A stretch of DNA of 64,000 nucleotides from Albidovulum aestuarii. GTDB lineage: Bacteria > Pseudomonadota > Alphaproteobacteria > Rhodobacterales > Rhodobacteraceae. How positions within the stretch are numbered: position 1 is the first letter of the stretch; each line of letters starts with the position of its first letter. The position numbers and the translations under genes were made by a program. The notes below the pieces were generated by a model that saw nothing but the letters and a program-made list of their open reading frames with translations, did not search any database and was not told the DNA's origin. The stretch spans positions 127,501-191,500 of the forward strand of contig NZ_JASBQQ010000007.1 of the NCBI RefSeq assembly GCF_029961185.1, in the 5' to 3' direction. Of this stretch, positions 1 through 64,000 are shown piece after piece.

Positions 1-2784
<2,784 letters not shown>

Positions 2785-2850
2785 AGCAGAAGTCAGACTT
2801 CACTGGTCAAAGCGATCTTGGACAACGCGTTGATTGTTGTGCTTCTTTCT

Positions 2851-2970
2851 CGGTTTGGTGGTCATAGCACGAGCAAAACACCCGATCCCATCCCGAACTC
2901 GGCCGTTAAGTGCCGTTGCGCCAATGGTACTGCGTCTTAAGACGTGGGAGAGTAGGTCACCGCCAAACCT
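2851..2970 (+). rRNA. rrf: 5S ribosomal RNA
   Basis: About 120 bases beginning 'cggtttggtggtcatagc' and ending 'ggtcaccgccaaacct'. The two ends pair as the terminal helix, and the conserved 'cccgatcccatcccgaactcgg' type block lies inside. It follows 23S by about 65 bases, as expected for the third rRNA of an operon. Ends are good to a few bases. Confidence 0.95.
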
Positions 2971-3022
2971 AGTAAGAAGCACAAACATATCTCTCTACGA
3001 TGCGATTTCCAGAATGCCTTCA

Positions 3023-3045
3023 GCCGCCCGATGGGCGGTTTTTTC
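3023..3045 (+). terminator. rho-independent terminator after the rRNA genes
   Basis: Six-base-pair GC stem (3024-3029 with 3033-3038), three-base loop, then six T residues. It lies 53 bases after 5S and should end rRNA transcription before the DMT transporter gene. Confidence 0.8.
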
Positions 3046-3150
3046 ATTTGCACTGCAGAATTCCTGCTTGCGACCCGCGGGTGTCGTGGACCGCACAGAC
3101 GCCAAAGCCAATATCGCCTGCATTGGGAGAAAGGCAGCGAGGAAACGTGC

Positions 3151-4149
3151 GTGTCATCCACAGCGGAAGTGAAATCCGGCGAGCCTGAGGTCTCGGTCGA
3201 ACGACCCTTGGCGGGCATTCTCTATCTTCTTGGCGCCACGACGATTTTTCCGGTTCAGGATGTCATCATCAAGATGCTGAGCGGCGAATACGCCGTGCAT
3301 CAGGTGGTGTTTCTGCGCAGCGCCTTCGCGCTTCCGATCGTGCTGGTGATCTCGCGGTTCGAAGGTCAGTTATGGCCACTCAAGATCGGTTCCTGGCGGT
3401 TGCAACTGTTGCGGGGCCTCTCAGCATTTGCGTCCTACATGGTTTACTACATGGCGTTGGCAACAATTGGGCTCGCAGAGACCGCCGCCATTACGTTCAC
3501 GACACCGATTTTTGTAACACTTCTGGCAGTAGCGTTTCTGGGTGAACGGATCGGATTGTTCCGCTGGCTGGCGGTCGTCACAGGCCTCATAGGGGTTGCT
3601 ATAATCGTTCAGCCCGGGCGCGGAGTGTTTGAACCCGCAGCGGTCCTTGCGCTTCTTGCAGCGGTTACTTACGCGGCTTCAATCATTGCCACGCGGAAGC
3701 TCGGGCACCGGACAAACGGCGGAACCATGACCGTAGTCACATTGTTGATCTACCTCGCGGCGGGTGGCGGACTGGGTTTGGCGTTTTCTTTTGTCGATAT
3801 ACAATCGCCGCATCCAAGCTTTGCATTCCTGTTTCGCGAATGGAAATGGCCCGACCCCGGCGATTGGTTGTTATTGCTGGCAATTGGCGTGACTTCCGCA
3901 CTTGGCTTTTTTGCCCTGTCGCAAGCCTATCGTTTGGCCGAGGCGAGCGTCGTTACACCCTTTGAATACACTTACATGCTGTGGGCAGTGCTTTGGGGAT
4001 GGGTGTTCTTTGGCACGCTGCCCGCATTCTCGACCTGGGCCGGGCTCTTCCTGATCGTCGGCGCCGGACTGCTCATCGTATTTCGTGAAGTCGTACGCGG
4101 CCGAAGGATCGTCCGCCGACGGGGTCTTGGCGTGTTGCGACAACGCTGA
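3151..4149 (+). CDS. DMT (EamA) family transporter
   Basis: Inner-membrane permease of the drug/metabolite transporter superfamily, 332 residues. It has about ten hydrophobic segments in two EamA repeats, with the typical 'LAETAAITFTTPIFVTLLA' type segment in the first half and 'ALSQAYRLAEASVVTPFEY' in the second. The family exports small metabolites or amino acids; the substrate cannot be read. The open frame extends upstream through the rRNA terminator, so I chose GTG 3151, preceded by 'aggaaa' at suitable spacing. The gene sits between 5S and tRNA-fMet, where these are usually adjacent, so it looks like an insertion into an rrn operon tail. Confidence 0.85.
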   Translation: MSSTAEVKSGEPEVSVERPLAGILYLLGATTIFPVQDVIIKMLSGEYAVHQVVFLRSAFALPIVLVISRFEGQLWPLKIGSWRLQLLRGLSAFASYMVYYMALATIGLAETAAITFTTPIFVTLLAVAFLGERIGLFRWLAVVTGLIGVAIIVQPGRGVFEPAAVLALLAAVTYAASIIATRKLGHRTNGGTMTVVTLLIYLAAGGGLGLAFSFVDIQSPHPSFAFLFREWKWPDPGDWLLLLAIGVTSALGFFALSQAYRLAEASVVTPFEYTYMLWAVLWGWVFFGTLPAFSTWAGLFLIVGAGLLIVFREVVRGRRIVRRRGLGVLRQR

Positions 4150-4241
4150 ACGCTTCACCGAGGTGGGAGGAAATTTCAAAAGAATTCATCATTTTGCCAT
4201 TGCGCCCGCCGCCGGTGGGAACTACATAGACCCCGAATTGG

Positions 4242-4318
<77 letters not shown>

Positions 4319-4346
4319 AAAATACCAGCAATAACAGCTAGTTAAG

Positions 4347-4369
4347 CGGCCCCTCCGAGGGGCTGTTTT
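4347..4369 (+). terminator. terminator after tRNA-fMet
   Basis: Eight-pair stem with one G-T pair (4347-4354 with 4358-4365), three-base loop and four T residues, 28 bases after the tRNA. The following 190 bases up to 4560 contain no gene I can support. Confidence 0.75.
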
Positions 4370-4560
4370 GCTTTGCGGCTGCTGAAACAGCACCAAAGCA
4401 GCCGCTGCACAGCGACTCGCGGCGCTGGTCAACAAAAACCATAGACGAAGACTTCAACGACGAACGGTACAATTTCTGGGGATCGGGCCATAAGAAAACA
4501 GGACTGTGGTCGCGGCTCAATGAAAGTTCCGTGGCAGGTCAACCAGATCCGGGCAGGCGA

Positions 4561-4728
4561 TCAGTCGCCATTCCGTCCGTCCCGTGCAGATGTCAGAAAA
4601 TCATAGCCAAGCAGCACTACCGTCAGGCTAATGACCAGCGCGAGGTCGATCTCTGCCACATACCACGCAAGGATGCCGAGGAAGGCCGCGACGACGAGAA
4701 AGGCCAAAAGTGCCATTGCCTTATCCAT
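4561..4728 (-). CDS. small membrane protein at the end of the TRAP operon
   Basis: A 55-residue protein starting at ATG 4728, preceded by a strong 'aggaaggga' ribosome site 14 bases after the amidase stop. It has two hydrophobic stretches (about residues 5-24 and 27-44) and a charged tail. It carries no recognisable catalytic motif. Position and spacing make it the last gene of dctP-dctQ-dctM-amidase, so it may be an accessory membrane subunit; that is inference only. Confidence 0.6.
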   Translation of the reverse strand: MDKAMALLAFLVVAAFLGILAWYVAEIDLALVISLTVVLLGYDFLTSARDGRNGD

Positions 4729-4742
4729 TTCGTATTCCCTTC

Positions 4743-6098
4743 CTAATCCGCCACCGGATCGAGCCTGTCCATCAGCCAGGCGGCCGTCCTCAGCAACCGT
4801 CCGTCGCTTCCGCGCGGTCCGACAAGTTGTGCGCCCATTGGCATCCCGTTTCCCGCGGTGAATACCGGCACCGTCACCGCAGGCGTGCCGGTAAAGGTCC
4901 AGAGTCCGTTGAAGATCGGATCGCCCGTGGTCGTCAGGTCCGCAGGCGCGGGTCCCGGTGCAGCCGGGGTCAGAATAGCATCGGCATGCGAGAAAATCTC
5001 GGCCAGCCCGGCATATAGCACCTCGCGCCAGTCCAGAGCCGCAAGATAGTCTTTGGCCAGAGTTGAGCTGCCCTCCTGCAACGCCTCCCGCAGGACCGGA
5101 GACAGGTGATCGGGACCTGCCTTGGCAAAGCGGTGATAGTTCCGCGCCATCTCGGCGAAGTTGATACGTCGGCGCAGGTCGCCGGCGTCTGCAAAGGGCG
5201 CGGGCAGCGGCAGTTCGAAACACTGCGCCTCGCCCAAGGCAGTCGCGAGTTCTTCGAACGCTTCGCGGGTTTCGGCGTCCGCCGTGTCCCAGCCCGGCGG
5301 TTTGACCAGCGCAAAGACGGGCGGCAGCGGAGGCGCCTCTGATGCGGTGACGAAGAGCTGCGGGTGCGGCGCCGGGGCGGTCGCGGGGTCGGCCTCATCA
5401 TGGCCGAAGAGAACCTCGGCCAGCAAAGCCGCATCGCGGGGCTCGCGGCCAAAGACACCGACCGTATCGAGCGTCTGTGACTGTCTCAGGACACCCGTGC
5501 GCGGGATCGCCCCGAAGGTGGGCTTGAACCCGGTCACGCCGCAGAAGGCGGCAGGCCGGATCACAGATCCGCCGGTCTGGGTGCCGATCGCCAAGGGCAC
5601 CATACCCGCCGCTACCGCCGCCGCCGAGCCGGAAGATGAGCCGCCCGGCGTATGGTTGGTCCGGTGCGGATTGCGCGTGGCGGGCGGGTTCATATAGGCC
5701 AGCTCTGTCGTCACGGTCTTACCCATGATCACCGCGCCCTCGGCCTTCAGCCGCTCAACCACGAAAGCGTCCTTTTCGGGCACCCTGCCCTTGTCGATCC
5801 CGGTGCCGTTTTCCGTCGGGATGCGGGCGGTGTCGATGATGTCTTTCAGCGCAACCGGCAGCCCATGCAGCCGTCCGATGGGGCGTCCCGTCGCACGGTG
5901 CCGGTCCAGCGCCTCGGCCTGATGCATCACGAAGTCAGGATCGAGCCAGACGAAGGCGCCGATCTCTGGCTCCAGCGCCTTGGTCCGCGCCAGACAGTCG
6001 CGCGCAAGGTCTACTGCCTTCAGCGATCCGGCCGCCAGCCGGTCGCGCAGCGCCACCGCCGACAGATCGCTTGGCCGGATGCGCCCGTCAGTTGCCAT
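4743..6098 (-). CDS. amidase signature family hydrolase
   Basis: A 451-residue cytoplasmic amidase, which hydrolyses a carboxamide to acid and ammonia. The Ser-cisSer-Lys triad is visible: Lys85 in 'VALKDIID', the 'GGSSSGS' loop at 152-158 and the nucleophile Ser178 in 'GTQTGGSVI'. Start ATG 6098 overlaps the end of dctM by 11 bases, which indicates translational coupling; a longer upstream frame adds only seven residues. Being fused to a TRAP operon suggests it acts on the imported substrate, an amide or a compound yielding one. Amide substrates cannot be inferred from sequence in this family. Confidence 0.88.
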   Translation of the reverse strand: MATDGRIRPSDLSAVALRDRLAAGSLKAVDLARDCLARTKALEPEIGAFVWLDPDFVMHQAEALDRHRATGRPIGRLHGLPVALKDIIDTARIPTENGTGIDKGRVPEKDAFVVERLKAEGAVIMGKTVTTELAYMNPPATRNPHRTNHTPGGSSSGSAAAVAAGMVPLAIGTQTGGSVIRPAAFCGVTGFKPTFGAIPRTGVLRQSQTLDTVGVFGREPRDAALLAEVLFGHDEADPATAPAPHPQLFVTASEAPPLPPVFALVKPPGWDTADAETREAFEELATALGEAQCFELPLPAPFADAGDLRRRINFAEMARNYHRFAKAGPDHLSPVLREALQEGSSTLAKDYLAALDWREVLYAGLAEIFSHADAILTPAAPGPAPADLTTTGDPIFNGLWTFTGTPAVTVPVFTAGNGMPMGAQLVGPRGSDGRLLRTAAWLMDRLDPVAD

Positions 6099-7506
6099 AG
6101 AACAGCTCCGGCAGGACAAAGACGATATCGGGGAAGATGTACATCAGTGCCATCGCGATGAAGACGCAGAAGAGGAAGGGCATCACGCCCGAGAAGATCT
6201 GCGTCAGCCGCACTTCCGGCGGCGCGATGCCCTTCAGGTAATAGGCCGACATCGCCATCGGTGGCGTCAGGAACGAGGTTTGCAGGTTCAAGGCCACGAG
6301 AATACCGAAGAACAGGGGATCGATCCCGAAATGCGGCAGAAGCGGCAGGAAGATCGGCACGAAGATGATGATGATCTCGGACCATTCCAGCGGCCATCCC
6401 AGAAGGAAGATGATGAACTGCGCCAACAGGAGGAACATCAGCGGCGACATGTTCAGCCCGGTGACGAATTCCGAGATCACCTGCTCGCCACCCAGATAGG
6501 AAAAGACTGACGAGAAGGTGTAGGAACCGACGAAAAGCCAGCAGACCATCGCCGTTGTCCGGACCGTCAGATAGACGCTTTCCCGCATCCGTTGCCAAGT
6601 CATCGCCCTGTAGGCGAATGCCAGAAGGATGCCCCCAAGCGCACCTATCGAGGCGGCTTCCGTCGGAGTGGCAAGGCCGAAGAGGATGGAACCCAGAACC
6701 GCGAGGATCAGGAAGGCAAGCGGGAAGAACGACGTCATGATCATGACGACGAGCCGTCCGAAGGGCACGTCAGGCACCTCCTCTGCCGTCGGGCGCGGGG
6801 CGATCGAGGGCTGAAGGATCGACCGGCCGACGACATAGATCAGGTAAAGCCCGACCAGCGTGAAGCCGGGCAGCAGGGCCCCGGCATAAAGCCGGACGAT
6901 CGAGACACCCGATGCGGCGGCATAGACGATCAGCATGATCGAGGGCGGAATGAGGATGCCGAGCGTGCCGCCCGCACAGATGATGCCGGACGCAAAGGCC
7001 GTATCGTACCGCGCCTTCAGCATCGCGGGCAGCGCCAGAAGCCCCATCAACGTGACGACCGCGCCAACGATCCCGGTCGCGGTGGCGAACAGGGCGCAGG
7101 TGATTAGCGCCGCGACCCCCATCGACCCGGGCACGTTCTTGGACGCGATGTTCAGCGTCGAGAAGAGCCGGTCGACGATGTTGGCGCGTTCGACGATATA
7201 GCCCATGAACAGGAACAGCGGCACCGCCGTCAGCACCTCATTCGACATCACCGTATAGGTCTGGTTGATGAACAGATCGAAGATGCGGTTGTTGAAGAGC
7301 CCCTCGATCCAGAGAGAGGTGCTGTCCCACCAGCTTGCTGTCTCATCCAGACGGTTGAAGCTGCGCCACATTCTGCCTGCGTCGAAATAGGCGTAATAGC
7401 CAAAGCCGATCCCCATCGCCATCAGCGTGAAGGCGATCGGGAAGCCCAGGAAGACGATCATGATAAACAGGCCCAGCATCATCAGGGCCACCTGCGGATC
7501 GGTCAT
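6088..7506 (-). CDS. dctM: TRAP transporter large permease DctM
   Basis: A 472-residue integral membrane protein with about twelve transmembrane segments. It is the ion-coupled transport subunit of a tripartite ATP-independent periplasmic (TRAP) system. Typical features are the N-terminal 'GLFIMIVFLGFPIAFTLMAMG', the central 'GGTLGILIPPSIMLIVYA' and the C-terminal 'LNLQTSFLTPPMAMSAYYL'. ATG 7506 overlaps the dctQ stop by four bases. It works with DctQ and the periplasmic DctP encoded upstream. The extended loop near residues 35-75 places it with large DctM proteins that serve keto-acid and aromatic-acid type binders. Confidence 0.93.
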   Translation of the reverse strand: MTDPQVALMMLGLFIMIVFLGFPIAFTLMAMGIGFGYYAYFDAGRMWRSFNRLDETASWWDSTSLWIEGLFNNRIFDLFINQTYTVMSNEVLTAVPLFLFMGYIVERANIVDRLFSTLNIASKNVPGSMGVAALITCALFATATGIVGAVVTLMGLLALPAMLKARYDTAFASGIICAGGTLGILIPPSIMLIVYAAASGVSIVRLYAGALLPGFTLVGLYLIYVVGRSILQPSIAPRPTAEEVPDVPFGRLVVMIMTSFFPLAFLILAVLGSILFGLATPTEAASIGALGGILLAFAYRAMTWQRMRESVYLTVRTTAMVCWLFVGSYTFSSVFSYLGGEQVISEFVTGLNMSPLMFLLLAQFIIFLLGWPLEWSEIIIIFVPIFLPLLPHFGIDPLFFGILVALNLQTSFLTPPMAMSAYYLKGIAPPEVRLTQIFSGVMPFLFCVFIAMALMYIFPDIVFVLPELFYGN

Positions 7507-8087
7507 ACATGGCCCCCGGTTTCGGCTTCATGCGCCTTTTTGAGAAGGATATCCTCGGTTTCCAGCACGTCTTCTTCGGCCTGGATCCATTCATTGGTCC
7601 GGATGCAGTGAACGCAGCGGAAGACCTGCGCGATGCCCTGGATGAACAGAAGAATGCCCGCCGCGACCATCACCGTCTTGAACTGGAAGATCGGCACGCC
7701 AGCGGGGCTGTTGATCGACACCTCGCCGTATCCCCAGCTGCGCGAGGCGTATTTCCAGCCGGTGAAGATCAAGGCCAGCACGCCGGGGAAAAAGAAGATG
7801 AGGTAAAGGACAAGATCGACCTTGGCCTGTGTCCTCGGCTGCCACAGCCGGTAAAGGAAATCGCCGCGCACATGGCCGCCGCGCGACAATGTATAGGCCC
7901 CACCCATCATGAAGAGCGTGCCATACATGATGAACGACACATCGAGCGCCCACGATGTGGGATCGTTCAACACATAGCGGACGAAGACTTCATAGCCGGT
8001 CCCTACCGCCATCATTACAATCAGCCAGGCAAAGGCCTTGCCGAACCAGGCCGACAGGCTGTCGGCAATACGTATATAGGCAAGCAT
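7503..8087 (-). CDS. dctQ: TRAP transporter small permease DctQ
   Basis: A 194-residue membrane protein with four predicted transmembrane segments, the small subunit that bridges DctP and DctM. The start is set at ATG 8087 ('MLAYIRIADSLS'); the open frame continues upstream through the intercistronic hairpin, so the longer version is unlikely. The family hallmark 'FVRYVLNDPTSWALD' lies near residue 40. A charged C-terminal tail of about 35 residues is unusual but retained. It overlaps dctM by four bases. Confidence 0.9.
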   Translation of the reverse strand: MLAYIRIADSLSAWFGKAFAWLIVMMAVGTGYEVFVRYVLNDPTSWALDVSFIMYGTLFMMGGAYTLSRGGHVRGDFLYRLWQPRTQAKVDLVLYLIFFFPGVLALIFTGWKYASRSWGYGEVSINSPAGVPIFQFKTVMVAAGILLFIQGIAQVFRCVHCIRTNEWIQAEEDVLETEDILLKKAHEAETGGHV

Positions 8088-8117
8088 CTGTTGGCGGCCC
8101 GTCCTGTCCTGGTTGAT

Positions 8118-8145
8118 AAACCCGGCGGCTCCGGCCGCCGGGTTT
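8118..8145 (-). terminator. intercistronic hairpin between dctP and dctQ
   Basis: A perfect 12-pair stem (8118-8129 with 8134-8145) with a four-base loop, between the dctP stop and the dctQ start. There is only a short T stretch after it in the direction of transcription, so it probably acts as a partial terminator or 3'-end stabiliser. That would let the binding protein be made in excess over the permeases. Confidence 0.65.
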
Positions 8146-8166
8146 CGTGTCCATTGACCTCGAAAC

Positions 8167-9291
8167 TCAGAGCGAGAGCTTGCCGGGGAAGAAATGCTCG
8201 TACGCCAGGGCGTAGTCCGGCGCATTCATCAACTCGTAGAATGCCACCTGCTCTGCCCAGGCTCTTTGGCTGTCGGTGATCCTCTTGAACATCGGATCGG
8301 TTTCCAGTTCCGGCAAGATCGCCGACCAGGCCTTGATCTGACCGTCCAGGATCTCGCTTGGCGTACGACGGACGGTGACGCCGGCCTCTTCCTGAAGCCA
8401 TTTCAGGTCGGCCGAGTATCGGCGCATGGCCTTGTTCGTGTTGGCGGTCGCCGAAGCTTCGACACCATATTTCAGGATCGCCTGAAGATCCGGCTCAAGG
8501 TCGTCGTAGAAGTCCTTGTTGAAGAGGAATTCGAACTGCTCAGACGCTTGGTGGTAGGACGACAGGTAGTAATTCTTCGCCACGTCCTGCGCGCCGAAAT
8601 CCTTATCTGACGAGGGATTGTTGAATTCAAACGCGTCGATAACACCGCGCTCCATGGCGGGCACGATTTCTCCGCCCGGAAGCTGCGCCACGGACATGCC
8701 CATGGATTGCAGCAGGTCGGCAGCAAGACCGACGGTGCGGTATTTGAAGCCCTGCAGATCGGCGACGGTGTTGACCTCGCCCTTGAACCAGCCGAACGGC
8801 TGGGCGAACATCGGGAAGCCGAGGAAGCCCACGACGTTGAGGCCAAGCTGATCCTGCGTCAATTCGCGGTACAGCTCGGCGCCGCCACCCTCGTAGAACC
8901 AGCCCAACATCGCCGGCGAGGATGCGCCGAAGACGGGTCCCGTGCCGAAGAGCGACGCTGCCTTGCTCTTTCCATACCAGTAGGCACAAACAGTATGCGC
9001 TGCGTCGAGCACGCCATCATGTACGGCGTCCATAACCTGGAATGCCGCCACCACCGCGCCGGCCGGCAGAACGTCAACTTTGAGCCGCCCGCCCGACATT
9101 GCCTCCACCCGGTCGGCATAGTCCTGAGCAAATTCCTGCCATATGTTCGACGCCCCCCATGAGGTCTGCATTTTCAGGACAAGCGGCGCTTGCGCCAATA
9201 CAGCCGGGGCCGCAAGAACTCCGGCCGAAGCGCCCCCTGCAAGTGCCGTCTTCCTCAGAAAGGACCGGCGGTTTAACCTTTGGTCTGTCAT
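8167..9291 (-). CDS. dctP: TRAP transporter solute-binding protein DctP, Tat exported
   Basis: A 374-residue periplasmic substrate-binding protein. The leader carries a twin-arginine motif ('RRSFLRK', residues 8-14), a hydrophobic stretch and an 'VLA' cleavage site near residue 33, so export should be by the Tat route. The mature part has the DctP fold with the conserved 'GGEIVPAMERGVIDAFEFNNP' segment whose Arg normally salt-bridges a substrate carboxylate. The Tat leader and long form resemble binders of 2-oxo acids and aromatic carboxylates. Start ATG 9291 follows 'gggagg'. It is the first gene of the operon, downstream of a palindrome at 9503-9520. Confidence 0.92.
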   Translation of the reverse strand: MTDQRLNRRSFLRKTALAGGASAGVLAAPAVLAQAPLVLKMQTSWGASNIWQEFAQDYADRVEAMSGGRLKVDVLPAGAVVAAFQVMDAVHDGVLDAAHTVCAYWYGKSKAASLFGTGPVFGASSPAMLGWFYEGGGAELYRELTQDQLGLNVVGFLGFPMFAQPFGWFKGEVNTVADLQGFKYRTVGLAADLLQSMGMSVAQLPGGEIVPAMERGVIDAFEFNNPSSDKDFGAQDVAKNYYLSSYHQASEQFEFLFNKDFYDDLEPDLQAILKYGVEASATANTNKAMRRYSADLKWLQEEAGVTVRRTPSEILDGQIKAWSAILPELETDPMFKRITDSQRAWAEQVAFYELMNAPDYALAYEHFFPGKLSL

Positions 9292-9924
9292 TCTTTCCTC
9301 CCTTGATGCCCCACCTTGAATGGTCTTGTACGGTTTCCCCGGGGCCGTATTGCCCCCGCCGCGCGTCTCGTATTGGCAGGTGGCTTCAGCTTAGATTCGC
9401 GTCTCCTCATTTCAATTGTTTGTTTTTGCGGCGGCCGTGTAGCGCCCGTCTGCCTGCCGCAAGTCGCTCGAAACAAAGCAAAAGATCGGTAAATTATTTT
9501 TACCAAAATGTCCATTTTGGCGGGAAATTTGGGCTGCTTCACCGCCAATACCGGGATTCTGACAATGAAACCCGGGCCATAGGGTGATTCGCCGCGTCGC
9601 ATCCCGGCCATCATCACGCATGTCGCGCTTCAAAAATCGCTTCGGATGGTCGTTCAGATTGAAGCTCAAATTCGAGCCCGCTCCCATGCAACTACACCGT
9701 TGCCCAAGAAATAGCCGAAAAGGTCCGGGCATCTTTGAACGCGCAAACTTGCAAATCCGATCAGATGCATTCGATATGATCGGGCGTGGCCTATCCCTGC
9801 CCTTCGTCTTGTCCAATGTCAGTGCTTACTGGACCGGGCAAGGAAAACCTCAATGGACGGCTGCCCAACTAACGCCACGCGAGCTTGAATTCGCTCGTTT
9901 CTATACGGTCTCTGGCTAAAATTA
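9292..9924. other. 633-base intergenic region with operator-like repeats
   Basis: No convincing gene on either strand. Two overlapping inverted repeats near 9488-9520, about 200 bases upstream of dctP, look like regulator sites. A frame on the plus strand ending at 9919 finishes with a LuxR-helix-like phrase but has no family support upstream. The local base composition around 9485-9510 is AT-rich, which fits a promoter zone. Confidence 0.5.
9503..9520. promoter_or_regulatory. candidate operator palindrome upstream of dctP
   Basis: Perfect 8-base arms 'ccaaaatg' / 'cattttgg' separated by two bases. It overlaps a second inverted repeat, 'ggtaaa' (9488-9493) with 'tttacc' (9499-9504). This is the size and symmetry of a site for a dimeric repressor such as a GntR or IclR protein. 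No regulator gene lies next to the operon, so the binding protein is unknown. Confidence 0.5.
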
Positions 9925-9954
9925 TTGGAACGCATTCAGAAGAATGCGTTCCAA
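9925..9954 (-). terminator. terminator of the phytase-like gene
   Basis: A perfect 13-pair stem (9925-9937 with 9942-9954) and four-base loop, 31 bases after the stop at 9986. On the minus strand it is followed by 'taattttag', giving a moderately T-rich tail. Confidence 0.7.
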
Positions 9955-9985
9955 CGTGCGGCATCAAGGTTTTTCGACCGGGATG

Positions 9986-12142
9986 TCAGAGCCCTTCGAT
10001 CTTCCAGAAGAAGGTCTCGCCCGAACTGTCATCAACGCCGTCATTGTCGGTGACAACCCAGGCATCGCCCGCAGCATCAAAGGTCAGGCCTTCGATCTTG
10101 TCGGTGACGTAGCCGCCCTGTGCAGTAAGAACGGGGATGAAATCATGGACGACTTCCTTGTTCACAACGGGGAGTTCAGCTCCGAGTGGGGCCGGTTCGA
10201 GGTCTGACAGCGGGATCCGTGCGATCTTTTTGATCGCTGTCGCCGCGCCGATCTGATTATCGCGTTCGATGACGTAAACAGAGTCGCCCTTGATCGCGAT
10301 TTCCGAGAGGCCGATCCAGCCGGTTTCCACGGTGTCGAGCGGGTAGTGGACGGCACCCCATTCCTTGCTCTCGATATCGTAGGAAACGAGCTTGACCATG
10401 CCTTTGGGGTCGTCGCCCCACTCGCGCTGTACTGCCATCCACAGGCGGTTGCCGATCTTGGCGATGCCTTCGAAGCCAAAACGCTGTTCCTGGGCAAGCA
10501 GTTCCGCAGGCGGAGCGATCTCTTCCTCGATCTCGCCCTCGCCGTTCACATGGTAGATTGCATGGGGGACAAGCCGGTCGGTGCGACCTTCTGAAGCCAG
10601 CCAGAAGCCGCCGTCACCATCGGCAGCGATGCCTTCCAGATCGAGTTTCTGCGCAGGCTGACCGGCACGGGTGACCGGGATTGCGCGGGTGATGCGGGCC
10701 GGGGTCTGGGTCGGGTCGACCTCGAAGATCGTCGGCTGGTAACCATAGAAGCCGTCGTTGACAGCGTAGAGCTTGCCATCTGCTTCCGTCAGGCCGGACA
10801 GCGCGCCCCAGCCGATCAGGCCATCCGACCCGGCCGATGTCAGCTGCGGATAGGCGGCAGGTGCGTCCTGATATTCGTAGATCATGACGTGGGCGCGGGC
10901 GCCGCCGTCCTCGATCAGGTCGGCCTCGTTCGCCGTAACAAGCAGGTTGCGGGCCGGGATCGCCACCACGCCTTCCGGTGCGATGCCCGAGGGCAGAAGT
11001 TGCTTCAGTTTCGGCGATGCCGGATTGGAGACATCATAGACCGCTGCGACCGAGCCACGTTCGGAAAGGATGAAGGCATAGGTCATGTCGCCGAAACGGG
11101 CGACCTCCATCCCTTCCGGTTCTGCGCCCTTGGCGTCAGAGCGCTTGTCGGGATAGTGGCCGATCTGGACGATTTCGTATTCCAGCGACGTCCCGCTTTC
11201 GTAGACGACCGTGCCGTCCTTGGCGAAGACCGTGAAACCGCGCGAGCCGCCGTCCATGTCGCCTTCATTGGCAGTGATGAAGTGATCGGCGTCGATCCAG
11301 CCGAGCCCGTCGGGTTCACGCAACCGGCCCTGCTGGGTTTCGGTGAAGATCAGCGCGCCGCGTTCGTCGGTGGCGTCGATTCCGGTCAGGTCGACGGCTC
11401 CGGCGGAGAAATGCGTGGACACGGTGCCGTCGGCGCCGACAACCACGATGTGGTTGTTCTCCTGAAGCGTCACGGCGATTTCGCCCGCAGCGTTCACATC
11501 GACGAATTCCGGTTCCGGGTCTTCCGGCGCAATTTCCGCAAGGCCGGTCATCGCGATCTTTTGCATCGCGCCGCAATCCGGCATACCGTCCACGAGTGGC
11601 ATCTTCACCAGCCAGCCTTCTGGGGCCTGACCAACGCGTCCGTCACCTGCATCCTCGTCACGCTCATTCTCGATGGCAATGGCAAGGAACGAGCCGTCCG
11701 GCGCGGCGGCGGTGGAATCCGGTTGGCCGCCGAAGTCGCATTCGCCCTTGATCATGCCTGATGCAAGATCAACCGCCGCAAGCTTACCGGAGGGTGCTGT
11801 GTAGCTTTCCGATGTGTTTACCGCGACGAGCGCGTTCGAACCAACGACCGATACCGCCGTCGGCTCACCACCCATATCGACATTGCCCAAGGGCTTCGGC
11901 GCACGGGGATCGGAAATGTCGATCCGCCCGATCACACCCAGGGGGCTGTCAGTATAGACGAGCGTCATGCCGTCGCCCGACGCCGCGATGATCTCAGCCG
12001 AGCTCTCGCGGACCAGGTCCTCGCCATCGGCCATGTTGAGGACGGTGGCGAAACTGGCGATGCGGTTGAAGTTCATCTCGGCTGCGGCGGCATGCGCGGA
12101 CAGCGCAAGGGCCGATGTCAGGCACAGGCGGGTCAGGATCAT
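9986..12142 (-). CDS. secreted esterase-like phytase-family protein
   Basis: A 718-residue exported protein. A Sec signal peptide (residues 1-22, ending 'HAAAAE') follows ATG 12142, preceded by 'gggag'. The N-terminal 400 residues form a beta-propeller of the 'choice-of-anchor I' type, with repeats such as 'PEGMEVARFGDMTYAFILSE'. The C-terminal third carries the 'esterase-like activity of phytase' domain ('DLEGIAADGDGGFWLASEGR', 'FEGIAKIGNRLWMAVQRE'). It probably hydrolyses a phosphoester in the periplasm or outside the cell. Lying divergently beside phnC in a phosphorus region supports that, but the substrate is unproven; annotation as a sugar or lactone esterase remains possible. Confidence 0.8.
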   Translation of the reverse strand: MILTRLCLTSALALSAHAAAAEMNFNRIASFATVLNMADGEDLVRESSAEIIAASGDGMTLVYTDSPLGVIGRIDISDPRAPKPLGNVDMGGEPTAVSVVGSNALVAVNTSESYTAPSGKLAAVDLASGMIKGECDFGGQPDSTAAAPDGSFLAIAIENERDEDAGDGRVGQAPEGWLVKMPLVDGMPDCGAMQKIAMTGLAEIAPEDPEPEFVDVNAAGEIAVTLQENNHIVVVGADGTVSTHFSAGAVDLTGIDATDERGALIFTETQQGRLREPDGLGWIDADHFITANEGDMDGGSRGFTVFAKDGTVVYESGTSLEYEIVQIGHYPDKRSDAKGAEPEGMEVARFGDMTYAFILSERGSVAAVYDVSNPASPKLKQLLPSGIAPEGVVAIPARNLLVTANEADLIEDGGARAHVMIYEYQDAPAAYPQLTSAGSDGLIGWGALSGLTEADGKLYAVNDGFYGYQPTIFEVDPTQTPARITRAIPVTRAGQPAQKLDLEGIAADGDGGFWLASEGRTDRLVPHAIYHVNGEGEIEEEIAPPAELLAQEQRFGFEGIAKIGNRLWMAVQREWGDDPKGMVKLVSYDIESKEWGAVHYPLDTVETGWIGLSEIAIKGDSVYVIERDNQIGAATAIKKIARIPLSDLEPAPLGAELPVVNKEVVHDFIPVLTAQGGYVTDKIEGLTFDAAGDAWVVTDNDGVDDSSGETFFWKIEGL

Positions 12143-12193
12143 CTCTGGGTCTCCCGGGGTGGGTTGAAATCGTCCTTCCCGTGAGCGTCGTTT

Positions 12194-12211
12194 GTCGCAG
12201 CCGAATGACAC
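12194..12211 (-). promoter_or_regulatory. candidate Pho box for the phytase-like gene
   Basis: Read on the minus strand, 'gtgtcat-tcgg-ctgcgac' has the 11-base repeat spacing of a PhoB box (CTGTCATnnnnCTGTCAT): six of seven bases match in the first half and four of seven in the second. It lies 52-70 bases before the start codon. Weak by itself; gene content is the main support. Confidence 0.3.
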
Positions 12212-12262
12212 CGTTACGAACAATATGTGACAATCGTTACCCCGCAGCGCCCGCGCCCGCGA

Positions 12263-12280
12263 CTGTCATCCGGGGGTTAC
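12263..12280 (+). promoter_or_regulatory. candidate Pho box for phnC
   Basis: The first half-site 'ctgtcat' is a perfect match; the second at 11-base spacing ('gggttac') matches only three of seven. It lies about 85 bases before phnC in the divergent promoter region 12143-12364. Confidence 0.35.
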
Positions 12281-12340
12281 GGGGCCGATACACAAACTTC
12301 ACAGTTCCTAAGGCTGACCGTCACAAAGCGGGTCTAAACG

Positions 12341-12361
12341 GCCCCCAATGGAACTGGGGGC
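12341..12361 (+). promoter_or_regulatory. hairpin covering the phnC ribosome binding site
   Basis: Arms 'gccccca' (12341-12347) and 'tgggggc' (12355-12361) pair perfectly. The second arm contains the only G-rich Shine-Dalgarno candidate, three bases before ATG 12365, so folding would hide it. It may temper phnC translation. Confidence 0.5.
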
Positions 12362-12364
12362 TGC

Positions 12365-13186
12365 ATGAAAATCGACATCGTCAATGTCAGCAAGATCTAC
12401 GGCACCAAGGCCGCGGTCGACAATGTGAGCCTGTCGCTGGGCGGTTCAGGCTTTGTTGGCATTATCGGACGCTCGGGCGCTGGCAAATCCACGCTGCTGC
12501 GGATGCTCAACCGTTTGTCGGATGCGACCAAAGGTCAGATTCTTGTCGATGGCACCGATATTCTGGCGCTCAAAGGCGTAGAGAAACGTGCCTGGCAAAG
12601 CCGCTGCGCGATGGTCTTCCAGCAGTTCAATCTGGTACCGCGCATGGATGTCGCATCAAACGTGCTGCATGGGTTGCTGGGGCGCCGCTCGACGTTGACC
12701 ACGCTCTTCAACCTCTGGTCCGAGGCCGATATCCGACAGGCGCTCGACATACTCGACCGGCTTGGCGTTGCCGAACAGGCGGCGAAACGGGCTGAAGCCC
12801 TGTCCGGCGGCCAGCAGCAGCGCGTTGCTATCGCGCGCGCGCTGATGCAGGACCCGGCGATCATTCTTGCCGATGAGCCCATCGCCTCGCTCGACCCGAT
12901 GAACGCTCAGGTCGTCATGGATACTCTGAAACGCATCCAGACCGAGGATGGTCGGATGGTGATCGCGAACCTCCATACGCTCGACACCGCGCGGCGCTAT
13001 TGCGACCGGGTGATCGGGATGCGCGATGGGCGGGTCGTCTTTGACGGCACGCCTGAAAAACTGACCACCGGCGTCGCACGCGACATCTACGGCGCGGATG
13101 GCACGTTTTCCGAGGCCGCGACATCGACAGCCATCGAAACGCTTCAACCCGACACGGATTACGCCGTCGCCATGCTCGGCGACTGA
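12365..13186 (+). CDS. phnC: phosphonate ABC transporter ATP-binding protein PhnC
   Basis: A 273-residue cytoplasmic ATPase that powers phosphonate import through PhnE with PhnD. Walker A 'GRSGAGKST' is at 35-43, the signature '[15 protein letters not shown]' near residue 141, and Walker B '[14 protein letters not shown]' follows. The insertion '[15 protein letters not shown]' is typical of PhnC. ATG 12365 is the only in-frame start near the ribosome site. It is the first gene of phnCDE1E2 plus the hexapeptide transferase. Confidence 0.95.
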
Positions 13187-13237
13187 GTAGAACCGGGCCT
13201 ATGCCATTCGGGCAGGCCCATCATAAGGAAGACTGCC

Positions 13238-14149
13238 ATGAAAAATCTGCTTGCCATCCTGGCCGCCACAACCGCGCTTTCCGGCGCTGTTAACGCTCAG
13301 GACATCACCGGCTTCAACATCGGCATCCTTGGCGGCGAAAACGCGCAGGACCGCCTGAATTCGAACGAATGCCTTCGCAAGTACACCGAGGAAGAGCTTG
13401 GCGTGCCGGTCAAGCTGTTTGCCCCGGCCGACTACGACGGCGTGATCCAGGGCCTTCTCGGCGGCACGATCGACATGGCCTGGCTCGGCGCGTCGGGTTA
13501 TGCCAAGACCTATCTGACCGACCCCGAAGCGGTTGAGCCGGTTCTGGTCAAGGCCAATCTCGACGGCTCCTACACCTACTATTCCATCGGCTTCGCACGC
13601 AAGGACAGCGGCATCGCCAAACTGGAAGACGTGAAGGGCAAGTCCTTCGGCTTCGGCGATCCGAACTCGACCTCTGGTTACCTGATTCCGTCCGTTGAAA
13701 TCCCGATGGCTACGGGTCATTCCATGAATTCCGGCGACTATTTCGGCGAAGTGAAGTTCACCGGCGGGCACGAACAGACCATCGTCGCGGTCAACAACGG
13801 CGATATCGACGCGGGCGTGACCTGGGCCGATGGTCAGGGCAACTGGGAAGACGGCTACAATTCGGGTGCGCTGCGCAAAGCGGTCGATGCCGGTTTGGTC
13901 GACATGAACGACATGGTCGAGATCTGGCGCTCGAGGCCGATCCCGGAAGGCCCCGTGGTCCTGCGCAAGGCACTGCCGACGGATGTAAAGGAAAAGATGA
14001 CCGCGCTGGTAGCGGGTCTGAAAGCGAAGGATGCCGATTGCGCCTATGGCGTGGCCGCAGGCGACACCGCGGGCTTCGTTCCGATCACGCATGACTACTA
14101 CGACACCATCATCGAAGTGCGCCGCCAGAAGATCGAATCCGGGTCGTAA
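13238..14149 (+). CDS. phnD: phosphonate ABC transporter substrate-binding protein PhnD
   Basis: A 303-residue periplasmic protein with a Sec signal peptide (residues 1-20, 'SGAVNAQD'). It has the PhnD pattern: 'FNIGILGGENAQDRL' at the mature N-terminus, the 'GTIDMAWLGASGYAKTYL' segment and 'SFGFGDPNSTSGYLIPS', which line the phosphonate pocket in characterised PhnD proteins. A good 'aaggaag' ribosome site precedes ATG 13238. It binds alkylphosphonates such as 2-aminoethylphosphonate; exact specificity is unknown. Confidence 0.95.
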   Translation: MKNLLAILAATTALSGAVNAQDITGFNIGILGGENAQDRLNSNECLRKYTEEELGVPVKLFAPADYDGVIQGLLGGTIDMAWLGASGYAKTYLTDPEAVEPVLVKANLDGSYTYYSIGFARKDSGIAKLEDVKGKSFGFGDPNSTSGYLIPSVEIPMATGHSMNSGDYFGEVKFTGGHEQTIVAVNNGDIDAGVTWADGQGNWEDGYNSGALRKAVDAGLVDMNDMVEIWRSRPIPEGPVVLRKALPTDVKEKMTALVAGLKAKDADCAYGVAAGDTAGFVPITHDYYDTIIEVRRQKIESGS

Positions 14150-14158
14150 GCGACCCTT

Positions 14159-14184
14159 CGGCCGGGACTTTCGGGTCCCGGCCG
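14159..14184 (+). terminator. hairpin between phnD and phnE
   Basis: Perfect 10-pair GC-rich stem (14159-14168 with 14175-14184), six-base loop, no T run. It probably stabilises the phnD message or partly attenuates transcription, keeping the binding protein in excess over the permeases. Confidence 0.6.
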
Positions 14185-14203
14185 TTCCAAATCCGGAATT
14201 CCC

Positions 14204-15058
14204 ATGAGCCTTGCCCCCCATCCCGATCCCGCGGACTATCTCGCCATGGTTCGCCGAAAGCGCCTTTACGGGGGCGTTCTGCTCGTCCTGTTTGTCGTCC
14301 TTATGGTCAGCGGATTTCGCGTCGCCGATGCCCGCAATGCGGGCGGTTTTTTTGACGGATTGCACCGCGTTCTCGATTTCCCGGCCGAAATCTTCACTGA
14401 AGCCTTCGCGAACTGGCAGAACCTGCCCGGTCTGTTCGTTCAGTTCATCCCTTCGCTGATCGAAACCCTGAACATCGCTGCGGTCTCGACTATGTTTGGC
14501 GCTCTTCTGGCGATGGTTCTGGCGTTTCTGTCCACGCGGGGTCTCGCGCTTTGGCCGCGCATGACGCCGGTGTTCCGGCGGATGATGGATATCATGCGCG
14601 CGGTGCCAGAGATCGTCATCGCGCTGGTCCTGATCTTCCTTCTTGGCGGCGGGCCTGTCCCGGCGATGATCGCCATTGCCTTCCACACAACCGGCGCTCT
14701 GGGTAAACTTTTCTCCGAAGCAGCCGAAAACGCTGATCTGAAGCCGGTTGAGGGGTTGGCTTCCACCGGTGCAGGTTGGATTCAGCGTATGTGGCTTGGT
14801 ATTCTGCCGCAGGTTGCACCGAACTGGTCGAGCTATGCGCTCCTGCGCTTCGAGATCAACATCCGAGCCTCCGCCATTCTTGGTTTCGTCGGTTCGGGCG
14901 GGATCGGGTATGACCTGAAGACCGCTTTGCAATGGGGTCAGGGCAAATACGATCAGGTCGTCGCGATCTTCGCGCTTCTGCTTCTGACAATCATCGTCGT
15001 CGACCACTTCTCGGACCGCGCCCGCGCGCGGCTTGTCAAAGGGGGGCTGGAGGCATGA
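14204..15058 (+). CDS. phnE1: phosphonate ABC transporter permease PhnE (first copy)
   Basis: A 284-residue inner-membrane permease with about six transmembrane segments. The coupling motif 'EAAENADLKPVEGLASTGAG' contacts PhnC, and 'SAILGFVGSGGIGYDL' near the C-terminus is conserved in PhnE. The paired gene phnE2 follows with a four-base ATGA overlap, so the two subunits should form a heterodimeric channel. Confidence 0.94.
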   Translation: MSLAPHPDPADYLAMVRRKRLYGGVLLVLFVVLMVSGFRVADARNAGGFFDGLHRVLDFPAEIFTEAFANWQNLPGLFVQFIPSLIETLNIAAVSTMFGALLAMVLAFLSTRGLALWPRMTPVFRRMMDIMRAVPEIVIALVLIFLLGGGPVPAMIAIAFHTTGALGKLFSEAAENADLKPVEGLASTGAGWIQRMWLGILPQVAPNWSSYALLRFEINIRASAILGFVGSGGIGYDLKTALQWGQGKYDQVVAIFALLLLTIIVVDHFSDRARARLVKGGLEA

Positions 15059-16386
15059 GCCTTGCCGCGACCAATATCGACGCCGTGCGCACCGGGGTTG
15101 TGCAGCGTTTCCGGGTACGCAAGCGGCTGTCGCTGGCGGTGCCCGGGCTGATATTGCTTTATCTTGCCTATATCTTCTTCGCCTTCGACATCCCCGGTGT
15201 CGCCTCTCGCGCCAAACCGGAGAACGCGGCGATCCTTCTGGGCGATTTCTGGTCTTACAAGACTCACGTTACGCGCGACAACCGGTCCGGCGTGGTCACG
15301 ACGGCCATCGAAGGTGAGCGCAAGGGCGAGTATCCGGCGGGCGCCGGGCCGGATTGGCTGACCCTAGGCGACGTGACCCGCATCGACCTGCCAGGCGGGG
15401 CCGAAGTGCGCTACATGGCCGATGGCGGGGCCGAACTTGCGATCCCCGATTTCGGTGAAATGTCCGTCGCGCTTGACGGCCGCAAGATTGCCGTGACTCT
15501 GCCAGATGACACGGATCAGCCCAACTGGATGAGCCTGTCGAAGAACCGCATCAGCCTCAACCGTGGTGACTGGCGTTTTGCCATGACGCCCGCCAAGACC
15601 GAAACCTTCCGCTATCAGGCGGGGTGGGAGCTTTTTTTCTTCACCCTCGACAGCCCGTTTCACGGCAAGTCGGTGGGCGATTTGATCGCCCTGGTAGCCA
15701 GTGGCGAGCGGGTCGTGCCGGACCGTTCCAACCTGTCCGCCATGGCCCACGACATCTGGACCAACAAGATGTGGCGGCATTCGGATGTCTTCTGGGCGAT
15801 GGGCGAGACCGTGCTGATGGCATTCCTCGGCACGATGGGTGCGGGCCTGATCGCGCTGCCGCTTGCCTTTTTCGCCGCATCGAACTTTACCCCTGCGCGC
15901 TGGCTGAGGCTGGGCCTGCGCCGGGTCTTCGACCTTTTCCGGGGCATCGACGGGCTGATCTGGACGGTGATCCTGTCGCGCGCCTTCGGGCCCGGGCCGA
16001 TGACGGGTGCTCTGGCGATCCTGATGACCGATACCGGGACGTTCGGAAAGACCTTCTCGGAAGCCCTGGAGAATATCGACGGCAAGCAGGTGGAAGGCGT
16101 GCAATCGACAGGCGCGAATGCGCCGCAGCGGATGCGCTTTGGCGTCATTCCCCAGATCGCGCCGGTGATCCTGTCGCAGCTGCTCTACTACCTCGAATCC
16201 AACACCCGCTCGGCCACGGTAATCGGTGCGCTGGTGGGTGGCGGCATCGGTCTCTTGCTGACGCAGGCGATCATCACGCAGAAGGACTGGGAAGAGGTCT
16301 GCTATTACATGGTGTTGATCGTCCTCACGGTTATGCTGCTCGACAGCCTCTCCGGTTGGGTCCGGCGACGGATCATCAAGGGCTGA
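15055..16386 (+). CDS. phnE2: phosphonate ABC transporter permease PhnE (second, long copy)
   Basis: A 443-residue permease. The C-terminal 220 residues are a normal PhnE core with 'EALENIDGKQVEGVQSTGAN' and 'SATVIGALVGGGIGLLL'. An N-terminal transmembrane segment (residues 28-48) is followed by about 180 mostly soluble residues before the second segment, a periplasmic insertion found in long PhnE proteins of alphaproteobacteria. Start ATG 15055 overlaps the phnE1 stop; the upstream open frame is antisense-like and rejected. Confidence 0.92.
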   Translation: MSLAATNIDAVRTGVVQRFRVRKRLSLAVPGLILLYLAYIFFAFDIPGVASRAKPENAAILLGDFWSYKTHVTRDNRSGVVTTAIEGERKGEYPAGAGPDWLTLGDVTRIDLPGGAEVRYMADGGAELAIPDFGEMSVALDGRKIAVTLPDDTDQPNWMSLSKNRISLNRGDWRFAMTPAKTETFRYQAGWELFFFTLDSPFHGKSVGDLIALVASGERVVPDRSNLSAMAHDIWTNKMWRHSDVFWAMGETVLMAFLGTMGAGLIALPLAFFAASNFTPARWLRLGLRRVFDLFRGIDGLIWTVILSRAFGPGPMTGALAILMTDTGTFGKTFSEALENIDGKQVEGVQSTGANAPQRMRFGVIPQIAPVILSQLLYYLESNTRSATVIGALVGGGIGLLLTQAIITQKDWEEVCYYMVLIVLTVMLLDSLSGWVRRRIIKG

Positions 16387-16390
16387 AGGC

Positions 16391-17008
16391 ATGGCGAGGC
16401 TACGGGCGGATGCGCCCCTGATCCATCCCGACTGCACCGTCGTGAATGCGACCTTTGGCGCCTATACCGAGGTCGGGCAGGGGTCGCGCATCCAGAACAC
16501 CAACTTTGGCGACTACGCCTATTGCGACCGCTTTGCCGATATCGCAAATGCCGAGGTCGGCCGCTTTGCCAATATCGCGGCGATGACCCGAATTGGCCCG
16601 TCCGACCATCCCTGGCGGAACGCCGCACAGCATCATTTCCTCTATCGCTCGGCGTCCTATTTCGACGATGTCGAGGATGATGCGGAGTTCTTCGCCCACC
16701 GGGCATCACGGCGGACGGTGCTTGGCGCCGATTGCTGGATCGGCCATGGCGCGATCGTCAAGCCCGAGGTGACGGTCGGCATCGGGGCCGTGGTCGCTGC
16801 CGGGGCGGTTGTGACGAAGGATGTCGCTCCGTTCATGATCGTCGCCGGAATACCCGCCCGGCCTCTGCGCCAACGGTGCCCCGACGGCATCGCCGAGCGC
16901 CTTCTGGCGCTTGCCTGGTGGGATTGGGACCATGCCAGGCTGCGTTCGGCGCTTGACGACTTCCGCCGTCTGCCCGCCGAGGCATTTCTGGACGCATATG
17001 AGTGCTAG
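16391..17008 (+). CDS. hexapeptide-repeat acetyltransferase of phosphonate clusters
   Basis: A 205-residue left-handed beta-helix transferase. Imperfect hexapeptide repeats run through residues 12-65 and 110-150 ('VLGADCWIGHGAIVKPEVTVGIGAVVAAGAVV'-like periodicity). It contains 'GPSDHPWRN' and an acceptor loop with the usual xenobiotic-acetyltransferase histidine. Members recur in C-P lyase operons and may N-acetylate aminoalkylphosphonates, doing the job of PhnO; the role is inference. It starts four bases after phnE2. Its stop shares the palindrome CTAG (17005-17008) with the phnF stop on the other strand. Confidence 0.85.
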   Translation: MARLRADAPLIHPDCTVVNATFGAYTEVGQGSRIQNTNFGDYAYCDRFADIANAEVGRFANIAAMTRIGPSDHPWRNAAQHHFLYRSASYFDDVEDDAEFFAHRASRRTVLGADCWIGHGAIVKPEVTVGIGAVVAAGAVVTKDVAPFMIVAGIPARPLRQRCPDGIAERLLALAWWDWDHARLRSALDDFRRLPAEAFLDAYEC

Positions 17009-17718
17009 TTTTCGTCCGGTGCCACCGTCAGGGCCACCCGGTCCCCTGCGAACCAGCTAATCCCGTATTCTACCGGTTGCCCGTCGCTATCCACATTGAC
17101 CGCTTCGGTCCTGAGGATCGGCGCGCCTTCGGCTACCTTCAGAAGTCCCGCCCTTGGTCCGCGCGCGATCTTCGCGGCAATCCGCGTGGATGCGCGGGTA
17201 TAGTCTGCGACCCCCATTTCGGCCAAGGCGGCGGTGACCGATTTCAACCGGCCAAGCGCCTCGGGCAAGGCCGGAAACCGTTTGGCCGGAAAGACCGAAC
17301 GGAAGAGGCTGAGCGGCAGCGCATCGCCAAGCGAGATGCCTTCGAAGACATGCACCTGGTCGGTTCCCAGAACACCCGCCTCCGTCTTGGTGGCAGGACG
17401 CGTTTCGATCCGGATCACCTCGCGCGAGGGGGTTCGACCGCTTGCACTCACGTTCTGCTGGAACCGCACCCTACGGCCAAGCGCATAGTCCGCAGGCGGC
17501 GCGGCAGCGACAAAGACCCCGGCGCCGCGGCGCGACACAGTCAGCCCCGCCCCGGCGAGGTCCGACAGCGCATGGCGCACCGTATGGCGGTTGACCCCGA
17601 AACGGGCGGAAAGCCCTGCCTCGGTCGGGAGTTTTGCACCCTCCGGATAAAGCCCTGCACCGATCTCGGAGCGGAGTGTTTCGGCGATCATGCGCCAGAC
17701 GGGTGCGGACTTTGTCAT
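17005..17718 (-). CDS. phnF: GntR-family repressor PhnF
   Basis: A 237-residue HutC-subfamily regulator. The winged helix-turn-helix occupies residues 8-70 ('LPTEAGLSARFGVNRHTVRHALSDL') and a UTRA ligand domain follows. ATG 17718 gives the family's usual length; an upstream TTG would add twelve residues with no ribosome site. It lies divergently from phnG with an inverted-repeat operator between them, so it probably represses phnG-N and itself and is released by a phosphonate-pathway metabolite. Confidence 0.9.
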   Translation of the reverse strand: MTKSAPVWRMIAETLRSEIGAGLYPEGAKLPTEAGLSARFGVNRHTVRHALSDLAGAGLTVSRRGAGVFVAAAPPADYALGRRVRFQQNVSASGRTPSREVIRIETRPATKTEAGVLGTDQVHVFEGISLGDALPLSLFRSVFPAKRFPALPEALGRLKSVTAALAEMGVADYTRASTRIAAKIARGPRAGLLKVAEGAPILRTEAVNVDSDGQPVEYGISWFAGDRVALTVAPDEN

Positions 17719-17758
17719 AGAAACTTCATTTGTCTTCGCGACCGGGATCGGCAATTAT

Positions 17759-17786
17759 TTGTCTAGTTGTATAGAAAACTAGACAA
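17759..17786. promoter_or_regulatory. PhnF operator
   Basis: Perfect 10-base arms 'ttgtctagtt' (17759-17768) and 'aactagacaa' (17777-17786) around an eight-base centre, ending nine bases before the phnG start. The arms contain the GTMTAKAC-like half-sites typical of HutC-type GntR proteins. The position would block the phnG promoter and could also touch phnF. Confidence 0.75.
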
Positions 17787-17795
17787 GTTCGCAAG

Positions 17796-18242
17796 ATGTC
17801 GACACAGATGACCAAGACGAATGACAGACAGGCGCGCATGGGCCTTCTGGCCCGCGCCGAACCGGCCCGGCTGGCTGCCCTGATGCCCGACCTGCCGCCC
17901 CATGACTGGCTGCGCGCGCCCGAAACCGGCGCGGTGATGGTGCAGGGGCGGGTTGGTGCCACCGGCGGGGCCTTCAACCTCGGAGAGATGTCGGTCACGC
18001 GCTGCGCGCTCCGGCTCAAATCCGGCGCGGTGGGTCATGCCTATGTGCAGGGCCGGGACCGCGATCATGCGGCGCGCGCGGCGGCCATCGACGCGCTGAT
18101 GCAGGGGCCTTCGGCCGAGCGGATCGAGGCCGATATTCTTTCACCCCTTCGGCGGGATGAAGCGGGCCACCGCCGTGTCCGGGCCGAGAAAGCCGCCGCA
18201 ACCAAGGTCGAGTTTTTCACCATGGTCAGAGGGGAGGATTGA
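17796..18242 (+). CDS. phnG: C-P lyase core subunit PhnG
   Basis: A 148-residue subunit of the PhnGHIJ core complex, which attaches the phosphonate to ribose 1-position of ATP and then cleaves the C-P bond. The family block 'NLGEMSVTRCALRL' and 'GHAYVQGRDRDHA' are present, and the C-terminal 'KVEFFTMVRGED' is intact. It is the first gene after the PhnF operator. Confidence 0.95.
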   Translation: MSTQMTKTNDRQARMGLLARAEPARLAALMPDLPPHDWLRAPETGAVMVQGRVGATGGAFNLGEMSVTRCALRLKSGAVGHAYVQGRDRDHAARAAAIDALMQGPSAERIEADILSPLRRDEAGHRRVRAEKAAATKVEFFTMVRGED

Positions 18243-18244
18243 CG

Positions 18245-18814
18245 ATGCCGGAGGATTTCCTGATGGGCGCATTCGCGCAGCCTGCTGAAGAGGCCGCCTT
18301 TGCGTTCCGTGCCTGTCTTGAGGCAATGGCGCGACCCGGCCGGGTCCAGACTATCAGCGGGGCCATCCCACCCGCCCCATTGTCAGTAGCATCGGGCACG
18401 CTCCTCCTGACGCTGGCCAATGCATCGACGCCGATCTACCTCGCGCCGTCGCACGATACGGCCGCCATTCGTGACTGGATCGCCTTCCATTGCGGCGCGC
18501 CCATCGTGCCCGCCGAGCGGGCAACCTTCGCGCTGGGAACCTGGGAGGCACTGCACCCGGTCTCGCGGTTCGACATCGGCACTTCGGACTACCCCGACCG
18601 TTCCGCCACGCTGATCGTCGAGATGGATGCGCTGTCGGAGCCCAATGCCCGGCTGACCGGCCCCGGCATTGAGACCTTGCATGAGGCGCGATTGCCCGAA
18701 ATCGCTGCATTCCGTGAAAATCGCGCGCGCTTCCCGCTGGGCTTCGACTGTATTTTCACCAGCGATACCAGCGTATCGGCCCTGCCGCGGTCGACCTATG
18801 TGACGGCGCTATAG
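18245..18814 (+). CDS. phnH: C-P lyase core subunit PhnH
   Basis: A 189-residue subunit of the cytoplasmic C-P lyase complex. It has the N-terminal 'AQPAEEAAFAFRACLEAMARPG' and central 'GAPIVPAERATFALG' typical of PhnH, and ends 'FPLGFDCIFTSDTSVSALPRST'. Start ATG 18245 follows 'ggggagg', two bases after the phnG stop. Confidence 0.95.
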   Translation: MPEDFLMGAFAQPAEEAAFAFRACLEAMARPGRVQTISGAIPPAPLSVASGTLLLTLANASTPIYLAPSHDTAAIRDWIAFHCGAPIVPAERATFALGTWEALHPVSRFDIGTSDYPDRSATLIVEMDALSEPNARLTGPGIETLHEARLPEIAAFRENRARFPLGFDCIFTSDTSVSALPRSTYVTAL

Positions 18815-18815
18815 G

Positions 18816-19901
18816 ATGTATGTCGCGACAAAAGGCGGCGAGCGCGCCATTGACGCCGCACATGACTGGCTGGCCGAGGAACGACGGGGCGATCCCGCCG
18901 TTCCCGAACTCACCATCGCGCAAATCCGCGAACAGATGCGGCTCGCGGTCAACCGGGTCATGGCGGAAGGCTCGCTCTACGATCCCGACCTTGCTGCATT
19001 GGCGATCAAGCAGGCGCGGGGCGATCTGATCGAGGCGATTTTTCTCGTTCGGGCCTACCGTACCACGCTGCCGCGCTTCGGGTCGTCCCACCCGGTGGAA
19101 ACCTGTGACATGGCGATCACCCGGCGCATCTCGGCCACGTTCAAGGACGTGCCGGGTGGGCAGGTTCTTGGCCCCACCTTCGACTACACGCACCGCCTGC
19201 TCGACTTCAAATTGATGGCCGACGGCGAGGCCCCAACAGCCGCCCGCAAGCCCGCCGATCCGGAGCCCGCGCCACATATCCTCGCCTTACTGGACCGTGA
19301 CGGGCTGATGGAGCCGCTGGCCCACGACGGTGCCACGCCGCGCGACCTGACGCGCGAGCCGCTGGAACTGCCCGCCGACCGTCCTCTGCGCCTTCAGGCC
19401 CTGACGCGCGGCGATGAGGGGTTCCTCCTCTCGCTCGCTTATTCCACCCAGCGCGGCTATGGGCGCACGCATGCCTTCGTCGGCGAGCTGCGCATTGGCA
19501 CCTGCGCGGTCGAGATGGAGATCCCAGAACTCGGCTTCGCGGTCGAGATCGGCGAGATCGAACTGACAGAATGCGAGACGGTGAACCAGTTCACCGGATC
19601 AAAGACCGAGCCGCCGCAATTCACGCGCGGCTACGGCCTTGTCATGGGGCAATCCGAGCGCAAGGCGATTTCCATGAGCCTCGTCGAGCGTGCATTGCGG
19701 TGGGAGGAACTGGGCGAGGAAAATACCGGCGCGCCTGCGCAGGATACGGAGTTTGTCCTCTACCACTCCGACAACATCCAGGCGACCGGGTTCCTCGAAC
19801 ATATCAAGCTGCCCCACTACGTCGATTTCCAGTCGGAACTGGAGCTTATCCGCAAACTGCGTCGCGCCGTCGCTCCTGAAAGACTGGAGGCCGCGGAATG
19901 A
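18816..19901 (+). CDS. phnI: C-P lyase core subunit PhnI
   Basis: A 361-residue core subunit; with PhnG, PhnH and PhnL it catalyses displacement of adenine from ATP by the phosphonate. It starts 'MYVATKGGERAIDAAH', and the conserved tail holds 'ARGYGLVMGQSERKAISM'-type sequence and 'YHSDNIQATGFLEHIKLPHYVDFQ'. It begins one base after phnH and overlaps phnJ by four bases. Confidence 0.96.
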   Translation: MYVATKGGERAIDAAHDWLAEERRGDPAVPELTIAQIREQMRLAVNRVMAEGSLYDPDLAALAIKQARGDLIEAIFLVRAYRTTLPRFGSSHPVETCDMAITRRISATFKDVPGGQVLGPTFDYTHRLLDFKLMADGEAPTAARKPADPEPAPHILALLDRDGLMEPLAHDGATPRDLTREPLELPADRPLRLQALTRGDEGFLLSLAYSTQRGYGRTHAFVGELRIGTCAVEMEIPELGFAVEIGEIELTECETVNQFTGSKTEPPQFTRGYGLVMGQSERKAISMSLVERALRWEELGEENTGAPAQDTEFVLYHSDNIQATGFLEHIKLPHYVDFQSELELIRKLRRAVAPERLEAAE

Positions 19902-20770
19902 CCGAACACGCCTACAACTTCGCCTATCTTGATGAGGCGACCAAACAGATGATCCGCCGCGCAATCCTGAAGGGGCTTGCCATTCCCGGATATCAGGTTC
20001 CCTTCGCCAGCCGCGAAATGCCGATGCCTTACGGCTGGGGTACAGGCGGCGTTCAGGTAACGGCCGCCTGCCTTACGCCCTCCGATACGCTGAAGGTCAT
20101 CGATCAGGGGGCGGATGACGCCACGAATGCTGTGTCGATCCGCAAGTTCTTCGAACGCACTGCCCGTGTCGCAACCACGACCGCGACGGCGGAGGCGAGC
20201 GTCATTCAGACCCGGCACCGCATACCCGAGGAAAGGCTCAGTGAAGGCCAGATCCTCGTCTATCAGGTGCCGATCCCCGAACCGCTACGTTTTCTCGAAC
20301 CGCGCGAAAGCGAGACCCGGCGCATGCATGCGCTGGAGGAATACGGGCTGATGCATGTGAAACTTTACGAAGATATCGCGCGGCATGGCGAGATCGCGAC
20401 TTCTTACGCCTATCCGGTGAAGGTCGAGGAGCGATATGTCATGGACCCTTCCCCGATCCCGAAATTCGACAATCCGAAACTGTCGGGCATGGCCGCGATC
20501 CAGTTGTTCGGCGCAGGACGCGAACAGCGCATCTATGCTCTGCCGCCCTATACCGAGGTGGTGAGTCTCGATTTCGAGGACCACCCGTTCGAACCGATGA
20601 AGGCCGATCACGACTGCGACCTTTGCGGTGCGGGGGAGAGTTACCTTGACGAGCTCATCACCGACGATGCGGGCGGGCGGATGTTTGTCTGCTCCGACAC
20701 CGATTTTTGCGCCGCCCGCCGGGCCGGGGGTCATCGCGGGCGTCTGGTCCCGGAAGGAGACGCCGCATGA
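19898..20770 (+). CDS. phnJ: radical SAM C-P lyase PhnJ
   Basis: A 290-residue catalytic subunit that breaks the C-P bond of ribose-1-phosphonate-5-phosphate using an iron-sulfur cluster and SAM. The cysteines that hold the cluster and the catalytic thiyl are all present: Cys240, Cys243, Cys265 and Cys271 in 'CDLCGAG...FVCSDTDFC'. The glycine-radical site corresponds to Gly31 in 'LAIPGYQVPF'. Nothing essential is missing, so the pathway should be active. ATGA overlaps on both sides. Confidence 0.97.
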   Translation: MTEHAYNFAYLDEATKQMIRRAILKGLAIPGYQVPFASREMPMPYGWGTGGVQVTAACLTPSDTLKVIDQGADDATNAVSIRKFFERTARVATTTATAEASVIQTRHRIPEERLSEGQILVYQVPIPEPLRFLEPRESETRRMHALEEYGLMHVKLYEDIARHGEIATSYAYPVKVEERYVMDPSPIPKFDNPKLSGMAAIQLFGAGREQRIYALPPYTEVVSLDFEDHPFEPMKADHDCDLCGAGESYLDELITDDAGGRMFVCSDTDFCAARRAGGHRGRLVPEGDAA

Positions 20771-21579
20771 CTGCGCATGATCCCCACATCGGCGCGATGA
20801 CTGCCGCAATCGATATGCCATTGTTGAGCGTCGGCGGACTGACCAAGACTTACGGCTCCGGGCGCGGCTGCGCCAATGTCAGCTTCGACCTGTGGCCCGG
20901 TGAAGTACTGGGAATCGTCGGCGAAAGCGGTTCGGGCAAGTCAACGCTGCTTGGCTGCCTTGCCGGGCACATACGACCCGATGCGGGCCGCGTGGTTTAC
21001 GACCTTGATGGTCACGCCCGTGACACTGTCTCGATGGCGGAACCGGATCGACGGCGGCTGTCGCGCACAGAATGGACGTTTGTACACCAGAACCCCCGGG
21101 ACGGGCTGCGCATGGGGGTTTCGGCGGGCGGCAATGTCGGCGAAAGGCTGATGGCCGTAGGTGCCCGGAATTACGGCGCGATCCGCGAGACAGCGACCGA
21201 TTGGCTGGAACGGGTGGAGATCGCGGCCGACCGCATCGATGACCGTCCGCGCGCCTTTTCCGGCGGCATGCAGCAGCGCCTCCAGATCGCGCGCAATCTG
21301 GTGACCGGCCCCCGGCTGGTCTTCATGGACGAACCCACGGGCGGGCTCGATGTCAGCGTGCAGGCCCGGCTTCTCGACCTTCTGCGCGGCCTTGTCCGCG
21401 ATATGGGCCTGTCGGTGATCATCGTCACCCATGACCTTGCCGTCGTCCGGCTTCTGGCCGACCGGCTAATGGTGATGAAGGACGGCCGCGTGATCGAAGA
21501 GGGGCTGACCGATCAGGTCCTCGACGATCCGCAGGCCGCCTATACCCAGCTCCTCGTCTCCTCCGTCCTGCAGGTGTGA
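20767..21579 (+). CDS. phnK: C-P lyase ABC-type subunit PhnK
   Basis: A 270-residue ABC-family ATPase that binds the PhnGHIJ core rather than a membrane permease. Walker A 'GESGSGKST' is at 52-60; 'FSGGMQQRLQIARNL' and 'LVFMDEPTGGLDVSVQARLLDLLR' follow. ATG 20767 overlaps the phnJ stop by four bases; two further ATGs (20797 and nearby) are possible but less well placed. Confidence 0.95.
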   Translation: MTAHDPHIGAMTAAIDMPLLSVGGLTKTYGSGRGCANVSFDLWPGEVLGIVGESGSGKSTLLGCLAGHIRPDAGRVVYDLDGHARDTVSMAEPDRRRLSRTEWTFVHQNPRDGLRMGVSAGGNVGERLMAVGARNYGAIRETATDWLERVEIAADRIDDRPRAFSGGMQQRLQIARNLVTGPRLVFMDEPTGGLDVSVQARLLDLLRGLVRDMGLSVIIVTHDLAVVRLLADRLMVMKDGRVIEEGLTDQVLDDPQAAYTQLLVSSVLQV

Positions 21580-21582
21580 CCC

Positions 21583-22266
21583 ATGATCGAGATCGAGAAC
21601 CTGTCGAAGCATTTCACCCTGCACAATCAGGGCGGTGCAGTCATACCGGTAATGGCGGGGGCGGAACTCCAGGTCAGCCCTGGCGAATGTGTTGCGCTGA
21701 CCGGCCAGTCGGGGGCGGGCAAGTCTACACTGATGCGGATGATCTATGGCAACTACCTTTCCGCGGGCGGGACGATCCGGGTGAACGGGACCGACATCAC
21801 CCGCGCCACTCCACGCGAGATCATCCGGCTCAGGCGCGAGGCGCTCGGCTATGTCAGCCAGTTCCTGCGCGTCGTGCCCCGCGTACCGACCCGCGCGGTG
21901 GTGGCTGAGCCCCTGCTGGCCCTCGGAACTGATACCGCTACAGCCTATGCCCGCGCCGAGGAATTGCTAGCGATGCTCAACATCCCCGAACCACTCTGGT
22001 CGCTCTCACCCACGACCTTTTCGGGCGGCGAGCAGCAGCGCGTGAACATCGCCCGTGGCTTTGCCCATCAATACCCGGCGATGCTGCTGGATGAACCCAC
22101 TGCTTCGCTCGACGTGAATAACCGTGAGGTCGTGCTGACGCTTATCCAAAAGGCAAAGGCGCAGGGTGCCGCGATCATCGGCATCTTTCATGACGAAGCC
22201 GCGCGGGCGCGGGTCTGCGACCGCGAGGTCGATGTGACCCGCTTCACCCCCGCGCAGGCTGCGTGA
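21583..22266 (+). CDS. phnL: C-P lyase ABC-type subunit PhnL
   Basis: A 227-residue ABC-family protein needed with PhnGHI for the nucleotide displacement step. Walker A 'GQSGAGKST' is at 41-49; 'FSGGEQQRVNIARGF' and 'AMLLDEPTASLD' are present. Typical PhnL sequence 'YVSQFLRVVPRVPTRAVVAEPL' distinguishes it from PhnK. It begins three bases after phnK. Confidence 0.95.
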   Translation: MIEIENLSKHFTLHNQGGAVIPVMAGAELQVSPGECVALTGQSGAGKSTLMRMIYGNYLSAGGTIRVNGTDITRATPREIIRLRREALGYVSQFLRVVPRVPTRAVVAEPLLALGTDTATAYARAEELLAMLNIPEPLWSLSPTTFSGGEQQRVNIARGFAHQYPAMLLDEPTASLDVNNREVVLTLIQKAKAQGAAIIGIFHDEAARARVCDREVDVTRFTPAQAA

Positions 22267-22267
22267 G

Positions 22268-22816
22268 ATGGCGCGCTTTGGTCAGCTTGTCGCTCTTGTC
22301 GGTCCCTCGGGCTCAGGCAAGGATACGTTGCTGGCCGGTCTCGCCCGCGCCTGCCCCGACCTCCATGTCGCCCGCCGCACCATCTCGCGCCCGGCCTCGG
22401 CGGAAACCGAGCCCTATGAGAGTGTCATCCCCGAACAATTCGCAGCCCTCCGCGCGGACGGGGCCTTTGCGCTCCACTGGCAGGCGCATGGGCTTTTCTA
22501 CGGAATCCGCCACCGGGAACTCGTCCCGCTTCAGGATGGACGGGTCGTCATTTTCAATGGCTCGCGCAGAGCGCTTCCCGGAATCATCGCCTATCAACCC
22601 GACGTCCGGGTCATCACGGTAACCGTGCCGCCCGACCTTCTCGCGGCCCGCCTTGCCGCGCGCGGGCGCGAGGATGCCGACGAGATCGCCGCGCGGCTGA
22701 AACGCACGGACCTTGCACTGGCGGGCCATCTCACCTCGGGCGTGGTGTGGAATGACGGCACGCCGGAGGAAGGCATCGCCCGGCTGGTCGAATTGCTTCA
22801 GCCGGTCAACGCGTGA
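22268..22816 (+). CDS. phnN: ribose 1,5-bisphosphokinase PhnN
   Basis: A 182-residue guanylate-kinase-like enzyme that phosphorylates ribose 1,5-bisphosphate to PRPP, returning the ribose carrier to nucleotide metabolism. Walker A 'GPSGSGKDT' is at 12-20 and the 'RTISRPASAETEPYES' substrate loop follows. It starts one base after phnL. Its last 19 bases overlap the convergent DUF1045 gene. Confidence 0.92.
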   Translation: MARFGQLVALVGPSGSGKDTLLAGLARACPDLHVARRTISRPASAETEPYESVIPEQFAALRADGAFALHWQAHGLFYGIRHRELVPLQDGRVVIFNGSRRALPGIIAYQPDVRVITVTVPPDLLAARLAARGREDADEIAARLKRTDLALAGHLTSGVVWNDGTPEEGIARLVELLQPVNA

Positions 22817-23475
22817 CGGGACATCAGATGGAACTGCCCCGCCTCATCCTCACCGAAAAGGCAGATATCCTCAATCCGGAAAGGCCCGGACAGATGAGGG
22901 CCGAACCAGGCGCGCGCGGTGGATTCGATTTCCGCCAAATCTCCGGTGACGGGTCCGGTCAGTGTCAGATGAAAGCGAAATTCTTCCAGCACGTAGGGAT
23001 AGCCATAGGTGTCGAGCAGGGCCCGTTGCCGTGTCGTCAGGCTGTCCGGGCAGCGGCGTGCATACTCGGCCGCAGTCAGGGGGGCGCGGAAGGGCTCGAA
23101 GGCATCGATGATCCGGGCGGCCAGCGCAGCGATACCTTCGACAGGCTCGTCCGGAACCAGCGCAAGAAACCGGCCGATCCGGGCGACCGACAGCCCGCCC
23201 GCCGTGACCGGCGCGAGGGTCGCGGCGAGATCCGAAACTGCGGTGTTGAGTGCATCCGCGTCCGCCCCCTTCAACCGGAACGGTGGCTTCAGCGTGCCGT
23301 GAAATCCGTAACGGCGCGGCTCTGCAGTCAGCGCAGGCAAGTCGAGGCCGACGAAAGCCGGTTGCGCCGCGGCCCGGTCTTGCAAAGCGTCCCGGCCCAG
23401 CCAGGAAGCCGCCGCATCGGCAAAGGCGCCGTCCCTGGGCGCATAGTAGATCGCATAGCGTGTCATCACTCTCAT
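22798..23475 (-). CDS. DUF1045 2H-phosphoesterase-like phosphonate protein
   Basis: A 225-residue protein of the family found in C-P lyase clusters. Two H-x-T motifs, His59-Gly-Thr and His169-Leu-Thr, are the catalytic pair of the 2H phosphodiesterase superfamily. No phnP gene is visible in the cluster, so this may open the 5-phosphoribosyl 1,2-cyclic phosphate left by PhnJ; that substitution is inference. Start is ATG 23475 ('ggag' four bases upstream) or ATG 23466 three codons later. Divergent from phnM. Confidence 0.82.
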   Translation of the reverse strand: MRVMTRYAIYYAPRDGAFADAAASWLGRDALQDRAAAQPAFVGLDLPALTAEPRRYGFHGTLKPPFRLKGADADALNTAVSDLAATLAPVTAGGLSVARIGRFLALVPDEPVEGIAALAARIIDAFEPFRAPLTAAEYARRCPDSLTTRQRALLDTYGYPYVLEEFRFHLTLTGPVTGDLAEIESTARAWFGPHLSGPFRIEDICLFGEDEAGQFHLMSRHALTG

Positions 23476-23495
23476 TCAGCTCCAGTCGCACAGAC

Positions 23496-23515
23496 ATGTC
23501 ACCGCCATGTGACAT
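23496..23515. promoter_or_regulatory. inverted repeat in the DUF1045/phnM divergent promoter
   Basis: Perfect 7-base arms 'atgtcac' and 'gtgacat' with a six-base spacer, in the 83-base gap between two divergent genes. Read with 11-base spacing it also resembles a degenerate Pho box (nine of fourteen positions). Either a PhoB site or another dimeric regulator's operator. Confidence 0.4.
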
Positions 23516-23558
23516 TCTCCTGCCACAGAAACGCTGACCAGACCGAACGGAGCCAGCA

Positions 23559-24701
23559 GTGACCGAAACCGTCCTTGCCAATGCCAAGATCGTCCTTCCG
23601 ACGGAGGTCATCTCCGGTTCGCTTGCCCTGCGGGACGGGGTGATCACCGACATCGCCCAAGGCGCAACGGTCCTGCCCGGCGCGATCGATTGCGAAGGCG
23701 ATCTGGTGATGCCCGGTCTGATCGAACTGCATACCGATAACCTGGAACGCCACATCCAACCCCGGCCGGGCGTTGACTGGCCGCATGCCACGGCAATCCT
23801 TGCCCACGATGCCGAGCTTTGCTCGGTTGGCATCACGACGGTCTTTGACGCGCTTCGCGTGGGTTCTGTCTTTTCCAACGACCGGTCGCATTATGGGGAA
23901 TATGCCCGGCAGGTCGCCAGTGAACTTTTGGACCTGCGCGACCGCGAGGCGCTGAGGATCAGCCACTTCATCCATCTGCGCGCTGAGGTCTGTTCCGAAA
24001 CGCTGATTGACGAGCTGGAAAAGTTTGGCCCGGATGACCGGGTTGGTATCGTCAGTCTCATGGACCATACGCCGGGCGAGCGCCAGTTCCGAGATGTGGA
24101 AAAACTGCGCGACTATATCTGCGGCAAACACGGGCTGTCGGCGGATGAGTTCTCGGCCCACGTCGCCAGCCAGATCGCTTTGAAGGAAGAGGTTGGCGCA
24201 CGTCACGAAGCGGCTGCTGTCGCGGCTGCGCGCCGTTACGGCGCTGTACTCGCGTCACACGACGACACGACCTCCGATCAGGTTGCCTGTTCGGCCGCGC
24301 ATGGCGTTCATTTTGCCGAATTCCCGACCACGGTCGAGGCAGCGGACGCCTGCCGCCAACAGGGTATCGCAGTGATGATGGGCGCGCCCAACCTGATCCG
24401 GGGCGGTTCGCATTCCGGCAATGTCGCAGCGCATGTCCTGGCAGAGGCGAACCTGCTCGACATCGTCTCATCCGACTACGTTCCCTCGTCGCTTCTGGGC
24501 TCGGCTTTGTTCCTGGGTGACCTCTGGGGCGACGTAGCGCGCGGCATCCGTACCGTTACCGCCCATCCGGCCGAGGCCGTCGGCCTGAGTGACCGTGGGC
24601 GACTGGAACCCGGTGCGCGCGCCGATTTGATCCGGGTGCGGCGCACAGCCGGATCTGGCGCGGTACATGGCGTCTGGGTGTGGGGTGTACGAGTCGGGTA
24701 A
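23559..24701 (+). CDS. phnM: phosphonate triphosphate hydrolase PhnM
   Basis: A 380-residue amidohydrolase-superfamily enzyme that removes pyrophosphate from 5-triphosphoribosyl-1-phosphonate, the product made by PhnGHIL. Metal-binding 'GLIELHTDNLERH' is at about 53-65, with further conserved 'SLMDHTPGERQF', 'LASHDDTT' and 'SSDYVPSSLL'. The start is GTG 23559 with 'ggag' upstream; no ATG fits. It has its own promoter and runs into the convergent btaB, with 12 bases between stops. Confidence 0.94.
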   Translation: MTETVLANAKIVLPTEVISGSLALRDGVITDIAQGATVLPGAIDCEGDLVMPGLIELHTDNLERHIQPRPGVDWPHATAILAHDAELCSVGITTVFDALRVGSVFSNDRSHYGEYARQVASELLDLRDREALRISHFIHLRAEVCSETLIDELEKFGPDDRVGIVSLMDHTPGERQFRDVEKLRDYICGKHGLSADEFSAHVASQIALKEEVGARHEAAAVAAARRYGAVLASHDDTTSDQVACSAAHGVHFAEFPTTVEAADACRQQGIAVMMGAPNLIRGGSHSGNVAAHVLAEANLLDIVSSDYVPSSLLGSALFLGDLWGDVARGIRTVTAHPAEAVGLSDRGRLEPGARADLIRVRRTAGSGAVHGVWVWGVRVG

Positions 24702-24713
24702 ACCGGGCGGACC

Positions 24714-25382
24714 TCAGAACTGAGCCCCGATTTCGCGCCGCCGCATAAGAACCCCTGACTGGGCATAACCGCGATAGAGACTTTCTGTTTGTGCCGTGCT
24801 GCCGGTTTCGTCGGCGACGCAGGTCAATACGCTGCCAAAATCATCTCGCGGCGTGACGTGGAACTTGCGTAACCAGGCCCGAAGGCCGGTGCGGAACCAG
24901 TTGGGCAGGCCAGACTGTGTGCCAAAATCGACAATGTGCAACTCCCCTCCTGACGCAAGATGCCGCGCCGCCTCAGCCAGTGCGCCGTGCCAGTCAGGTA
25001 TCATCGACAGGCTGTAGGACAGGACGATGCGGTCGAAACCTGCGACACCGAACAGCCGCGCTGAATCGAACCGGCAGGCATCTGCTTGCGCCAGAGCCGC
25101 CGTGCCATCGAGCTTCGTTCGCGCCGAGCGTAGCATCTCCTCCGAGATGTCGAGCCCGTAAAGTCGGCATTCGGGATAGGTCCGGCCGATCCGGTCGAGG
25201 TTGCGCCCGGTACCGCAGGCAATCTCCAGTATCCGCGATCCGGGTGGTGGCGCGAGACGGGCAATGAGGCGGTCGCGGCCCAGAAGGTAGTAGCGGCGCG
25301 TCAGATCATAAAACAGCCTCTGGTGCCGGTAGGTGGCATCCATTAGCGCTGCGTGGGCAAGCGAGTTCTCCATTCCGTTCAT
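24714..25382 (-). CDS. btaB: betaine lipid N-methyltransferase BtaB
   Basis: A 222-residue class I SAM methyltransferase. The SAM site 'ILEIACGTGRN' is at 51-61, with 'LYGLDISEEML' and 'VLSYSLSMIPDW' behind it. Coupled by a four-base overlap to btaA, it should add three methyl groups to diacylglycerylhomoserine to give the betaine lipid DGTS, acting at the inner membrane. Without btaA beside it, this would only be callable as a generic methyltransferase. Confidence 0.88.
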   Translation of the reverse strand: MNGMENSLAHAALMDATYRHQRLFYDLTRRYYLLGRDRLIARLAPPPGSRILEIACGTGRNLDRIGRTYPECRLYGLDISEEMLRSARTKLDGTAALAQADACRFDSARLFGVAGFDRIVLSYSLSMIPDWHGALAEAARHLASGGELHIVDFGTQSGLPNWFRTGLRAWLRKFHVTPRDDFGSVLTCVADETGSTAQTESLYRGYAQSGVLMRRREIGAQF

Positions 25383-26614
25383 GCCTTCAGCCGGTAGAGG
25401 TGAACGCCGCCATAGATCGCCGACCGGTCGGTCGCCAGCGCCGCCTTCGACCGTTCAACGTCGTAGTCCCAGCGGGCAAGGGTCGCTGCTGAAACCCGGC
25501 CGGGCAGGATGTCGGCCGCTCCTCCAGTCCTGAACAGGACCCGCGCACCTGGCGCGGCTGTCCGGGTGATCTGTTCCCAAAGTGCGTTCAACTGGGCGTC
25601 CGTCATCCAGTCCTGCGCATCGAGCAGGACATAGCAATCCCGTGAGGCCGCCTTTTCCGCGGCCAACAGATCGGTCAGCGAGCGGTTCGTTACCCGCACC
25701 CGAGAGGCAGCGTCGCGAAGTCCCGCGAAGTTCTCAGGCGAGAGATAGGGAGGGACGGCGCGGTTTTCGGCCTCGGCATAGCCGCGGTGGAAGGCCTGCC
25801 AGGCGAAGTAGTTGTCCGAGATCGGAAAATCGCAGATGAGCTTGCGGGTGCGTTCGCGCAGGACGGGTATCACATCGCCCCCGGCATCGGCGGCAAGTTT
25901 TTCGTACTGCGCTGGAGGGATGCCGAGGCCAAAGAGCGACGCCCGGCGGCGGGCGAGGAAACGGATGAGCGGCTTGTCGTACAAAGGTGCGATGCGGGTA
26001 TCGAAAAAGGTTCGCTGCTCGTCCAGCGTCCGCGCGGACAAGAGCGGTCGGAAATCGACACCGCCAAGACGCGCGATCAGATGCACCGCCGCGATGAACC
26101 GGCCCAGCAGGCCGAAACGATAAAAGCCGCGTTCGAACATCGCGATGCGGCGGCGCCCATAGGGGCGCGCCTCCCAATAGCGCCGGGTTTCGGCATCGAG
26201 TGCGGGCGCAATCAGGCGGTCATAGACGGCGGCGTTGCCCTTGCAGTCGGCCCGACCAAAGAATGCATAGAAACTGGAATGGTCGGGCAGTGTGAAGGCA
26301 GCCGCGATCTTGAGCTTCAGGAGCGCGACATGGGCGGGCGAGAGATCGACGGCGGTGATAGAACGGGGATGCGCAGTCAGATAAGACATCACGTTGCAGC
26401 CGCCCGACGCGATGCAGACCATGCGGTCTTCCGGGCAAAGATCCAGCGCGACCATATCGGCGACCGGGTCTTCCCATATCTGGGGATAGACGAGGCCCTC
26501 GAATAGCCGCGCAAAGATCCGCTCCAGCAAACCGGTCGTGCTCAGCGCGGAATTCTGGTGAACGGCCGAACCGATCTGGTCGGTGAATGCCGGGGAATAA
26601 CTAATCTCGCTCAT
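25379..26614 (-). CDS. btaA: S-adenosylmethionine:diacylglycerol 3-amino-3-carboxypropyltransferase BtaA
   Basis: A 411-residue DUF3419-family protein. It moves the aminocarboxypropyl group of SAM to diacylglycerol, giving diacylglycerylhomoserine, the first step of DGTS synthesis. Family blocks are 'LVYPQIWEDPVADMVALDL', 'IASGGCNVMSYL' and 'ITAVDLSPAHVALLKLK' at the N-terminus and a second SAM-like fold from about residue 290. ATG 26614 overlaps the plcP stop; the upstream open frame lies inside plcP and is rejected. DGTS replaces phospholipid during phosphate limitation in alphaproteobacteria. Confidence 0.93.
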   Translation of the reverse strand: MSEISYSPAFTDQIGSAVHQNSALSTTGLLERIFARLFEGLVYPQIWEDPVADMVALDLCPEDRMVCIASGGCNVMSYLTAHPRSITAVDLSPAHVALLKLKIAAAFTLPDHSSFYAFFGRADCKGNAAVYDRLIAPALDAETRRYWEARPYGRRRIAMFERGFYRFGLLGRFIAAVHLIARLGGVDFRPLLSARTLDEQRTFFDTRIAPLYDKPLIRFLARRRASLFGLGIPPAQYEKLAADAGGDVIPVLRERTRKLICDFPISDNYFAWQAFHRGYAEAENRAVPPYLSPENFAGLRDAASRVRVTNRSLTDLLAAEKAASRDCYVLLDAQDWMTDAQLNALWEQITRTAAPGARVLFRTGGAADILPGRVSAATLARWDYDVERSKAALATDRSAIYGGVHLYRLKA

Positions 26615-27435
26615 GCGGCCTCGCGTTTTTTCCGGCGCTGCGCGCGCCGATTGACGAATGATGGATTGAGGATGTTCCGGGGGGCGAACTGTGTACCAGC
26701 ACGCGTCTCGGAGGCCCAGTCGATCAGGTGCAGTGTCCCGTCGTCCCGCTCGACGACGGCAGTGCAGCTTTCGACCCAATCGCCCGTATTGACATAGTCC
26801 AGATCGCCGATCCGGCGCATATTTGCGCTGTGGATATGCCCGCATATGATGCCGTCATAGCCACCCCGGCGGGCCTCGTCCGTCAGGACCTGTTCATACT
26901 CGCTGATGTAGTTGACCGCGCGCTTGACCTGCTGCTTGGCCCAGTTCGACAATGACCAGTATTGCCCACCCCAAAGCCGCCGCGCCCGATTGAACCAGAT
27001 ATTCAGCCACAGAGCGAATTCATAGGCGCGGTCACCCACATGCGCGAGCCATCTGGCGTTCACGACGATCGAGTCGAACTGGTCCCCGTGTGTTACGAGG
27101 AAACGCCGACCATCGGCCGTGACGTGTTCGGCCTCTGCCACAACCTCCACCCCGCCGAAGTGCGTACCGAGATAAGATCGCATGACCTCGTCGTGATTGC
27201 CCGGAATGAAGATGATCGAGGCACCGTCATGCGCTCTGGCCAAAAGAGATTGTACCACGTCGTTGTGTGACTGTGGCCAGTGCCAACCACGGCGCAATTG
27301 CCAGCCATCGACGATGTCACCGACAAGGTAGTAGGCTTCGGCTTCATTCTGTTTCAGGAAGTCGAAAAGAAGCTCCGCCTGGCAGCCCCGCGTGCCTAGA
27401 TGCGTGTCAGAAATAAATATGGTACGGAATTTCAT
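26611..27435 (-). CDS. plcP: PlcP-type phospholipase C (metallophosphoesterase)
   Basis: A 274-residue calcineurin-like phosphoesterase, often labelled UDP-2,3-diacylglucosamine diphosphatase. Metal ligands are all present: Asp10-x-His12, Asp40, Asn80-His81, His116 and His200-x-His202. Sequence phrases such as 'SDTHLGTRGCQAELLFDFL' and 'LVGDIVDGWQLRRGWHWPQSHNDVVQ' match PlcP proteins that strip head groups from phospholipids under phosphate stress, leaving diacylglycerol. Here it is cotranscribed with btaA and btaB, which use that product, so I prefer PlcP over LpxH. Start ATG 27435; GTG 27441 is an alternative. Confidence 0.85.
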   Translation of the reverse strand: MKFRTIFISDTHLGTRGCQAELLFDFLKQNEAEAYYLVGDIVDGWQLRRGWHWPQSHNDVVQSLLARAHDGASIIFIPGNHDEVMRSYLGTHFGGVEVVAEAEHVTADGRRFLVTHGDQFDSIVVNARWLAHVGDRAYEFALWLNIWFNRARRLWGGQYWSLSNWAKQQVKRAVNYISEYEQVLTDEARRGGYDGIICGHIHSANMRRIGDLDYVNTGDWVESCTAVVERDDGTLHLIDWASETRAGTQFAPRNILNPSFVNRRAQRRKKREAA

Positions 27436-27481
27436 ATTCACCCCAACCTGTGGCGTTGTTGCGCCAAGATATGCTGGCGGC

Positions 27482-27499
27482 GCTACAGGATTGTGACGG
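27482..27499 (-). promoter_or_regulatory. candidate Pho box upstream of plcP
   Basis: On the minus strand 'ccgtcac-aatc-ctgtagc' has the 11-base repeat spacing of a PhoB box, matching nine of fourteen consensus positions, 47-64 bases before the plcP ATG. PhoB control is established for plcP in rhizobia, so a site here is expected. Confidence 0.4.
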
Positions 27500-27623
27500 A
27501 CGCAGAACAGCGTGCACTAATTCCACCATGTTAAGTTTGTGGAACAAGCCCCCGGCGGTTCAAGTGGCCATGCTTCATCCACTGTGGGACCCGTTATCCG
27601 GCTCGGACGCTTGGATTGATGCT

Positions 27624-29036
27624 TTAAATCGGCGCGTCTATCAAAGGCCACAGTTCCTCGATCATATCCGCGAGATGCTTGGCGTGTGAGATGTCGGAGT
27701 CCTGAGACGTCACTGACAGCCTCAGGACGGTCCGCCCCTTCCACTCAGCCGTTTTGACGAACTGGGACTGCTGGGCGTTCAATCGTTCGGCAATCCCGAG
27801 GATTTTCCGGTGCTCGTTCTTTCGGTCGTGGCAACCGATAACGATTTGATTGAGTTCGACCTTGTTCAGGATCGAAAGTCCTTCGACCCGAATGATGCGT
27901 TCGGCCAGGTATGCGGCTGCATCACAATGACGATCGACCAGCGCGGCAACACCTTTGCGCCCAAGGCTTCGTATCACTGCCCAAACCGCAAATCCCATTG
28001 CTCGGCGCGACAAACCTGGCGTGTAGTCAGAAGGGTTGCGTCCGTCCTCATCATCCACGTTCAAGTAGCCTGCAGTTTTCTGCATCGCTCCTCGGTGGGT
28101 GTTCTGGTTCCGGACAATAGCGAAACCGGACCCATACGGAACCTGAAGCCATTTGTGTCCGTCCACGGACCAGCTGTCGGCAAGCTCTGCCCCTACCGTC
28201 AACCCCTTCTTGCTTTCAGTGGCCCTGGCCCAAAGACCAAATGCTCCGTCGACGTGCATCCATGCATCGTGCATACGAGCGATGGCCGCAATCCGTTCCA
28301 GGGGCTCGAATCCGCCCGAGTTTATGTGCCCGGCCTGCGCTACGATGATCTTCGGACCTTCGTACCGGGCAACAGCGTCTGCCAGATCCTCCGGTCGCAT
28401 CAGCCCGTCGTCGTTTGACGGCAACCTGTGGATATTGGTGTCTCCAAAACCGAGCTGGCGTAGCGCCATGAAGTTTGTCACATGCGCGTCATCGCTGAGG
28501 AAGATGTGCACGACCGGCGCGCCCTGAAGTCCCAGTGCCGCGAAATCATGACCGCAACGCCGGAGTACCTCGCCACGTGCAGCGGCGAGACCGACGAATG
28601 CGGCCGTGGTTGCGCCACTGACAAAGCCGACCGAACTGTCGCGCGGCAGGTCGAGCAATTCCAGCAGCCACGCTTCAACCGCTTCCTCTGCAATCGCAGC
28701 GGCAGGTGAGGATTGGTAGATCGCCGCATTCTGCCCCCAGGCGGCGGTGATCCAGTCGGCGGCAACACCGACCAGGTTCGACCCGCCCATGACCCAGGCA
28801 TAGAAGTTTGGGTCAGTATTGCCGACCAGACCCGGCTCCGCCGCCGCGATCAGTTCGTCGATCACCCGGGCGCCGGGATACCCGTCATCGGCGAGGGGCA
28901 GGCAGAAGCGTTCCCTGAGTGCGGTTGCTGACGCGGAGGCGCTGATCGGGTGGATTTCGTTCCGATAGTCCCGCGCGTAAGTCGCCGCGCGGATCAGAAC
29001 ATCGGCCGGGATAAGATGGGCAAGTGCCTGTGCCAT
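27624..29036 (-). CDS. PLP-dependent decarboxylase (group II amino acid decarboxylase family)
   Basis: A 470-residue fold-type I PLP enzyme. Lys295 in 'SVDGHKWLQVPY' forms the Schiff base; Asp263 in 'WMHVDGAFGLWA' binds the pyridine nitrogen, and 'FVSGATTAAFVGLAAAR' binds the phosphate. The family includes aromatic L-amino-acid, glutamate and tyrosine decarboxylases; the substrate is not readable. It starts 13 bases after the cysteine synthase-glutaredoxin gene and closes that operon. An intergenic stretch of 182 bases separates it from the plcP start. Confidence 0.87.
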   Translation of the reverse strand: MAQALAHLIPADVLIRAATYARDYRNEIHPISASASATALRERFCLPLADDGYPGARVIDELIAAAEPGLVGNTDPNFYAWVMGGSNLVGVAADWITAAWGQNAAIYQSSPAAAIAEEAVEAWLLELLDLPRDSSVGFVSGATTAAFVGLAAARGEVLRRCGHDFAALGLQGAPVVHIFLSDDAHVTNFMALRQLGFGDTNIHRLPSNDDGLMRPEDLADAVARYEGPKIIVAQAGHINSGGFEPLERIAAIARMHDAWMHVDGAFGLWARATESKKGLTVGAELADSWSVDGHKWLQVPYGSGFAIVRNQNTHRGAMQKTAGYLNVDDEDGRNPSDYTPGLSRRAMGFAVWAVIRSLGRKGVAALVDRHCDAAAYLAERIIRVEGLSILNKVELNQIVIGCHDRKNEHRKILGIAERLNAQQSQFVKTAEWKGRTVLRLSVTSQDSDISHAKHLADMIEELWPLIDAPI

Positions 29037-29049
29037 GTCGGTCTCCGAT

Positions 29050-30552
29050 CTACCGGGGATGCATCCATCCGGGCAGAAACCCGTAGGGATTAGCCGTCTT
29101 GCTGTCGTCGAAACTGAGGCCGATAGCGTTCAGCCTTTTAGCCATAGAGCCATCCTTGAACCCGTCGAAGGTTTCCTTCGCCCCGCCGACATGCGTACCG
29201 CCCACAAAAATTTGCGGAATGGTTGGTACGCCGGTCCTGACCCCCAGCGCGGCCCTGAGATCGCCGCCCAAGTTGTCCGTCTGCATCGCGGCGGCATCGA
29301 GTTCTACTGCGTGATAGGGCACACCCGCTGCTGCAAAGAGCTTGCGCACCGACCAGCTGAATTCACACCATTCCAGGACGAACATCACGACAGGATGCTG
29401 CGCGACGATCTCGTCAACCATCTCTGCGGCCTCAGGCTTGCAGGTCGGTGCGGCCGCAGAGGCCACGGGCGCGGAGGCTGCGTTGTCGAACCGGGCGCCG
29501 GGTGTGGACCGCGACAGCGCAATCTCATCGTCGCTCATTTCCTCCTCGATGCCATCGAACAGGACCGTGGACATGTAGCGTTCGCCGGTATCGGGCAGCA
29601 TCGCAACGATGCGTGCGCCTTTGGGGGCGGTCTTCGCCACCTCCAGCGCGGCGGCGAAGGTTGCACCGGCGCTGATGCCGCAGAAGATGCCCTCCTGCGC
29701 TGCAAGATCGCGTGCCGCTTGCAGCGCGGCATTGCCGGCGACCGGCTGGAATGCGTCAATCGCGCCCGCGCTGACGGCGTCTTCGGCGAGTTTGGCGATG
29801 AAGTCCGGCGACCAGCCCTGCATAAGGTGGGGGCGAAACATCGGGTGACTGGCCGGGCGGCCGTCTGCATCCCGCTCCTGCGCGATTCCGCTCTGTATCA
29901 GCGGGACGTTGTCCGGCTCTGCCACGACGATCCGCGTCTTTGGGCATTCGGCGCGCAGGACCCGAGAGACGCCTTTCAGGGTGCCGCCGGTCCCGAAGCC
30001 CGTCACCCAGTAATCCGGGCCCTGCCCGCCAAAGGCGTCGACGATTTCCCGCGCGGTGGTGCGGGAATGCATGTCGGCATTGGCCTCGTTCTCGAATTGC
30101 CTTGCAAGGAACCAGCCGTGTTCGCGGGCCAGTTCTTCGGCCTTGGCGAGCATGCCCGTGCCCTTCTGCGCGGCGGGCGTCAACACGACCTTCGCGCCAA
30201 GAAACCGCATCAGCTTGCGCCGCTCGACGCTGAAGCTTTCTGCCATTGTGACGACCAGCGGATAGCCCTTGGCTGCGCAGACCAGCGCAAGGCCAATGCC
30301 GGTATTTCCCGACGTCGCTTCGACCACAGTTTGGCCGGGTTTCAATGCGCCCGATGCCTCTGCCGCCTCGATGGCCGCCAAAGCGAAGCGGTCCTTCACC
30401 GATCCGCCGGGATTGAAAGCCTCGACCTTGACGTAAAGCTCCACACCTTCGGGTGCGAGCCGGTTGATCCGGACGATCGGCGTATTCCCGATCGTGTCGA
30501 GGATGGAGCCGTAAAGCGCCGGGGCGGTTTGGAGAACGGGTTTCATCTGCAT
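29050..30552 (-). CDS. cysteine synthase A fused to a monothiol-type glutaredoxin
   Basis: A 500-residue fusion. Residues 11-335 are a complete cysteine synthase (O-acetylserine sulfhydrylase): PLP-binding Lys53 in 'GGSVKDRF', 'SGNTGIG' at 81-87, 'GTGGT' near 187 and 'GISAGAT' near 292. A linker (336-380) joins a glutaredoxin domain (381-480) with active site C396-E-F-S and the cis-proline loop 'GVPTIPQIF'. It should make cysteine from O-acetylserine and sulfide while the glutaredoxin handles glutathione-linked thiols. Start ATG 30552 has 'aagga' upstream; a longer frame lacks a ribosome site. Confidence 0.9.
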   Translation of the reverse strand: MQMKPVLQTAPALYGSILDTIGNTPIVRINRLAPEGVELYVKVEAFNPGGSVKDRFALAAIEAAEASGALKPGQTVVEATSGNTGIGLALVCAAKGYPLVVTMAESFSVERRKLMRFLGAKVVLTPAAQKGTGMLAKAEELAREHGWFLARQFENEANADMHSRTTAREIVDAFGGQGPDYWVTGFGTGGTLKGVSRVLRAECPKTRIVVAEPDNVPLIQSGIAQERDADGRPASHPMFRPHLMQGWSPDFIAKLAEDAVSAGAIDAFQPVAGNAALQAARDLAAQEGIFCGISAGATFAAALEVAKTAPKGARIVAMLPDTGERYMSTVLFDGIEEEMSDDEIALSRSTPGARFDNAASAPVASAAAPTCKPEAAEMVDEIVAQHPVVMFVLEWCEFSWSVRKLFAAAGVPYHAVELDAAAMQTDNLGGDLRAALGVRTGVPTIPQIFVGGTHVGGAKETFDGFKDGSMAKRLNAIGLSFDDSKTANPYGFLPGWMHPR

Positions 30553-30583
30553 CTCTCTTATCCTTTTGATATAGCGTGTTCGG

Positions 30584-31156
30584 TCATGCAGCCGGGGCCG
30601 CACCCGCATCCGCGGCCATGTGGATTTCGTGGTGAACGACCTGCGCGTCGCGGAGCGCGAGGTACCAGGGGTCTACTGACAAGGCACGGTCAACGAGGTT
30701 CTGGACCGTGGCGCGGTCCTCGTCGGTGTCGATTTCGATCCGTATCCGAGATTCCAGCGGTGCAGCGGTGCGCGGGCTCAGCCCCATCAGCGCGGCATCG
30801 TCGAAATCGCATTCGATCGTTACATCGACCGACCGGAAGACGAGCCCTTCGCGCGCGGCCATCATCTTCACGCCGATAGCGACGCAACCGACGACACCGG
30901 CACGGGCAAAAAATCCCGGGCTTGGCCCGGCAGCGTCGCCACCCATGGCCCGCCCCATATCCATGGTCGCGTGATACTTGCCCTGCGCGGCGTGGCAGGT
31001 CAGGCCATCTTCGACCCGCCCACGTGTCACGATGGTATTGCAGGCGGCATCGAGGTCTTTGCGCATCCGGTCGATCACGACGGTCTGCGCCTGCCGGATC
31101 ACCTCATCCCGCGCGGGCATCAGTGTCGTATCGTTATCGGGGTTCATCATGGTCAT
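30584..31156 (-). CDS. OsmC-family protein (first of two)
   Basis: A 190-residue OsmC/Ohr-fold protein. Cys54 ('GLTCHAA') and Cys91 ('GVVGCVAIG') are the only candidates for the redox pair, and the central helix 'GVKMMAAREGLVFRSVDVTIE' is typical. OsmC proteins reduce organic or hydrogen peroxides through two cysteines, though some members have lost this. ATG 31156 follows 'aaggaga'. It lies between the flavin oxidoreductase and the cysteine synthase fusion with short gaps. Confidence 0.75.
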   Translation of the reverse strand: MTMMNPDNDTTLMPARDEVIRQAQTVVIDRMRKDLDAACNTIVTRGRVEDGLTCHAAQGKYHATMDMGRAMGGDAAGPSPGFFARAGVVGCVAIGVKMMAAREGLVFRSVDVTIECDFDDAALMGLSPRTAAPLESRIRIEIDTDEDRATVQNLVDRALSVDPWYLALRDAQVVHHEIHMAADAGAAPAA

Positions 31157-31168
31157 AGGTATCTCCTT

Positions 31169-32404
31169 TCAGGCCGCAGAGCGGCCGCGTGTGCAAAGAA
31201 TGTGATCGGCAAGGGCGGTCGCATCGGCGCCGACGCCATCGATGAGGGCAGAGTTGCGCTGTCGCATGAACGGCAGGCCGAGGACGTAGAGTCCCGGAGC
31301 GACCAACCCTTCCCGGTGCATCAGCGCGCCCTTGCGGTCAAAGACCGGCAGGTGCAGCCAGCTGTAGTCAGGCCGGAACCCGGTCGCCCAAAGAATTGTG
31401 CGGATGTGGCCCCTGCCGAGATAAAGCGAAAGGCGCGATGAGGCGGGGCAGGGCGTTGCGGCAAAGCGTTCGACGGGGCCGACACCACTGAGGCCGGTGT
31501 CCTCGGCCCAGGCATCCAGCGTGTCGAGCAACCGGTTCATCTTCAGATCCGAGAGCGCGCAGTGATTGTGCAGCGCACCGGAAAAGAGCGCAGTGCCGTC
31601 GCGGACAGCGCTGAGACGACCGACGATCTCGACGCCTTGCGCTGCGAGGCTGCTCAGATCGCAAAAGCGCTGGGCATGAGAGCCGATGAGTTGCAAGGAT
31701 GGCACCCGGCGGGCCCGGTCGATGTCATCGACCTCGTCGACCTGCATGGTTTGAATGCCTGCGCGATCCATCCACCACTGGATGTCCCGTCCGCGATAGT
31801 GGCGCGGCATGCGGATATGTTCACCGGCGGAAAGAATGACCTCATGTCCGGCGGCGCGGATTTCGGCGGCAAGCTGGACACCGGTTGCCGAGGCACCGAC
31901 CACCAGAACGCCACCCGGCGCGAGTTGGTCGGGGTTGCGGTAGTCGAGCGCGGTGATCTGGTCGACCCGCGACGGGATATCCGCCGCCAGTGCAGGCACC
32001 GAAGCCACGTTGCAGGCCCCGGTGGCCAATATGAGCGTGCCACAGTTCCAGTCGCCCCGGTCGGTCGCAACACGGTAGCCGTTGTCGAGCCGCGTGACCG
32101 AGAGCACACGGGTGCGGTCCTCGACCGTTGCCCGGCTTGCGGTGGCGTAGTCGTTCAGGAAACGAGTAACCTCAGGCATCGACATGAAGCCGTCCGGGTC
32201 GTCGCCCTGATAGGCGAAGCCGGGCAGGCGGCTTTGCCAGTTGGGGGTCAAGAGCCGCAGGCTATCCCACCGCTCATGCCGCCATGAATTCGCGATCTCG
32301 CCACGCTCCAAGACGACATGGGGAATGTTGCGGTCCGACAGGCAGCGGCTCATCGCGAGGCCGGCCTGACCGGCGCCGATGATGAGGGTTCCAATGCGTT
32401 TCAT
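31169..32404 (-). CDS. FAD-dependent oxidoreductase, flavin monooxygenase-like
   Basis: A 411-residue cytoplasmic flavoenzyme with two dinucleotide folds: 'IIGAGQAG' (8-15) for FAD and 'VVGASATG' (168-175) for NAD(P)H. 'LRLLTPNWQSRLPGF' and 'ILATGACNVASVP' are typical of the CzcO/YUCCA-like monooxygenase group, which includes sulfide- and thiol-oxidising members. Its neighbours are two OsmC proteins and a cysteine synthase, so a sulfur-containing or reactive-carbonyl substrate is plausible; that is inference. Confidence 0.82.
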   Translation of the reverse strand: MKRIGTLIIGAGQAGLAMSRCLSDRNIPHVVLERGEIANSWRHERWDSLRLLTPNWQSRLPGFAYQGDDPDGFMSMPEVTRFLNDYATASRATVEDRTRVLSVTRLDNGYRVATDRGDWNCGTLILATGACNVASVPALAADIPSRVDQITALDYRNPDQLAPGGVLVVGASATGVQLAAEIRAAGHEVILSAGEHIRMPRHYRGRDIQWWMDRAGIQTMQVDEVDDIDRARRVPSLQLIGSHAQRFCDLSSLAAQGVEIVGRLSAVRDGTALFSGALHNHCALSDLKMNRLLDTLDAWAEDTGLSGVGPVERFAATPCPASSRLSLYLGRGHIRTILWATGFRPDYSWLHLPVFDRKGALMHREGLVAPGLYVLGLPFMRQRNSALIDGVGADATALADHILCTRGRSAA

Positions 32405-32432
32405 GGGTCTTGCTCCTGTCGGACCGGCGGGG

Positions 32433-32999
32433 TCAGGCTACCGTCACGTTGACGGAAGTCGGGTTGGTGATGAGGTCGAAGACGGCCGAGCGCTTCTGCG
32501 ATTGGGCAACGAGTGCGCGGATTTCATCGGCAGTCGCATCGGCGTCGATCTCAAAGCTGACGCGGATCGCGGAAAAGCCGTTGCGGATGTCCGGGTCCAT
32601 GCCGAGGATGCCGCGCACGTCGATGTCGCCCTCGACGATCGCCCGCATGTGGTGCAGCTGGATGCCACGATGCTGGGCAACGGCGGCAACGCCACCCGAC
32701 AGGCAGCTCGCCAGCGCGGCCAGAACGATCTCCGGTGGGGTCGGAGCTCGGTCTGCAGCGGCAAAGACTTCCGGATGGTCGCTGTCGATGCGAAAGGTTT
32801 CCTTGCGCTCATGGTTCTGGCCGAGGCCGAAGTAACCGTTGATCGCGTTGGTGCTGTGGGTGCCGTCCTTCCAGTCGCAGGTGCTGCGGAAAGTGAAAGC
32901 GGCGGCCTCGGGCATTTCGGCGAACGCGCCGCGCGCGCCGAGCAGGGCTTCGGTGTTGACGCCGTTCGATACGGGCTTGGTCATCGTGGAGGTTTGCAT
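32433..32999 (-). CDS. OsmC-family protein (second of two)
   Basis: A 188-residue OsmC-fold protein, distinct from its neighbour. Cys99 in 'LAALASCLSGGVAAVAQHRG' is in the canonical helix position; the other cysteine is Cys41. It resembles the YhfA/OsmC subgroup more than the Ohr peroxide reductases. Start ATG 32999 has 'aaggaacg' upstream; the frame continues upstream through the short peptide gene and is rejected there. Two different OsmC proteins in one operon is unusual. Confidence 0.78.
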   Translation of the reverse strand: MQTSTMTKPVSNGVNTEALLGARGAFAEMPEAAAFTFRSTCDWKDGTHSTNAINGYFGLGQNHERKETFRIDSDHPEVFAAADRAPTPPEIVLAALASCLSGGVAAVAQHRGIQLHHMRAIVEGDIDVRGILGMDPDIRNGFSAIRVSFEIDADATADEIRALVAQSQKRSAVFDLITNPTSVNVTVA

Positions 33000-33058
33000 T
33001 TTCGTTCCTTTCGGGGGTCTTGTGTCTGTTCTTCTTAGGTTGAGGGGATGGCCGGATG

Positions 33059-33090
33059 CTCCGGCCGGAGATGGCGGGCCTTCTGGCCCG
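33059..33090 (-). terminator. paired hairpins after the 50-residue peptide gene
   Basis: A 12-base palindrome 'ctccggccggag' (33059-33070) next to a 6-pair stem (33075-33080 with 33085-33090). They lie just after the peptide stop and before osmC. There is no T run, so partial attenuation or processing is more likely than full termination. Confidence 0.4.
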
Positions 33091-33096
33091 ACGCAT

Positions 33097-33249
33097 TCAG
33101 TGATGCCGTCCACCCAGTCGGGGCTTAGCAAATTGCTGGCTGCGTTCTGCGTACCAGCGGCGGGATGTGTCGTTCGGGATCAATCCCGAAAGCCCGTCAA
33201 AGCCGCTGCCATAGCCGGGCCTGCGGTCTTTCTTCATCATGTCGTCCAT
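33097..33249 (-). CDS. 50-residue hypothetical protein leading the OsmC/CysK operon
   Basis: ATG 33249 has a strong 'aaggaaag' ribosome site six bases upstream, and the frame is open for 50 codons. The product is polar and basic, begins 'MDDMMKKDRRPGYGSG', contains 'DTSRRWYAERSQQF' and has no cysteine or membrane segment. It is the first gene of the operon, divergent from the winged-helix regulator, and is followed by hairpins. I do not recognise the family; a small regulator or accessory protein are both possible. Confidence 0.6.
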   Translation of the reverse strand: MDDMMKKDRRPGYGSGFDGLSGLIPNDTSRRWYAERSQQFAKPRLGGRHH

Positions 33250-33344
33250 TTCACTTTCCTTCGTCGTTCCGTGCCCTTCCGGGCTGATGGGAAAGTAATA
33301 CAGGCAGCTTTTGCTTGTGGTCTTGAGCAGGGGGTGGGTAATTT

Positions 33345-33373
33345 GTGGGGAAAGTCTGAGTTTCGGTGGGGAA
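33345..33373 (+). promoter_or_regulatory. direct repeats in the divergent promoter of the winged-helix/TPR regulator
   Basis: 'tgtggggaaag' (33344-33354) and 'ggtggggaagg' (33365-33375) are 21 bases apart, two helical turns, with a weaker third copy 'gggtgggtaa' near 33331. OmpR-type winged-helix proteins bind tandem direct repeats with such spacing, so this may be the site for the adjacent regulator. The second copy also supplies the ribosome site for GTG 33380. Confidence 0.4.
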
Positions 33374-33379
33374 GGTTTT

Positions 33380-34951
33380 GTGCACTACGCGTTCGACGGC
33401 TTCGCGCTAGACCTGAACCGTGGCGATCTTCGCCGTGGCGATGAGGTTCAGCCGGTCGAACCGATGGCCTATGCGGTGCTGAGCCATCTGGTGCAGAACG
33501 CCGAACGTCTGGTTGCAAAGGACGAATTGGTCGAAAAGGTCTGGGACGGGCGATTCATCTCGGACGCGGCCGTCTCGACAGTGATCAAGTCGCTGCGCCG
33601 GGTTCTTGGGGACGATGGCAAGCAGCAACGATACATCCGTACAGTGCATGGCCGGGGATTCCGCTTTGTCGCGGATGTCCGGATCGTTGCGCCTGTGGCC
33701 GTCGCCGAGCCGCAACCGCAAGAAACTGCGCAACCGTTCGAGACGGTTCCGGCGGAGCAAAAACCCTCGATCGCGGTCTTGCCCTTCACTCTGATCGGCA
33801 GTTCCGAGGTCTATTCTGCCATCGCCGACGCAATCCCGGGCGAACTGATCTCCACCCTCTCCCGCCTGCGCTGGCTAAAAGTCGTCGCGCGCGGGTCGAG
33901 CTTCCGGTTTCGCCCACCCTTGCAGGACTATGACGCGATCCGCTCCGCGCTCGGCGTGACTTATGTCTTGTCGGGTGAGGTGGAGATCCTTGGACCCGCG
34001 CTGGGCATCGCGGTCGAGCTTGTCGATGCGCGAACCTCGCAGGTCGTCTGGGGCGAGCGGCTTTCAGGTAAAATCCACGATGTACATGACATGCGCGAAC
34101 AGATCGTTGCGCTGATCATTTCGGCAATGGAACTGCACATCCCGCAACACGAGGCGCAGCTTGCACGGCTCAGGGCACCATCGGGACTCGATGCATGGTC
34201 GCTCTATCACATCGGCCTTCAGCACGCTTTCCGGTTCAACCGGGGGGACAATGCCCGTGCCGCTGACTATTTCCAGCGCGCGAACGAACTCGATCCACAC
34301 TTCGCACGCGCCCATGCGGCCCAGTCCTTCGTCAGCTTCCAGGCTGCATTCCTGCGTTACTCGGCGGACCATGCCGCGGCAATCGACGATGCCAGGCGCC
34401 ATGCGGAGCGGGCCGTAGAACTTGATCCCATGGACCCGTTTGCGAATTTCAACTTCGGTCGCGCCCACTGGCTCAGGGGCGATCCGGCGGCGGGGCAATC
34501 CTGGCTGGAACGGTCCTGCAGTCTTAGCCCGAGCTTTGCGCAGGGATATTATGCGCATGGCTGGGCCGATATCATGGCGGGCGACGGCCATGCTGCGCTT
34601 GAAAATCTCGAAAAGTCGATCAGCCTCAGCCCGCTCGACCCGTTCCGCTATGCAATGCTTTCGGCAAAGGGTATGGCGCACTTTCATATGGATGAGATGG
34701 ACGAAGCGGCCCGTTGGGCGGATCAGGGCGCCCGAACCCCGGGGGCACATTACCTGATCAATGCATTCGCCGCTGTGATCAATGAGGCCACCGGTCGTCA
34801 CGATCAGGCACGGTACTGGGCGCAGGAGGCGAAGGCGCGCCGCAAGGATGTGTCTGTCGAGGCATTCTTTACGGCGTTTCCCTTCAGGCACGCGGCCAAG
34901 CGAAAGGAATTGTCAGACGCTCTGGCCGCACTGAAATTTCCCGAAAGGTAG
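33380..34951 (+). CDS. winged-helix (OmpR-type) regulator with TolB-like and TPR domains
   Basis: A 523-residue transcription regulator. Residues 1-100 form an OmpR/CadC-type winged helix ending 'YIRTVHGRGFRFVAD'. Residues 130-270 ('SIAVLPFTLIGSSEVYSAIADAIPGELISTLS') resemble the TolB/FlgO-like domain of adenylate-cyclase-associated regulators, and TPR repeats fill 280-480. There is no receiver domain or membrane segment, so it is a one-component cytoplasmic sensor. Start is GTG 33380 with 'ggggaagg' upstream; the ATG-like start further up would run through the promoter. It is divergent from, and probably controls, the OsmC/CysK operon. Confidence 0.82.
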   Translation: MHYAFDGFALDLNRGDLRRGDEVQPVEPMAYAVLSHLVQNAERLVAKDELVEKVWDGRFISDAAVSTVIKSLRRVLGDDGKQQRYIRTVHGRGFRFVADVRIVAPVAVAEPQPQETAQPFETVPAEQKPSIAVLPFTLIGSSEVYSAIADAIPGELISTLSRLRWLKVVARGSSFRFRPPLQDYDAIRSALGVTYVLSGEVEILGPALGIAVELVDARTSQVVWGERLSGKIHDVHDMREQIVALIISAMELHIPQHEAQLARLRAPSGLDAWSLYHIGLQHAFRFNRGDNARAADYFQRANELDPHFARAHAAQSFVSFQAAFLRYSADHAAAIDDARRHAERAVELDPMDPFANFNFGRAHWLRGDPAAGQSWLERSCSLSPSFAQGYYAHGWADIMAGDGHAALENLEKSISLSPLDPFRYAMLSAKGMAHFHMDEMDEAARWADQGARTPGAHYLINAFAAVINEATGRHDQARYWAQEAKARRKDVSVEAFFTAFPFRHAAKRKELSDALAALKFPER

Positions 34952-35139
34952 CCGATTCGGAAAAACGTCGCCGATGTGATGGCGTCATAATGCACAGTTG
35001 CTTTGGATGAGTTGGGTGCTGGACTTCGTGCAGCCCAAACACGTCAAGAGCCATTGTTTTCCCGACCAGTGCCCAATCGACGCGGCTTCATCGCACAAGT
35101 TCCTACGGCCGACCCTGAGCAATCGCTGTGCAGCGGTCT

Positions 35140-35958
35140 TCAGCGCGGTGGGTGTGCACCAAGCGCGAGTGTGGTTTCCCTGAGCCAGGCCAGCAGGCCG
35201 CGTGTGTCACTGGCGCGCGACTTCAGCTCTTCCGGAGTGATAGGCTGGCCAATGACCGGCGTTTGCGGCTTGTACAGCGCCTTGCGGATTTCGTGCAGCA
35301 GAAGTCCCTGACGGACGGTCGCCGAGATCTTGTCGGCCGCGTGGTAGAGCCGCGTATTGCGGCCCGGAAAGAAGATAGGCAGCACCGTCGCGCCCGAACG
35401 CAATACCATCTTCGCGGTGAAGGGGTTCCACTCAGGCTCTATCACTGGGCCGAACATGGTCTTGCTGGTCGCCACCTTACCCGCCGGGAAGAGGATGATA
35501 ACGCCACCGTTTTTCAGATGCGCCATGCAGGTGTTCCGCATTTCAAGGCTCTGCTCGCGGGCGTTTTCCTCATGCGGGAACGGCACCGGTAGCATGAAAT
35601 CCTCGATCTCGGGAATGCCGGTTAAAAGCGAGCGGGTCAGGATCTTGTAGTCCGTCCGTACCCTGCCGACGAGTTCGCCCATGATCAGCCCGTCAACCAG
35701 CCCGTGGGGGTGGTTTGCGACAACGACCAGCGGCCCCTCTTTGGGGATTAGCGCGACCTGTTCTTCGGGGGTCAGAACATCGATCCCCATGGCCTGCATC
35801 GCCTTGGTGAAGAAGGGCTGACCGAATGGTACGCCGGATCGCTCAAATTCCCGGATCTTGCGGATCAGGTGCAGTTTGCCCGTCATCCACTCTATCACGC
35901 GGATGGCACCCGCCTTGTACGGGTTGGTGAACGTGCCCGCATAGGAAAGACGCCGCAT
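35140..35958 (-). CDS. lysophospholipid-type acyltransferase (PlsC superfamily)
   Basis: A 272-residue membrane-associated acyltransferase. The block 'VVVANHPHGLVDGLIMG' (78-94) holds the catalytic His and Asp, spaced H83-x5-D89 rather than the classical H-x4-D, as in the aminolipid/haemolysin-like branch. 'ILFPAGKVATSK' is the glycerophosphate-binding motif. Roseobacter relatives include the O-acyltransferases of ornithine, glutamine and sulfur aminolipids, so an aminolipid substrate is possible but unproven. Last gene of the chvI-chvG-hprK-rapZ-EIIA-HPr run, 89 bases after HPr. In-frame coding-like sequence continues just upstream of ATG 35958 without a standard start. Confidence 0.8.
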   Translation of the reverse strand: MRRLSYAGTFTNPYKAGAIRVIEWMTGKLHLIRKIREFERSGVPFGQPFFTKAMQAMGIDVLTPEEQVALIPKEGPLVVVANHPHGLVDGLIMGELVGRVRTDYKILTRSLLTGIPEIEDFMLPVPFPHEENAREQSLEMRNTCMAHLKNGGVIILFPAGKVATSKTMFGPVIEPEWNPFTAKMVLRSGATVLPIFFPGRNTRLYHAADKISATVRQGLLLHEIRKALYKPQTPVIGQPITPEELKSRASDTRGLLAWLRETTLALGAHPPR

Positions 35959-36047
35959 CTCATAGGGCTTCGAGGCGGCTTCGCGGCGTTCGTGCTGGGG
36001 CGTTTTGTGCAGTATTCCGGGGTCCTCCGATTGCGGGCCCGGTTGGC

Positions 36048-36332
36048 TCAGTAATCTTCCCCGAAGCGGTTGGCAACCAGCGCTTCCAGCGCCTCGGCGA
36101 GTTCCGCCGCGTCATTGCCGCTTGTCCGGACTTCGATCACCGTGCCCCTTGAAGCTGCCAACATCAAGAGCCCCATGATCGAATCGCCCGAAACGCTCAT
36201 CCCGTCCTTGCTGACCTCGGCGCTGGCATCATGCGCTTCAACAACCTCAACGAACTTGGCCGAGGCGCGGGCATGCAGGCCCTTTTCGTTGACGATCTTC
36301 AGATTTCTCGCCGTCGCAGTGCCTGTTGTCAT
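36048..36332 (-). CDS. ptsH: phosphocarrier protein HPr
   Basis: A 94-residue phosphotransfer protein. His20 in 'GLHARASAKF' is the site phosphorylated by enzyme I, and Ser51 in 'GDSIMGLLML' is the site for HPr kinase, encoded three genes upstream. Start ATG 36332 overlaps the EIIA stop. No sugar-specific EIIBC is in the window, so this is a regulatory phosphorelay rather than a transporter. Confidence 0.95.
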   Translation of the reverse strand: MTTGTATARNLKIVNEKGLHARASAKFVEVVEAHDASAEVSKDGMSVSGDSIMGLLMLAASRGTVIEVRTSGNDAAELAEALEALVANRFGEDY

Positions 36333-36730
36333 TGGCTGGCCTGTCCCGAACCCACATAGCAGTTGATGTACTTGCGCCCGGCATCCAGTGCCGAGGCGGC
36401 CGCCTGCGGCACTGTCAGGTGGCGCGACTTTGCAAGCTTGATCAGCATTGGCAGGTTAGCGCCATAAAGAATCTGGCGGTCATCACTGACGCAGGCGCAG
36501 AGGCTGAGATTGGAGGGTGAGCCGCCGAACATGTCGGTAACGACAACAACCCCCTCGCCGGTATCAACGGCGTCGGCGGCGGAACAGATCTCTGCCTGTT
36601 TGGCGGCGCGGTCATGATCTTCCTCGATCGAGATCGCGCGGATGCCCTGCTGCTTGCCCACGACATGCTCAACCGCGGAAAGATATTCCCGCGCCAAGCC
36701 GCCATGTGCGACGATCACGATCCCGATCAC
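36329..36730 (-). CDS. manX: PTS EIIA component, mannose family
   Basis: A 133-residue cytoplasmic EIIA of the mannose class, phosphorylated at His9 in '[12 protein letters not shown]' by HPr. '[17 protein letters not shown]' is the family signature. Start is GTG 36730, overlapping the rapZ stop by four bases. It is an orphan EIIA without matching EIIB, EIIC or EIID, as is usual in the alphaproteobacterial regulatory PTS. Confidence 0.93.
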
Positions 36731-37662
36731 GCCTTCTCACCTTGTACAGAATCCGGAGCCCCACCGCCCCGCCGTTCCAATTCACGGTGCCTCTTAGACA
36801 CCCGCCAACCAGCCTCCGCAAGCGCTTTGGCCATTTTTTCCGCAACGGCAACCGACCTGTGTTGCCCTCCGGTACATCCAAAACCGACCGCAAGGTGGCT
36901 TTTGCCCTCATCGACCTGCGCCGGCAGGAGCAGCAGGAGCAGGTCACGGACCTGATCGAAAAAGGCCGAAAAGCGTTGATCCGATTCGACGTAGTGCACA
37001 ACGGCTGGATCACGACCGTCCAGTGAGCGCAATGCGCCTTCCCAATGCGGGTTCTTCAGAAACCGGCAGTCGAACATCATGTCGAGCCCGCGCGGCACGC
37101 CGCGCTTGTACGAAAAGGAATGAACAGAGACAGCGATCTGGCTTGTCTGCCCCTTCCCGAAGATCCGGGCGATCTCGGCCTTAAGGTCGTGGGGTGATTG
37201 ATCGGTTGTGTCGATCAGAATCTCGGCCCGTGCCCGGATCGGAACCAATAGGTCGATCTCACGCGCCACCCCTGCGGCGGGAGTTTCGGCGTCAGCTAAC
37301 GGATGGCGACGCCGGGTTTCGCCGTAACGGCGGACGAGTTCATCGGGCTGACAGTCGAGATAGAGAACCTCCGGCGCGGCATCGGGCAACCGGGTCAGCC
37401 GGTCGATCAACTCGATCAAAGCGGTTGCCGAAAAATCGCGGTTGCGAACGTCAATGCCCAGCGCGACTGGCCGTCCGAGCGGCGGGCCGTCCATGAGGCG
37501 GGGAATGAGGCTGAAAGGAAGGTTATCGATCACCTCGTAGCCCAGATCCTCCAACGCGTGAATCGCGGTCGAACGACCGGCCCCCGAAGGACCCGTGACC
37601 AGCACGATCCGCTGACCACCATTTGCACCCGTACCGTCCGTCAATCCCGCCATCTCTGTCAT
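36727..37662 (-). CDS. rapZ: RNase adapter protein RapZ / nucleotide-binding protein
   Basis: A 311-residue protein of the former UPF0042 family. Walker A 'GPSGAGRST' is at 24-32, '[15 protein letters not shown]' follows, and the C-terminal domain has '[16 protein letters not shown]' and '[14 protein letters not shown]'. In enterobacteria RapZ controls glmS small RNAs; the alphaproteobacterial role is less clear. Placement between hprK and the EIIA gene ties it to the regulatory PTS. Confidence 0.93.
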
Positions 37663-38093
37663 GCTGCGCGCCCTGCCTTAAGATATTGCAGGATTGCGGC
37701 GGGAAAATGGGGGCTCTCGACCCTGTGAAGTAGGGGCAGCTCGACACCAAGCACGGAATGGGTGCGCAACGGCGGCAGACGTTCACTCTCCAGATGGGCA
37801 AGATCGACGGTAAGGGCGAGCCGGGCCACGGCAAGTGTTTCGGCTCGCAATAGACCGACACCGCGTGCCTCGATCTTTCCGCGGATCACCTCGGGCGCGG
37901 TTGCGACGGCGACGCCGTCGCGCGTTGCGACCGCAGTCCGGTCATCCGCCACGAGTTCGCAGCCCAGAGCCATCAGTTGAAGTGCAAGACCTGACTTCCC
38001 GCTGCCCGAAGGGCCAAAAATCAGCACGCCACGCCCGGCCAGGGCAACGCAGCTTGCATGCAGGATCATCGCCCGGGTCTCTTTGTCGCTCAC
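37659..38093 (-). CDS. hprK: HPr kinase/phosphorylase, short alphaproteobacterial form
   Basis: A 144-residue protein holding only the catalytic domain; the N-terminal domain of firmicute HprK is absent, as is normal in alphaproteobacteria. The P-loop '[11 protein letters not shown]' is at 27-37, with 'LVADDRTAV' and '[11 protein letters not shown]' behind it. It phosphorylates and dephosphorylates Ser51 of HPr. Start is GTG 38093, overlapping the chvG stop by four bases. Confidence 0.92.
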
Positions 38094-39820
38094 ACCGGAA
38101 GGCCCACGACGAAACGGGCGCCTAGCGGTTCAGAGGTGATATCGGCGTCCGTGGGCCGGATATTCTCAGCCCAGATCACCCCGCCATGCGCCTCGACGAT
38201 CTGTTTGGAGATAGCAAGGCCAAGCCCGGAATGTTCTCCGAACTGACCCGGCGGACGTTCCGAATAGAACCGCTTGAAGATTTTGGTCAGCGCCTGATCG
38301 GGGATACCGGGGCCGGTATCCTCGACGACAATCAGCACCCGGTTCTCCCGTTTGCGGGTCCAGACGCGCACCGCGTCCCCTTCCTGACAGAAGGAAATCG
38401 CGTTCGAGATAAGATTGACGAAGACCTGCGCAAGACGACCTTCAAGCCCGGTGATCATGATGGGCTTGCTTGGCAGGTCCGAAATAAAGTCCACACCTTT
38501 TTCGTGGGCCTCATTCCCAAGGTAGTCGGTGATGCTGCCCAGCATCTTGAGGAGGTTGAATTCTTCCTCTTCTTCCTTGACCAGTTCACTGTCGAGCCGC
38601 GACGCGTTGGAAATATCGCTGACAAGACGGTCGAGCCGACGGATATCGTGGTCGATCACGTCGAGAAGTTTGCCGCGCTGATCCTCGCGCTTGGCGACAC
38701 GCATCGTTCCAACGGCCGAGCGGAGCGAGGCGAGTGGGTTCTTGATCTCGTGCGCAACGTCGGCGGCGAACTGTTCATTTGATTCAATGCGCTCGTAAAG
38801 CGCGGTCACCATCCCGCGCATTGCCCCGGACAAGCGTCCAATCTCGTCCGGCCGGGCCGTCAGGTCGGGGATGCGGACGCGCGACGGCGACATTTTTCGG
38901 GCGTTCTTGTCGCGGCCAATCTCGGCGGCGGCTGCCAGGTCGGACAGGGGGTTGGCGATGGTCGAGGCAAGCACCAGACTAAGGCCGATAGAAACGATGA
39001 TCGCGATGACGAACATCTGCAGCACCTGCTCGCGCTCCACCCGGACAAGTTGGTCGATCTCGCCCGCGACGGACGTGATGGCGACGACACCGACGATCTT
39101 GCCGTCATGACGGATCGGGGTGGCGGCGGTAAAGATTGCCTCGCCTGCCTTGTCGCGACCGGTACGAATCTGGGTCTGCCCCGCGAGGGCAGCCGGTACC
39201 AGTTCCCTCGCCAACTCTTCGCCGCCCCGAATCGGATCAAGCTCATGCTTGGGGGCGAGAATGCCGGCAATGCCTTCCCAGATCGAATTGAGGATATCTG
39301 TAATCAGCGTCGAACGGTGATCGCGGCGCAATCCTTCCACGATCTCGGCGTCGGGTCGCTCCATTCCTACCGAGGTTACGACCAGATGCTCCAGCGGATC
39401 GAAGACGAACAGTTCCGCACCATCCGACAATTCAATTCTGCGAACGGTGCGCAGAGGGTCGATGCCGGCCCCGGCCGAAAGGCTTACTTCCCCTCGATCC
39501 GGAAGCTGGGCTTCAAACACATTCGCGATAAGCTGCGCCTCGGCCACGAGCCCGCTTTCGCGCTGCAACACCAGACTGTCGCGAAACGGGTTGAGATAGA
39601 GGACGCCCGCCACCAGAACGATCATCGCCATCAGGTTGAAGGTGATGATCTTGCGTGCCAGCGGTGAGCGGTTGAGCGAGATAAAACCGCGCCGCTCCCT
39701 GCCTTCGCGGAGTTCGGATTCGACAATCCCGTCGGGCGCGGTCCAGTCCTCTCCAAGGACGACATCCGCGCGACGTGACTCAGGTTGATCGCGCAAGCCG
39801 ATCCTCGACATCCGGGTCAT
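38090..39820 (-). CDS. chvG: sensor histidine kinase ChvG
   Basis: A 576-residue membrane sensor. Transmembrane segments at about 57-77 and 266-288 flank a periplasmic sensor domain of roughly 190 residues; a HAMP domain, the H box '[17 protein letters not shown]' with His357, and a C-terminal ATPase with '[12 protein letters not shown]' and '[16 protein letters not shown]' follow. It phosphorylates ChvI in response to acid or envelope stress in relatives. ATGA overlaps on both sides. Confidence 0.94.
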
Positions 39821-40518
39821 TCTTCGTTGTAGCGATACCCGATTCCGTAGAGCGTTTCGATGGCGCTGAAATCGTCATCCACGGTGCGCATCTTTTTTCT
39901 GAGCCGCTTGATATGGCTGTCGATCGTGCGGTCATCGACATAGACCTGATCGTCGTAGGCCACATCCATCAACTGGTCGCGGCTTTTCACAAAGCCGGGC
40001 CGCTGGGCCAAAGCCTGCAGCAACAGGAACTCAGTCACGGTCAACGCCACATCACGGCCCTTCCAGGTCACCGAATGGCGCAGCGGGTCCATCGTCAGGG
40101 CCCCGCGCGTCATGATCTTGGTTTCCTCGGTCGTCGCGACTTCGCCCGACTCGATGGCTTCCTGACGGCGCAGAAGCGCACGGATGCGTTCGACCAGAAG
40201 GCGCTGCGAGAACGGTTTTTTCACATAGTCATCCGCGCCCATGCGCAGACCCAGAACCTCGTCGATCTCATCGTCCTTTGAGGTCAGGAAGATGACCGGC
40301 ATCGACGTCTTTTGCCGGAGCCGTTGCAGCAGATCCATGCCGTCCATGCGGGGCATCTTGATGTCCAGAACGGCCATATCCGGCAGACGCTTGTTGAACG
40401 CGTCTAGCGCAGATTGACCATCGTTGTAGGTTTCAACCTCGAAACCTTCGGCTTCGAGTGTCATGGCGACCGATGTCAGGATGTTCCTGTCATCGTCGAC
40501 CAGCGCGATCCTCGACAT
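39817..40518 (-). CDS. chvI: response regulator ChvI
   Basis: A 233-residue OmpR-type regulator. Asp52 in '[13 protein letters not shown]' is the phosphorylation site; Lys is in 'FLTSKDDE', and the C-terminal winged helix ends '[11 protein letters not shown]'. Start ATG 40518 has 'aagga' seven bases upstream, whereas the ATG two codons earlier sits too close. It is divergent from pckA, which ChvI activates in Agrobacterium. Confidence 0.94.
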
Positions 40519-40890
40519 GTCCATATCCTTGTACTGCTCACGAATGTCTTTGTTTTCCTGTCATATTCCATCTTACGCATCGCAGAAGCAACCGATATGT
40601 GCGAATCGGGCCCCTGCATCGAATCAGGCCCACCGAAAAAACTGCGACGTTGACCAATTTGCCGCACTTTCGGGCATCGTTGCCATTTCGCCGCCGATCC
40701 GCCGGGCATGATTGCGCTAAACTCCGAATGATGGCGCTAACCGGAACAAAGCCTTCTGTTCCATACTTTTTCGGGCATGATATAGGGGCTCTGTCGGCGC
40801 CGGTCCGGGGGCTGACCGGCGCCCCTGGCAGGCTGGGGTGTCAGTACTTTGACCCATGAACCGCCGCGCAACGGCATCGGGAGCATGCAT
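40519..40890. promoter_or_regulatory. chvI/pckA divergent promoter region
   Basis: 372 bases without a gene. A direct repeat 'gcgctaa' at 40714-40720 and 40734-40740 has 20-base spacing, suitable for an OmpR-type regulator such as ChvI. 'tttcgggcat' occurs near 40668 and 40769. A perfect 9-pair leader hairpin (40796-40804 with 40815-40823) lies 67 bases before the pckA start. A plausible -10 'gatata' is near 40778. Confidence 0.5.
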
Positions 40891-42489
40891 ATGACAAATG
40901 GACGGGTGAACCCCTCGCAACGCTTGGAAGATCAGGGCATCGCGGGGATCGGCAACGTCTATTACAACTTCCTCGAGCCGGCATTGATCGAGGCCGCGCT
41001 GAATCGCGGGGAAGGCACACTGGGCAAAGGCGGGGCCCTTCTCGCCACAACCGGCAAGCATACGGGCCGCTCGCCCAAGGACAAATTCGTCGTCCGTACG
41101 CCCTCGGTCGAGGATTCGATCTGGTGGGAAAACAACAAACCGATGGCGCCCGAAGCCTTCGACCGGCTCCACGCCGACATGCTGGCCCACATGAAGGGCC
41201 GCGACTATTTCGTGCAGGACCTCTATGCCGGCGCCGACCCCGAACACCGGCTGGATGTGCGCGTGGTGACTGAACTGGCCTGGCATGGCCTCTTCATCCG
41301 CCACTTGCTGCGCCGCCCCGAACGGCCGGAACTGGATGATTTCATTCCGGAATTCACCATCATCAATTGCCCGTCCTTCAAGGCGGACCCGGCCAAGCAT
41401 GGCTGCCGCTCTGAAACCGTGATCGCGATGAACTTCGACAAGAAGCTGATCCTGATCGGCAATACCGCCTATGCGGGCGAGAATAAGAAGTCGGTCTTCA
41501 CGCTTCTGAACTACATCCTGCCGGGCAAGGGCATCATGGCGATGCATTGCTCTGCGAACCACGCGATCGGCGATCCGGACGACACCGCCGTCTTCTTCGG
41601 CCTTTCCGGGACCGGCAAGACCACGCTTTCGGCCGATCCTTCGCGCACGCTCATCGGCGACGACGAACATGGCTGGTCGGATACCGGCACGTTCAACTTC
41701 GAAGGTGGCTGTTATGCCAAGACCATCAACCTGAGCGCCGAGGCGGAGCCGGAGATCTTTGCCACCACGTCGCGCTTCGGCACGGTCGTCGAGAACATGG
41801 TCTTCGACCCCGAGACTTTCGAACTCGACTTTGAGGATAATTCGATCACCGACAACATGCGCTGCGCCTATCCGCTAGAGGCAATCTCCAACGCCTCGGC
41901 AACCTCGCGGGGCGGACAGCCGAAGAACGTGATCATGCTGACCTGCGACGCCTACGGCGTGCTGCCGCCCATCGCGCGGCTGACACCGGCGCAGGCGATG
42001 TATCACTTCCTGTCGGGCTTCACGTCCAAGACGCCGGGCACCGAGGTCGGCGTGACCGAGCCGATCCCGACCTTCTCCACCTGCTTCGGCGCGCCTTTCA
42101 TGCCGCGCAGACCCGAGGTCTACGGCAAGCTCCTGCAGGAAAAGATCGCCGGGACCGGTGCCACTTGCTGGCTGGTGAATACCGGCTGGACCGGTGGCGC
42201 CTATGGCACCGGCAAGCGGATGCCGATCAAGGCCACACGCGCGCTTCTTACCGCCGCGCTCGACGGGTCGCTGAACGATGCGCAGTTCCGCAAGGATCCG
42301 AATTTCGGCTTTGAGGTTCCGGTCAGTGTTCCCGGCGTGGACGCCCAACTGCTCGACCCGCGCCAGACCTGGGCGGATGGCGCAGCCTATGATGCGCAGG
42401 CCAAGAAGCTCGTCGACATGTTCGCCGACAACTTCGCGCAATACGTGCCCTATATCGACGCGGAAGTGAAAGCTGCGGCGATCGGCTGA
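40891..42489 (+). CDS. pckA: phosphoenolpyruvate carboxykinase (ATP)
   Basis: A 532-residue cytosolic enzyme that turns oxaloacetate and ATP into phosphoenolpyruvate, the first step of gluconeogenesis from acids. The nucleotide loop '[10 protein letters not shown]' is at 237-246, the metal site 'GDDEHGW' at 256-262, and 'TGRSPKDKF' at 58-66 binds oxaloacetate. ATG 40891 has 'gggag' upstream; two earlier in-frame starts are possible. Next to chvI, matching the carbon-control role of the neighbouring PTS genes. Confidence 0.96.
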
Positions 42490-42516
42490 AATCTGGTATG
42501 AGTGGGGGCGCTGCCC

Positions 42517-42565
42517 GTCGCTATTGGTCTATTGGACTAAGACTAATGGCGCGACCAATAGCGAC
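42517..42565. repeat. 13-base inverted repeat between pckA and the TauE-type gene
   Basis: Arms 'gtcgctattggtc' (42517-42529) and 'gaccaatagcgac' (42553-42565) are perfect, with a 23-base loop. It lies between two convergent genes, so a bidirectional terminator is likely, though neither side has a T run. Confidence 0.55.
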
Positions 42566-42594
42566 CCCCCGGAGCATTCTCGCACAGAAGAGGA

Positions 42595-43353
42595 TCAGAG
42601 CGCCAGCGCCCGCCGGACGAGATTCAGTCCGGTGATGGCCAGCACAACCAGCGTCCAACGCCGGAAACGCCGCTGGTCAAGCCGGTCCTGTATTACGAAT
42701 CCTGCATAGAGTCCGGCCATAGCCGGAACTGTGAGCGCAGCCGATAGGGGCAGCGTTGCGCCGTTGACAACACCCGAGCCGAGATGCGCGACCAACAGCA
42801 TCGCGGAGCCGATCATGTAAACGACGCCCTGCACGCGCACGTTTTCGCGTTTCTCGACATCGAGTGAGAGAAGAAGTGCAATCGTTGGTGGGCCCCAGAC
42901 CCCGGAAATGCCGCCAAAGAAGCCGCCGACAACACCGGTCGTGATTTCGGCGCGTCCCCGGTTCTTCGCGTGAAAACGCAATTGCCAACCTGCAAGCTGG
43001 GTCAGGGCGAAGGCCACTATGGGTAAACCCAGAGTCATCAACATCACCGCCTGGGGCATCACCGGCACGAGTTGCGCGGCAAGAGCAATGGTGACGCAAA
43101 GCGTGATCAGGAGCCGCCAGTATTCGCGCGTCGTCGCCAACGCCGCCCGCCAGCCCTGCCGCAGTGCCTGAGCAAGATTGGTCGCGAATGTCGGCAGGAT
43201 CAGTGCGGCCAGCGCCTGCTCCGCCGGAAGGAATGACGCGAGGCCGGAGATCATGATCATCGGCATGGCAAAGCCGACCGCGCCCTTGACGATGCTGGCA
43301 AAGACGGTCACCCCCACCGCCATCAGGAAAATCGTCAGGTCCAGTCCAAACAT
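42595..43353 (-). CDS. TauE/SafE-family permease
   Basis: A 252-residue inner-membrane protein with about eight transmembrane segments and the family repeat ('FASIVKGAVGFAMPMI' and 'GGFFGGISGVWGPPTIALLL'). The family exports sulfite or organosulfonates; substrate unknown here. ATG 43353 is preceded by 'ggaggc' at slightly long spacing; an upstream GTG adds seven residues. Divergent from the acyl-CoA dehydrogenase gene. Confidence 0.83.
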   Translation of the reverse strand: MFGLDLTIFLMAVGVTVFASIVKGAVGFAMPMIMISGLASFLPAEQALAALILPTFATNLAQALRQGWRAALATTREYWRLLITLCVTIALAAQLVPVMPQAVMLMTLGLPIVAFALTQLAGWQLRFHAKNRGRAEITTGVVGGFFGGISGVWGPPTIALLLSLDVEKRENVRVQGVVYMIGSAMLLVAHLGSGVVNGATLPLSAALTVPAMAGLYAGFVIQDRLDQRRFRRWTLVVLAITGLNLVRRALAL

Positions 43354-43516
43354 CGATACGGGGGCCTCCTGCACTCGCTATACCGGGAACAGCGGATCGG
43401 CGCACCGCAATTCGGACGCGACACTTTCGTGCAGTCCGGGCGCTACATATGAATTAATATTGCGCTGCAGTTGCAAAATCGGTAGGACGATGCAGTCGCA
43501 GAAAAGGAGCCGCCCC

Positions 43517-45178
43517 ATGGCACATGACGGAGCTGACATGCCGAACGCCATCTTGCCCGACCTTCTTGATCTGACCGAAGCCGCTTTGCCGCCGGTCGAG
43601 GCGCTTCTGGCAGGAGCAACGAAGGGTCTGCGGGAGCGCGTCAGCCGTGACGGCAAAGTGTCAGGCGCGGCGCTGGAGGAACATCAGTTCGCTGCGCATG
43701 CCCTGTCTTGGCTTGCCACCTACGTCGAATCGCTTCGGCAGATGCGGGCCTGGGCGGGCCGGATTTCCGAGGCGGGCGCGCTTGGCGAAATGGAGGCACT
43801 GATCCTTCAAATCGGCTTTGGCGAATACCTCGCCCAAATCGCGGGCGGCATCCCGATGAGCCAGGGCGAGGTGGCGCGGCTCTCCGACCTTGGCCTTGGC
43901 TGGGCGCCGGAGGGTGCTGCGGCCACGCTGATCGCGGGTGGCAACACATCTGCCGTGCGGGCGCGGCTGGTCGCGCTCATGCGCGACAATCATGGCCGCG
44001 CGACTGTCGGCGCGACGGGTCTGGACGAAGACCTTGAAATGATCCGCGACCAGTTCCGTCGCTATGCCGAGGAACGCGTGGTGCCGAACGCGCATGATTG
44101 GCATCTGCGCGACGAGTTGATCCCCATGGGGATCATCGAGGAGCTGGCCGAACTGGGTGTCTTCGGCCTGACGATCCCCGAGGAATTCGGCGGGCTGGGC
44201 CTGTCCAAAGCCTCCATGGTTGTGGTCAGCGAAGAACTCTCGCGCGGCTATATTGGCGTGGGCTCTCTCGGGACGCGGTCCGAAATCGCCGCCGAACTCA
44301 TTCTCTGCGGCGGCACGCCTGAGCAAAAAGAGCAGTGGCTGCCGAAACTGGCCTCTGGTGAGATCCTGCCGACCGCCGTCTTTACTGAACCCAATACCGG
44401 CTCTGACCTCGGCAGCTTGCGCACCCGCGCAGTGAAGGATGGTGACGACTGGGCCGTCACCGGCAACAAGACCTGGATCACCCATGCCGCCCGCACCCAT
44501 GTGATGACTCTGCTGGCGCGGACCGATCCCGAGACGACCGACTATCGCGGCCTGTCCATGTTCCTCGCCGAAAAGACGCCGGGCACCGATGCCGAACCCT
44601 TCCCGACGCCCGGCATGACCGGCGGCGAGATCGAGGTTCTGGGCTACCGCGGCATGAAGGAATACGAGCTTGGGTTCGACGGCTTCAAGGTGAAGGGCGA
44701 GAATCTGCTGGGCGGCGTGCCCGGTCAGGGCTTCAAGCAGCTTATGCAGACCTTCGAAAGTGCCCGCATCCAGACCGCCGCCCGCGCCATCGGCGTGGCG
44801 CAATCGGCGCTGGAAGTCGGCATGAAATATGCCGAGGACCGTAAGCAGTTCGGCAAGTCGCTGATTGATTTCCCTCGTGTCTCCGGCAAGCTTGCCATGA
44901 TGGCGGTGGAGATCATGATCGCGCGGCAGCTGACCTATCATTCGGCCTGGCAGAAGGACCACGACAAGCGCTGCGACCTTGAGGCGGGGATGGCCAAGCT
45001 CCTGGGTGCCCGCGTCGCATGGGCATGCGCCGACAACGCGCTGCAGATCCACGGCGGCAACGGCTTTGCGCTGGAATACCAGATTAGCCGCATCCTTTGC
45101 GACGCCCGCATCCTCAACATCTTCGAGGGTGCTGCCGAGATTCAGGCACAGGTCATCGCGCGCAGGTTGCTCGACTGA
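43517..45178 (+). CDS. mcd: (2S)-methylsuccinyl-CoA dehydrogenase
   Basis: A 553-residue acyl-CoA dehydrogenase, longer than the usual 380 because of a 150-residue N-terminal extension typical of Mcd. The flavin core has 'FTEPNTGSDLGSLRTRA', 'NKTWITHAARTHVMTLLART' and 'YAEDRKQFGKSLIDFPRV', and ends with 'QIHGGNGFALEYQISRILCDARILNIFEGAAEIQAQ'-type family sequence. It oxidises methylsuccinyl-CoA to mesaconyl-CoA in the ethylmalonyl-CoA pathway for acetate assimilation. ATG 43517 follows 'aaaagga'; the open frame upstream runs across the TauE-type gene and is rejected. Confidence 0.88.
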   Translation: MAHDGADMPNAILPDLLDLTEAALPPVEALLAGATKGLRERVSRDGKVSGAALEEHQFAAHALSWLATYVESLRQMRAWAGRISEAGALGEMEALILQIGFGEYLAQIAGGIPMSQGEVARLSDLGLGWAPEGAAATLIAGGNTSAVRARLVALMRDNHGRATVGATGLDEDLEMIRDQFRRYAEERVVPNAHDWHLRDELIPMGIIEELAELGVFGLTIPEEFGGLGLSKASMVVVSEELSRGYIGVGSLGTRSEIAAELILCGGTPEQKEQWLPKLASGEILPTAVFTEPNTGSDLGSLRTRAVKDGDDWAVTGNKTWITHAARTHVMTLLARTDPETTDYRGLSMFLAEKTPGTDAEPFPTPGMTGGEIEVLGYRGMKEYELGFDGFKVKGENLLGGVPGQGFKQLMQTFESARIQTAARAIGVAQSALEVGMKYAEDRKQFGKSLIDFPRVSGKLAMMAVEIMIARQLTYHSAWQKDHDKRCDLEAGMAKLLGARVAWACADNALQIHGGNGFALEYQISRILCDARILNIFEGAAEIQAQVIARRLLD

Positions 45179-45208
45179 TCCTTTTAAACCGTGGCCTCGC
45201 GACTGTGC

Positions 45209-45224
45209 GGGGCCAAAAGGCCCC
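45209..45224 (+). terminator. hairpin between convergent mcd and MFS genes
   Basis: Six-pair 'ggggcc'/'ggcccc' stem with an AAAA loop, 31 bases after mcd. No long T tract; could serve both genes. Confidence 0.45.
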
Positions 45225-45240
45225 AAAGTCAAAAGCTTGC

Positions 45241-46464
45241 TCAGGTCGCTTCGGACGCGGCTTGACGCGGTTCGCCCAGCCGGGGGTGAAGTCGCCCAGC
45301 GACCAGAACCATCGTCGCAAGCCCCGCCGCACCCGCGGCAAATACCCCTGTGATGGGTGCAACCAGTAGAACCAGCCAGGCAGCTGCGGGTGACAGGATG
45401 CCCGATACGTCGCGGAAGCTAGAATAAACCGCCGACATCTCGGTGCGTTCGGCCGGCCTCACCGCCATCAGGAAGGGCAGTCCGCCGAACGTGTCGAGCA
45501 TGACCAGAAAGAGCGACCCGGCAAATAGCGCAGCGACTGCAATCGGCGGCCAGACCTGTCCGAAAGCGGCCATGAAGAAACAGGCGGCACAGGCGGCAAA
45601 TGTAGCGCGGATTGCCCGCCTCAGCCCGCGTCTTTGCATCCAGCGCAGCATGAAGGGTGAAAGGAACAGCATCAGGTTCGAAAGCGAGAAGGCTATGCTC
45701 GCCACCTTGTCGCCAAGCCCGGTTTCGATACAGAAGATCGGCAGATAGACGACATAGATCCACCATCCGGTGGATCTCAACACAGCGAAAAGCCAGCCTG
45801 CGATCAGGCGCGGCTGACGGAAGAAGCGGCCAAGATAGGCCAGCGGGTTAGGGGCGGGCCCACGGGCGCGGGTGATCAGCTTTCCGTTGCCGAGACGCAT
45901 GAACCAGAAGGTGGACAGAAGCGCGACTGCAAAGCCCATCGCCATGAAGAACGGCAGGGGCGCCCAGACATTCCACAGGAATACCCCGAGCATCGGTCCG
46001 AGGAACCACGACGCCGCGCTGAACAGCATCTTCAGCGTCTCACCGCGGCCCAGTTCGTGCCGTGCGATGTAGTCCATCACATAGGCGTTGGTGCAGATGA
46101 ATACTGTCACGGTGGCGAGATTTGAAACGACGAGCGCAAGCGGCGTCAGAACTGGTCCGCCGATAATCGCGCATGTGCCGCCGACAAGGTAGAAACCGAC
46201 CCCTCCGGTATAGACCCAGCGGCGGGGGATGACCCGGCTGATACCCGGTACCAGCAGCCCCCAGACGAGTGCGGCAATACCGGCGGCAAGATAGATCAGG
46301 CTGACAGCCGCGGCATCCTCGGCCATCGCGCGGTACAGCACCAATGGCCAGATGGAGATCAAGAGCCCGCGCAACGAAGCCTCGATGCCCGTCAGCACGG
46401 CAAAACCCTTCACGCCCGGCACAGGGGCGTGACGCAGGTTTTCGGGGATGTAGCGACTGATCAT
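45241..46464 (-). CDS. MFS transporter
   Basis: A 407-residue membrane protein with about twelve hydrophobic segments in the two-times-six MFS layout, short cytoplasmic ends and an Arg-rich central loop ('RWMQRRGLRRAIR'). ATG 46464 has 'ggagg' upstream. No substrate signature is recognisable; drug/metabolite efflux is the default family guess. It is isolated from its neighbours by convergent and divergent genes. Confidence 0.8.
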   Translation of the reverse strand: MISRYIPENLRHAPVPGVKGFAVLTGIEASLRGLLISIWPLVLYRAMAEDAAAVSLIYLAAGIAALVWGLLVPGISRVIPRRWVYTGGVGFYLVGGTCAIIGGPVLTPLALVVSNLATVTVFICTNAYVMDYIARHELGRGETLKMLFSAASWFLGPMLGVFLWNVWAPLPFFMAMGFAVALLSTFWFMRLGNGKLITRARGPAPNPLAYLGRFFRQPRLIAGWLFAVLRSTGWWIYVVYLPIFCIETGLGDKVASIAFSLSNLMLFLSPFMLRWMQRRGLRRAIRATFAACAACFFMAAFGQVWPPIAVAALFAGSLFLVMLDTFGGLPFLMAVRPAERTEMSAVYSSFRDVSGILSPAAAWLVLLVAPITGVFAAGAAGLATMVLVAGRLHPRLGEPRQAASEAT

Positions 46465-46592
46465 CGGGCCTCCGTGATCCAGAAGCCTGCAAATCCATAC
46501 CGCGTCTCGACATTTTGCGACTCAGACCTGTCGGATTGAAGCCGTTCCAGTACGGACTTGCGGTCGCGGGCAGGATTGTGCCTGATAGCAAC

Positions 46593-46985
46593 ATGCGCCT
46601 GATCTTCATCCTTCCTCTTCTTATTGCCACTGCTTGTCAGGGCAATGAAACCGTTGCGGCCTATGGTGCAGGCAATGGCATCTGGCAGCTTACCGAGATT
46701 GACGGCGTTGCCTTCGCTTCGCACGCCACGCTCAGCTTTCCCGAACCGGGACGGATTGCGGGAGAGGCGCCCTGCAACACCTATATGGGCCGTATGGACG
46801 CGCCTTATCCGTGGTTCGAGGCAAAGGACCTCGCCGTCACCCGTCGCGCCTGCCCCGATCTTGCGGCAGAAACCGCTTTCTTCGACGGGCTTGCGGCGAT
46901 GACTCTGTCAGAGACCTCGGGCGACACGCTGATCCTGTCCAACCCTGACGGGCGCGAAATGATCTTTGCGAAAGCTCAGCCCTGA
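46593..46985 (+). CDS. META/HslJ-domain lipoprotein
   Basis: A 130-residue protein with an N-terminal signal ending in a possible lipobox at Cys15 ('LLIATAC', weak at -3). The META domain contains 'IWQLTEIDG', '[14 protein letters not shown]' and '[18 protein letters not shown]', as in HslJ-like outer-membrane or periplasmic proteins. Start ATG 46593 lacks an obvious ribosome site. The last ten bases overlap the convergent recO. Confidence 0.72.
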
Positions 46986-47695
46986 CGGGACAGCATCTCG
47001 ATGAAACGGCGGCGCGCCTCGGGCAGCTTCCGGTGCAGATCATGGGCGAGGCGGTGTTCAAGAAAGTGGCCGGTCATCGACAGCCCGGCGGTTACCTCGC
47101 CCGGCGTGGCCGGACCCTGACCGAGCAGGCAGGCAGGGAGTGGCAGCAGCCGGTCAGCCCAGTCCCCCGCCGCATCACGCGCCACGGCGCGGCCGGTTTT
47201 AGGACTGACATAGGCAAGATCCTCGCGCCCGCCAGTTACCGCGCAACGGGTCAGATCCAGACCGTAACCCAGTTCCTCCAGAAGCATGAGTTCCCACCGC
47301 AGATAATCGAGAACCCAATCTTGCTTCGCTCCCAGACCATCCAGCAGATCGACAGTTGTTGCGTAAAGATCCGGATGCGACTCGCGCTCGGGCAGGGCGA
47401 AATGCAAAAGCGCGCAAATCGAGTTCAGGCCGGCGAGCGCGAGCCTGTCGGACATCAGCCCGGCCCGTGACCTGAGCGGTTCCACCGTGAAGGTGCCGAT
47501 ATGCTCCTCCAGCCGCCCGCGCCATGTAACATCGAGCTGGGCGCCCGGTTGCAGAACCGGCGCGACCTTGCGCGATGTGCCGCCGCGAACGACACCGGCA
47601 TGACGACCGTGACTGGTGGTAAAGACCTCGATGATCGCCGCCGACTCGCCATGGCGGCGGACGGAGATCAGCGCACCCTCGTCCCGCCAGTCCAT
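46976..47695 (-). CDS. recO: DNA repair protein RecO
   Basis: A 239-residue recombination mediator that loads RecA with RecR. The N-terminal OB fold ('[22 protein letters not shown]', residues 4-80) and the C-terminal helical part with '[25 protein letters not shown]', a degenerate zinc motif retaining only one cysteine, match alphaproteobacterial RecO. Start ATG 47695 follows 'ggaggc' at five bases; the upstream open frame lies in the next gene. Confidence 0.9.
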
Positions 47696-47720
47696 GAAGC
47701 CTCCGCCAAATCCTTCACGA

Positions 47721-48329
47721 CTATCTCTTTGGCCTGCGCGAAAGTCCATCGGCTCGGAGCGCCCTCCGCAAGTCGGATGAGCGCGTTTGAAAACCCTCAG
47801 CGTCACCGAAATCGACGAAATCGGGATAGCGTTCATGCGACCCCTTCAGGCGCGTCGCGTGCTTGATTGGGCACCAATACTGCTCCGTGCGCGCCGCAAT
47901 CTCACGGATGTAGGAGATCAGACCATTGCAATAGCTGCAGTAGAGGCAGTTCAGTTTTTGCAACGCATTCAGATAGGCCAAGTGCCTGTGATCGAAAGCG
48001 ATGTAGTCACCACGGCGTACCTTGTCGATCCGGTAGACCGGAAAACAGAGCGTCTGATAAACCGTCACGCAAAGATCGAGCAGCAGGAACGGAACGACAA
48101 GCCCATATATCACCGGCGCGGTCAAAATGACCATCGGCCGGGCCGCCTTCAGGAATGTGCCCAGCCGCACCCGCGCCGCCAGGTGCCGGGCGCGCACTTC
48201 TCGTTGAAAGACGACTTTGCGGCGCTTGACCTCATAGCGGAATGCCCTTGCCTGCTCGGCAATTGCGCGGTCGAGCTCCTGATCAAGTTCTACGAGCGTC
48301 TGCTTCAGCCGATCTGCAAGTGCTGACAT
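47721..48329 (-). CDS. conserved membrane protein with a cysteine-rich motif
   Basis: A 202-residue protein. An N-terminal charged, probably coiled-coil region (2-50) is followed by one or two transmembrane segments (67-95). A C-terminal soluble part has Cys128-x2-Cys131-x2-Cys134 ('CLYCSYCNG') and Cys153, suggesting metal binding. I recognise the motif as recurring in alphaproteobacterial proteins of unknown function. ATG 48329 has 'aggagc' upstream; 25 bases separate it from recO. Confidence 0.65.
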
Positions 48330-48715
48330 CGTATCGCTCCTCGCCCTGTTCCGCGCATTTTTCACCCTACCACCGATCGGCACATGCGCGGGTTGACACA
48401 ACGCAAGTCAGCCAACTGCCCTCAAAAAGGCTGCATTTGCGTTTTAGCGGTCAACCATCCGATTGCTGCCTGTGGGTATTGGTGCATTCTTGGGCTTTAG
48501 GTTTTTTGCCCTTTTGTGCCGACACATTGGTATTCCTTGTTGGCGGCTAGACCTCTGGGTCCAGATCGGAAATCGCCGGGTTCGATCCACAAAACGTCGG
48601 GCTCGGCTTGGTCGCGATCTGCGCAGCAGCCTGTTTCATGTTGCCGCCTACCGTATCGCGGGGCATTCCGAGGCCCGATCTCGGCCTATCCCGCAATCGT
48701 GTCGCGTGGCGATCT
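48330..48715. other. 386-base stretch without a supported gene
   Basis: Several overlapping open frames occur on both strands but none has family-like sequence or a ribosome site. It holds the promoter of the upstream-reading gene at 48329. A T-loop-like 'gttcgatcc' at 48580 has no matching stems. Confidence 0.45.
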
Positions 48716-49000
48716 ATGGAAGATGTCCAGAAAGCCAGGAAGCCTTTTTTTGCGCTGATGGTGCCAGGGGTCTGCCTGGCGCCGATGGTCACAACCTGCG
48801 CGCTGTCTGGTCTGACAAGGGACACAGCCCCGGCGGTTTCGGAGTTCCTCTGGACGTTTACCGTCGCCAACGCCGCGCTCAATTTCCTCAAAACCCTGCC
48901 TTTCAGGCTCCTAGATGCCGGTTGGTGCCTTCAGGTGAGCAGTCAGAGTTCTTTGCCCGGCTCCACCGGTCCACTGATGGAGCGACGGCTGCGGCGATGA
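48716..49000 (+). CDS. small hypothetical membrane protein, doubtful
   Basis: A 94-residue frame with two hydrophobic stretches (residues 11-30 and 38-58). The pattern 'FFALMVPGVCLAPMVTTCALSGL...' faintly recalls DUF2798 two-helix proteins. It lacks a good ribosome site and its C-terminal third looks non-coding. It may be a decayed gene. The following 277 bases up to the haloacid dehalogenase start show nothing else. Confidence 0.28.
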   Translation: MEDVQKARKPFFALMVPGVCLAPMVTTCALSGLTRDTAPAVSEFLWTFTVANAALNFLKTLPFRLLDAGWCLQVSSQSSLPGSTGPLMERRLRR

Positions 49001-49277
49001 CCGTTGCCGCGATCTGGTTGCAATCGCTGCTGCTTTTCTCCTTCACGTTTGTAGACGCGCAAAGCCTGAACGCGCCGTAGAACGAGCTTCAGGTCCAGTG
49101 CCCGATAAGGTCCCCGCGTGGACTTCTTGCAGCAGCGGCCAATGTCTTGACGGCGCTGGACCATCTGATCGGCGGAGTATCGATGTTCCTGCACGCTCTC
49201 TGGCAATTGTAAGGGGAACATTTCCACCCTTGCCCCTGAGGTCCGCCCGCGCCAGTCTGGCCCGAAGGGGGCCTGAC

Positions 49278-49961
49278 ATGACCATTACCGTCTGCATCTT
49301 CGACGCCTACGGAACCCTGTTCGACGTGGCCGCCGCCGCCCGGCAGGCAGCGACCGAAAAGGGGCGCGAGGAGCTTGCTGCGATTTGGCCGAAGCTGGCC
49401 GAAGACTGGCGGCGCAAGCAGCTGGAATACACATGGCTCAGGGCCGTCATGCGCCAGCACACCGACTTCTGGACTGTTACGCAGGACGGGCTCGACTGGG
49501 CGCTGGAGAAGGCTGGATTGGACGATCCCGACCTGCGCGAACGCCTGCTCGCGCTTTATTGGGAACTGGAAGCCTATCCCGAAGTGCCCGTAATGCTGGG
49601 GCGGCTGAAAGAGGCCGGGTTGCAAACCGCGATCCTGTCCAATGGCGCACCCGATATGCTGGAGGGTGCGGTCCGCTCCGCTGGGATCGGCGAATTGCTG
49701 GACGACACGCTGTCGGTGGAAAGCACCGGTATCTTCAAACCCGATGCCAGCGTCTATCGCCTTGTGACCGAACGTTTTGCCTGCACACCTGACCGGGTGC
49801 TCTTCACTTCGTCGAACGGCTGGGACGCAGCGGCTGCCTCAGGCTTCGGCTTCCTGACGGCATGGGTCAACCGAGCGGGCCAACCGATGGACCGGCTGCC
49901 CGCCCGTCCCCAACATGTGCTTTCCGATCTTTCAACCATCCCGGACATCGCCACCCAATGA
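49278..49961 (+). CDS. haloacid dehalogenase, type II
   Basis: A 227-residue HAD-superfamily hydrolase. The nucleophile Asp9 is in 'CIFDAYGTLFD', motif II is 'AILSNGAPDML', and 'STGIFKPDASVY' with 'FTSSNGWDAAAASGFG' completes the active site. This pattern is that of L-2-haloacid dehalogenase, which replaces halogen on 2-halo acids with hydroxyl and inverts configuration. ATG 49278 follows 'gaaggggg'. It overlaps the hydrolase gene by four bases. Confidence 0.9.
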   Translation: MTITVCIFDAYGTLFDVAAAARQAATEKGREELAAIWPKLAEDWRRKQLEYTWLRAVMRQHTDFWTVTQDGLDWALEKAGLDDPDLRERLLALYWELEAYPEVPVMLGRLKEAGLQTAILSNGAPDMLEGAVRSAGIGELLDDTLSVESTGIFKPDASVYRLVTERFACTPDRVLFTSSNGWDAAAASGFGFLTAWVNRAGQPMDRLPARPQHVLSDLSTIPDIATQ

Positions 49962-50782
49962 CCCTGCCACACTTCACCGCGACTGACGGCGCCCGCATCG
50001 CTTATCGGGACGAGGGGAACGGCAAACCGCTTCTTTGCCTCGCCGGGCTCACCCGGGCCGGGACGGATTTCGATTTCGTCGCCCCGCATCTGGCGCCACT
50101 CAGGCTCATCCGCATGGATTATCGCGGACGCGGCGGGTCGGAATGGACCGGCGCCGCGACCTATACCGTGGATAGGGAGGCACGGGACGCGCTGGAGCTT
50201 CTTGATCATCTCGGGATCGGTCGCGCGGCCATTCTCGGCACCTCGCGTGGCGGGTTGATCGGGATGGCGCTGGCGGCGGTCGCGAAGGACCGGCTGACGG
50301 GTCTTTGCCTCAACGATATCGGTCCGGTGATCGCGCGTGAGGGGCTGGAGAAGATCAAGGACTATGTAGGTCGCAATCCGGCGGCGAAGACAATGGACGA
50401 CCTTGTCACCCGGCTGCCGCGCAACATGCCCGGCTTTGACAATATCCCGACGGAGCGCTGGCGTGCCTTCTCTGAGCGCCTCTATGCCGAGACAGCGGAG
50501 GGGTTGCATATCCGCTACGATCCCGAATTGCGAACGAGTTTCCTGAAGGCATTCGAAGGCCCGCCCGCCGATCTCTGGCCGCTCTTCGATGCCTGCGCTG
50601 ACCTGCCGCTGGCGCTGATCCGCGGAGCCAATTCCGATCTTCTGTCGCAAGAGACGGCGGCAGAGATGTGCCGCCGACGGCCCGACATGATCTTTGCCGA
50701 TGTGCCCGACCGCGCGCATGTTCCCTTTCTCGATGAACCGGAGGCGCTCGCCGCTCTCGAAGTCTGGCTGGAGAAACTATGA
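49958..50782 (+). CDS. alpha/beta hydrolase
   Basis: A 274-residue cytoplasmic hydrolase. The nucleophile elbow is 'GTSRGG' with Ser96, the oxyanion region 'LAGLTRAGTDF' is near 28-38, and the terminal His is in 'PDRAHVPFLDEP'. Middle member of a tight three-gene operon with haloacid dehalogenase and threonine dehydratase, joined by ATGA overlaps. Substrate unknown. Confidence 0.85.
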   Translation: MTLPHFTATDGARIAYRDEGNGKPLLCLAGLTRAGTDFDFVAPHLAPLRLIRMDYRGRGGSEWTGAATYTVDREARDALELLDHLGIGRAAILGTSRGGLIGMALAAVAKDRLTGLCLNDIGPVIAREGLEKIKDYVGRNPAAKTMDDLVTRLPRNMPGFDNIPTERWRAFSERLYAETAEGLHIRYDPELRTSFLKAFEGPPADLWPLFDACADLPLALIRGANSDLLSQETAAEMCRRRPDMIFADVPDRAHVPFLDEPEALAALEVWLEKL

Positions 50783-51756
50783 ATATCGACATGATCGAAG
50801 CTGCCGCCGGGCGGCTGAAGGGCGTCGCGCTTAGAACCCCGCTTTTGTCGTCGCCGTTCCTTGACGAAATCGCCGGGCGGCGGGTCTTTGTGAAACCCGA
50901 ATGCCTGCAACATACCGGGTCGTTCAAGTTCCGCGGCGGATGGTCCGCCGTATCGGCGCTGTCGCCGGAGGCGCGCGCGCAAGGTGTCATCGCCTTTTCC
51001 TCGGGCAACCACGCGCAGGGCGTGGCGTTGGCTGCACGGCGGCATGGCGCGCCCTGCGTGATCCTGATGCCCGCCGATGCCCCACGCGTGAAGATTGACA
51101 ATACCCGCGCGCTGGGCGCGGAGGTGGTGCTCTACGACCGCGCCACCGGCGACCGCGACGCAATCGGCGCGGCTTTGGCTGAGGATCGCGGGCTGACACT
51201 GATCAAACCCTTCGACGAACCGCAGGTCATCGCCGGACAGGGCACGACGGGGCTGGAGATCGCCGAACAGGCCGCCGAGGCAGGTGTGACCGAAGCCGAT
51301 GTCCTTGTTTGCTGCGGCGGCGGGGGGCTCACCTCGGGTATCGCTCTGGCACTGGAGGAGAAGGCGCCGGGCCTGCGCGCCCGGCCGGTGGAGCCAGAGG
51401 AATTCGATGACGTGCGCCGTTCGCTGATATCAGGCGGGATCGAGCGGAACAACCGCACCTCCGGCTCTCTTTGCGATGCCATCGTCACGCCCTCGCCGGG
51501 GCAGATTACCTTCCCGATCATGGCGCGGCTTTGCGGCCCAGGCATCGCGGTGACTGAGGACGAGGCGCTGGCCGCGATGGCCCAGGCGTTCAGCAGGTTG
51601 CATGTCGTGCTGGAACCCGGCGGCGCGGTGGCGCTCGCTGCCGCCCTCTTCCATCCCGGAGCGGTCGAAGGCGATGCCGCCATCGCGGTTGCCTCGGGCG
51701 GCAATGTAGACCGGGAGGTGTTTTGCATGGCCCTCGACCGTTTCGGCACCGCCTGA
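50779..51756 (+). CDS. threonine/serine dehydratase (PLP fold type II)
   Basis: A 325-residue PLP enzyme. Lys50 in 'HTGSFKFRGG' carries the cofactor; 'FSSGNHAQGVALAA' and 'CCGGGGLTSGIALAL' bind its phosphate. The length lacks the ACT regulatory domain of biosynthetic IlvA, so it is a catabolic-type threonine/serine ammonia-lyase or serine racemase; hydroxyaspartate dehydratase is also possible. ATGA overlap with the hydrolase gene. Confidence 0.85.
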   Translation: MNIDMIEAAAGRLKGVALRTPLLSSPFLDEIAGRRVFVKPECLQHTGSFKFRGGWSAVSALSPEARAQGVIAFSSGNHAQGVALAARRHGAPCVILMPADAPRVKIDNTRALGAEVVLYDRATGDRDAIGAALAEDRGLTLIKPFDEPQVIAGQGTTGLEIAEQAAEAGVTEADVLVCCGGGGLTSGIALALEEKAPGLRARPVEPEEFDDVRRSLISGGIERNNRTSGSLCDAIVTPSPGQITFPIMARLCGPGIAVTEDEALAAMAQAFSRLHVVLEPGGAVALAAALFHPGAVEGDAAIAVASGGNVDREVFCMALDRFGTA

Positions 51757-51762
51757 CGTCAG

Positions 51763-51847
51763 AGCGTTTCTGGATTCCCCAGAGATGATAAGCATTAGAT
51801 TTCGAAAGAAAAGTTCGAAATCTGATTCAATGAAACCCCAAAACGCT
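51763..51847. repeat. REP/MITE-like palindromic element
   Basis: Outer arms 'agcgttt' and 'aaacgct' (51763-51769, 51841-51847) and a perfect inner 10-base repeat (51797-51806 with 51814-51823) around a seven-base loop make an 85-base imperfect palindrome with AT-rich inner sequence unlike the flanks. It has the shape of the short palindromic repeats scattered in alphaproteobacterial genomes. It lies in the gap after the threonine dehydratase gene. Confidence 0.55.
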
Positions 51848-51957
51848 ATCGGGTAAGGTTTTCCGGCCTTGGCCTGCACAGATGCGTCGGGGCATCATCA
51901 TGGCGTTCAATCAAGTTCAATTTCTATTGGAGCCGCGCCATACGGCGCGGGCCGACG

Positions 51958-52281
51958 ATGACGTATCTACTCTCGAAACCGATCTTTCTGATCTTCACCG
52001 CAGCGCTTGCCTATGCCATCGCGACAGCAGGCATCAAGATGGCCTCGAACGTAATATCTCCGTCTGCGCTGGTTCTGATCGCCATTGGCTTCACGATCGC
52101 CACGCTGGCCGAAGTCGTGCTGTTGCGTCAGGCCAGCCTCGGGGTGATCTACATCGCGATCATCACGGCCGAAACGCTGATGGTCCTGACCCTTGCGGCG
52201 ATGCTGGGCGAGGGGCTGACCACAAAGCAATTGTTCGGTGCAGTCTTCGTCCTGGCTGGCATCTTCATTGTCGGCGAGTGA
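51958..52281 (+). CDS. four-helix DMT/SMR-like membrane protein
   Basis: A 107-residue protein with four predicted transmembrane helices, the size of small multidrug resistance proteins. The membrane-embedded Glu of SMR helix 1 is absent; Glu residues occur instead in helices 2 and 3 ('TLAEVVLL', 'IITAETLMVL'). So it is probably a half-size DMT protein of unknown substrate rather than a true multidrug pump. ATG 51958 has a weak ribosome site, after a GC-rich 7-pair hairpin at 51933-51950. Confidence 0.65.
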   Translation: MTYLLSKPIFLIFTAALAYAIATAGIKMASNVISPSALVLIAIGFTIATLAEVVLLRQASLGVIYIAIITAETLMVLTLAAMLGEGLTTKQLFGAVFVLAGIFIVGE

Positions 52282-52317
52282 CCAGAAGGATTCTGGAACA
52301 AAGTTCTTCCTGCGGAA

Positions 52318-52337
52318 GATCTTGGATCAAGATTTTT
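52318..52337 (+). terminator. terminator after the SMR-like gene
   Basis: Six-pair stem 'atcttg' / 'caagat' (52319-52324 with 52328-52333) with a three-base loop, followed by four T residues, 37 bases after the stop. Another short hairpin (52283-52297) precedes it. Confidence 0.65.
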
Positions 52338-52397
52338 CCACCCCACGCTTGCCCTTCGGACAGTGCGCGCACAGGATGCGCGGACGGAGGCGCAGGT

Positions 52398-53186
52398 ATG
52401 AACATTCTCGACATCGGCGACATAAATCTGCACTGGCGAGAGGATGGTGACCCCTCGGGCGCGCCGGTGGTCTTCGCGAATTCACTCGGCACAGATTTCA
52501 GGATGTGGGACCGGCTTGTGCCGCTTCTGCCGCAGGGGCTGAGACTGATCCGCTACGACAAGCGCGGGCATGGGCTGTCCTCCTGCCCGCAGGGACCCTA
52601 TGCGATGGGCGCGCTGGTCCGTGATGCCGAACGGCTTTGCGACGCACTGAACGTAAAGGACTGTGTCTTTGTAGGGCTCTCGGTCGGTGGGCTGATTGCG
52701 CAGGGATTGGCTGTAAAACGTCTCGACATTGTCCGCGCCATGGTTCTGTCGAACACAGCCGCCAAGATCGGTACCGCGCAGATGTGGACCGATCGGACCG
52801 CAGCGATCCGCGAGGGCGGGCTTGAGTCTATCGCAGACGCGATGATGGAACGGTGGTTTTCCAAGCCGTTCCGCCAGACGGAGGAGATGCAGGGCTGGCG
52901 CGCAATGCTGACCCGCCAGCCGGTCGAGGGCTATTGCGGAGTCGCCGCCGCCATCGCAGGCACCGATTTCATCACGCCGACCTCGGGACTGACCCTGCCA
53001 ACACTTGTCATTGCCGGGTCCGAAGATGGCGCGACGCCGCCCGACCTCGTGCGCGAAACCTCCGACCTCATACGGGGTGCGCGGTTCAATCTGATCCGGG
53101 GGGCGGGTCACTTGCCGCCGGTCGAGAAACCCGAGGAATATGCGCGCGTTCTGACAGAGTTCCTGACCTCCATCGGCCATGTCTGA
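52398..53186 (+). CDS. pcaD: 3-oxoadipate enol-lactonase
   Basis: A 262-residue alpha/beta hydrolase that opens 3-oxoadipate enol-lactone in the protocatechuate branch of the beta-ketoadipate pathway. The nucleophile Ser95 is in 'VGLSVGGLIAQGL'; 'FANSLGTDFRMWDRLVPLL' and 'RYDKRGHGLS' at the N-terminus, and a C-terminal His in 'IRGAGHLPPVEKPEEY', match PcaD closely. ATG 52398 follows 'ggagg'. Other pca genes are not in the window. It overlaps the next gene by eight bases. Confidence 0.87.
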   Translation: MNILDIGDINLHWREDGDPSGAPVVFANSLGTDFRMWDRLVPLLPQGLRLIRYDKRGHGLSSCPQGPYAMGALVRDAERLCDALNVKDCVFVGLSVGGLIAQGLAVKRLDIVRAMVLSNTAAKIGTAQMWTDRTAAIREGGLESIADAMMERWFSKPFRQTEEMQGWRAMLTRQPVEGYCGVAAAIAGTDFITPTSGLTLPTLVIAGSEDGATPPDLVRETSDLIRGARFNLIRGAGHLPPVEKPEEYARVLTEFLTSIGHV

Positions 53187-53898
53187 CATGGGCCGGTTCC
53201 TTCTGGTCCACGGATCTTGTCACGGCGCCTGGTGCTGGCGCGACGTGATTCCGGCACTGATCGCATTGGGGCATGAGGCAAGGGCCATCGACCTGCCCGC
53301 CCATGGCGACGATGGGACCCCGGCAGCGGAGGCGACGCTGGACCTTTACGTCAGGGCGATCCTTACAGCCATCGACCGGCCGGTCACGCTGGTGGGTCAT
53401 TCGGCGGCCGGCTATCCGATCACGCTCGCGGCTGAACGGGCGCCGGAGAAGATCGCGCGGCTGGTCTATCTCTGCGCTTATGTGCCTGCACCCGGCCTGT
53501 CGATGATCGACATGCGGCGGGCCGGGCCAAGGCAGACGCTGACTGGCGCCGTTCATGCCGATGCGGAAGGCGTGACCTACAATATCGACCCGGACCGAGC
53601 GCACGATTGTTTTTACCACGATTGCCCGGACGATGCGGTCGCTTATGCAATGCCCCGCCTCTGCCCCGAACCGATCCGGCCGCAATCGACCCCGCTGGCG
53701 CCACTTGTCGCCTGGCACGATGTCGAACGACACTACCTTATCTGCGAAGATGACCGCACGATCCCGCCCGAATACCAAAGAACGATGAGCGCGTCCTTTC
53801 CATCCGGTGCGGTCACCACCCTTCCAACCGGGCATTCACCCTTCTTCGCCGACCCAGAACTGTTGGCCCGGCGGCTCTCGGAGATGTCTTCGGGATGA
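53179..53898 (+). CDS. alpha/beta hydrolase of the MES/HNL-like family
   Basis: A 239-residue hydrolase. 'LLVHGSCHGAWCWRDVIPAL' and 'DLPAHGDD' are the pattern of plant methylesterase/hydroxynitrile-lyase relatives that occur in bacteria; nucleophile Ser75 is in 'VGHSAAG' and the last His in 'TGHSPFFADPELLA'. It likely cleaves a small ester. An in-frame ATG at 53188 is an alternative start. Confidence 0.78.
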   Translation: MSDMGRFLLVHGSCHGAWCWRDVIPALIALGHEARAIDLPAHGDDGTPAAEATLDLYVRAILTAIDRPVTLVGHSAAGYPITLAAERAPEKIARLVYLCAYVPAPGLSMIDMRRAGPRQTLTGAVHADAEGVTYNIDPDRAHDCFYHDCPDDAVAYAMPRLCPEPIRPQSTPLAPLVAWHDVERHYLICEDDRTIPPEYQRTMSASFPSGAVTTLPTGHSPFFADPELLARRLSEMSSG

Positions 53899-54049
53899 CC
53901 CCCTCAGTCACCACAACGCTGCGCGTTTTCAAACCTCTTTGAACTGCTTGCATAGCGCGAGCCGCCCAATCTCGACCGCGATCCGCACGAATTCAGATTC
54001 TATCCCGCCCCAAAACCCCTTAACGTTCCGTGACTGACCGGAAGCACGA

Positions 54050-55273
54050 ATGCAAAACCGCCTTGCCCTGATCTTCGTACTAATGACCGTGGTGATCGAT
54101 GCCATCGGCATCGGCATCATCTTTCCGGTCATGCCCGATCTGATCGGTGAGGTGACCGGAGGCGATCTTTCCGATGCCGCGCTTTGGGGCGGGGTTCTGG
54201 CGACCTCCTTCGCCGTGATGCAGTTCCTTTGCGGCCCCATCGTCGGCAACCTTTCGGATCGCTTCGGACGGCGGCCGGTGATGCTGACGGCGCTCGGCGT
54301 CATGGCGATCGATTACACGATCATGGCTTTGGCCAGCACGATCTGGCTTCTGGTCGCGGGCCGCATCGTCGCTGGGATTACGGCAGCGACTTATACGACC
54401 GCGATGGCCTATATGGCCGATATTTCCGCCAAGGAAGATCGGGCCAAACGGTTCGGCCTGATCGGCGCAGCCTTCGGGCTCGGATTCATTGCGGGACCTT
54501 TCCTCGGCAGCCTGCTCTCCACCCTTGGTATCCGAGCGCCCTTCTGGGGGGCCGCTGCGATCTCGGCCGCCAACCTCATCTTCGGCTTCCTGATCTTGCC
54601 TGAATCCGTGACCGACGCCATCCGCCGGCCGTTCTCATGGGCGCGCGCCAATCCTCTCGCCGCCTTCCGGGCGATCGGGCACCTGCCGGGGCTTGGGCGG
54701 TTACTTACGCTTTATCTCGTCTATAACGTGGCGCTGCATGTCTACGAGGCGGTCTGGGCATTTTACGGCAAAGCGCAGTTCGGCTGGGATCCATTCATGA
54801 TCGGCGTTTCGCTTGCAACCTACGGACTGTTCTTCACACTCACGCAGGCCTTCGCCATCGGGCCGATCATCAAGGCGGTCGGCGAATACCGGGCGGCGTT
54901 CTGGGGGCTCGCCATCGAATTCGTGGCCTGCGTGATCTTTGGCTTTCTCACCTCGGGCACGGCCGCCATTGCCTTCACAGCCTTCGCCGCCCTCGGCTCC
55001 ATCGCCGGTCCAGCCATGCAGGGGTTGATGTCGAACGGCACGCCCGATGATCAGCAGGGAGAGTTGCAGGGCGTCGTCGCCTCGATCACCGCTATCGGTA
55101 TGATCTTGTCGCCGATGGTGATGACCGGCACGTTTTCGGCCTTCACCCGGCCCGATGCCCCGATCCACGCGCCCGGCGCGCCCTTCCTGCTCGCCGCCAT
55201 CCTGTTGGTCGCTTGTGTCGCAATCCTTGTCGCCCGACCGCGCGAATCCGCCCCGTCAGGGCCGCTAGCCTGA
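54050..55273 (+). CDS. MFS transporter, tetracycline-efflux (TetA-like) family
   Basis: A 407-residue twelve-helix antiporter. 'GNLSDRFGRRPVML' is the MFS motif A, and 'FVLMTVVIDAIGIGIIFPVMPDLI' at the N-terminus with 'IGAAFGLGFIAGPFLGSLLS' identify the TCR/TetA class. Chromosomal members in this group are often general effluxers; tetracycline resistance cannot be concluded. ATG 54050 follows 'ggaag'. The 151 bases upstream hold its promoter. Confidence 0.88.
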   Translation: MQNRLALIFVLMTVVIDAIGIGIIFPVMPDLIGEVTGGDLSDAALWGGVLATSFAVMQFLCGPIVGNLSDRFGRRPVMLTALGVMAIDYTIMALASTIWLLVAGRIVAGITAATYTTAMAYMADISAKEDRAKRFGLIGAAFGLGFIAGPFLGSLLSTLGIRAPFWGAAAISAANLIFGFLILPESVTDAIRRPFSWARANPLAAFRAIGHLPGLGRLLTLYLVYNVALHVYEAVWAFYGKAQFGWDPFMIGVSLATYGLFFTLTQAFAIGPIIKAVGEYRAAFWGLAIEFVACVIFGFLTSGTAAIAFTAFAALGSIAGPAMQGLMSNGTPDDQQGELQGVVASITAIGMILSPMVMTGTFSAFTRPDAPIHAPGAPFLLAAILLVACVAILVARPRESAPSGPLA

Positions 55274-55291
55274 CCATGAGAGGAGAAGCCG

Positions 55292-56365
55292 TTGACGAAG
55301 ATCCGCGCCGCCATCTGCCATGAATTCGGCAAACCCCTTGCCATCGAAACGGTCGACATGCGCGCGCCCGGGCCGGACGAGGTCGAGGTCACCATTGACG
55401 CCTGCGCCATCTGCTTTTCAGACATCTCCTTCATGGATGGCGGCTGGGGCGGCGATCTGCCGGCGGTCTATGGCCATGAGGCGGCGGGCCGGGTCAGCGC
55501 TGTCGGTCCTAGCGCGCGGTACCGGGTGGGCGACAAGGTTCTGGTCACGCTCATCCGCTCCTGTGGAACCTGCCCGACCTGCGCCTCGGGCCGCCCCACG
55601 CTCTGCCCGGCCCAGCCGCAGCCTGGCAGCCCGCTCACGCTCAATGGCGGCCCAGTCACCCACGGGCTTGATTGCGGCGCCTTTGCCGAACGGGTCGTGG
55701 TGCATGACAGTCAGCTTGCCCCCTTGCCCGATGGTATCCCGATGGAGGCGGCGGCGCTCATCTCCTGCGGCGTGATCACCGGGCTGGGGGCAGCGGTCAA
55801 CACCGCCCGCATCCGGCCGGGCGAGGTCGTCGTGGTGATCGGCGCGGGCGGCGTCGGGCTCAACGCCATTCAGGGCGCACGGCTCTCCGGCGCTGCCCGG
55901 ATCATTGCGGTCGATACGAACCCGGCCAAACTCGACGTTGCCAAGGAGTTCGGTGCGACCGACGGCGTACTGGCGACGGCGGAAAAACCCTGGGCCGAGG
56001 TCAAGCGCCTTGCCGGTCGCGGCGCCGATGCCGTCCTCGTCACTGTCGGCGCCATCCCCGCCTATGACACCGCCACCCGCTACCTCGCCAATGGCGGCCG
56101 CATGGTTGCGGTCGGCATGCCGCATTCCGGCGCGAAATCGCAGTGGGAACCTGTGATCTTCACCTATACCGGCAACGCAATGATCGGCTCCAACATGGGC
56201 GACACGGTCCTGCCCCGCGACATCCCGTGGATTACCGACCTTTACCTCCAGGGTCGCCTGAAGCTTGATGAGCTTATCTCTGGCCGTTGGACACTCGACC
56301 AGATCAACGAGGCCATCGCCGACACCAGATCAGGAGCCGCCCGCCGTAACGTCATCCTCTTCTGA
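55292..56365 (+). CDS. zinc-dependent alcohol dehydrogenase family protein
   Basis: A 357-residue medium-chain dehydrogenase. Catalytic zinc ligands appear in 'ICFSDI' and 'YGHEAAG'; structural zinc is held by Cys residues spaced x2-x2-x7 in 'SCGTCPTCASGRPTLC', and the NAD fold has 'VIGAGGVGLNAIQGARLSGA'. Start is TTG 55292 with 'aggaga' six bases upstream; the family-typical N-terminus 'IRAAICHEFGKPL' follows. Close to formaldehyde/benzyl-alcohol-type class members, but the substrate is unknown. Confidence 0.86.
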   Translation: MTKIRAAICHEFGKPLAIETVDMRAPGPDEVEVTIDACAICFSDISFMDGGWGGDLPAVYGHEAAGRVSAVGPSARYRVGDKVLVTLIRSCGTCPTCASGRPTLCPAQPQPGSPLTLNGGPVTHGLDCGAFAERVVVHDSQLAPLPDGIPMEAAALISCGVITGLGAAVNTARIRPGEVVVVIGAGGVGLNAIQGARLSGAARIIAVDTNPAKLDVAKEFGATDGVLATAEKPWAEVKRLAGRGADAVLVTVGAIPAYDTATRYLANGGRMVAVGMPHSGAKSQWEPVIFTYTGNAMIGSNMGDTVLPRDIPWITDLYLQGRLKLDELISGRWTLDQINEAIADTRSGAARRNVILF

Positions 56366-56401
56366 ATACACTTTCTGTCGAACAATACTCCGCGGGGGGA
56401 G

Positions 56402-56441
56402 GCCCGGATGACATCCGGGCTCGGGGGGCGCGAAGCCCCCC
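56402..56441 (+). repeat. two consecutive hairpins in the ADH/enolase-family gap
   Basis: A 9-pair stem (56402-56410 with 56412-56420) followed by a 7-pair stem (56423-56429 with 56435-56441). Such 'gggcttcgcccc' style GC repeats are common between genes in this bacterial group and may be a REP-like element or terminator. Confidence 0.5.
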
Positions 56442-56468
56442 ACCGCCGCCAGAAACAGGGACCACATC

Positions 56469-57713
56469 ATGCGCCTAAAGGACCTCGAGATATTCACCGT
56501 CGCGCCCCCTTCCCCCGGCTGGGGCGGGCGCTACTGGATTTTCACCAAGCTGACCACGGACAACGGTATCACCGGCTACGGCGAATGTTACGCCTCTTCG
56601 GTGGGGCCGAAGGCGATGGAGGCGGTGATTGAGGATGTCTTCAACCGCCACATGGCTGGCGAGAACCCCGAAAACATCGAACTGATGTTCCGCCGCGCCT
56701 ATTCATCGGGTTTCACGCAGCGGCCCGACCTCACGGTCATGGGCGCCTGGTCGGGGCTTGAGATCGCCTGCTGGGACATCATCGGCAAGGCGCTGAACCG
56801 CCCGGTTCACGCCCTTCTAGGAGGCAGGATCAATGAACGGCTGCGCAGCTACACCTACCTTTACCCTGAGGCCGGGAAAGAGACGGCGGAGTTCTGGGTC
56901 AACCCGGACATGGCTGCCGAGGCTGCTGCGCGCTTCGCCGATATGGGCTTCACGGCGGTTAAGTTCGACCCTGCCGGCCCCTACACAATCCGTGGCGGAC
57001 ATGACCCAAGCCAAAGCGACATCACCCGCTCCGCAGCCTTCTGCAAGGCGATCCGCGAGGCGGTCGGCGACCGCGCCGACCTTCTCTTCGGCACCCATGG
57101 CCAGTTCAACATCGCAGGCGCCGTACGCCTGGCGCAGGCGATCGAACCATACGGGCCCCTCTGGTACGAAGAACCGATCCCTCCCGACAACCTTCTCGAT
57201 TTCGCTGAGGTGCAAAAGGCCGTGCGCATCCCCGTCGCCACGGGCGAACGCTTCACCACTAAGGCGGAATTCGCCACCGTCCTCAGAACCGGCGGCGCAC
57301 GCATCCTGCAACCGGCGCTTGGCCGGGCGGGCGGCATCCTCGAATGCAAGAAGATCGCCGCGATTGCCGAGGTCTTCACCGCCCAGATGGCCCCGCATCT
57401 CTATGCGGGCCCCGTCGAATGGGCCGCGAACATCCAGCTTGCCGCTTCGATCCCCAACCTCCTGATGGTCGAGACGATCGAAACCGGCGGGGCCTTCCAC
57501 CTGAAACTGATCAGGAATTCGATCAAGTGGGAAGAGGGTTACGTCATCGTCCCGGACGCGCCCGGTCTCGGCATCGAGTTCGACGAAGACCTCGCCCGCG
57601 CCCATCCCTTCACCGGAACGGGGCTGCACCTGCAGATGCAGGAAGCGCCCTGCGATTATTCACGCCCGAACTGGTTCGAAGGCGGTGCGCCTGCAACGAA
57701 AAAGCCCGGCTGA
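56469..57713 (+). CDS. mandelate racemase/muconate lactonizing enzyme family dehydratase
   Basis: A 414-residue enolase-superfamily protein, probably an acid-sugar dehydratase. Active-site candidates are Lys in 'MGFTAVKFDPAGP', the acidic ligands in 'PLWYEEPIPP' and 'VATGERFTT', and a C-terminal His in 'QMAPHLYAGP'; 'GTHGQFN' replaces the usual Asp ligand position. This combination fits the galactonate/gluconate-type dehydratases better than racemases. It lies after the alcohol dehydrogenase, so both may serve sugar-acid breakdown. Confidence 0.82.
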   Translation: MRLKDLEIFTVAPPSPGWGGRYWIFTKLTTDNGITGYGECYASSVGPKAMEAVIEDVFNRHMAGENPENIELMFRRAYSSGFTQRPDLTVMGAWSGLEIACWDIIGKALNRPVHALLGGRINERLRSYTYLYPEAGKETAEFWVNPDMAAEAAARFADMGFTAVKFDPAGPYTIRGGHDPSQSDITRSAAFCKAIREAVGDRADLLFGTHGQFNIAGAVRLAQAIEPYGPLWYEEPIPPDNLLDFAEVQKAVRIPVATGERFTTKAEFATVLRTGGARILQPALGRAGGILECKKIAAIAEVFTAQMAPHLYAGPVEWAANIQLAASIPNLLMVETIETGGAFHLKLIRNSIKWEEGYVIVPDAPGLGIEFDEDLARAHPFTGTGLHLQMQEAPCDYSRPNWFEGGAPATKKPG

Positions 57714-57726
57714 TATCAGCCGGGCT
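57703..57726. terminator. palindromic terminator shared by convergent genes
   Basis: A perfect 24-base palindrome overlaps the stop of the dehydratase gene and lies 25 bases after the peptide gene stop. With 'aaaa' and 'tctcaaa' at its sides it could end transcription in both directions. Confidence 0.65.
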
Positions 57727-57750
57727 CTCAAATCCTGGTTTTCCGTCGCT

Positions 57751-57891
57751 TTACTTCGGATACCGCGCGAAACGCACTGGTACCGGGTCGTGACGGATTG
57801 CCGCGTCTTCTGCCACAATCGGTTCTGCCACGGGCGGAACCGGCGGGACATAGTAAGAAACTGGCGGAACTTGATACTGAAGCTCGCTCAT
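57751..57891 (-). CDS. 46-residue proline-rich hypothetical protein
   Basis: ATG 57891 follows a strong 'aaggaga' ribosome site. The product begins 'MSELQYQVPPVSYYVPPVPP' and ends 'DPVPVRFARYPK'; residues 8-22 are a VPPV-type proline repeat and there is no cysteine or membrane segment. Strong ribosome site and downstream terminator argue that it is real. It lies after the Ser/Thr kinase gene with a 12-pair hairpin between. No known family is recognised; a kinase substrate or ligand is a speculative idea. Confidence 0.6.
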   Translation of the reverse strand: MSELQYQVPPVSYYVPPVPPVAEPIVAEDAAIRHDPVPVRFARYPK

Positions 57892-57939
57892 GCAGGCTGT
57901 CTCCTTTGCGAACCTGGGGCCGCATTCCCTTACAAAGTT

Positions 57940-57967
57940 CGACCCGGCGGATGGATCCGCCGGGTCG
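57940..57967 (-). terminator. hairpin between the kinase and peptide genes
   Basis: Perfect 12-pair stem (57940-57951 with 57956-57967) and four-base loop. It lies 98 bases after the kinase stop and 49 bases before the peptide start. No T run follows, so it may be an attenuator or a processing site rather than a full stop. Confidence 0.5.
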
Positions 57968-58064
57968 GGGAATAACGTTACTGGAAGACTTAGAGACTGC
58001 GACAGCCGTCTACAAGGGGGGGTGTCAGGCACATGACATCCGGGCGATTGTTTGCCGACATATC

Positions 58065-59174
58065 CTATGCGAACGACGCCAGCGCCAATGCACATGCAAG
58101 TGCCGCGACGAAAACGGCGGCCACCCGCAATCCATTGGTACGCAAGAATCCACGGTTCGAAGCCGTTTCATCGGCGTCAAAATTGTCGTGTTCGACATCC
58201 GTCGTCTCCGAGCGTTCGGCCGAAGATGTCGGCGCCGACGACGCGTCCAGCAACTCCAACCACTCGGTCGCCGATTGAATGCGCTTGTCCGGAAAGACGT
58301 TGAGCGCTGCATCAATGGATTTCAGTACGACCTCGGGATACTCGCCGAACCGGCCAGTCAAGGGGGTGTAAGGGTCGCCCTGATCGAGCGCCAATGCCGA
58401 AAGGCGCATCTGGCTGTCCACGGGCGGTTCGCCCGAGATCAGGTGATAGAATGTTGCTGCAAGTGAATACAGATCGCTCGAAGGCGTTTGCGCACAACCG
58501 GCGACGTAGAGTTCGTGCGGGGAATATCCGGATTTCACGACCCTCAACGTGGACAAAACCCTGGTTTTTCTGACGGCCAGATCCCGCGCAGAGCCGAAGT
58601 CGATGAAAACCGGTTCGTTCTCAGTGTCGATCAGGATGTTGTCAGGCGAAATATCCCGGTGAAGAATGCCGCGATCATGGATGTACTGAACGGCAACCAG
58701 TGACTTGCGCAGCCAGCTTTCGAAGACCTCGGGGGCGATAGGCATTCCGTCTTCGATGATTTCCATCATGTCGGAACCGTCGATATAATCGACCGCCATG
58801 TACGCTGTGTTGTTGTCGCTGAAGACCTGATGAACGGCCGCGATATTGCGATGCGAAAGCTTCGCCTGGTTGCGCGCTTCCTGCTGGAACAGCTTCACGA
58901 CTCCGGCAAAGGACGCGGTATGAGCCCGGGAGCGTGTTTGCACCTTGTTCCCGGTACGACGACACATCGCGCTTGGGAAGCACTCCTTGATGACCACATT
59001 CCGGTCAAGGCTGTCCTTGGCCAGATAGGTAATCCCGAAACCGCCATTGTTCAGATATTCGGTTATCGAATATTGTCCACTGAGCAGAATAGTGCCGGGA
59101 CTCAGCTCATCAGTGTACCGAGCATTCTCTTCGCCGAACTCGCGTTCGAAGCTTTCACTTGCAACCATTAACAT
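58065..59174 (-). CDS. membrane-anchored Ser/Thr protein kinase
   Basis: A 369-residue Hanks-type kinase. The glycine loop is 'NNGGFGITYLA' (42-52), ATP Lys63 is in 'VVIKECFP', Glu99 is on helix C, the catalytic loop is 'HRDISPDN' (172-179) and 'DFGSAR' (192-197) binds metal; all are intact. A C-terminal transmembrane segment (about 350-367) anchors it with the kinase inside and almost no external domain. No phosphatase or FHA gene is adjacent. ATG 59174 follows 'gagg'; the upstream region is AT-rich. Confidence 0.86.
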   Translation of the reverse strand: MLMVASESFEREFGEENARYTDELSPGTILLSGQYSITEYLNNGGFGITYLAKDSLDRNVVIKECFPSAMCRRTGNKVQTRSRAHTASFAGVVKLFQQEARNQAKLSHRNIAAVHQVFSDNNTAYMAVDYIDGSDMMEIIEDGMPIAPEVFESWLRKSLVAVQYIHDRGILHRDISPDNILIDTENEPVFIDFGSARDLAVRKTRVLSTLRVVKSGYSPHELYVAGCAQTPSSDLYSLAATFYHLISGEPPVDSQMRLSALALDQGDPYTPLTGRFGEYPEVVLKSIDAALNVFPDKRIQSATEWLELLDASSAPTSSAERSETTDVEHDNFDADETASNRGFLRTNGLRVAAVFVAALACALALASFA

Positions 59175-59572
59175 TACGACCTCACTACCACGAAACACAC
59201 TTATCTGATTTTGAGAGTATGTGCGAAAAACGCTCTTTGTTTGTAGGAAATACAGCAAAATCGTGGAAAGTATTACGGATATAGCGGCACTGTCTCTGCT
59301 ACGCGCTCCGATATGCAGCGCGACGATTCCTGTCCGATTGCTCAGATGCTCCGATGGCCGGATCTCAGGACGGCGGTCCCGGTTCGCGGCGTAGCATTGC
59401 CCCGAAAAGGATACCGAATGTCCGGCTGCGCTTGCGGCCCCGGCACTCCGTGTTTTGTAGGGGCGGTGCAGGGGGCCGGGCTCACAGATTGGCGCTGCAG
59501 CGCTACAAGGACCCCAAACGCCGTTTGTCTATCCAATCGCCCCCGATCCGGTTCCGCAGGCAGGGTGCAGTG
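59175..59572. other. 398-base gap without a supported gene
   Basis: Contains the AT-rich kinase promoter (about 59175-59290) and the sequence downstream of the Rieske gene. A 12-base palindrome 'gcgctgcagcgc' is at 59492-59503. Open frames here lack family-like sequence. Confidence 0.5.
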
Positions 59573-60661
59573 TCACGCATCGACCGCCTCGCGCATCCAT
59601 TGCTGCAGGGTCTGGATCGAGTGCTCGGAATTCAACCCGCAATCGGGATCAAGTACCAGCGGGCCCGGCCGGTAGCCTCGACTTTTCAACCCTTTTGCCA
59701 CGCTTTCCACCAACCGGATGTCCTCCTCAACCGTCGTCGCGCGGTCCTGGATCGCCAGTCGGCGGATCACCTCGCTGTCCTCGCCTCCGGGCGTGTACCA
59801 GCCGCGCCAGACGGTGCAGTGATCCACGTTATGCGCCCGCCAGTGGTATGTGTTCAGCACGTTGCCCGGATAGACCTGGAACGAGAACATCGGCCAGAGG
59901 AAGAACGACCTGTATTCACCGCCGTGCGGCACCGAGGTGTCGATCGGATATGTCATCTTGGACAGGTCCTGACATTCGGTCGTGTGCCGCAGGACGTAGC
60001 CCCTGTTCATCGGCTGGATGTCGTAGGTTTCTGGCCGGATCACACCGGTCGCGAAAGTCGGGTGGTTGATCGAGCAGTGGTAGCATTCGGAATAGTTCTC
60101 GACCGAGACCTTCCAATTGCACTTCTCGGGAATTTCGACCCATTCTAGGGGTTCGAGTTCGGCGATATGCGGGACATATTCGCCAAGCTCTTCGCGCACG
60201 CCCGGATACCAGTCGTCCATCGGCGCCGCGTTTTCGTCGAGGTTGACGAAGATGTAGCCGTGGAAGCCTTCCGTGCGGACCGAGGTCAGGCAGATCTTCT
60301 TGCGGTCGAAGCCCGGCACCGAATTGACGTTCGGTCCGGCGCGCAACTCGCCCGACAACTCGTAGGTCCAGGCGTGGTAGGGGCAGACGACGACACGGGT
60401 TGTGCCGGAGCCCTCGACCATCTGGTGGGCGCGGTGCTGGCAGACGTTGTAAAAGGTCCGGAGCTCACCGTTGCGGCCGCGGATGCAGAAGAGGCTTTCG
60501 CCCGCAATCTCGAAGGTGAAGTAGTCGCCGGGATTGCGGACCTGGGCCTCATGCCCGGCGAACTGCCATGTGCGGGCGAGAAGGCCGCGCATCTCGTTCT
60601 CGAATATCGCGGGGTCGGTGTAGTAGCGGGCGTCGAGCGAATGGACGAGCGGGGCGTTCAT
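59573..60661 (-). CDS. Rieske aromatic-ring-hydroxylating/demethylating oxygenase, alpha subunit
   Basis: A 362-residue oxygenase. The Rieske cluster ligands are Cys74-x-His76 and Cys93-x2-His96 ('CQHRAH', 'CPYHAW'); mononuclear iron is bound by His195 and His200 in 'SECYHCSINHP' with a later carboxylate. The short form resembles the glycine betaine, stachydrine and carnitine oxygenases, which demethylate quaternary amines, more than dioxygenases of aromatics. A reductase partner is not in the window. ATG 60661 overlaps the RpiR stop by four bases. Confidence 0.84.
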   Translation of the reverse strand: MNAPLVHSLDARYYTDPAIFENEMRGLLARTWQFAGHEAQVRNPGDYFTFEIAGESLFCIRGRNGELRTFYNVCQHRAHQMVEGSGTTRVVVCPYHAWTYELSGELRAGPNVNSVPGFDRKKICLTSVRTEGFHGYIFVNLDENAAPMDDWYPGVREELGEYVPHIAELEPLEWVEIPEKCNWKVSVENYSECYHCSINHPTFATGVIRPETYDIQPMNRGYVLRHTTECQDLSKMTYPIDTSVPHGGEYRSFFLWPMFSFQVYPGNVLNTYHWRAHNVDHCTVWRGWYTPGGEDSEVIRRLAIQDRATTVEEDIRLVESVAKGLKSRGYRPGPLVLDPDCGLNSEHSIQTLQQWMREAVDA

Positions 60662-61545
60662 TCGGGATCCTCCAGATAGAGACCGAGCTGGTGTCGGCGT
60701 TTGTGGAACTTCTCGACCCGCTCGACGATCTCCGGGCTTGCCACCGCGATGACAAAACTCAGGAGTGTCTCCAGTAGTGCGATGATCGAAACCGACGAGG
60801 GGAAGAATTGCGGCGTATCGACCGAGACAGTGAAGCGATGCTGTGCGGCCATCACGATCGGGCTGGCGGGGCTGTCGGAAATGGCAATCACGGTCATGCC
60901 CTGTTCGCGGGCGATTCTGACCGTCTCAACGACTTCGCGACGATAGGGGCGACAGGTCATCGCGATCAGCACGTCGCGCCCGTCAGCCCAGGCGATGTCG
61001 TCTGCGGGATTTGAGCCCGCCTGCGGGATTGCGTGGAACTCCACCATGCCGGTGGAGGCGAGGTAGGTGAAGTTCCGGGCATTGGCGTTCATGACGCCGA
61101 CGCCGACCGTGTAGACCCGGCGTGAGGACCAGATCGCTTCGGCCGCCGCCTTCAGCGCCACTTCGTCGATGCCAGCGAACGTATCCTCTATGTTCCGGAT
61201 CGCAGAGCCGACCATTTCGGCATAAAGCGCGCCGAGCGCGCCTTTCCTGGAGACATCTTGCAGCCAGCGGGCGCGGTCGGGATAACCCGCCGATCCGCTG
61301 CGGATCGCCTCGCGGAAGGCGGCGCGGAAATCCTCGTACCCCTCAAAGCCAACCTGGCGCGCCATGCGCACCAAGGTGTTGGGCTTCACATTGGCAGATT
61401 CGGCGATCTCGCGCACGGTCGAGACACCGACGCAATGCGGGTTCTCAAGGACGTAACGCGCAGCCTTTTGCGCCTCGGGGGTCAGCGTCTCGAACTCCTC
61501 GGAGAGACGGTCTAGGACGACTGATGATACGTTTGTGCCATTCAT
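60658..61545 (-). CDS. RpiR-family transcriptional regulator
   Basis: A 295-residue regulator with an N-terminal helix-turn-helix ('STVREIAESANVKPNTLVRMARQVGFEGYEDFR') and a C-terminal SIS domain ('VYTVGVGVMNANARNFTYLA', 'IAMTCRPYRREVVETVRIA') that usually binds a phosphosugar or similar ligand. Start ATG 61545 is chosen because the longer frame runs into the divergent gene. It probably controls both the Rieske oxygenase and the divergent dehydrogenase. Confidence 0.84.
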   Translation of the reverse strand: MNGTNVSSVVLDRLSEEFETLTPEAQKAARYVLENPHCVGVSTVREIAESANVKPNTLVRMARQVGFEGYEDFRAAFREAIRSGSAGYPDRARWLQDVSRKGALGALYAEMVGSAIRNIEDTFAGIDEVALKAAAEAIWSSRRVYTVGVGVMNANARNFTYLASTGMVEFHAIPQAGSNPADDIAWADGRDVLIAMTCRPYRREVVETVRIAREQGMTVIAISDSPASPIVMAAQHRFTVSVDTPQFFPSSVSIIALLETLLSFVIAVASPEIVERVEKFHKRRHQLGLYLEDPE

Positions 61546-61607
61546 GATTGACGATGGTATATCTGTCCCATTAGCCTGTCGAGTGAAAACACGACTCATC
61601 TCGGGAA

Positions 61608-61617
61608 ATTCTAGAAT
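61608..61617. promoter_or_regulatory. palindrome at the start of the dehydrogenase gene
   Basis: A 10-base perfect palindrome 'attctagaat' in the RpiR/dehydrogenase divergent region, overlapping the ATG at 61616. It could be part of an RpiR site but is short. Confidence 0.3.
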
Positions 61618-64000
61618 GTCGGAACGCGCACTTCCCTCCACCGCCCGTGTCGTGATTATCGGTGGCGGGATCATGGGCTGTGGCCTTGCCTACCACCTCG
61701 CACATGAGGGCTGGACGGATGTTGTCCTTCTGGAAAAGGCGGAGCTGACGTCGGGCTCCACCTGGCATGCGGCGGGGCAGATCACGCATTCGACGTCGAG
61801 CTTCGCCTTAGGCAAATGCGTGGGCTACAACATCGACCTCTATTCCAAGGTACTGGAGGCCGAGACTGGACAGTCGGTGACATGGCATGGCTGCGGCTCA
61901 CTGCGCCTTGCCTATACCGATGATGAGCTCGACTGGCTGCACCAGACGATTTCGGTCGGCAAGGGGCTCGGCTTCCCGATGGAGATCGTCGGGCCCGAGC
62001 GCATCCGCGAGCTGCATCCGTTTTACAATCTAGATGGGGTGAAGGCGGCATTGCACACACCCGACGACGGCCATGTCGACCCGGCGGGCGCGGCCTTTGC
62101 GCTCGCCAAGGGGGCGCGGCAACTCGGCGTGAAGGTGATCCGCCGCTGCCGCGCGACAAATGTAACCCAACAGCCGAACGGTGAATGGCTGGTCGAGACC
62201 GAGCAGGGCAACATCGCCTGCGAGCATGTCGTGAACGCCGGCGGCACCTATGCGCGTCAGGTCGCGCTTTGGTCGGGTTACGATTTGCCGACCACCTCGA
62301 TGACACATCACTATCTGATCACTGACACGGTCCCTGAGTTTCAGGCGCTCGACAAGGAACTGCCGGTGGTCCGCGATGACCGGCTGGTGTCGGGTTACAT
62401 AAGGATGGAGCAGAAGAAGGGCCTGATCGGCATCTACGAAAAGGCCAATCCCAACACCGTCTGGGAGAATCACTGCCCCTGGGAAGCGGAGAACGAGCTC
62501 TTTGAGCCGGACTACGACCGGATCATGCCGTGGCTTGAAAACGCGATGGACCGGATGCCGATCCTTGCCGATCTTGGCATCACCCGCGAAGTACACGGTG
62601 CGATTTCGCATCCGCCCGACGGTAATCCCCTGATCGGCCCGGCGCCGGGGCTGAAGAACTACTGGTGCTGCTGTGGCACCCAGATCGGTATCGGCTGGGG
62701 CCCCGGCCTGACGCGGGAACTCGCGCGATGGATGGTGCATGGCGCGGCCGACATCAACATGCGCGAGTTCGACCCACGCCGGTTCGGGCCCTACGCGGAC
62801 AAGTCGTTCCAGATCACCAAGGCGAAGGAGGATTACCTCCTGCGCCACGAGATCCCGTTCCCGTTCTTCAACCGTCTCGACGCGCGGCCGGTGAAGCCCT
62901 CCGCGCTCTATGATGACCTGAAAGCCGCGGGCGCGGTCTTCGAGGAAGTTTACGGCCACGAGCGCCCGCGCTGGTTCGCGCCGGAAGGCGTCGAGGCCAA
63001 GGACATCTACGGCTTCCGCCGCACGAAACTGCACGACATCGTCGGCGCCGAAGTCCGCGCGGTGCGGGAGAAGGCGGGCATCATGGACATCTCGGCCTTC
63101 TCAAAGGTCGAGATCTCGGGCCCGGACGCGGCTTCCTTCCTCGACCGGCTGGTGCCGAACAGGCTGCCCGCCGTGGGCCGGATCGGCCTCACGCATCTTC
63201 TGAACGATCAGGGTCGGATCGAGCTGGAAAACACCGTCGTCCGGCTGGCTGAAGACCGTCTTTACCTCGTCTGTGCGGCCTTCTTCGAACAGCGGCTGGT
63301 CGATTACCTGACCTTCGCGAAGGCCGGTGAGGACGTCACCATCACCAACCGCTCTACCGACTGGGGTGCCTTGGCGCTGAACGGCCCGAAGGCGCGCGAT
63401 ATCCTCGGGGCCTGCACCAGCTCGGACCTCAGCAATGCCGACTTCAAGTGGATGACGGGGCAGGAGATCGCGGTCGGCGGCCACAGGCTCTGGGCCTTCC
63501 GCATGTCCTATGCGGGCGAGCTTGGCTGGGAGTTCCACGGGCCTCGCGCGGCGATCCAAGGCGCCTTCCGGGCATTGAAGGCGGCGGGCAAGCGGCACGG
63601 GCTGGCCGACTACGGCTCCTTCGCGATGAACGCATTGCGGATGGAGAAGGCGTTCAAAGGCGCGGGCGAACTAACGAACGAGGTTACCCTGCCCGAAGCA
63701 GACGTGATGCGTTTTGTGCGGATGGACAAGGCGTTCCGTGGCAAGGCCGCGACTGAAGCAGCGGCGGCAAGTCCGTTACGCTGGGTCTGCGCCTATCTGG
63801 AGGTTGCGGGCGATGGCCGATCCGACGGCAATGGCGGCGAGGCGGTGCTCGCGGGCGGCAAACAGGTGGGTACCGTCAGTTCCATCGCCTTTGGTCACTC
63901 TGTCGGAAAGCTCCTCGCCTTTGCATATGTGAAGGCGGACCACGCCAAACCGGCTACTGAGCTTGAGGTCGTCATCATGGGCGAGCCGCGCCACGCCAAG
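61616..64000 (+). CDS. dimethylglycine/sarcosine dehydrogenase-like FAD protein with GcvT domain, 3' end outside window
   Basis: At least 795 codons, open to the window edge. Residues 12-390 form a DAO-type FAD domain with 'VVIIGGGIMGCGLAYHLA' and 'SGSTWHAAGQ', which in relatives holds covalent FAD. An FAO linker and a GcvT/aminomethyltransferase domain (from about residue 440) follow, ending in the barrel near the edge. It oxidatively demethylates N-methyl amines and passes the carbon to tetrahydrofolate. Divergent from RpiR and the Rieske oxygenase, suggesting sequential demethylation of a betaine-like compound. The C-terminus and stop are not visible. Confidence 0.85.
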   Translation, partial: MSERALPSTARVVIIGGGIMGCGLAYHLAHEGWTDVVLLEKAELTSGSTWHAAGQITHSTSSFALGKCVGYNIDLYSKVLEAETGQSVTWHGCGSLRLAYTDDELDWLHQTISVGKGLGFPMEIVGPERIRELHPFYNLDGVKAALHTPDDGHVDPAGAAFALAKGARQLGVKVIRRCRATNVTQQPNGEWLVETEQGNIACEHVVNAGGTYARQVALWSGYDLPTTSMTHHYLITDTVPEFQALDKELPVVRDDRLVSGYIRMEQKKGLIGIYEKANPNTVWENHCPWEAENELFEPDYDRIMPWLENAMDRMPILADLGITREVHGAISHPPDGNPLIGPAPGLKNYWCCCGTQIGIGWGPGLTRELARWMVHGAADINMREFDPRRFGPYADKSFQITKAKEDYLLRHEIPFPFFNRLDARPVKPSALYDDLKAAGAVFEEVYGHERPRWFAPEGVEAKDIYGFRRTKLHDIVGAEVRAVREKAGIMDISAFSKVEISGPDAASFLDRLVPNRLPAVGRIGLTHLLNDQGRIELENTVVRLAEDRLYLVCAAFFEQRLVDYLTFAKAGEDVTITNRSTDWGALALNGPKARDILGACTSSDLSNADFKWMTGQEIAVGGHRLWAFRMSYAGELGWEFHGPRAAIQGAFRALKAAGKRHGLADYGSFAMNALRMEKAFKGAGELTNEVTLPEADVMRFVRMDKAFRGKAATEAAAASPLRWVCAYLEVAGDGRSDGNGGEAVLAGGKQVGTVSSIAFGHSVGKLLAFAYVKADHAKPATELEVVIMGEPRHAK

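Follow-up and report, generated by a model that had tools for sequence, protein, structure and literature searches.

A plcP-btaA-btaB lipid operon converging on a C-P lyase (phn) cluster in Albidovulum aestuarii

In the window, the 64,000-nucleotide stretch of an Albidovulum aestuarii contig analyzed here, three genes predicted to replace phospholipids by phosphate-free betaine lipids run into a cluster for C-P lyase. Do the two form one pathway, are they separate modules with a common regulation, or do they touch by chance? The original prediction joined two phosphorus-sparing strategies, phosphonate use and lipid replacement, in one island. Our best reading is that two modules of the Pho regulon have come to be clustered on more than one occasion, and that they are not one pathway.

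Two convergent gene sets

The lipid genes occupy the minus strand from 27435 to 24714, with plcP upstream of btaA and btaB. In the open reading frames they are linked by ATGA overlaps, which are exact by coordinates, as are the 12 bases (24702-24713) noted between the convergent stops of phnM and btaB. The interval initially assigned to the operon, 22798-27435, gives its coordinates exactly but starts within the phn cluster, at the DUF1045 gene. The phn order before the plcP operon is phnC, D, E, E, hexT, F, G, H, I, J, K, L, N, DUF1045, M.

9986-12145, minus: phytase-like choice-of-anchor protein, secreted, divergent from phnC (PF13449, 194.3 bits)
12365-16386, plus: phosphonate transporter phnC, phnD, phnE, phnE (TIGR02315, TIGR03431, TIGR01097 twice; all above cut-off)
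16391-17008, plus: hexT, phn hexapeptide-repeat transferase (TIGR03308, 287.7 bits, cut-off 201.65)
17005-17754, minus: phnF, GntR-type regulator (TIGR02325, 197.6 bits, cut-off 156.8)
17796-18242, plus: phnG (PF06754; TIGR03293 above cut-off)
18239-18814, plus: phnH (PF05845; TIGR03292 above cut-off)
18816-19901, plus: phnI (PF05861, 537.5 bits)
19898-20770, plus: phnJ, predicted C-P bond cleavage (PF06007, 472.9 bits)
20707-21579, plus: phnK, open reading frame (TIGR02323, 387.4 bits, cut-off 302.85)
21583-22266, plus: phnL (TIGR02324, 311.2 bits, cut-off 256.3)
22268-22816, plus: phnN (TIGR02322, 159.7 bits, cut-off 156)
22798-23475, minus: DUF1045 phosphoesterase-like protein of phn operons (PF06299, 179.8 bits, cut-off 24.3)
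23559-24701, plus: phnM (NF011984, 532.2 bits, cut-off 260)
24714-25382, minus: btaB, predicted SAM-dependent N-methyltransferase completing DGTS (Methyltransf_25, a generic model, 60.9 bits)
25379-26614, minus: btaA, predicted SAM:diacylglycerol 3-amino-3-carboxypropyl transferase (PF11899, DUF3419, 357.8 bits, 1e-106, residues 37-408)
26611-27435, minus: plcP, metallophosphoesterase, predicted diacylglycerol-releasing phospholipase C (PF00149, Metallophos, 52 bits)

From phnC to plcP the island measures 15.1 kb, matching the predicted size of about 15 kb. The phytase-like gene may also belong to it, extending it to about 17.4 kb; its start was shifted by eye from the 12223 of the reading frame to the ATG preceding a signal-peptide-like stretch. 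Four other loci have relatives of this gene next to plcP-btaAB or btaAB. For phnK, the true start is probably later than that of the reading frame, as the family match starts at residue 38.

The C-P lyase cluster had been called complete, and phnG, H, I, J, K, L and M are indeed all present, but no PhnP-family protein scores above the cut-off genome-wide (best 36.3 bits vs. 272.25). The cyclic phosphodiesterase PhnP is absent from some phn clusters, and presumably DUF1045 may substitute for it. Against TIGR03223, the DUF1045 protein of the window reaches 248.7 bits, marginally below the cut-off of 248.95.

Function and regulation of the lipid operon

The PF11899 match of BtaA is full-length, covering model positions 5-384 of 385; no PDB chain matched BtaA at E values up to 1. 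For btaB, the family profile search returned no BtaB-specific model; in long-type loci, wherever the contig extends far enough, btaA is followed by a btaB relative. Core motif residues are conserved among 49 PlcP, 89 BtaA and 88 BtaB relatives.

The identity of PlcP is the critical point: an LpxH-type lipid A enzyme, hydrolyzing UDP-diacylglucosamine, would make the operon unrelated to lipid replacement. LpxH models are the top NCBIfam matches of PlcP, and LpxH chains are its sole PDB matches at E 0.001. PlcP nevertheless stays far below the LpxH cut-offs (44.3 vs. 134 and 41.2 vs. 190.35 bits), the genome encodes an LpxI homologue that would perform the lipid A reaction (LpxI_C, 142.8 bits, cut-off 25), and the motif of PlcP is GNHDE, as in 48 of 49 relatives, where two aligned LpxH chains read GNRD. 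On these scores, the LpxI gene and the motif alignment, an LpxH identity was rejected. Moreover, plcP overlaps btaA, close PlcP relatives adjoin btaA in 48 of 89 loci, and in Phaeobacter sp. MED193, which makes DGTS under phosphate loss, DGTS is lost on plcP deletion (PMC4796936). A lipid A role for the operon is, hence, hardly credible. No second PlcP was found in the genome.

Candidate regulatory sites accompany both gene sets:

12263-12280, plus: candidate PhoB box upstream of phnC (14/500 shuffles)
17759-17786, no strand: perfect inverted repeat TTGTCTAGTT-N8-AACTAGACAA, candidate PhnF operator
23496-23513, plus: candidate PhoB box between DUF1045 and phnM, ATGTCAC-N4-ATGTGAC (0/500 shuffles)
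27482-27510, minus: candidate PhoB box of plcP, CTGTTCT-N4-CCGTCAC-N4-CTGTAGC (equalled in 9/500 shuffles of the intergenic region)

The search upstream of plcP suggested at the outset thus yielded a PhoB-box-like repeat, a resemblance at the sequence level that recurs in many relatives. Among 48 related plcP upstream regions, the window excluded, ten half-site spacings were compared, and that of 11 bases gives the top score (9.44 vs. 7.60-8.16). The half-site weights were hand-set from a consensus after two of the candidate sites were already known. In the shuffle test, 22 of the 48 regions pass, no more than 5 of 100 shuffles scoring as high, and 26 fail; where phn genes are neighbors, three regions pass and seven fail, including all five from Hoeflea. 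In the three Hoeflea loci examined, the phnG/phnF gap holds an inverted repeat that shares the TTGTCTA/TAGACAA ends of the candidate PhnF operator but differs in spacing.

Putative Pho boxes in plcP clusters are also reported in PMC4796936. In MED193 without phosphate, PlcP, BtaA, PhnI, PhnJ, PhnL, DUF1045 and PhnM are raised (Table 1 of PMC10132767), and the same seven proteins are undetected in a phoB mutant; BtaB is absent from the table. Families, motifs, LpxI, the Pho-box-like sites and the MED193 work together lend good support to the predicted conversion of phospholipid to betaine lipid, and the plcP-btaA-btaB operon very probably belongs to the Pho regulon and serves to replace membrane lipids. 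For this strain, we infer the enzyme activities and the regulation. On phosphate loss, PhoB would switch on the operon, and PlcP would cut phospholipids into diacylglycerol and a phosphorylated headgroup. BtaA would then attach an aminocarboxypropyl group taken from SAM, and methylation by BtaB would yield DGTS, a betaine lipid. The phn genes, running convergently, would answer the same signal, with PhnF acting in addition on the core, and supply phosphorus from phosphonates. What the two modules would share is a regulator and a position, and no metabolite.

Recurrence of the neighborhood

Comparison of btaA neighborhoods, also proposed at the start, bore out the association only in part: phn genes flank 10 of 48 related loci with a close plcP beside btaA, but proximity of PlcP and PhnJ is not general. 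Among loci without a close plcP the count is 1/41 (p 0.0095), these 41 including five in which btaA is preceded by a metallophosphoesterase of 31-35% identity, L037 (a 41% metallophosphoesterase, farther off) and L123 (a 58% PlcP about 5 kb away). Five duplicate loci (L062, L077, L079, L085, L089) were left out of this comparison, and 14 short-type btaA loci and the two window flanks were not scored in it; the phn counts are lower bounds, as the flanks are not uniform across loci and the contigs of L043 and L082 break off within phn genes. Five of the ten phn-flanked loci are from Hoeflea and carry the phn core, and the arrangements of the ten vary. With Hoeflea counted once, the difference is not significant (6/44 vs. 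1/41, Fisher p 0.11); with the 14 short-type loci added as controls, it becomes 6/44 vs. 1/55 (p 0.04). The short-type loci have no phn match, only generic ABC-transporter matches at 29-35% identity. On the BtaA tree, the phn label requires at least seven gains or losses, five of them forced by well-supported branches.

Co-occurrence of the two systems is strong, with PlcP in 51 of 65 PhnJ genomes vs. 138 of 385 overall. A general tight linkage was not found in the class sample: PlcP and PhnJ are less than 20 kb apart in 2 of the 51 genomes that have the two (that of the window, and G222), both genes being on one contig in only 16, so that draft breaks hide some linkage. A general linkage of long-type btaA to PhnJ was likewise not found in the family sample, where one of 11 genomes with both, that of the window, has them on one contig. 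The other ten pairs are on separate contigs; in three of them (G131, G171, G166), the contig with btaA measures just 4.6 to 6.0 kb, so adjacency is possible there. In G166, phnC and phnD immediately follow btaB.

Two common Pho-regulon gene sets could simply touch here, with no selection for linkage. Only 1 of the other 50 class genomes with both has PhnJ within 20 kb of PlcP, where about 0.47 would be expected, and the test with Hoeflea counted once fits chance as well. Furthermore, G010, a genome of the same genus, lacks both phnJ and long-type btaA. On the other side, the phn junctions differ in several lineages (Hoeflea, L043, L082, L083, L126, L042), a rough Poisson null expects 0.4 to 1.2 cases where six are observed, and the draft breaks conceal some linkage. 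Chance is, on this balance, possible but rather unlikely. The island may possibly have entered the genus as a unit; in G010, synteny with the right flank (27600-40600) begins only at about 35160, and the left flank is matched only by short stretches and, at 1334-3004, by a block of 97% identity. A metabolite link, in which PlcP or neighboring phosphoesterases would strip phosphonolipids of their phosphonate headgroups and so feed C-P lyase, could be read into single phn genes directly before plcP (DUF1045 in L083, phnN in L126). But the examined flanks of 38 of the 48 plcP-btaA loci hold no phn gene, and G091 and G125 have phn pieces near btaA with no phnJ match; such a link is very improbable.

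The reading as two modules with a probable common regulation is, therefore, retained. Of the predicted union of two phosphorus strategies, position and probable co-regulation stand, but nothing shows a tie between the modules beyond these. Their clustering presumably reflects shared selection or joint transfer. In a bolder version, the phytase-like gene would form, with C-P lyase and plcP-btaAB, a recurrent, independently reassembled alphaproteobacterial phosphorus island; phn regulation would there act on lipid replacement too, PhnF lying beside plcP in Hoeflea. This is doubtful; if true, phosphonate supply and membrane phosphorus demand would be set together. Phosphorus scavenging and sparing are encoded within 15 kb, and the genome set is offered for joint testing.

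Comparison with known systems

The operon of Rhodobacter sphaeroides, reportedly described by Klug and Benning in 2001, is said to consist of btaAB only, BtaA being followed by the methyltransferase BtaB. That order is common to both, whereas plcP heads the operon only here. With phn operons for C-P lyase, the window shares the phnGHIJKL core, phnM, phnN, phnF, phnCDE and DUF1045; here, on the contrary, the cluster converges on a lipid operon and comes without a PhnP-family protein above the cut-off.

A close published counterpart is the 'type 1' plcP context (plcP, btaA, btaB) of MED193, with gene content and order as here (PMC4796936). Its plcP (tag 17359) is about 50 tags from phnI-phnM (17614-17649), a distance inferred from locus tags numbered in steps of five (PMC10132767), whereas the phnM/btaB gap here is 12 bases. 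Adjacency of plcP-btaAB and phn was not found in the searched literature text, including the available parts of PMC4796936, PMC6852614 and PMC10132767, whose figures or supplements may have it. The lipid operon and its logic are already published (PMC4796936), and on that text only the close phn neighborhood, shared by some relatives, is modestly new. As the lipid pathway and shared PhoB control are established in a relative, the knowledge added is one of genome organization.

The Hoeflea loci (L110, L112, L124, L128, L131) resemble the window in having the phnG to phnL core adjoin plcP-btaA-btaB. Their junction is a different one: phnF immediately precedes plcP in the same orientation, with phnG onwards divergent, whereas here phnM converges on btaB.

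Gene order of the lipid operon and the phn cluster

The plcP-btaA-btaB operon runs convergently into phnM, a gene of the C-P lyase cluster:

plcP, 26611-27435, minus strand
btaA, 25379-26614, minus strand
btaB, 24714-25382, minus strand
phnM, 23559-24701, plus strand

ATGA overlaps join plcP to btaA (26611-26614) and btaA to btaB (25379-25382), and 12 bases separate the stops of phnM and btaB; on rechecking of the coordinates, gene positions, joins and convergent gap are all as first noted. The cluster reads phnC-D-E-E, a hexapeptide-repeat transferase (hexT), phnF (minus strand), phnG-H-I-J-K-L-N, DUF1045 (minus strand) and phnM. By profile matches, every one of these genes passes a curated family cut-off, DUF1045 lying a quarter bit under that of NCBIfam and over that of Pfam. 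One reservation applies to calling the cluster complete: the window's genome has no PhnP-family match above cut-off.

The other side of the cluster carries one more gene of possible relevance:

9986-12145, divergent from phnC, PF13449 phytase-like choice-of-anchor protein (family match; start placed by eye)

The start of this protein resembles a signal peptide, and it is probably secreted. Relatives are found in other btaA loci, between phnC and btaB (L037, 69% identity), divergent from plcP (L063, 68%; L041, 61%) and 3' of btaB (L088, 57%). This position suggests a candidate unrecognised member of the Pho regulon; if counted in, it stretches the phosphorus island to ~17.4 kb. The word "phytase" is absent from PMC10132767. 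Elsewhere in the flanks, 29050-30609 encodes a cysteine synthase fused to a glutaredoxin, adjoining OsmC-like and FAD genes; in an Ahrensia MAG (L087), a relative of the synthase part lies ~4.7 kb away from plcP. The block 1334-3004, perhaps a mobile element, is 97% identical to G010, a genome of the same genus, near a contig end; most of the left flank is unconserved.

Predicted enzymes of the lipid operon

LpxI is the usual alphaproteobacterial enzyme for the lipid A step of LpxH. The window's genome has an LpxI homologue and a single PlcP match, which scores 44.3 and 41.2 bits against two LpxH models with cut-offs of 134 and 190.35. In PDB, PlcP matches eight sequences, all LpxH (best E 2.6e-7), and seven of these alignments span only about its first 120 residues. 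The LpxH scores under cut-off and the LpxI homologue argue against PlcP being LpxH itself. At least 48 of 49 relatives retain the metal-site core residues scored (S9, D10, H12; G39, D40, D43; GNHD 79-82; HGD 116-118; GHIH 199-202). In five loci (L080, L091, L094, L096, L120; Loktanella, Yoonia, Roseibaca and two MAGs), plcP ahead of btaA gives way to a second metallophosphoesterase, with 31-35% identity to PlcP and the motifs GNHD and GHFH, a possible replacement of PlcP within the operon.

The DUF3419 match on BtaA is nearly full length, and a sequence search of PDB with BtaA matched no chain up to an E-value of 1. In the SAM-site-like motifs, all 89 BtaA relatives share S, C, N of ASGGCN and D, L, H of VDLSPAH, and all 88 BtaB relatives share E, G, T, R and N in EIACGTGRN; the remaining positions vary. 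DUF3419 was matched in 29 of the 198 Rhodobacteraceae genomes sampled (27 above cut-off), a long type in fifteen genomes (326-372 bits) and a shorter one in fourteen loci (162-196 bits); at two of these loci, the genome carries the long type as well. The window's genome has the long type only, G010 the shorter only. In the 11 of these 14 loci (L045-L058) matched by tblastn, the shorter type is 25-28% identical to BtaA, and no plcP or btaB match adjoins it.

Candidate regulatory sites

Three Pho-box-like sites and one inverted repeat were located:

27510 down to 27482, upstream of plcP, Pho-box-like repeat CTGTTCT-GCGT-CCGTCAC-AATC-CTGTAGC
23496-23513, upstream of phnM, Pho-box-like site ATGTCAC-CGCC-ATGTGAC
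12263-12280, upstream of phnC, Pho-box-like site CTGTCAT-CCGG-GGGTTAC
17759-17786, phnF/phnG gap, perfect 10-base inverted repeat TTGTCTAGTT-N8-AACTAGACAA

The search upstream of plcP gave a putative PhoB box; 9 of 500 shuffles scored as high (phnM 0, phnC 14), with a half-site score made by hand from a consensus when the plcP and phnM sites were already known. Unrelated places score as well, since the phnM, plcP and phnC sites rank only 2nd, 7th and 14th in the whole 64-kb window. A more independent check covered the regions upstream of plcP in 48 related loci, leaving out the window. There, the 11-base half-site spacing had the best mean score of ten, and the best site lay 61 to 80 bases before plcP in 33 regions. 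At most 5 of 100 shuffles were as high in 22 of the 48, while 26 fell outside this limit; of the ten loci flanked by phn genes, three pass (L042, L043, L126) and seven fail, including all five of Hoeflea.

We propose the inverted repeat as a candidate PhnF operator. Perfect repeats of this kind occur at 10 places in the window (overlapping hits merged by eye), none of them between plcP and 27623. The three Hoeflea loci compared carry TTGTCTATTTATCTAGACAA in the phnF/phnG gap, sharing the outer bases of the repeat with the window.

Association of plcP-btaA with phn genes

In the family sample, 11 of the 15 genomes that carry long-type btaA also have phnJ, vs. 89 of 198 overall (p 0.03), and the two share a contig in the window only, three of the ten other btaA contigs being too short to judge. 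In the alphaproteobacterial sample, 51 of 385 genomes carry PlcP together with PhnJ (hypergeometric p 1e-14, kinship ignored), 16 of them on one contig. The two lie within 20 kb only in the window, where the starts are 6.7 kb apart, and in G222 (10.8 kb), with ~0.47 expected by chance among the other 50 genomes. Co-occurrence is therefore strong and tight linkage rare.

The neighbourhoods of btaA were compared in 80 named loci (the best 80 of 592 relatives) and 14 long-type stretches from the family sample, giving 89 non-duplicate long-type loci. Within the flanks retrieved, phn genes occur at 10 of the 48 with a close plcP relative beside btaA vs. 1 of the 41 without (p 0.0095). Five of the ten are Hoeflea; counted once, this genus leaves 6/44 vs. 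1/41 (p 0.11), or 1/55 (p 0.04) with short-type loci added to the controls. A crude Poisson null, which sets cluster size and flank against genome size and triples the result to allow for scattered phn pieces, predicts 0.4 to 1.2 where 6 are seen. The excess of clustering over chance is only moderately supported.

In Hoeflea, phnGHIJKL-hexT-C diverges from phnF, which lies directly ahead of plcP, and phnD is present in four of five fetched flanks. Elsewhere, phnC and phnD follow btaB on the same strand (L043), phnC diverges from plcP (L082), and DUF1045 (L083, Poseidonocella) or phnN (L126) lies directly ahead of plcP. L042 has DUF1045 and phnM 7 kb off, and L037, the sole phn-flanked locus without close plcP, has phnCDEE beside btaAB; neither genome (G125, G091) has a phnJ match, and these pieces may be remnants of a C-P lyase since lost or may serve other purposes. 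Because the arrangements differ, and the phn label requires at least seven gains or losses on a 90-row BtaA tree (five forced by well-supported branches), the neighbourhood has likely been reassembled repeatedly. An unlikely further reading, most readily examined in Hoeflea, is that regulation of the phn genes and of lipid replacement is functionally coupled.

Both the observation and its interpretation as lipid replacement hold, and the operon is of a kind already published. PMC4796936 gives the name type 1 to plcP followed by btaA and btaB, as found in Phaeobacter MED193 among other strains; it also reports plcP clusters with putative Pho boxes, and the loss of the betaine lipid DGTS upon plcP deletion, restored when plcP is added back. 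In PMC10132767, phosphate loss raises PlcP, BtaA, PhnI, PhnJ, PhnL, DUF1045 and PhnM, all undetected in a phoB mutant; the locus tags (17359 and 17364 for PlcP and BtaA, 17614-17649 for the phn proteins) suggest one region, at an estimated distance of ~50 tags. In ocean metagenomes, plcP serves beside C-P lyase as a mark of phosphate deficiency (PMC6852614). Its placement immediately beside C-P lyase genes is a modest feature of the lipid operon's genome organisation, recurring in some lineages.
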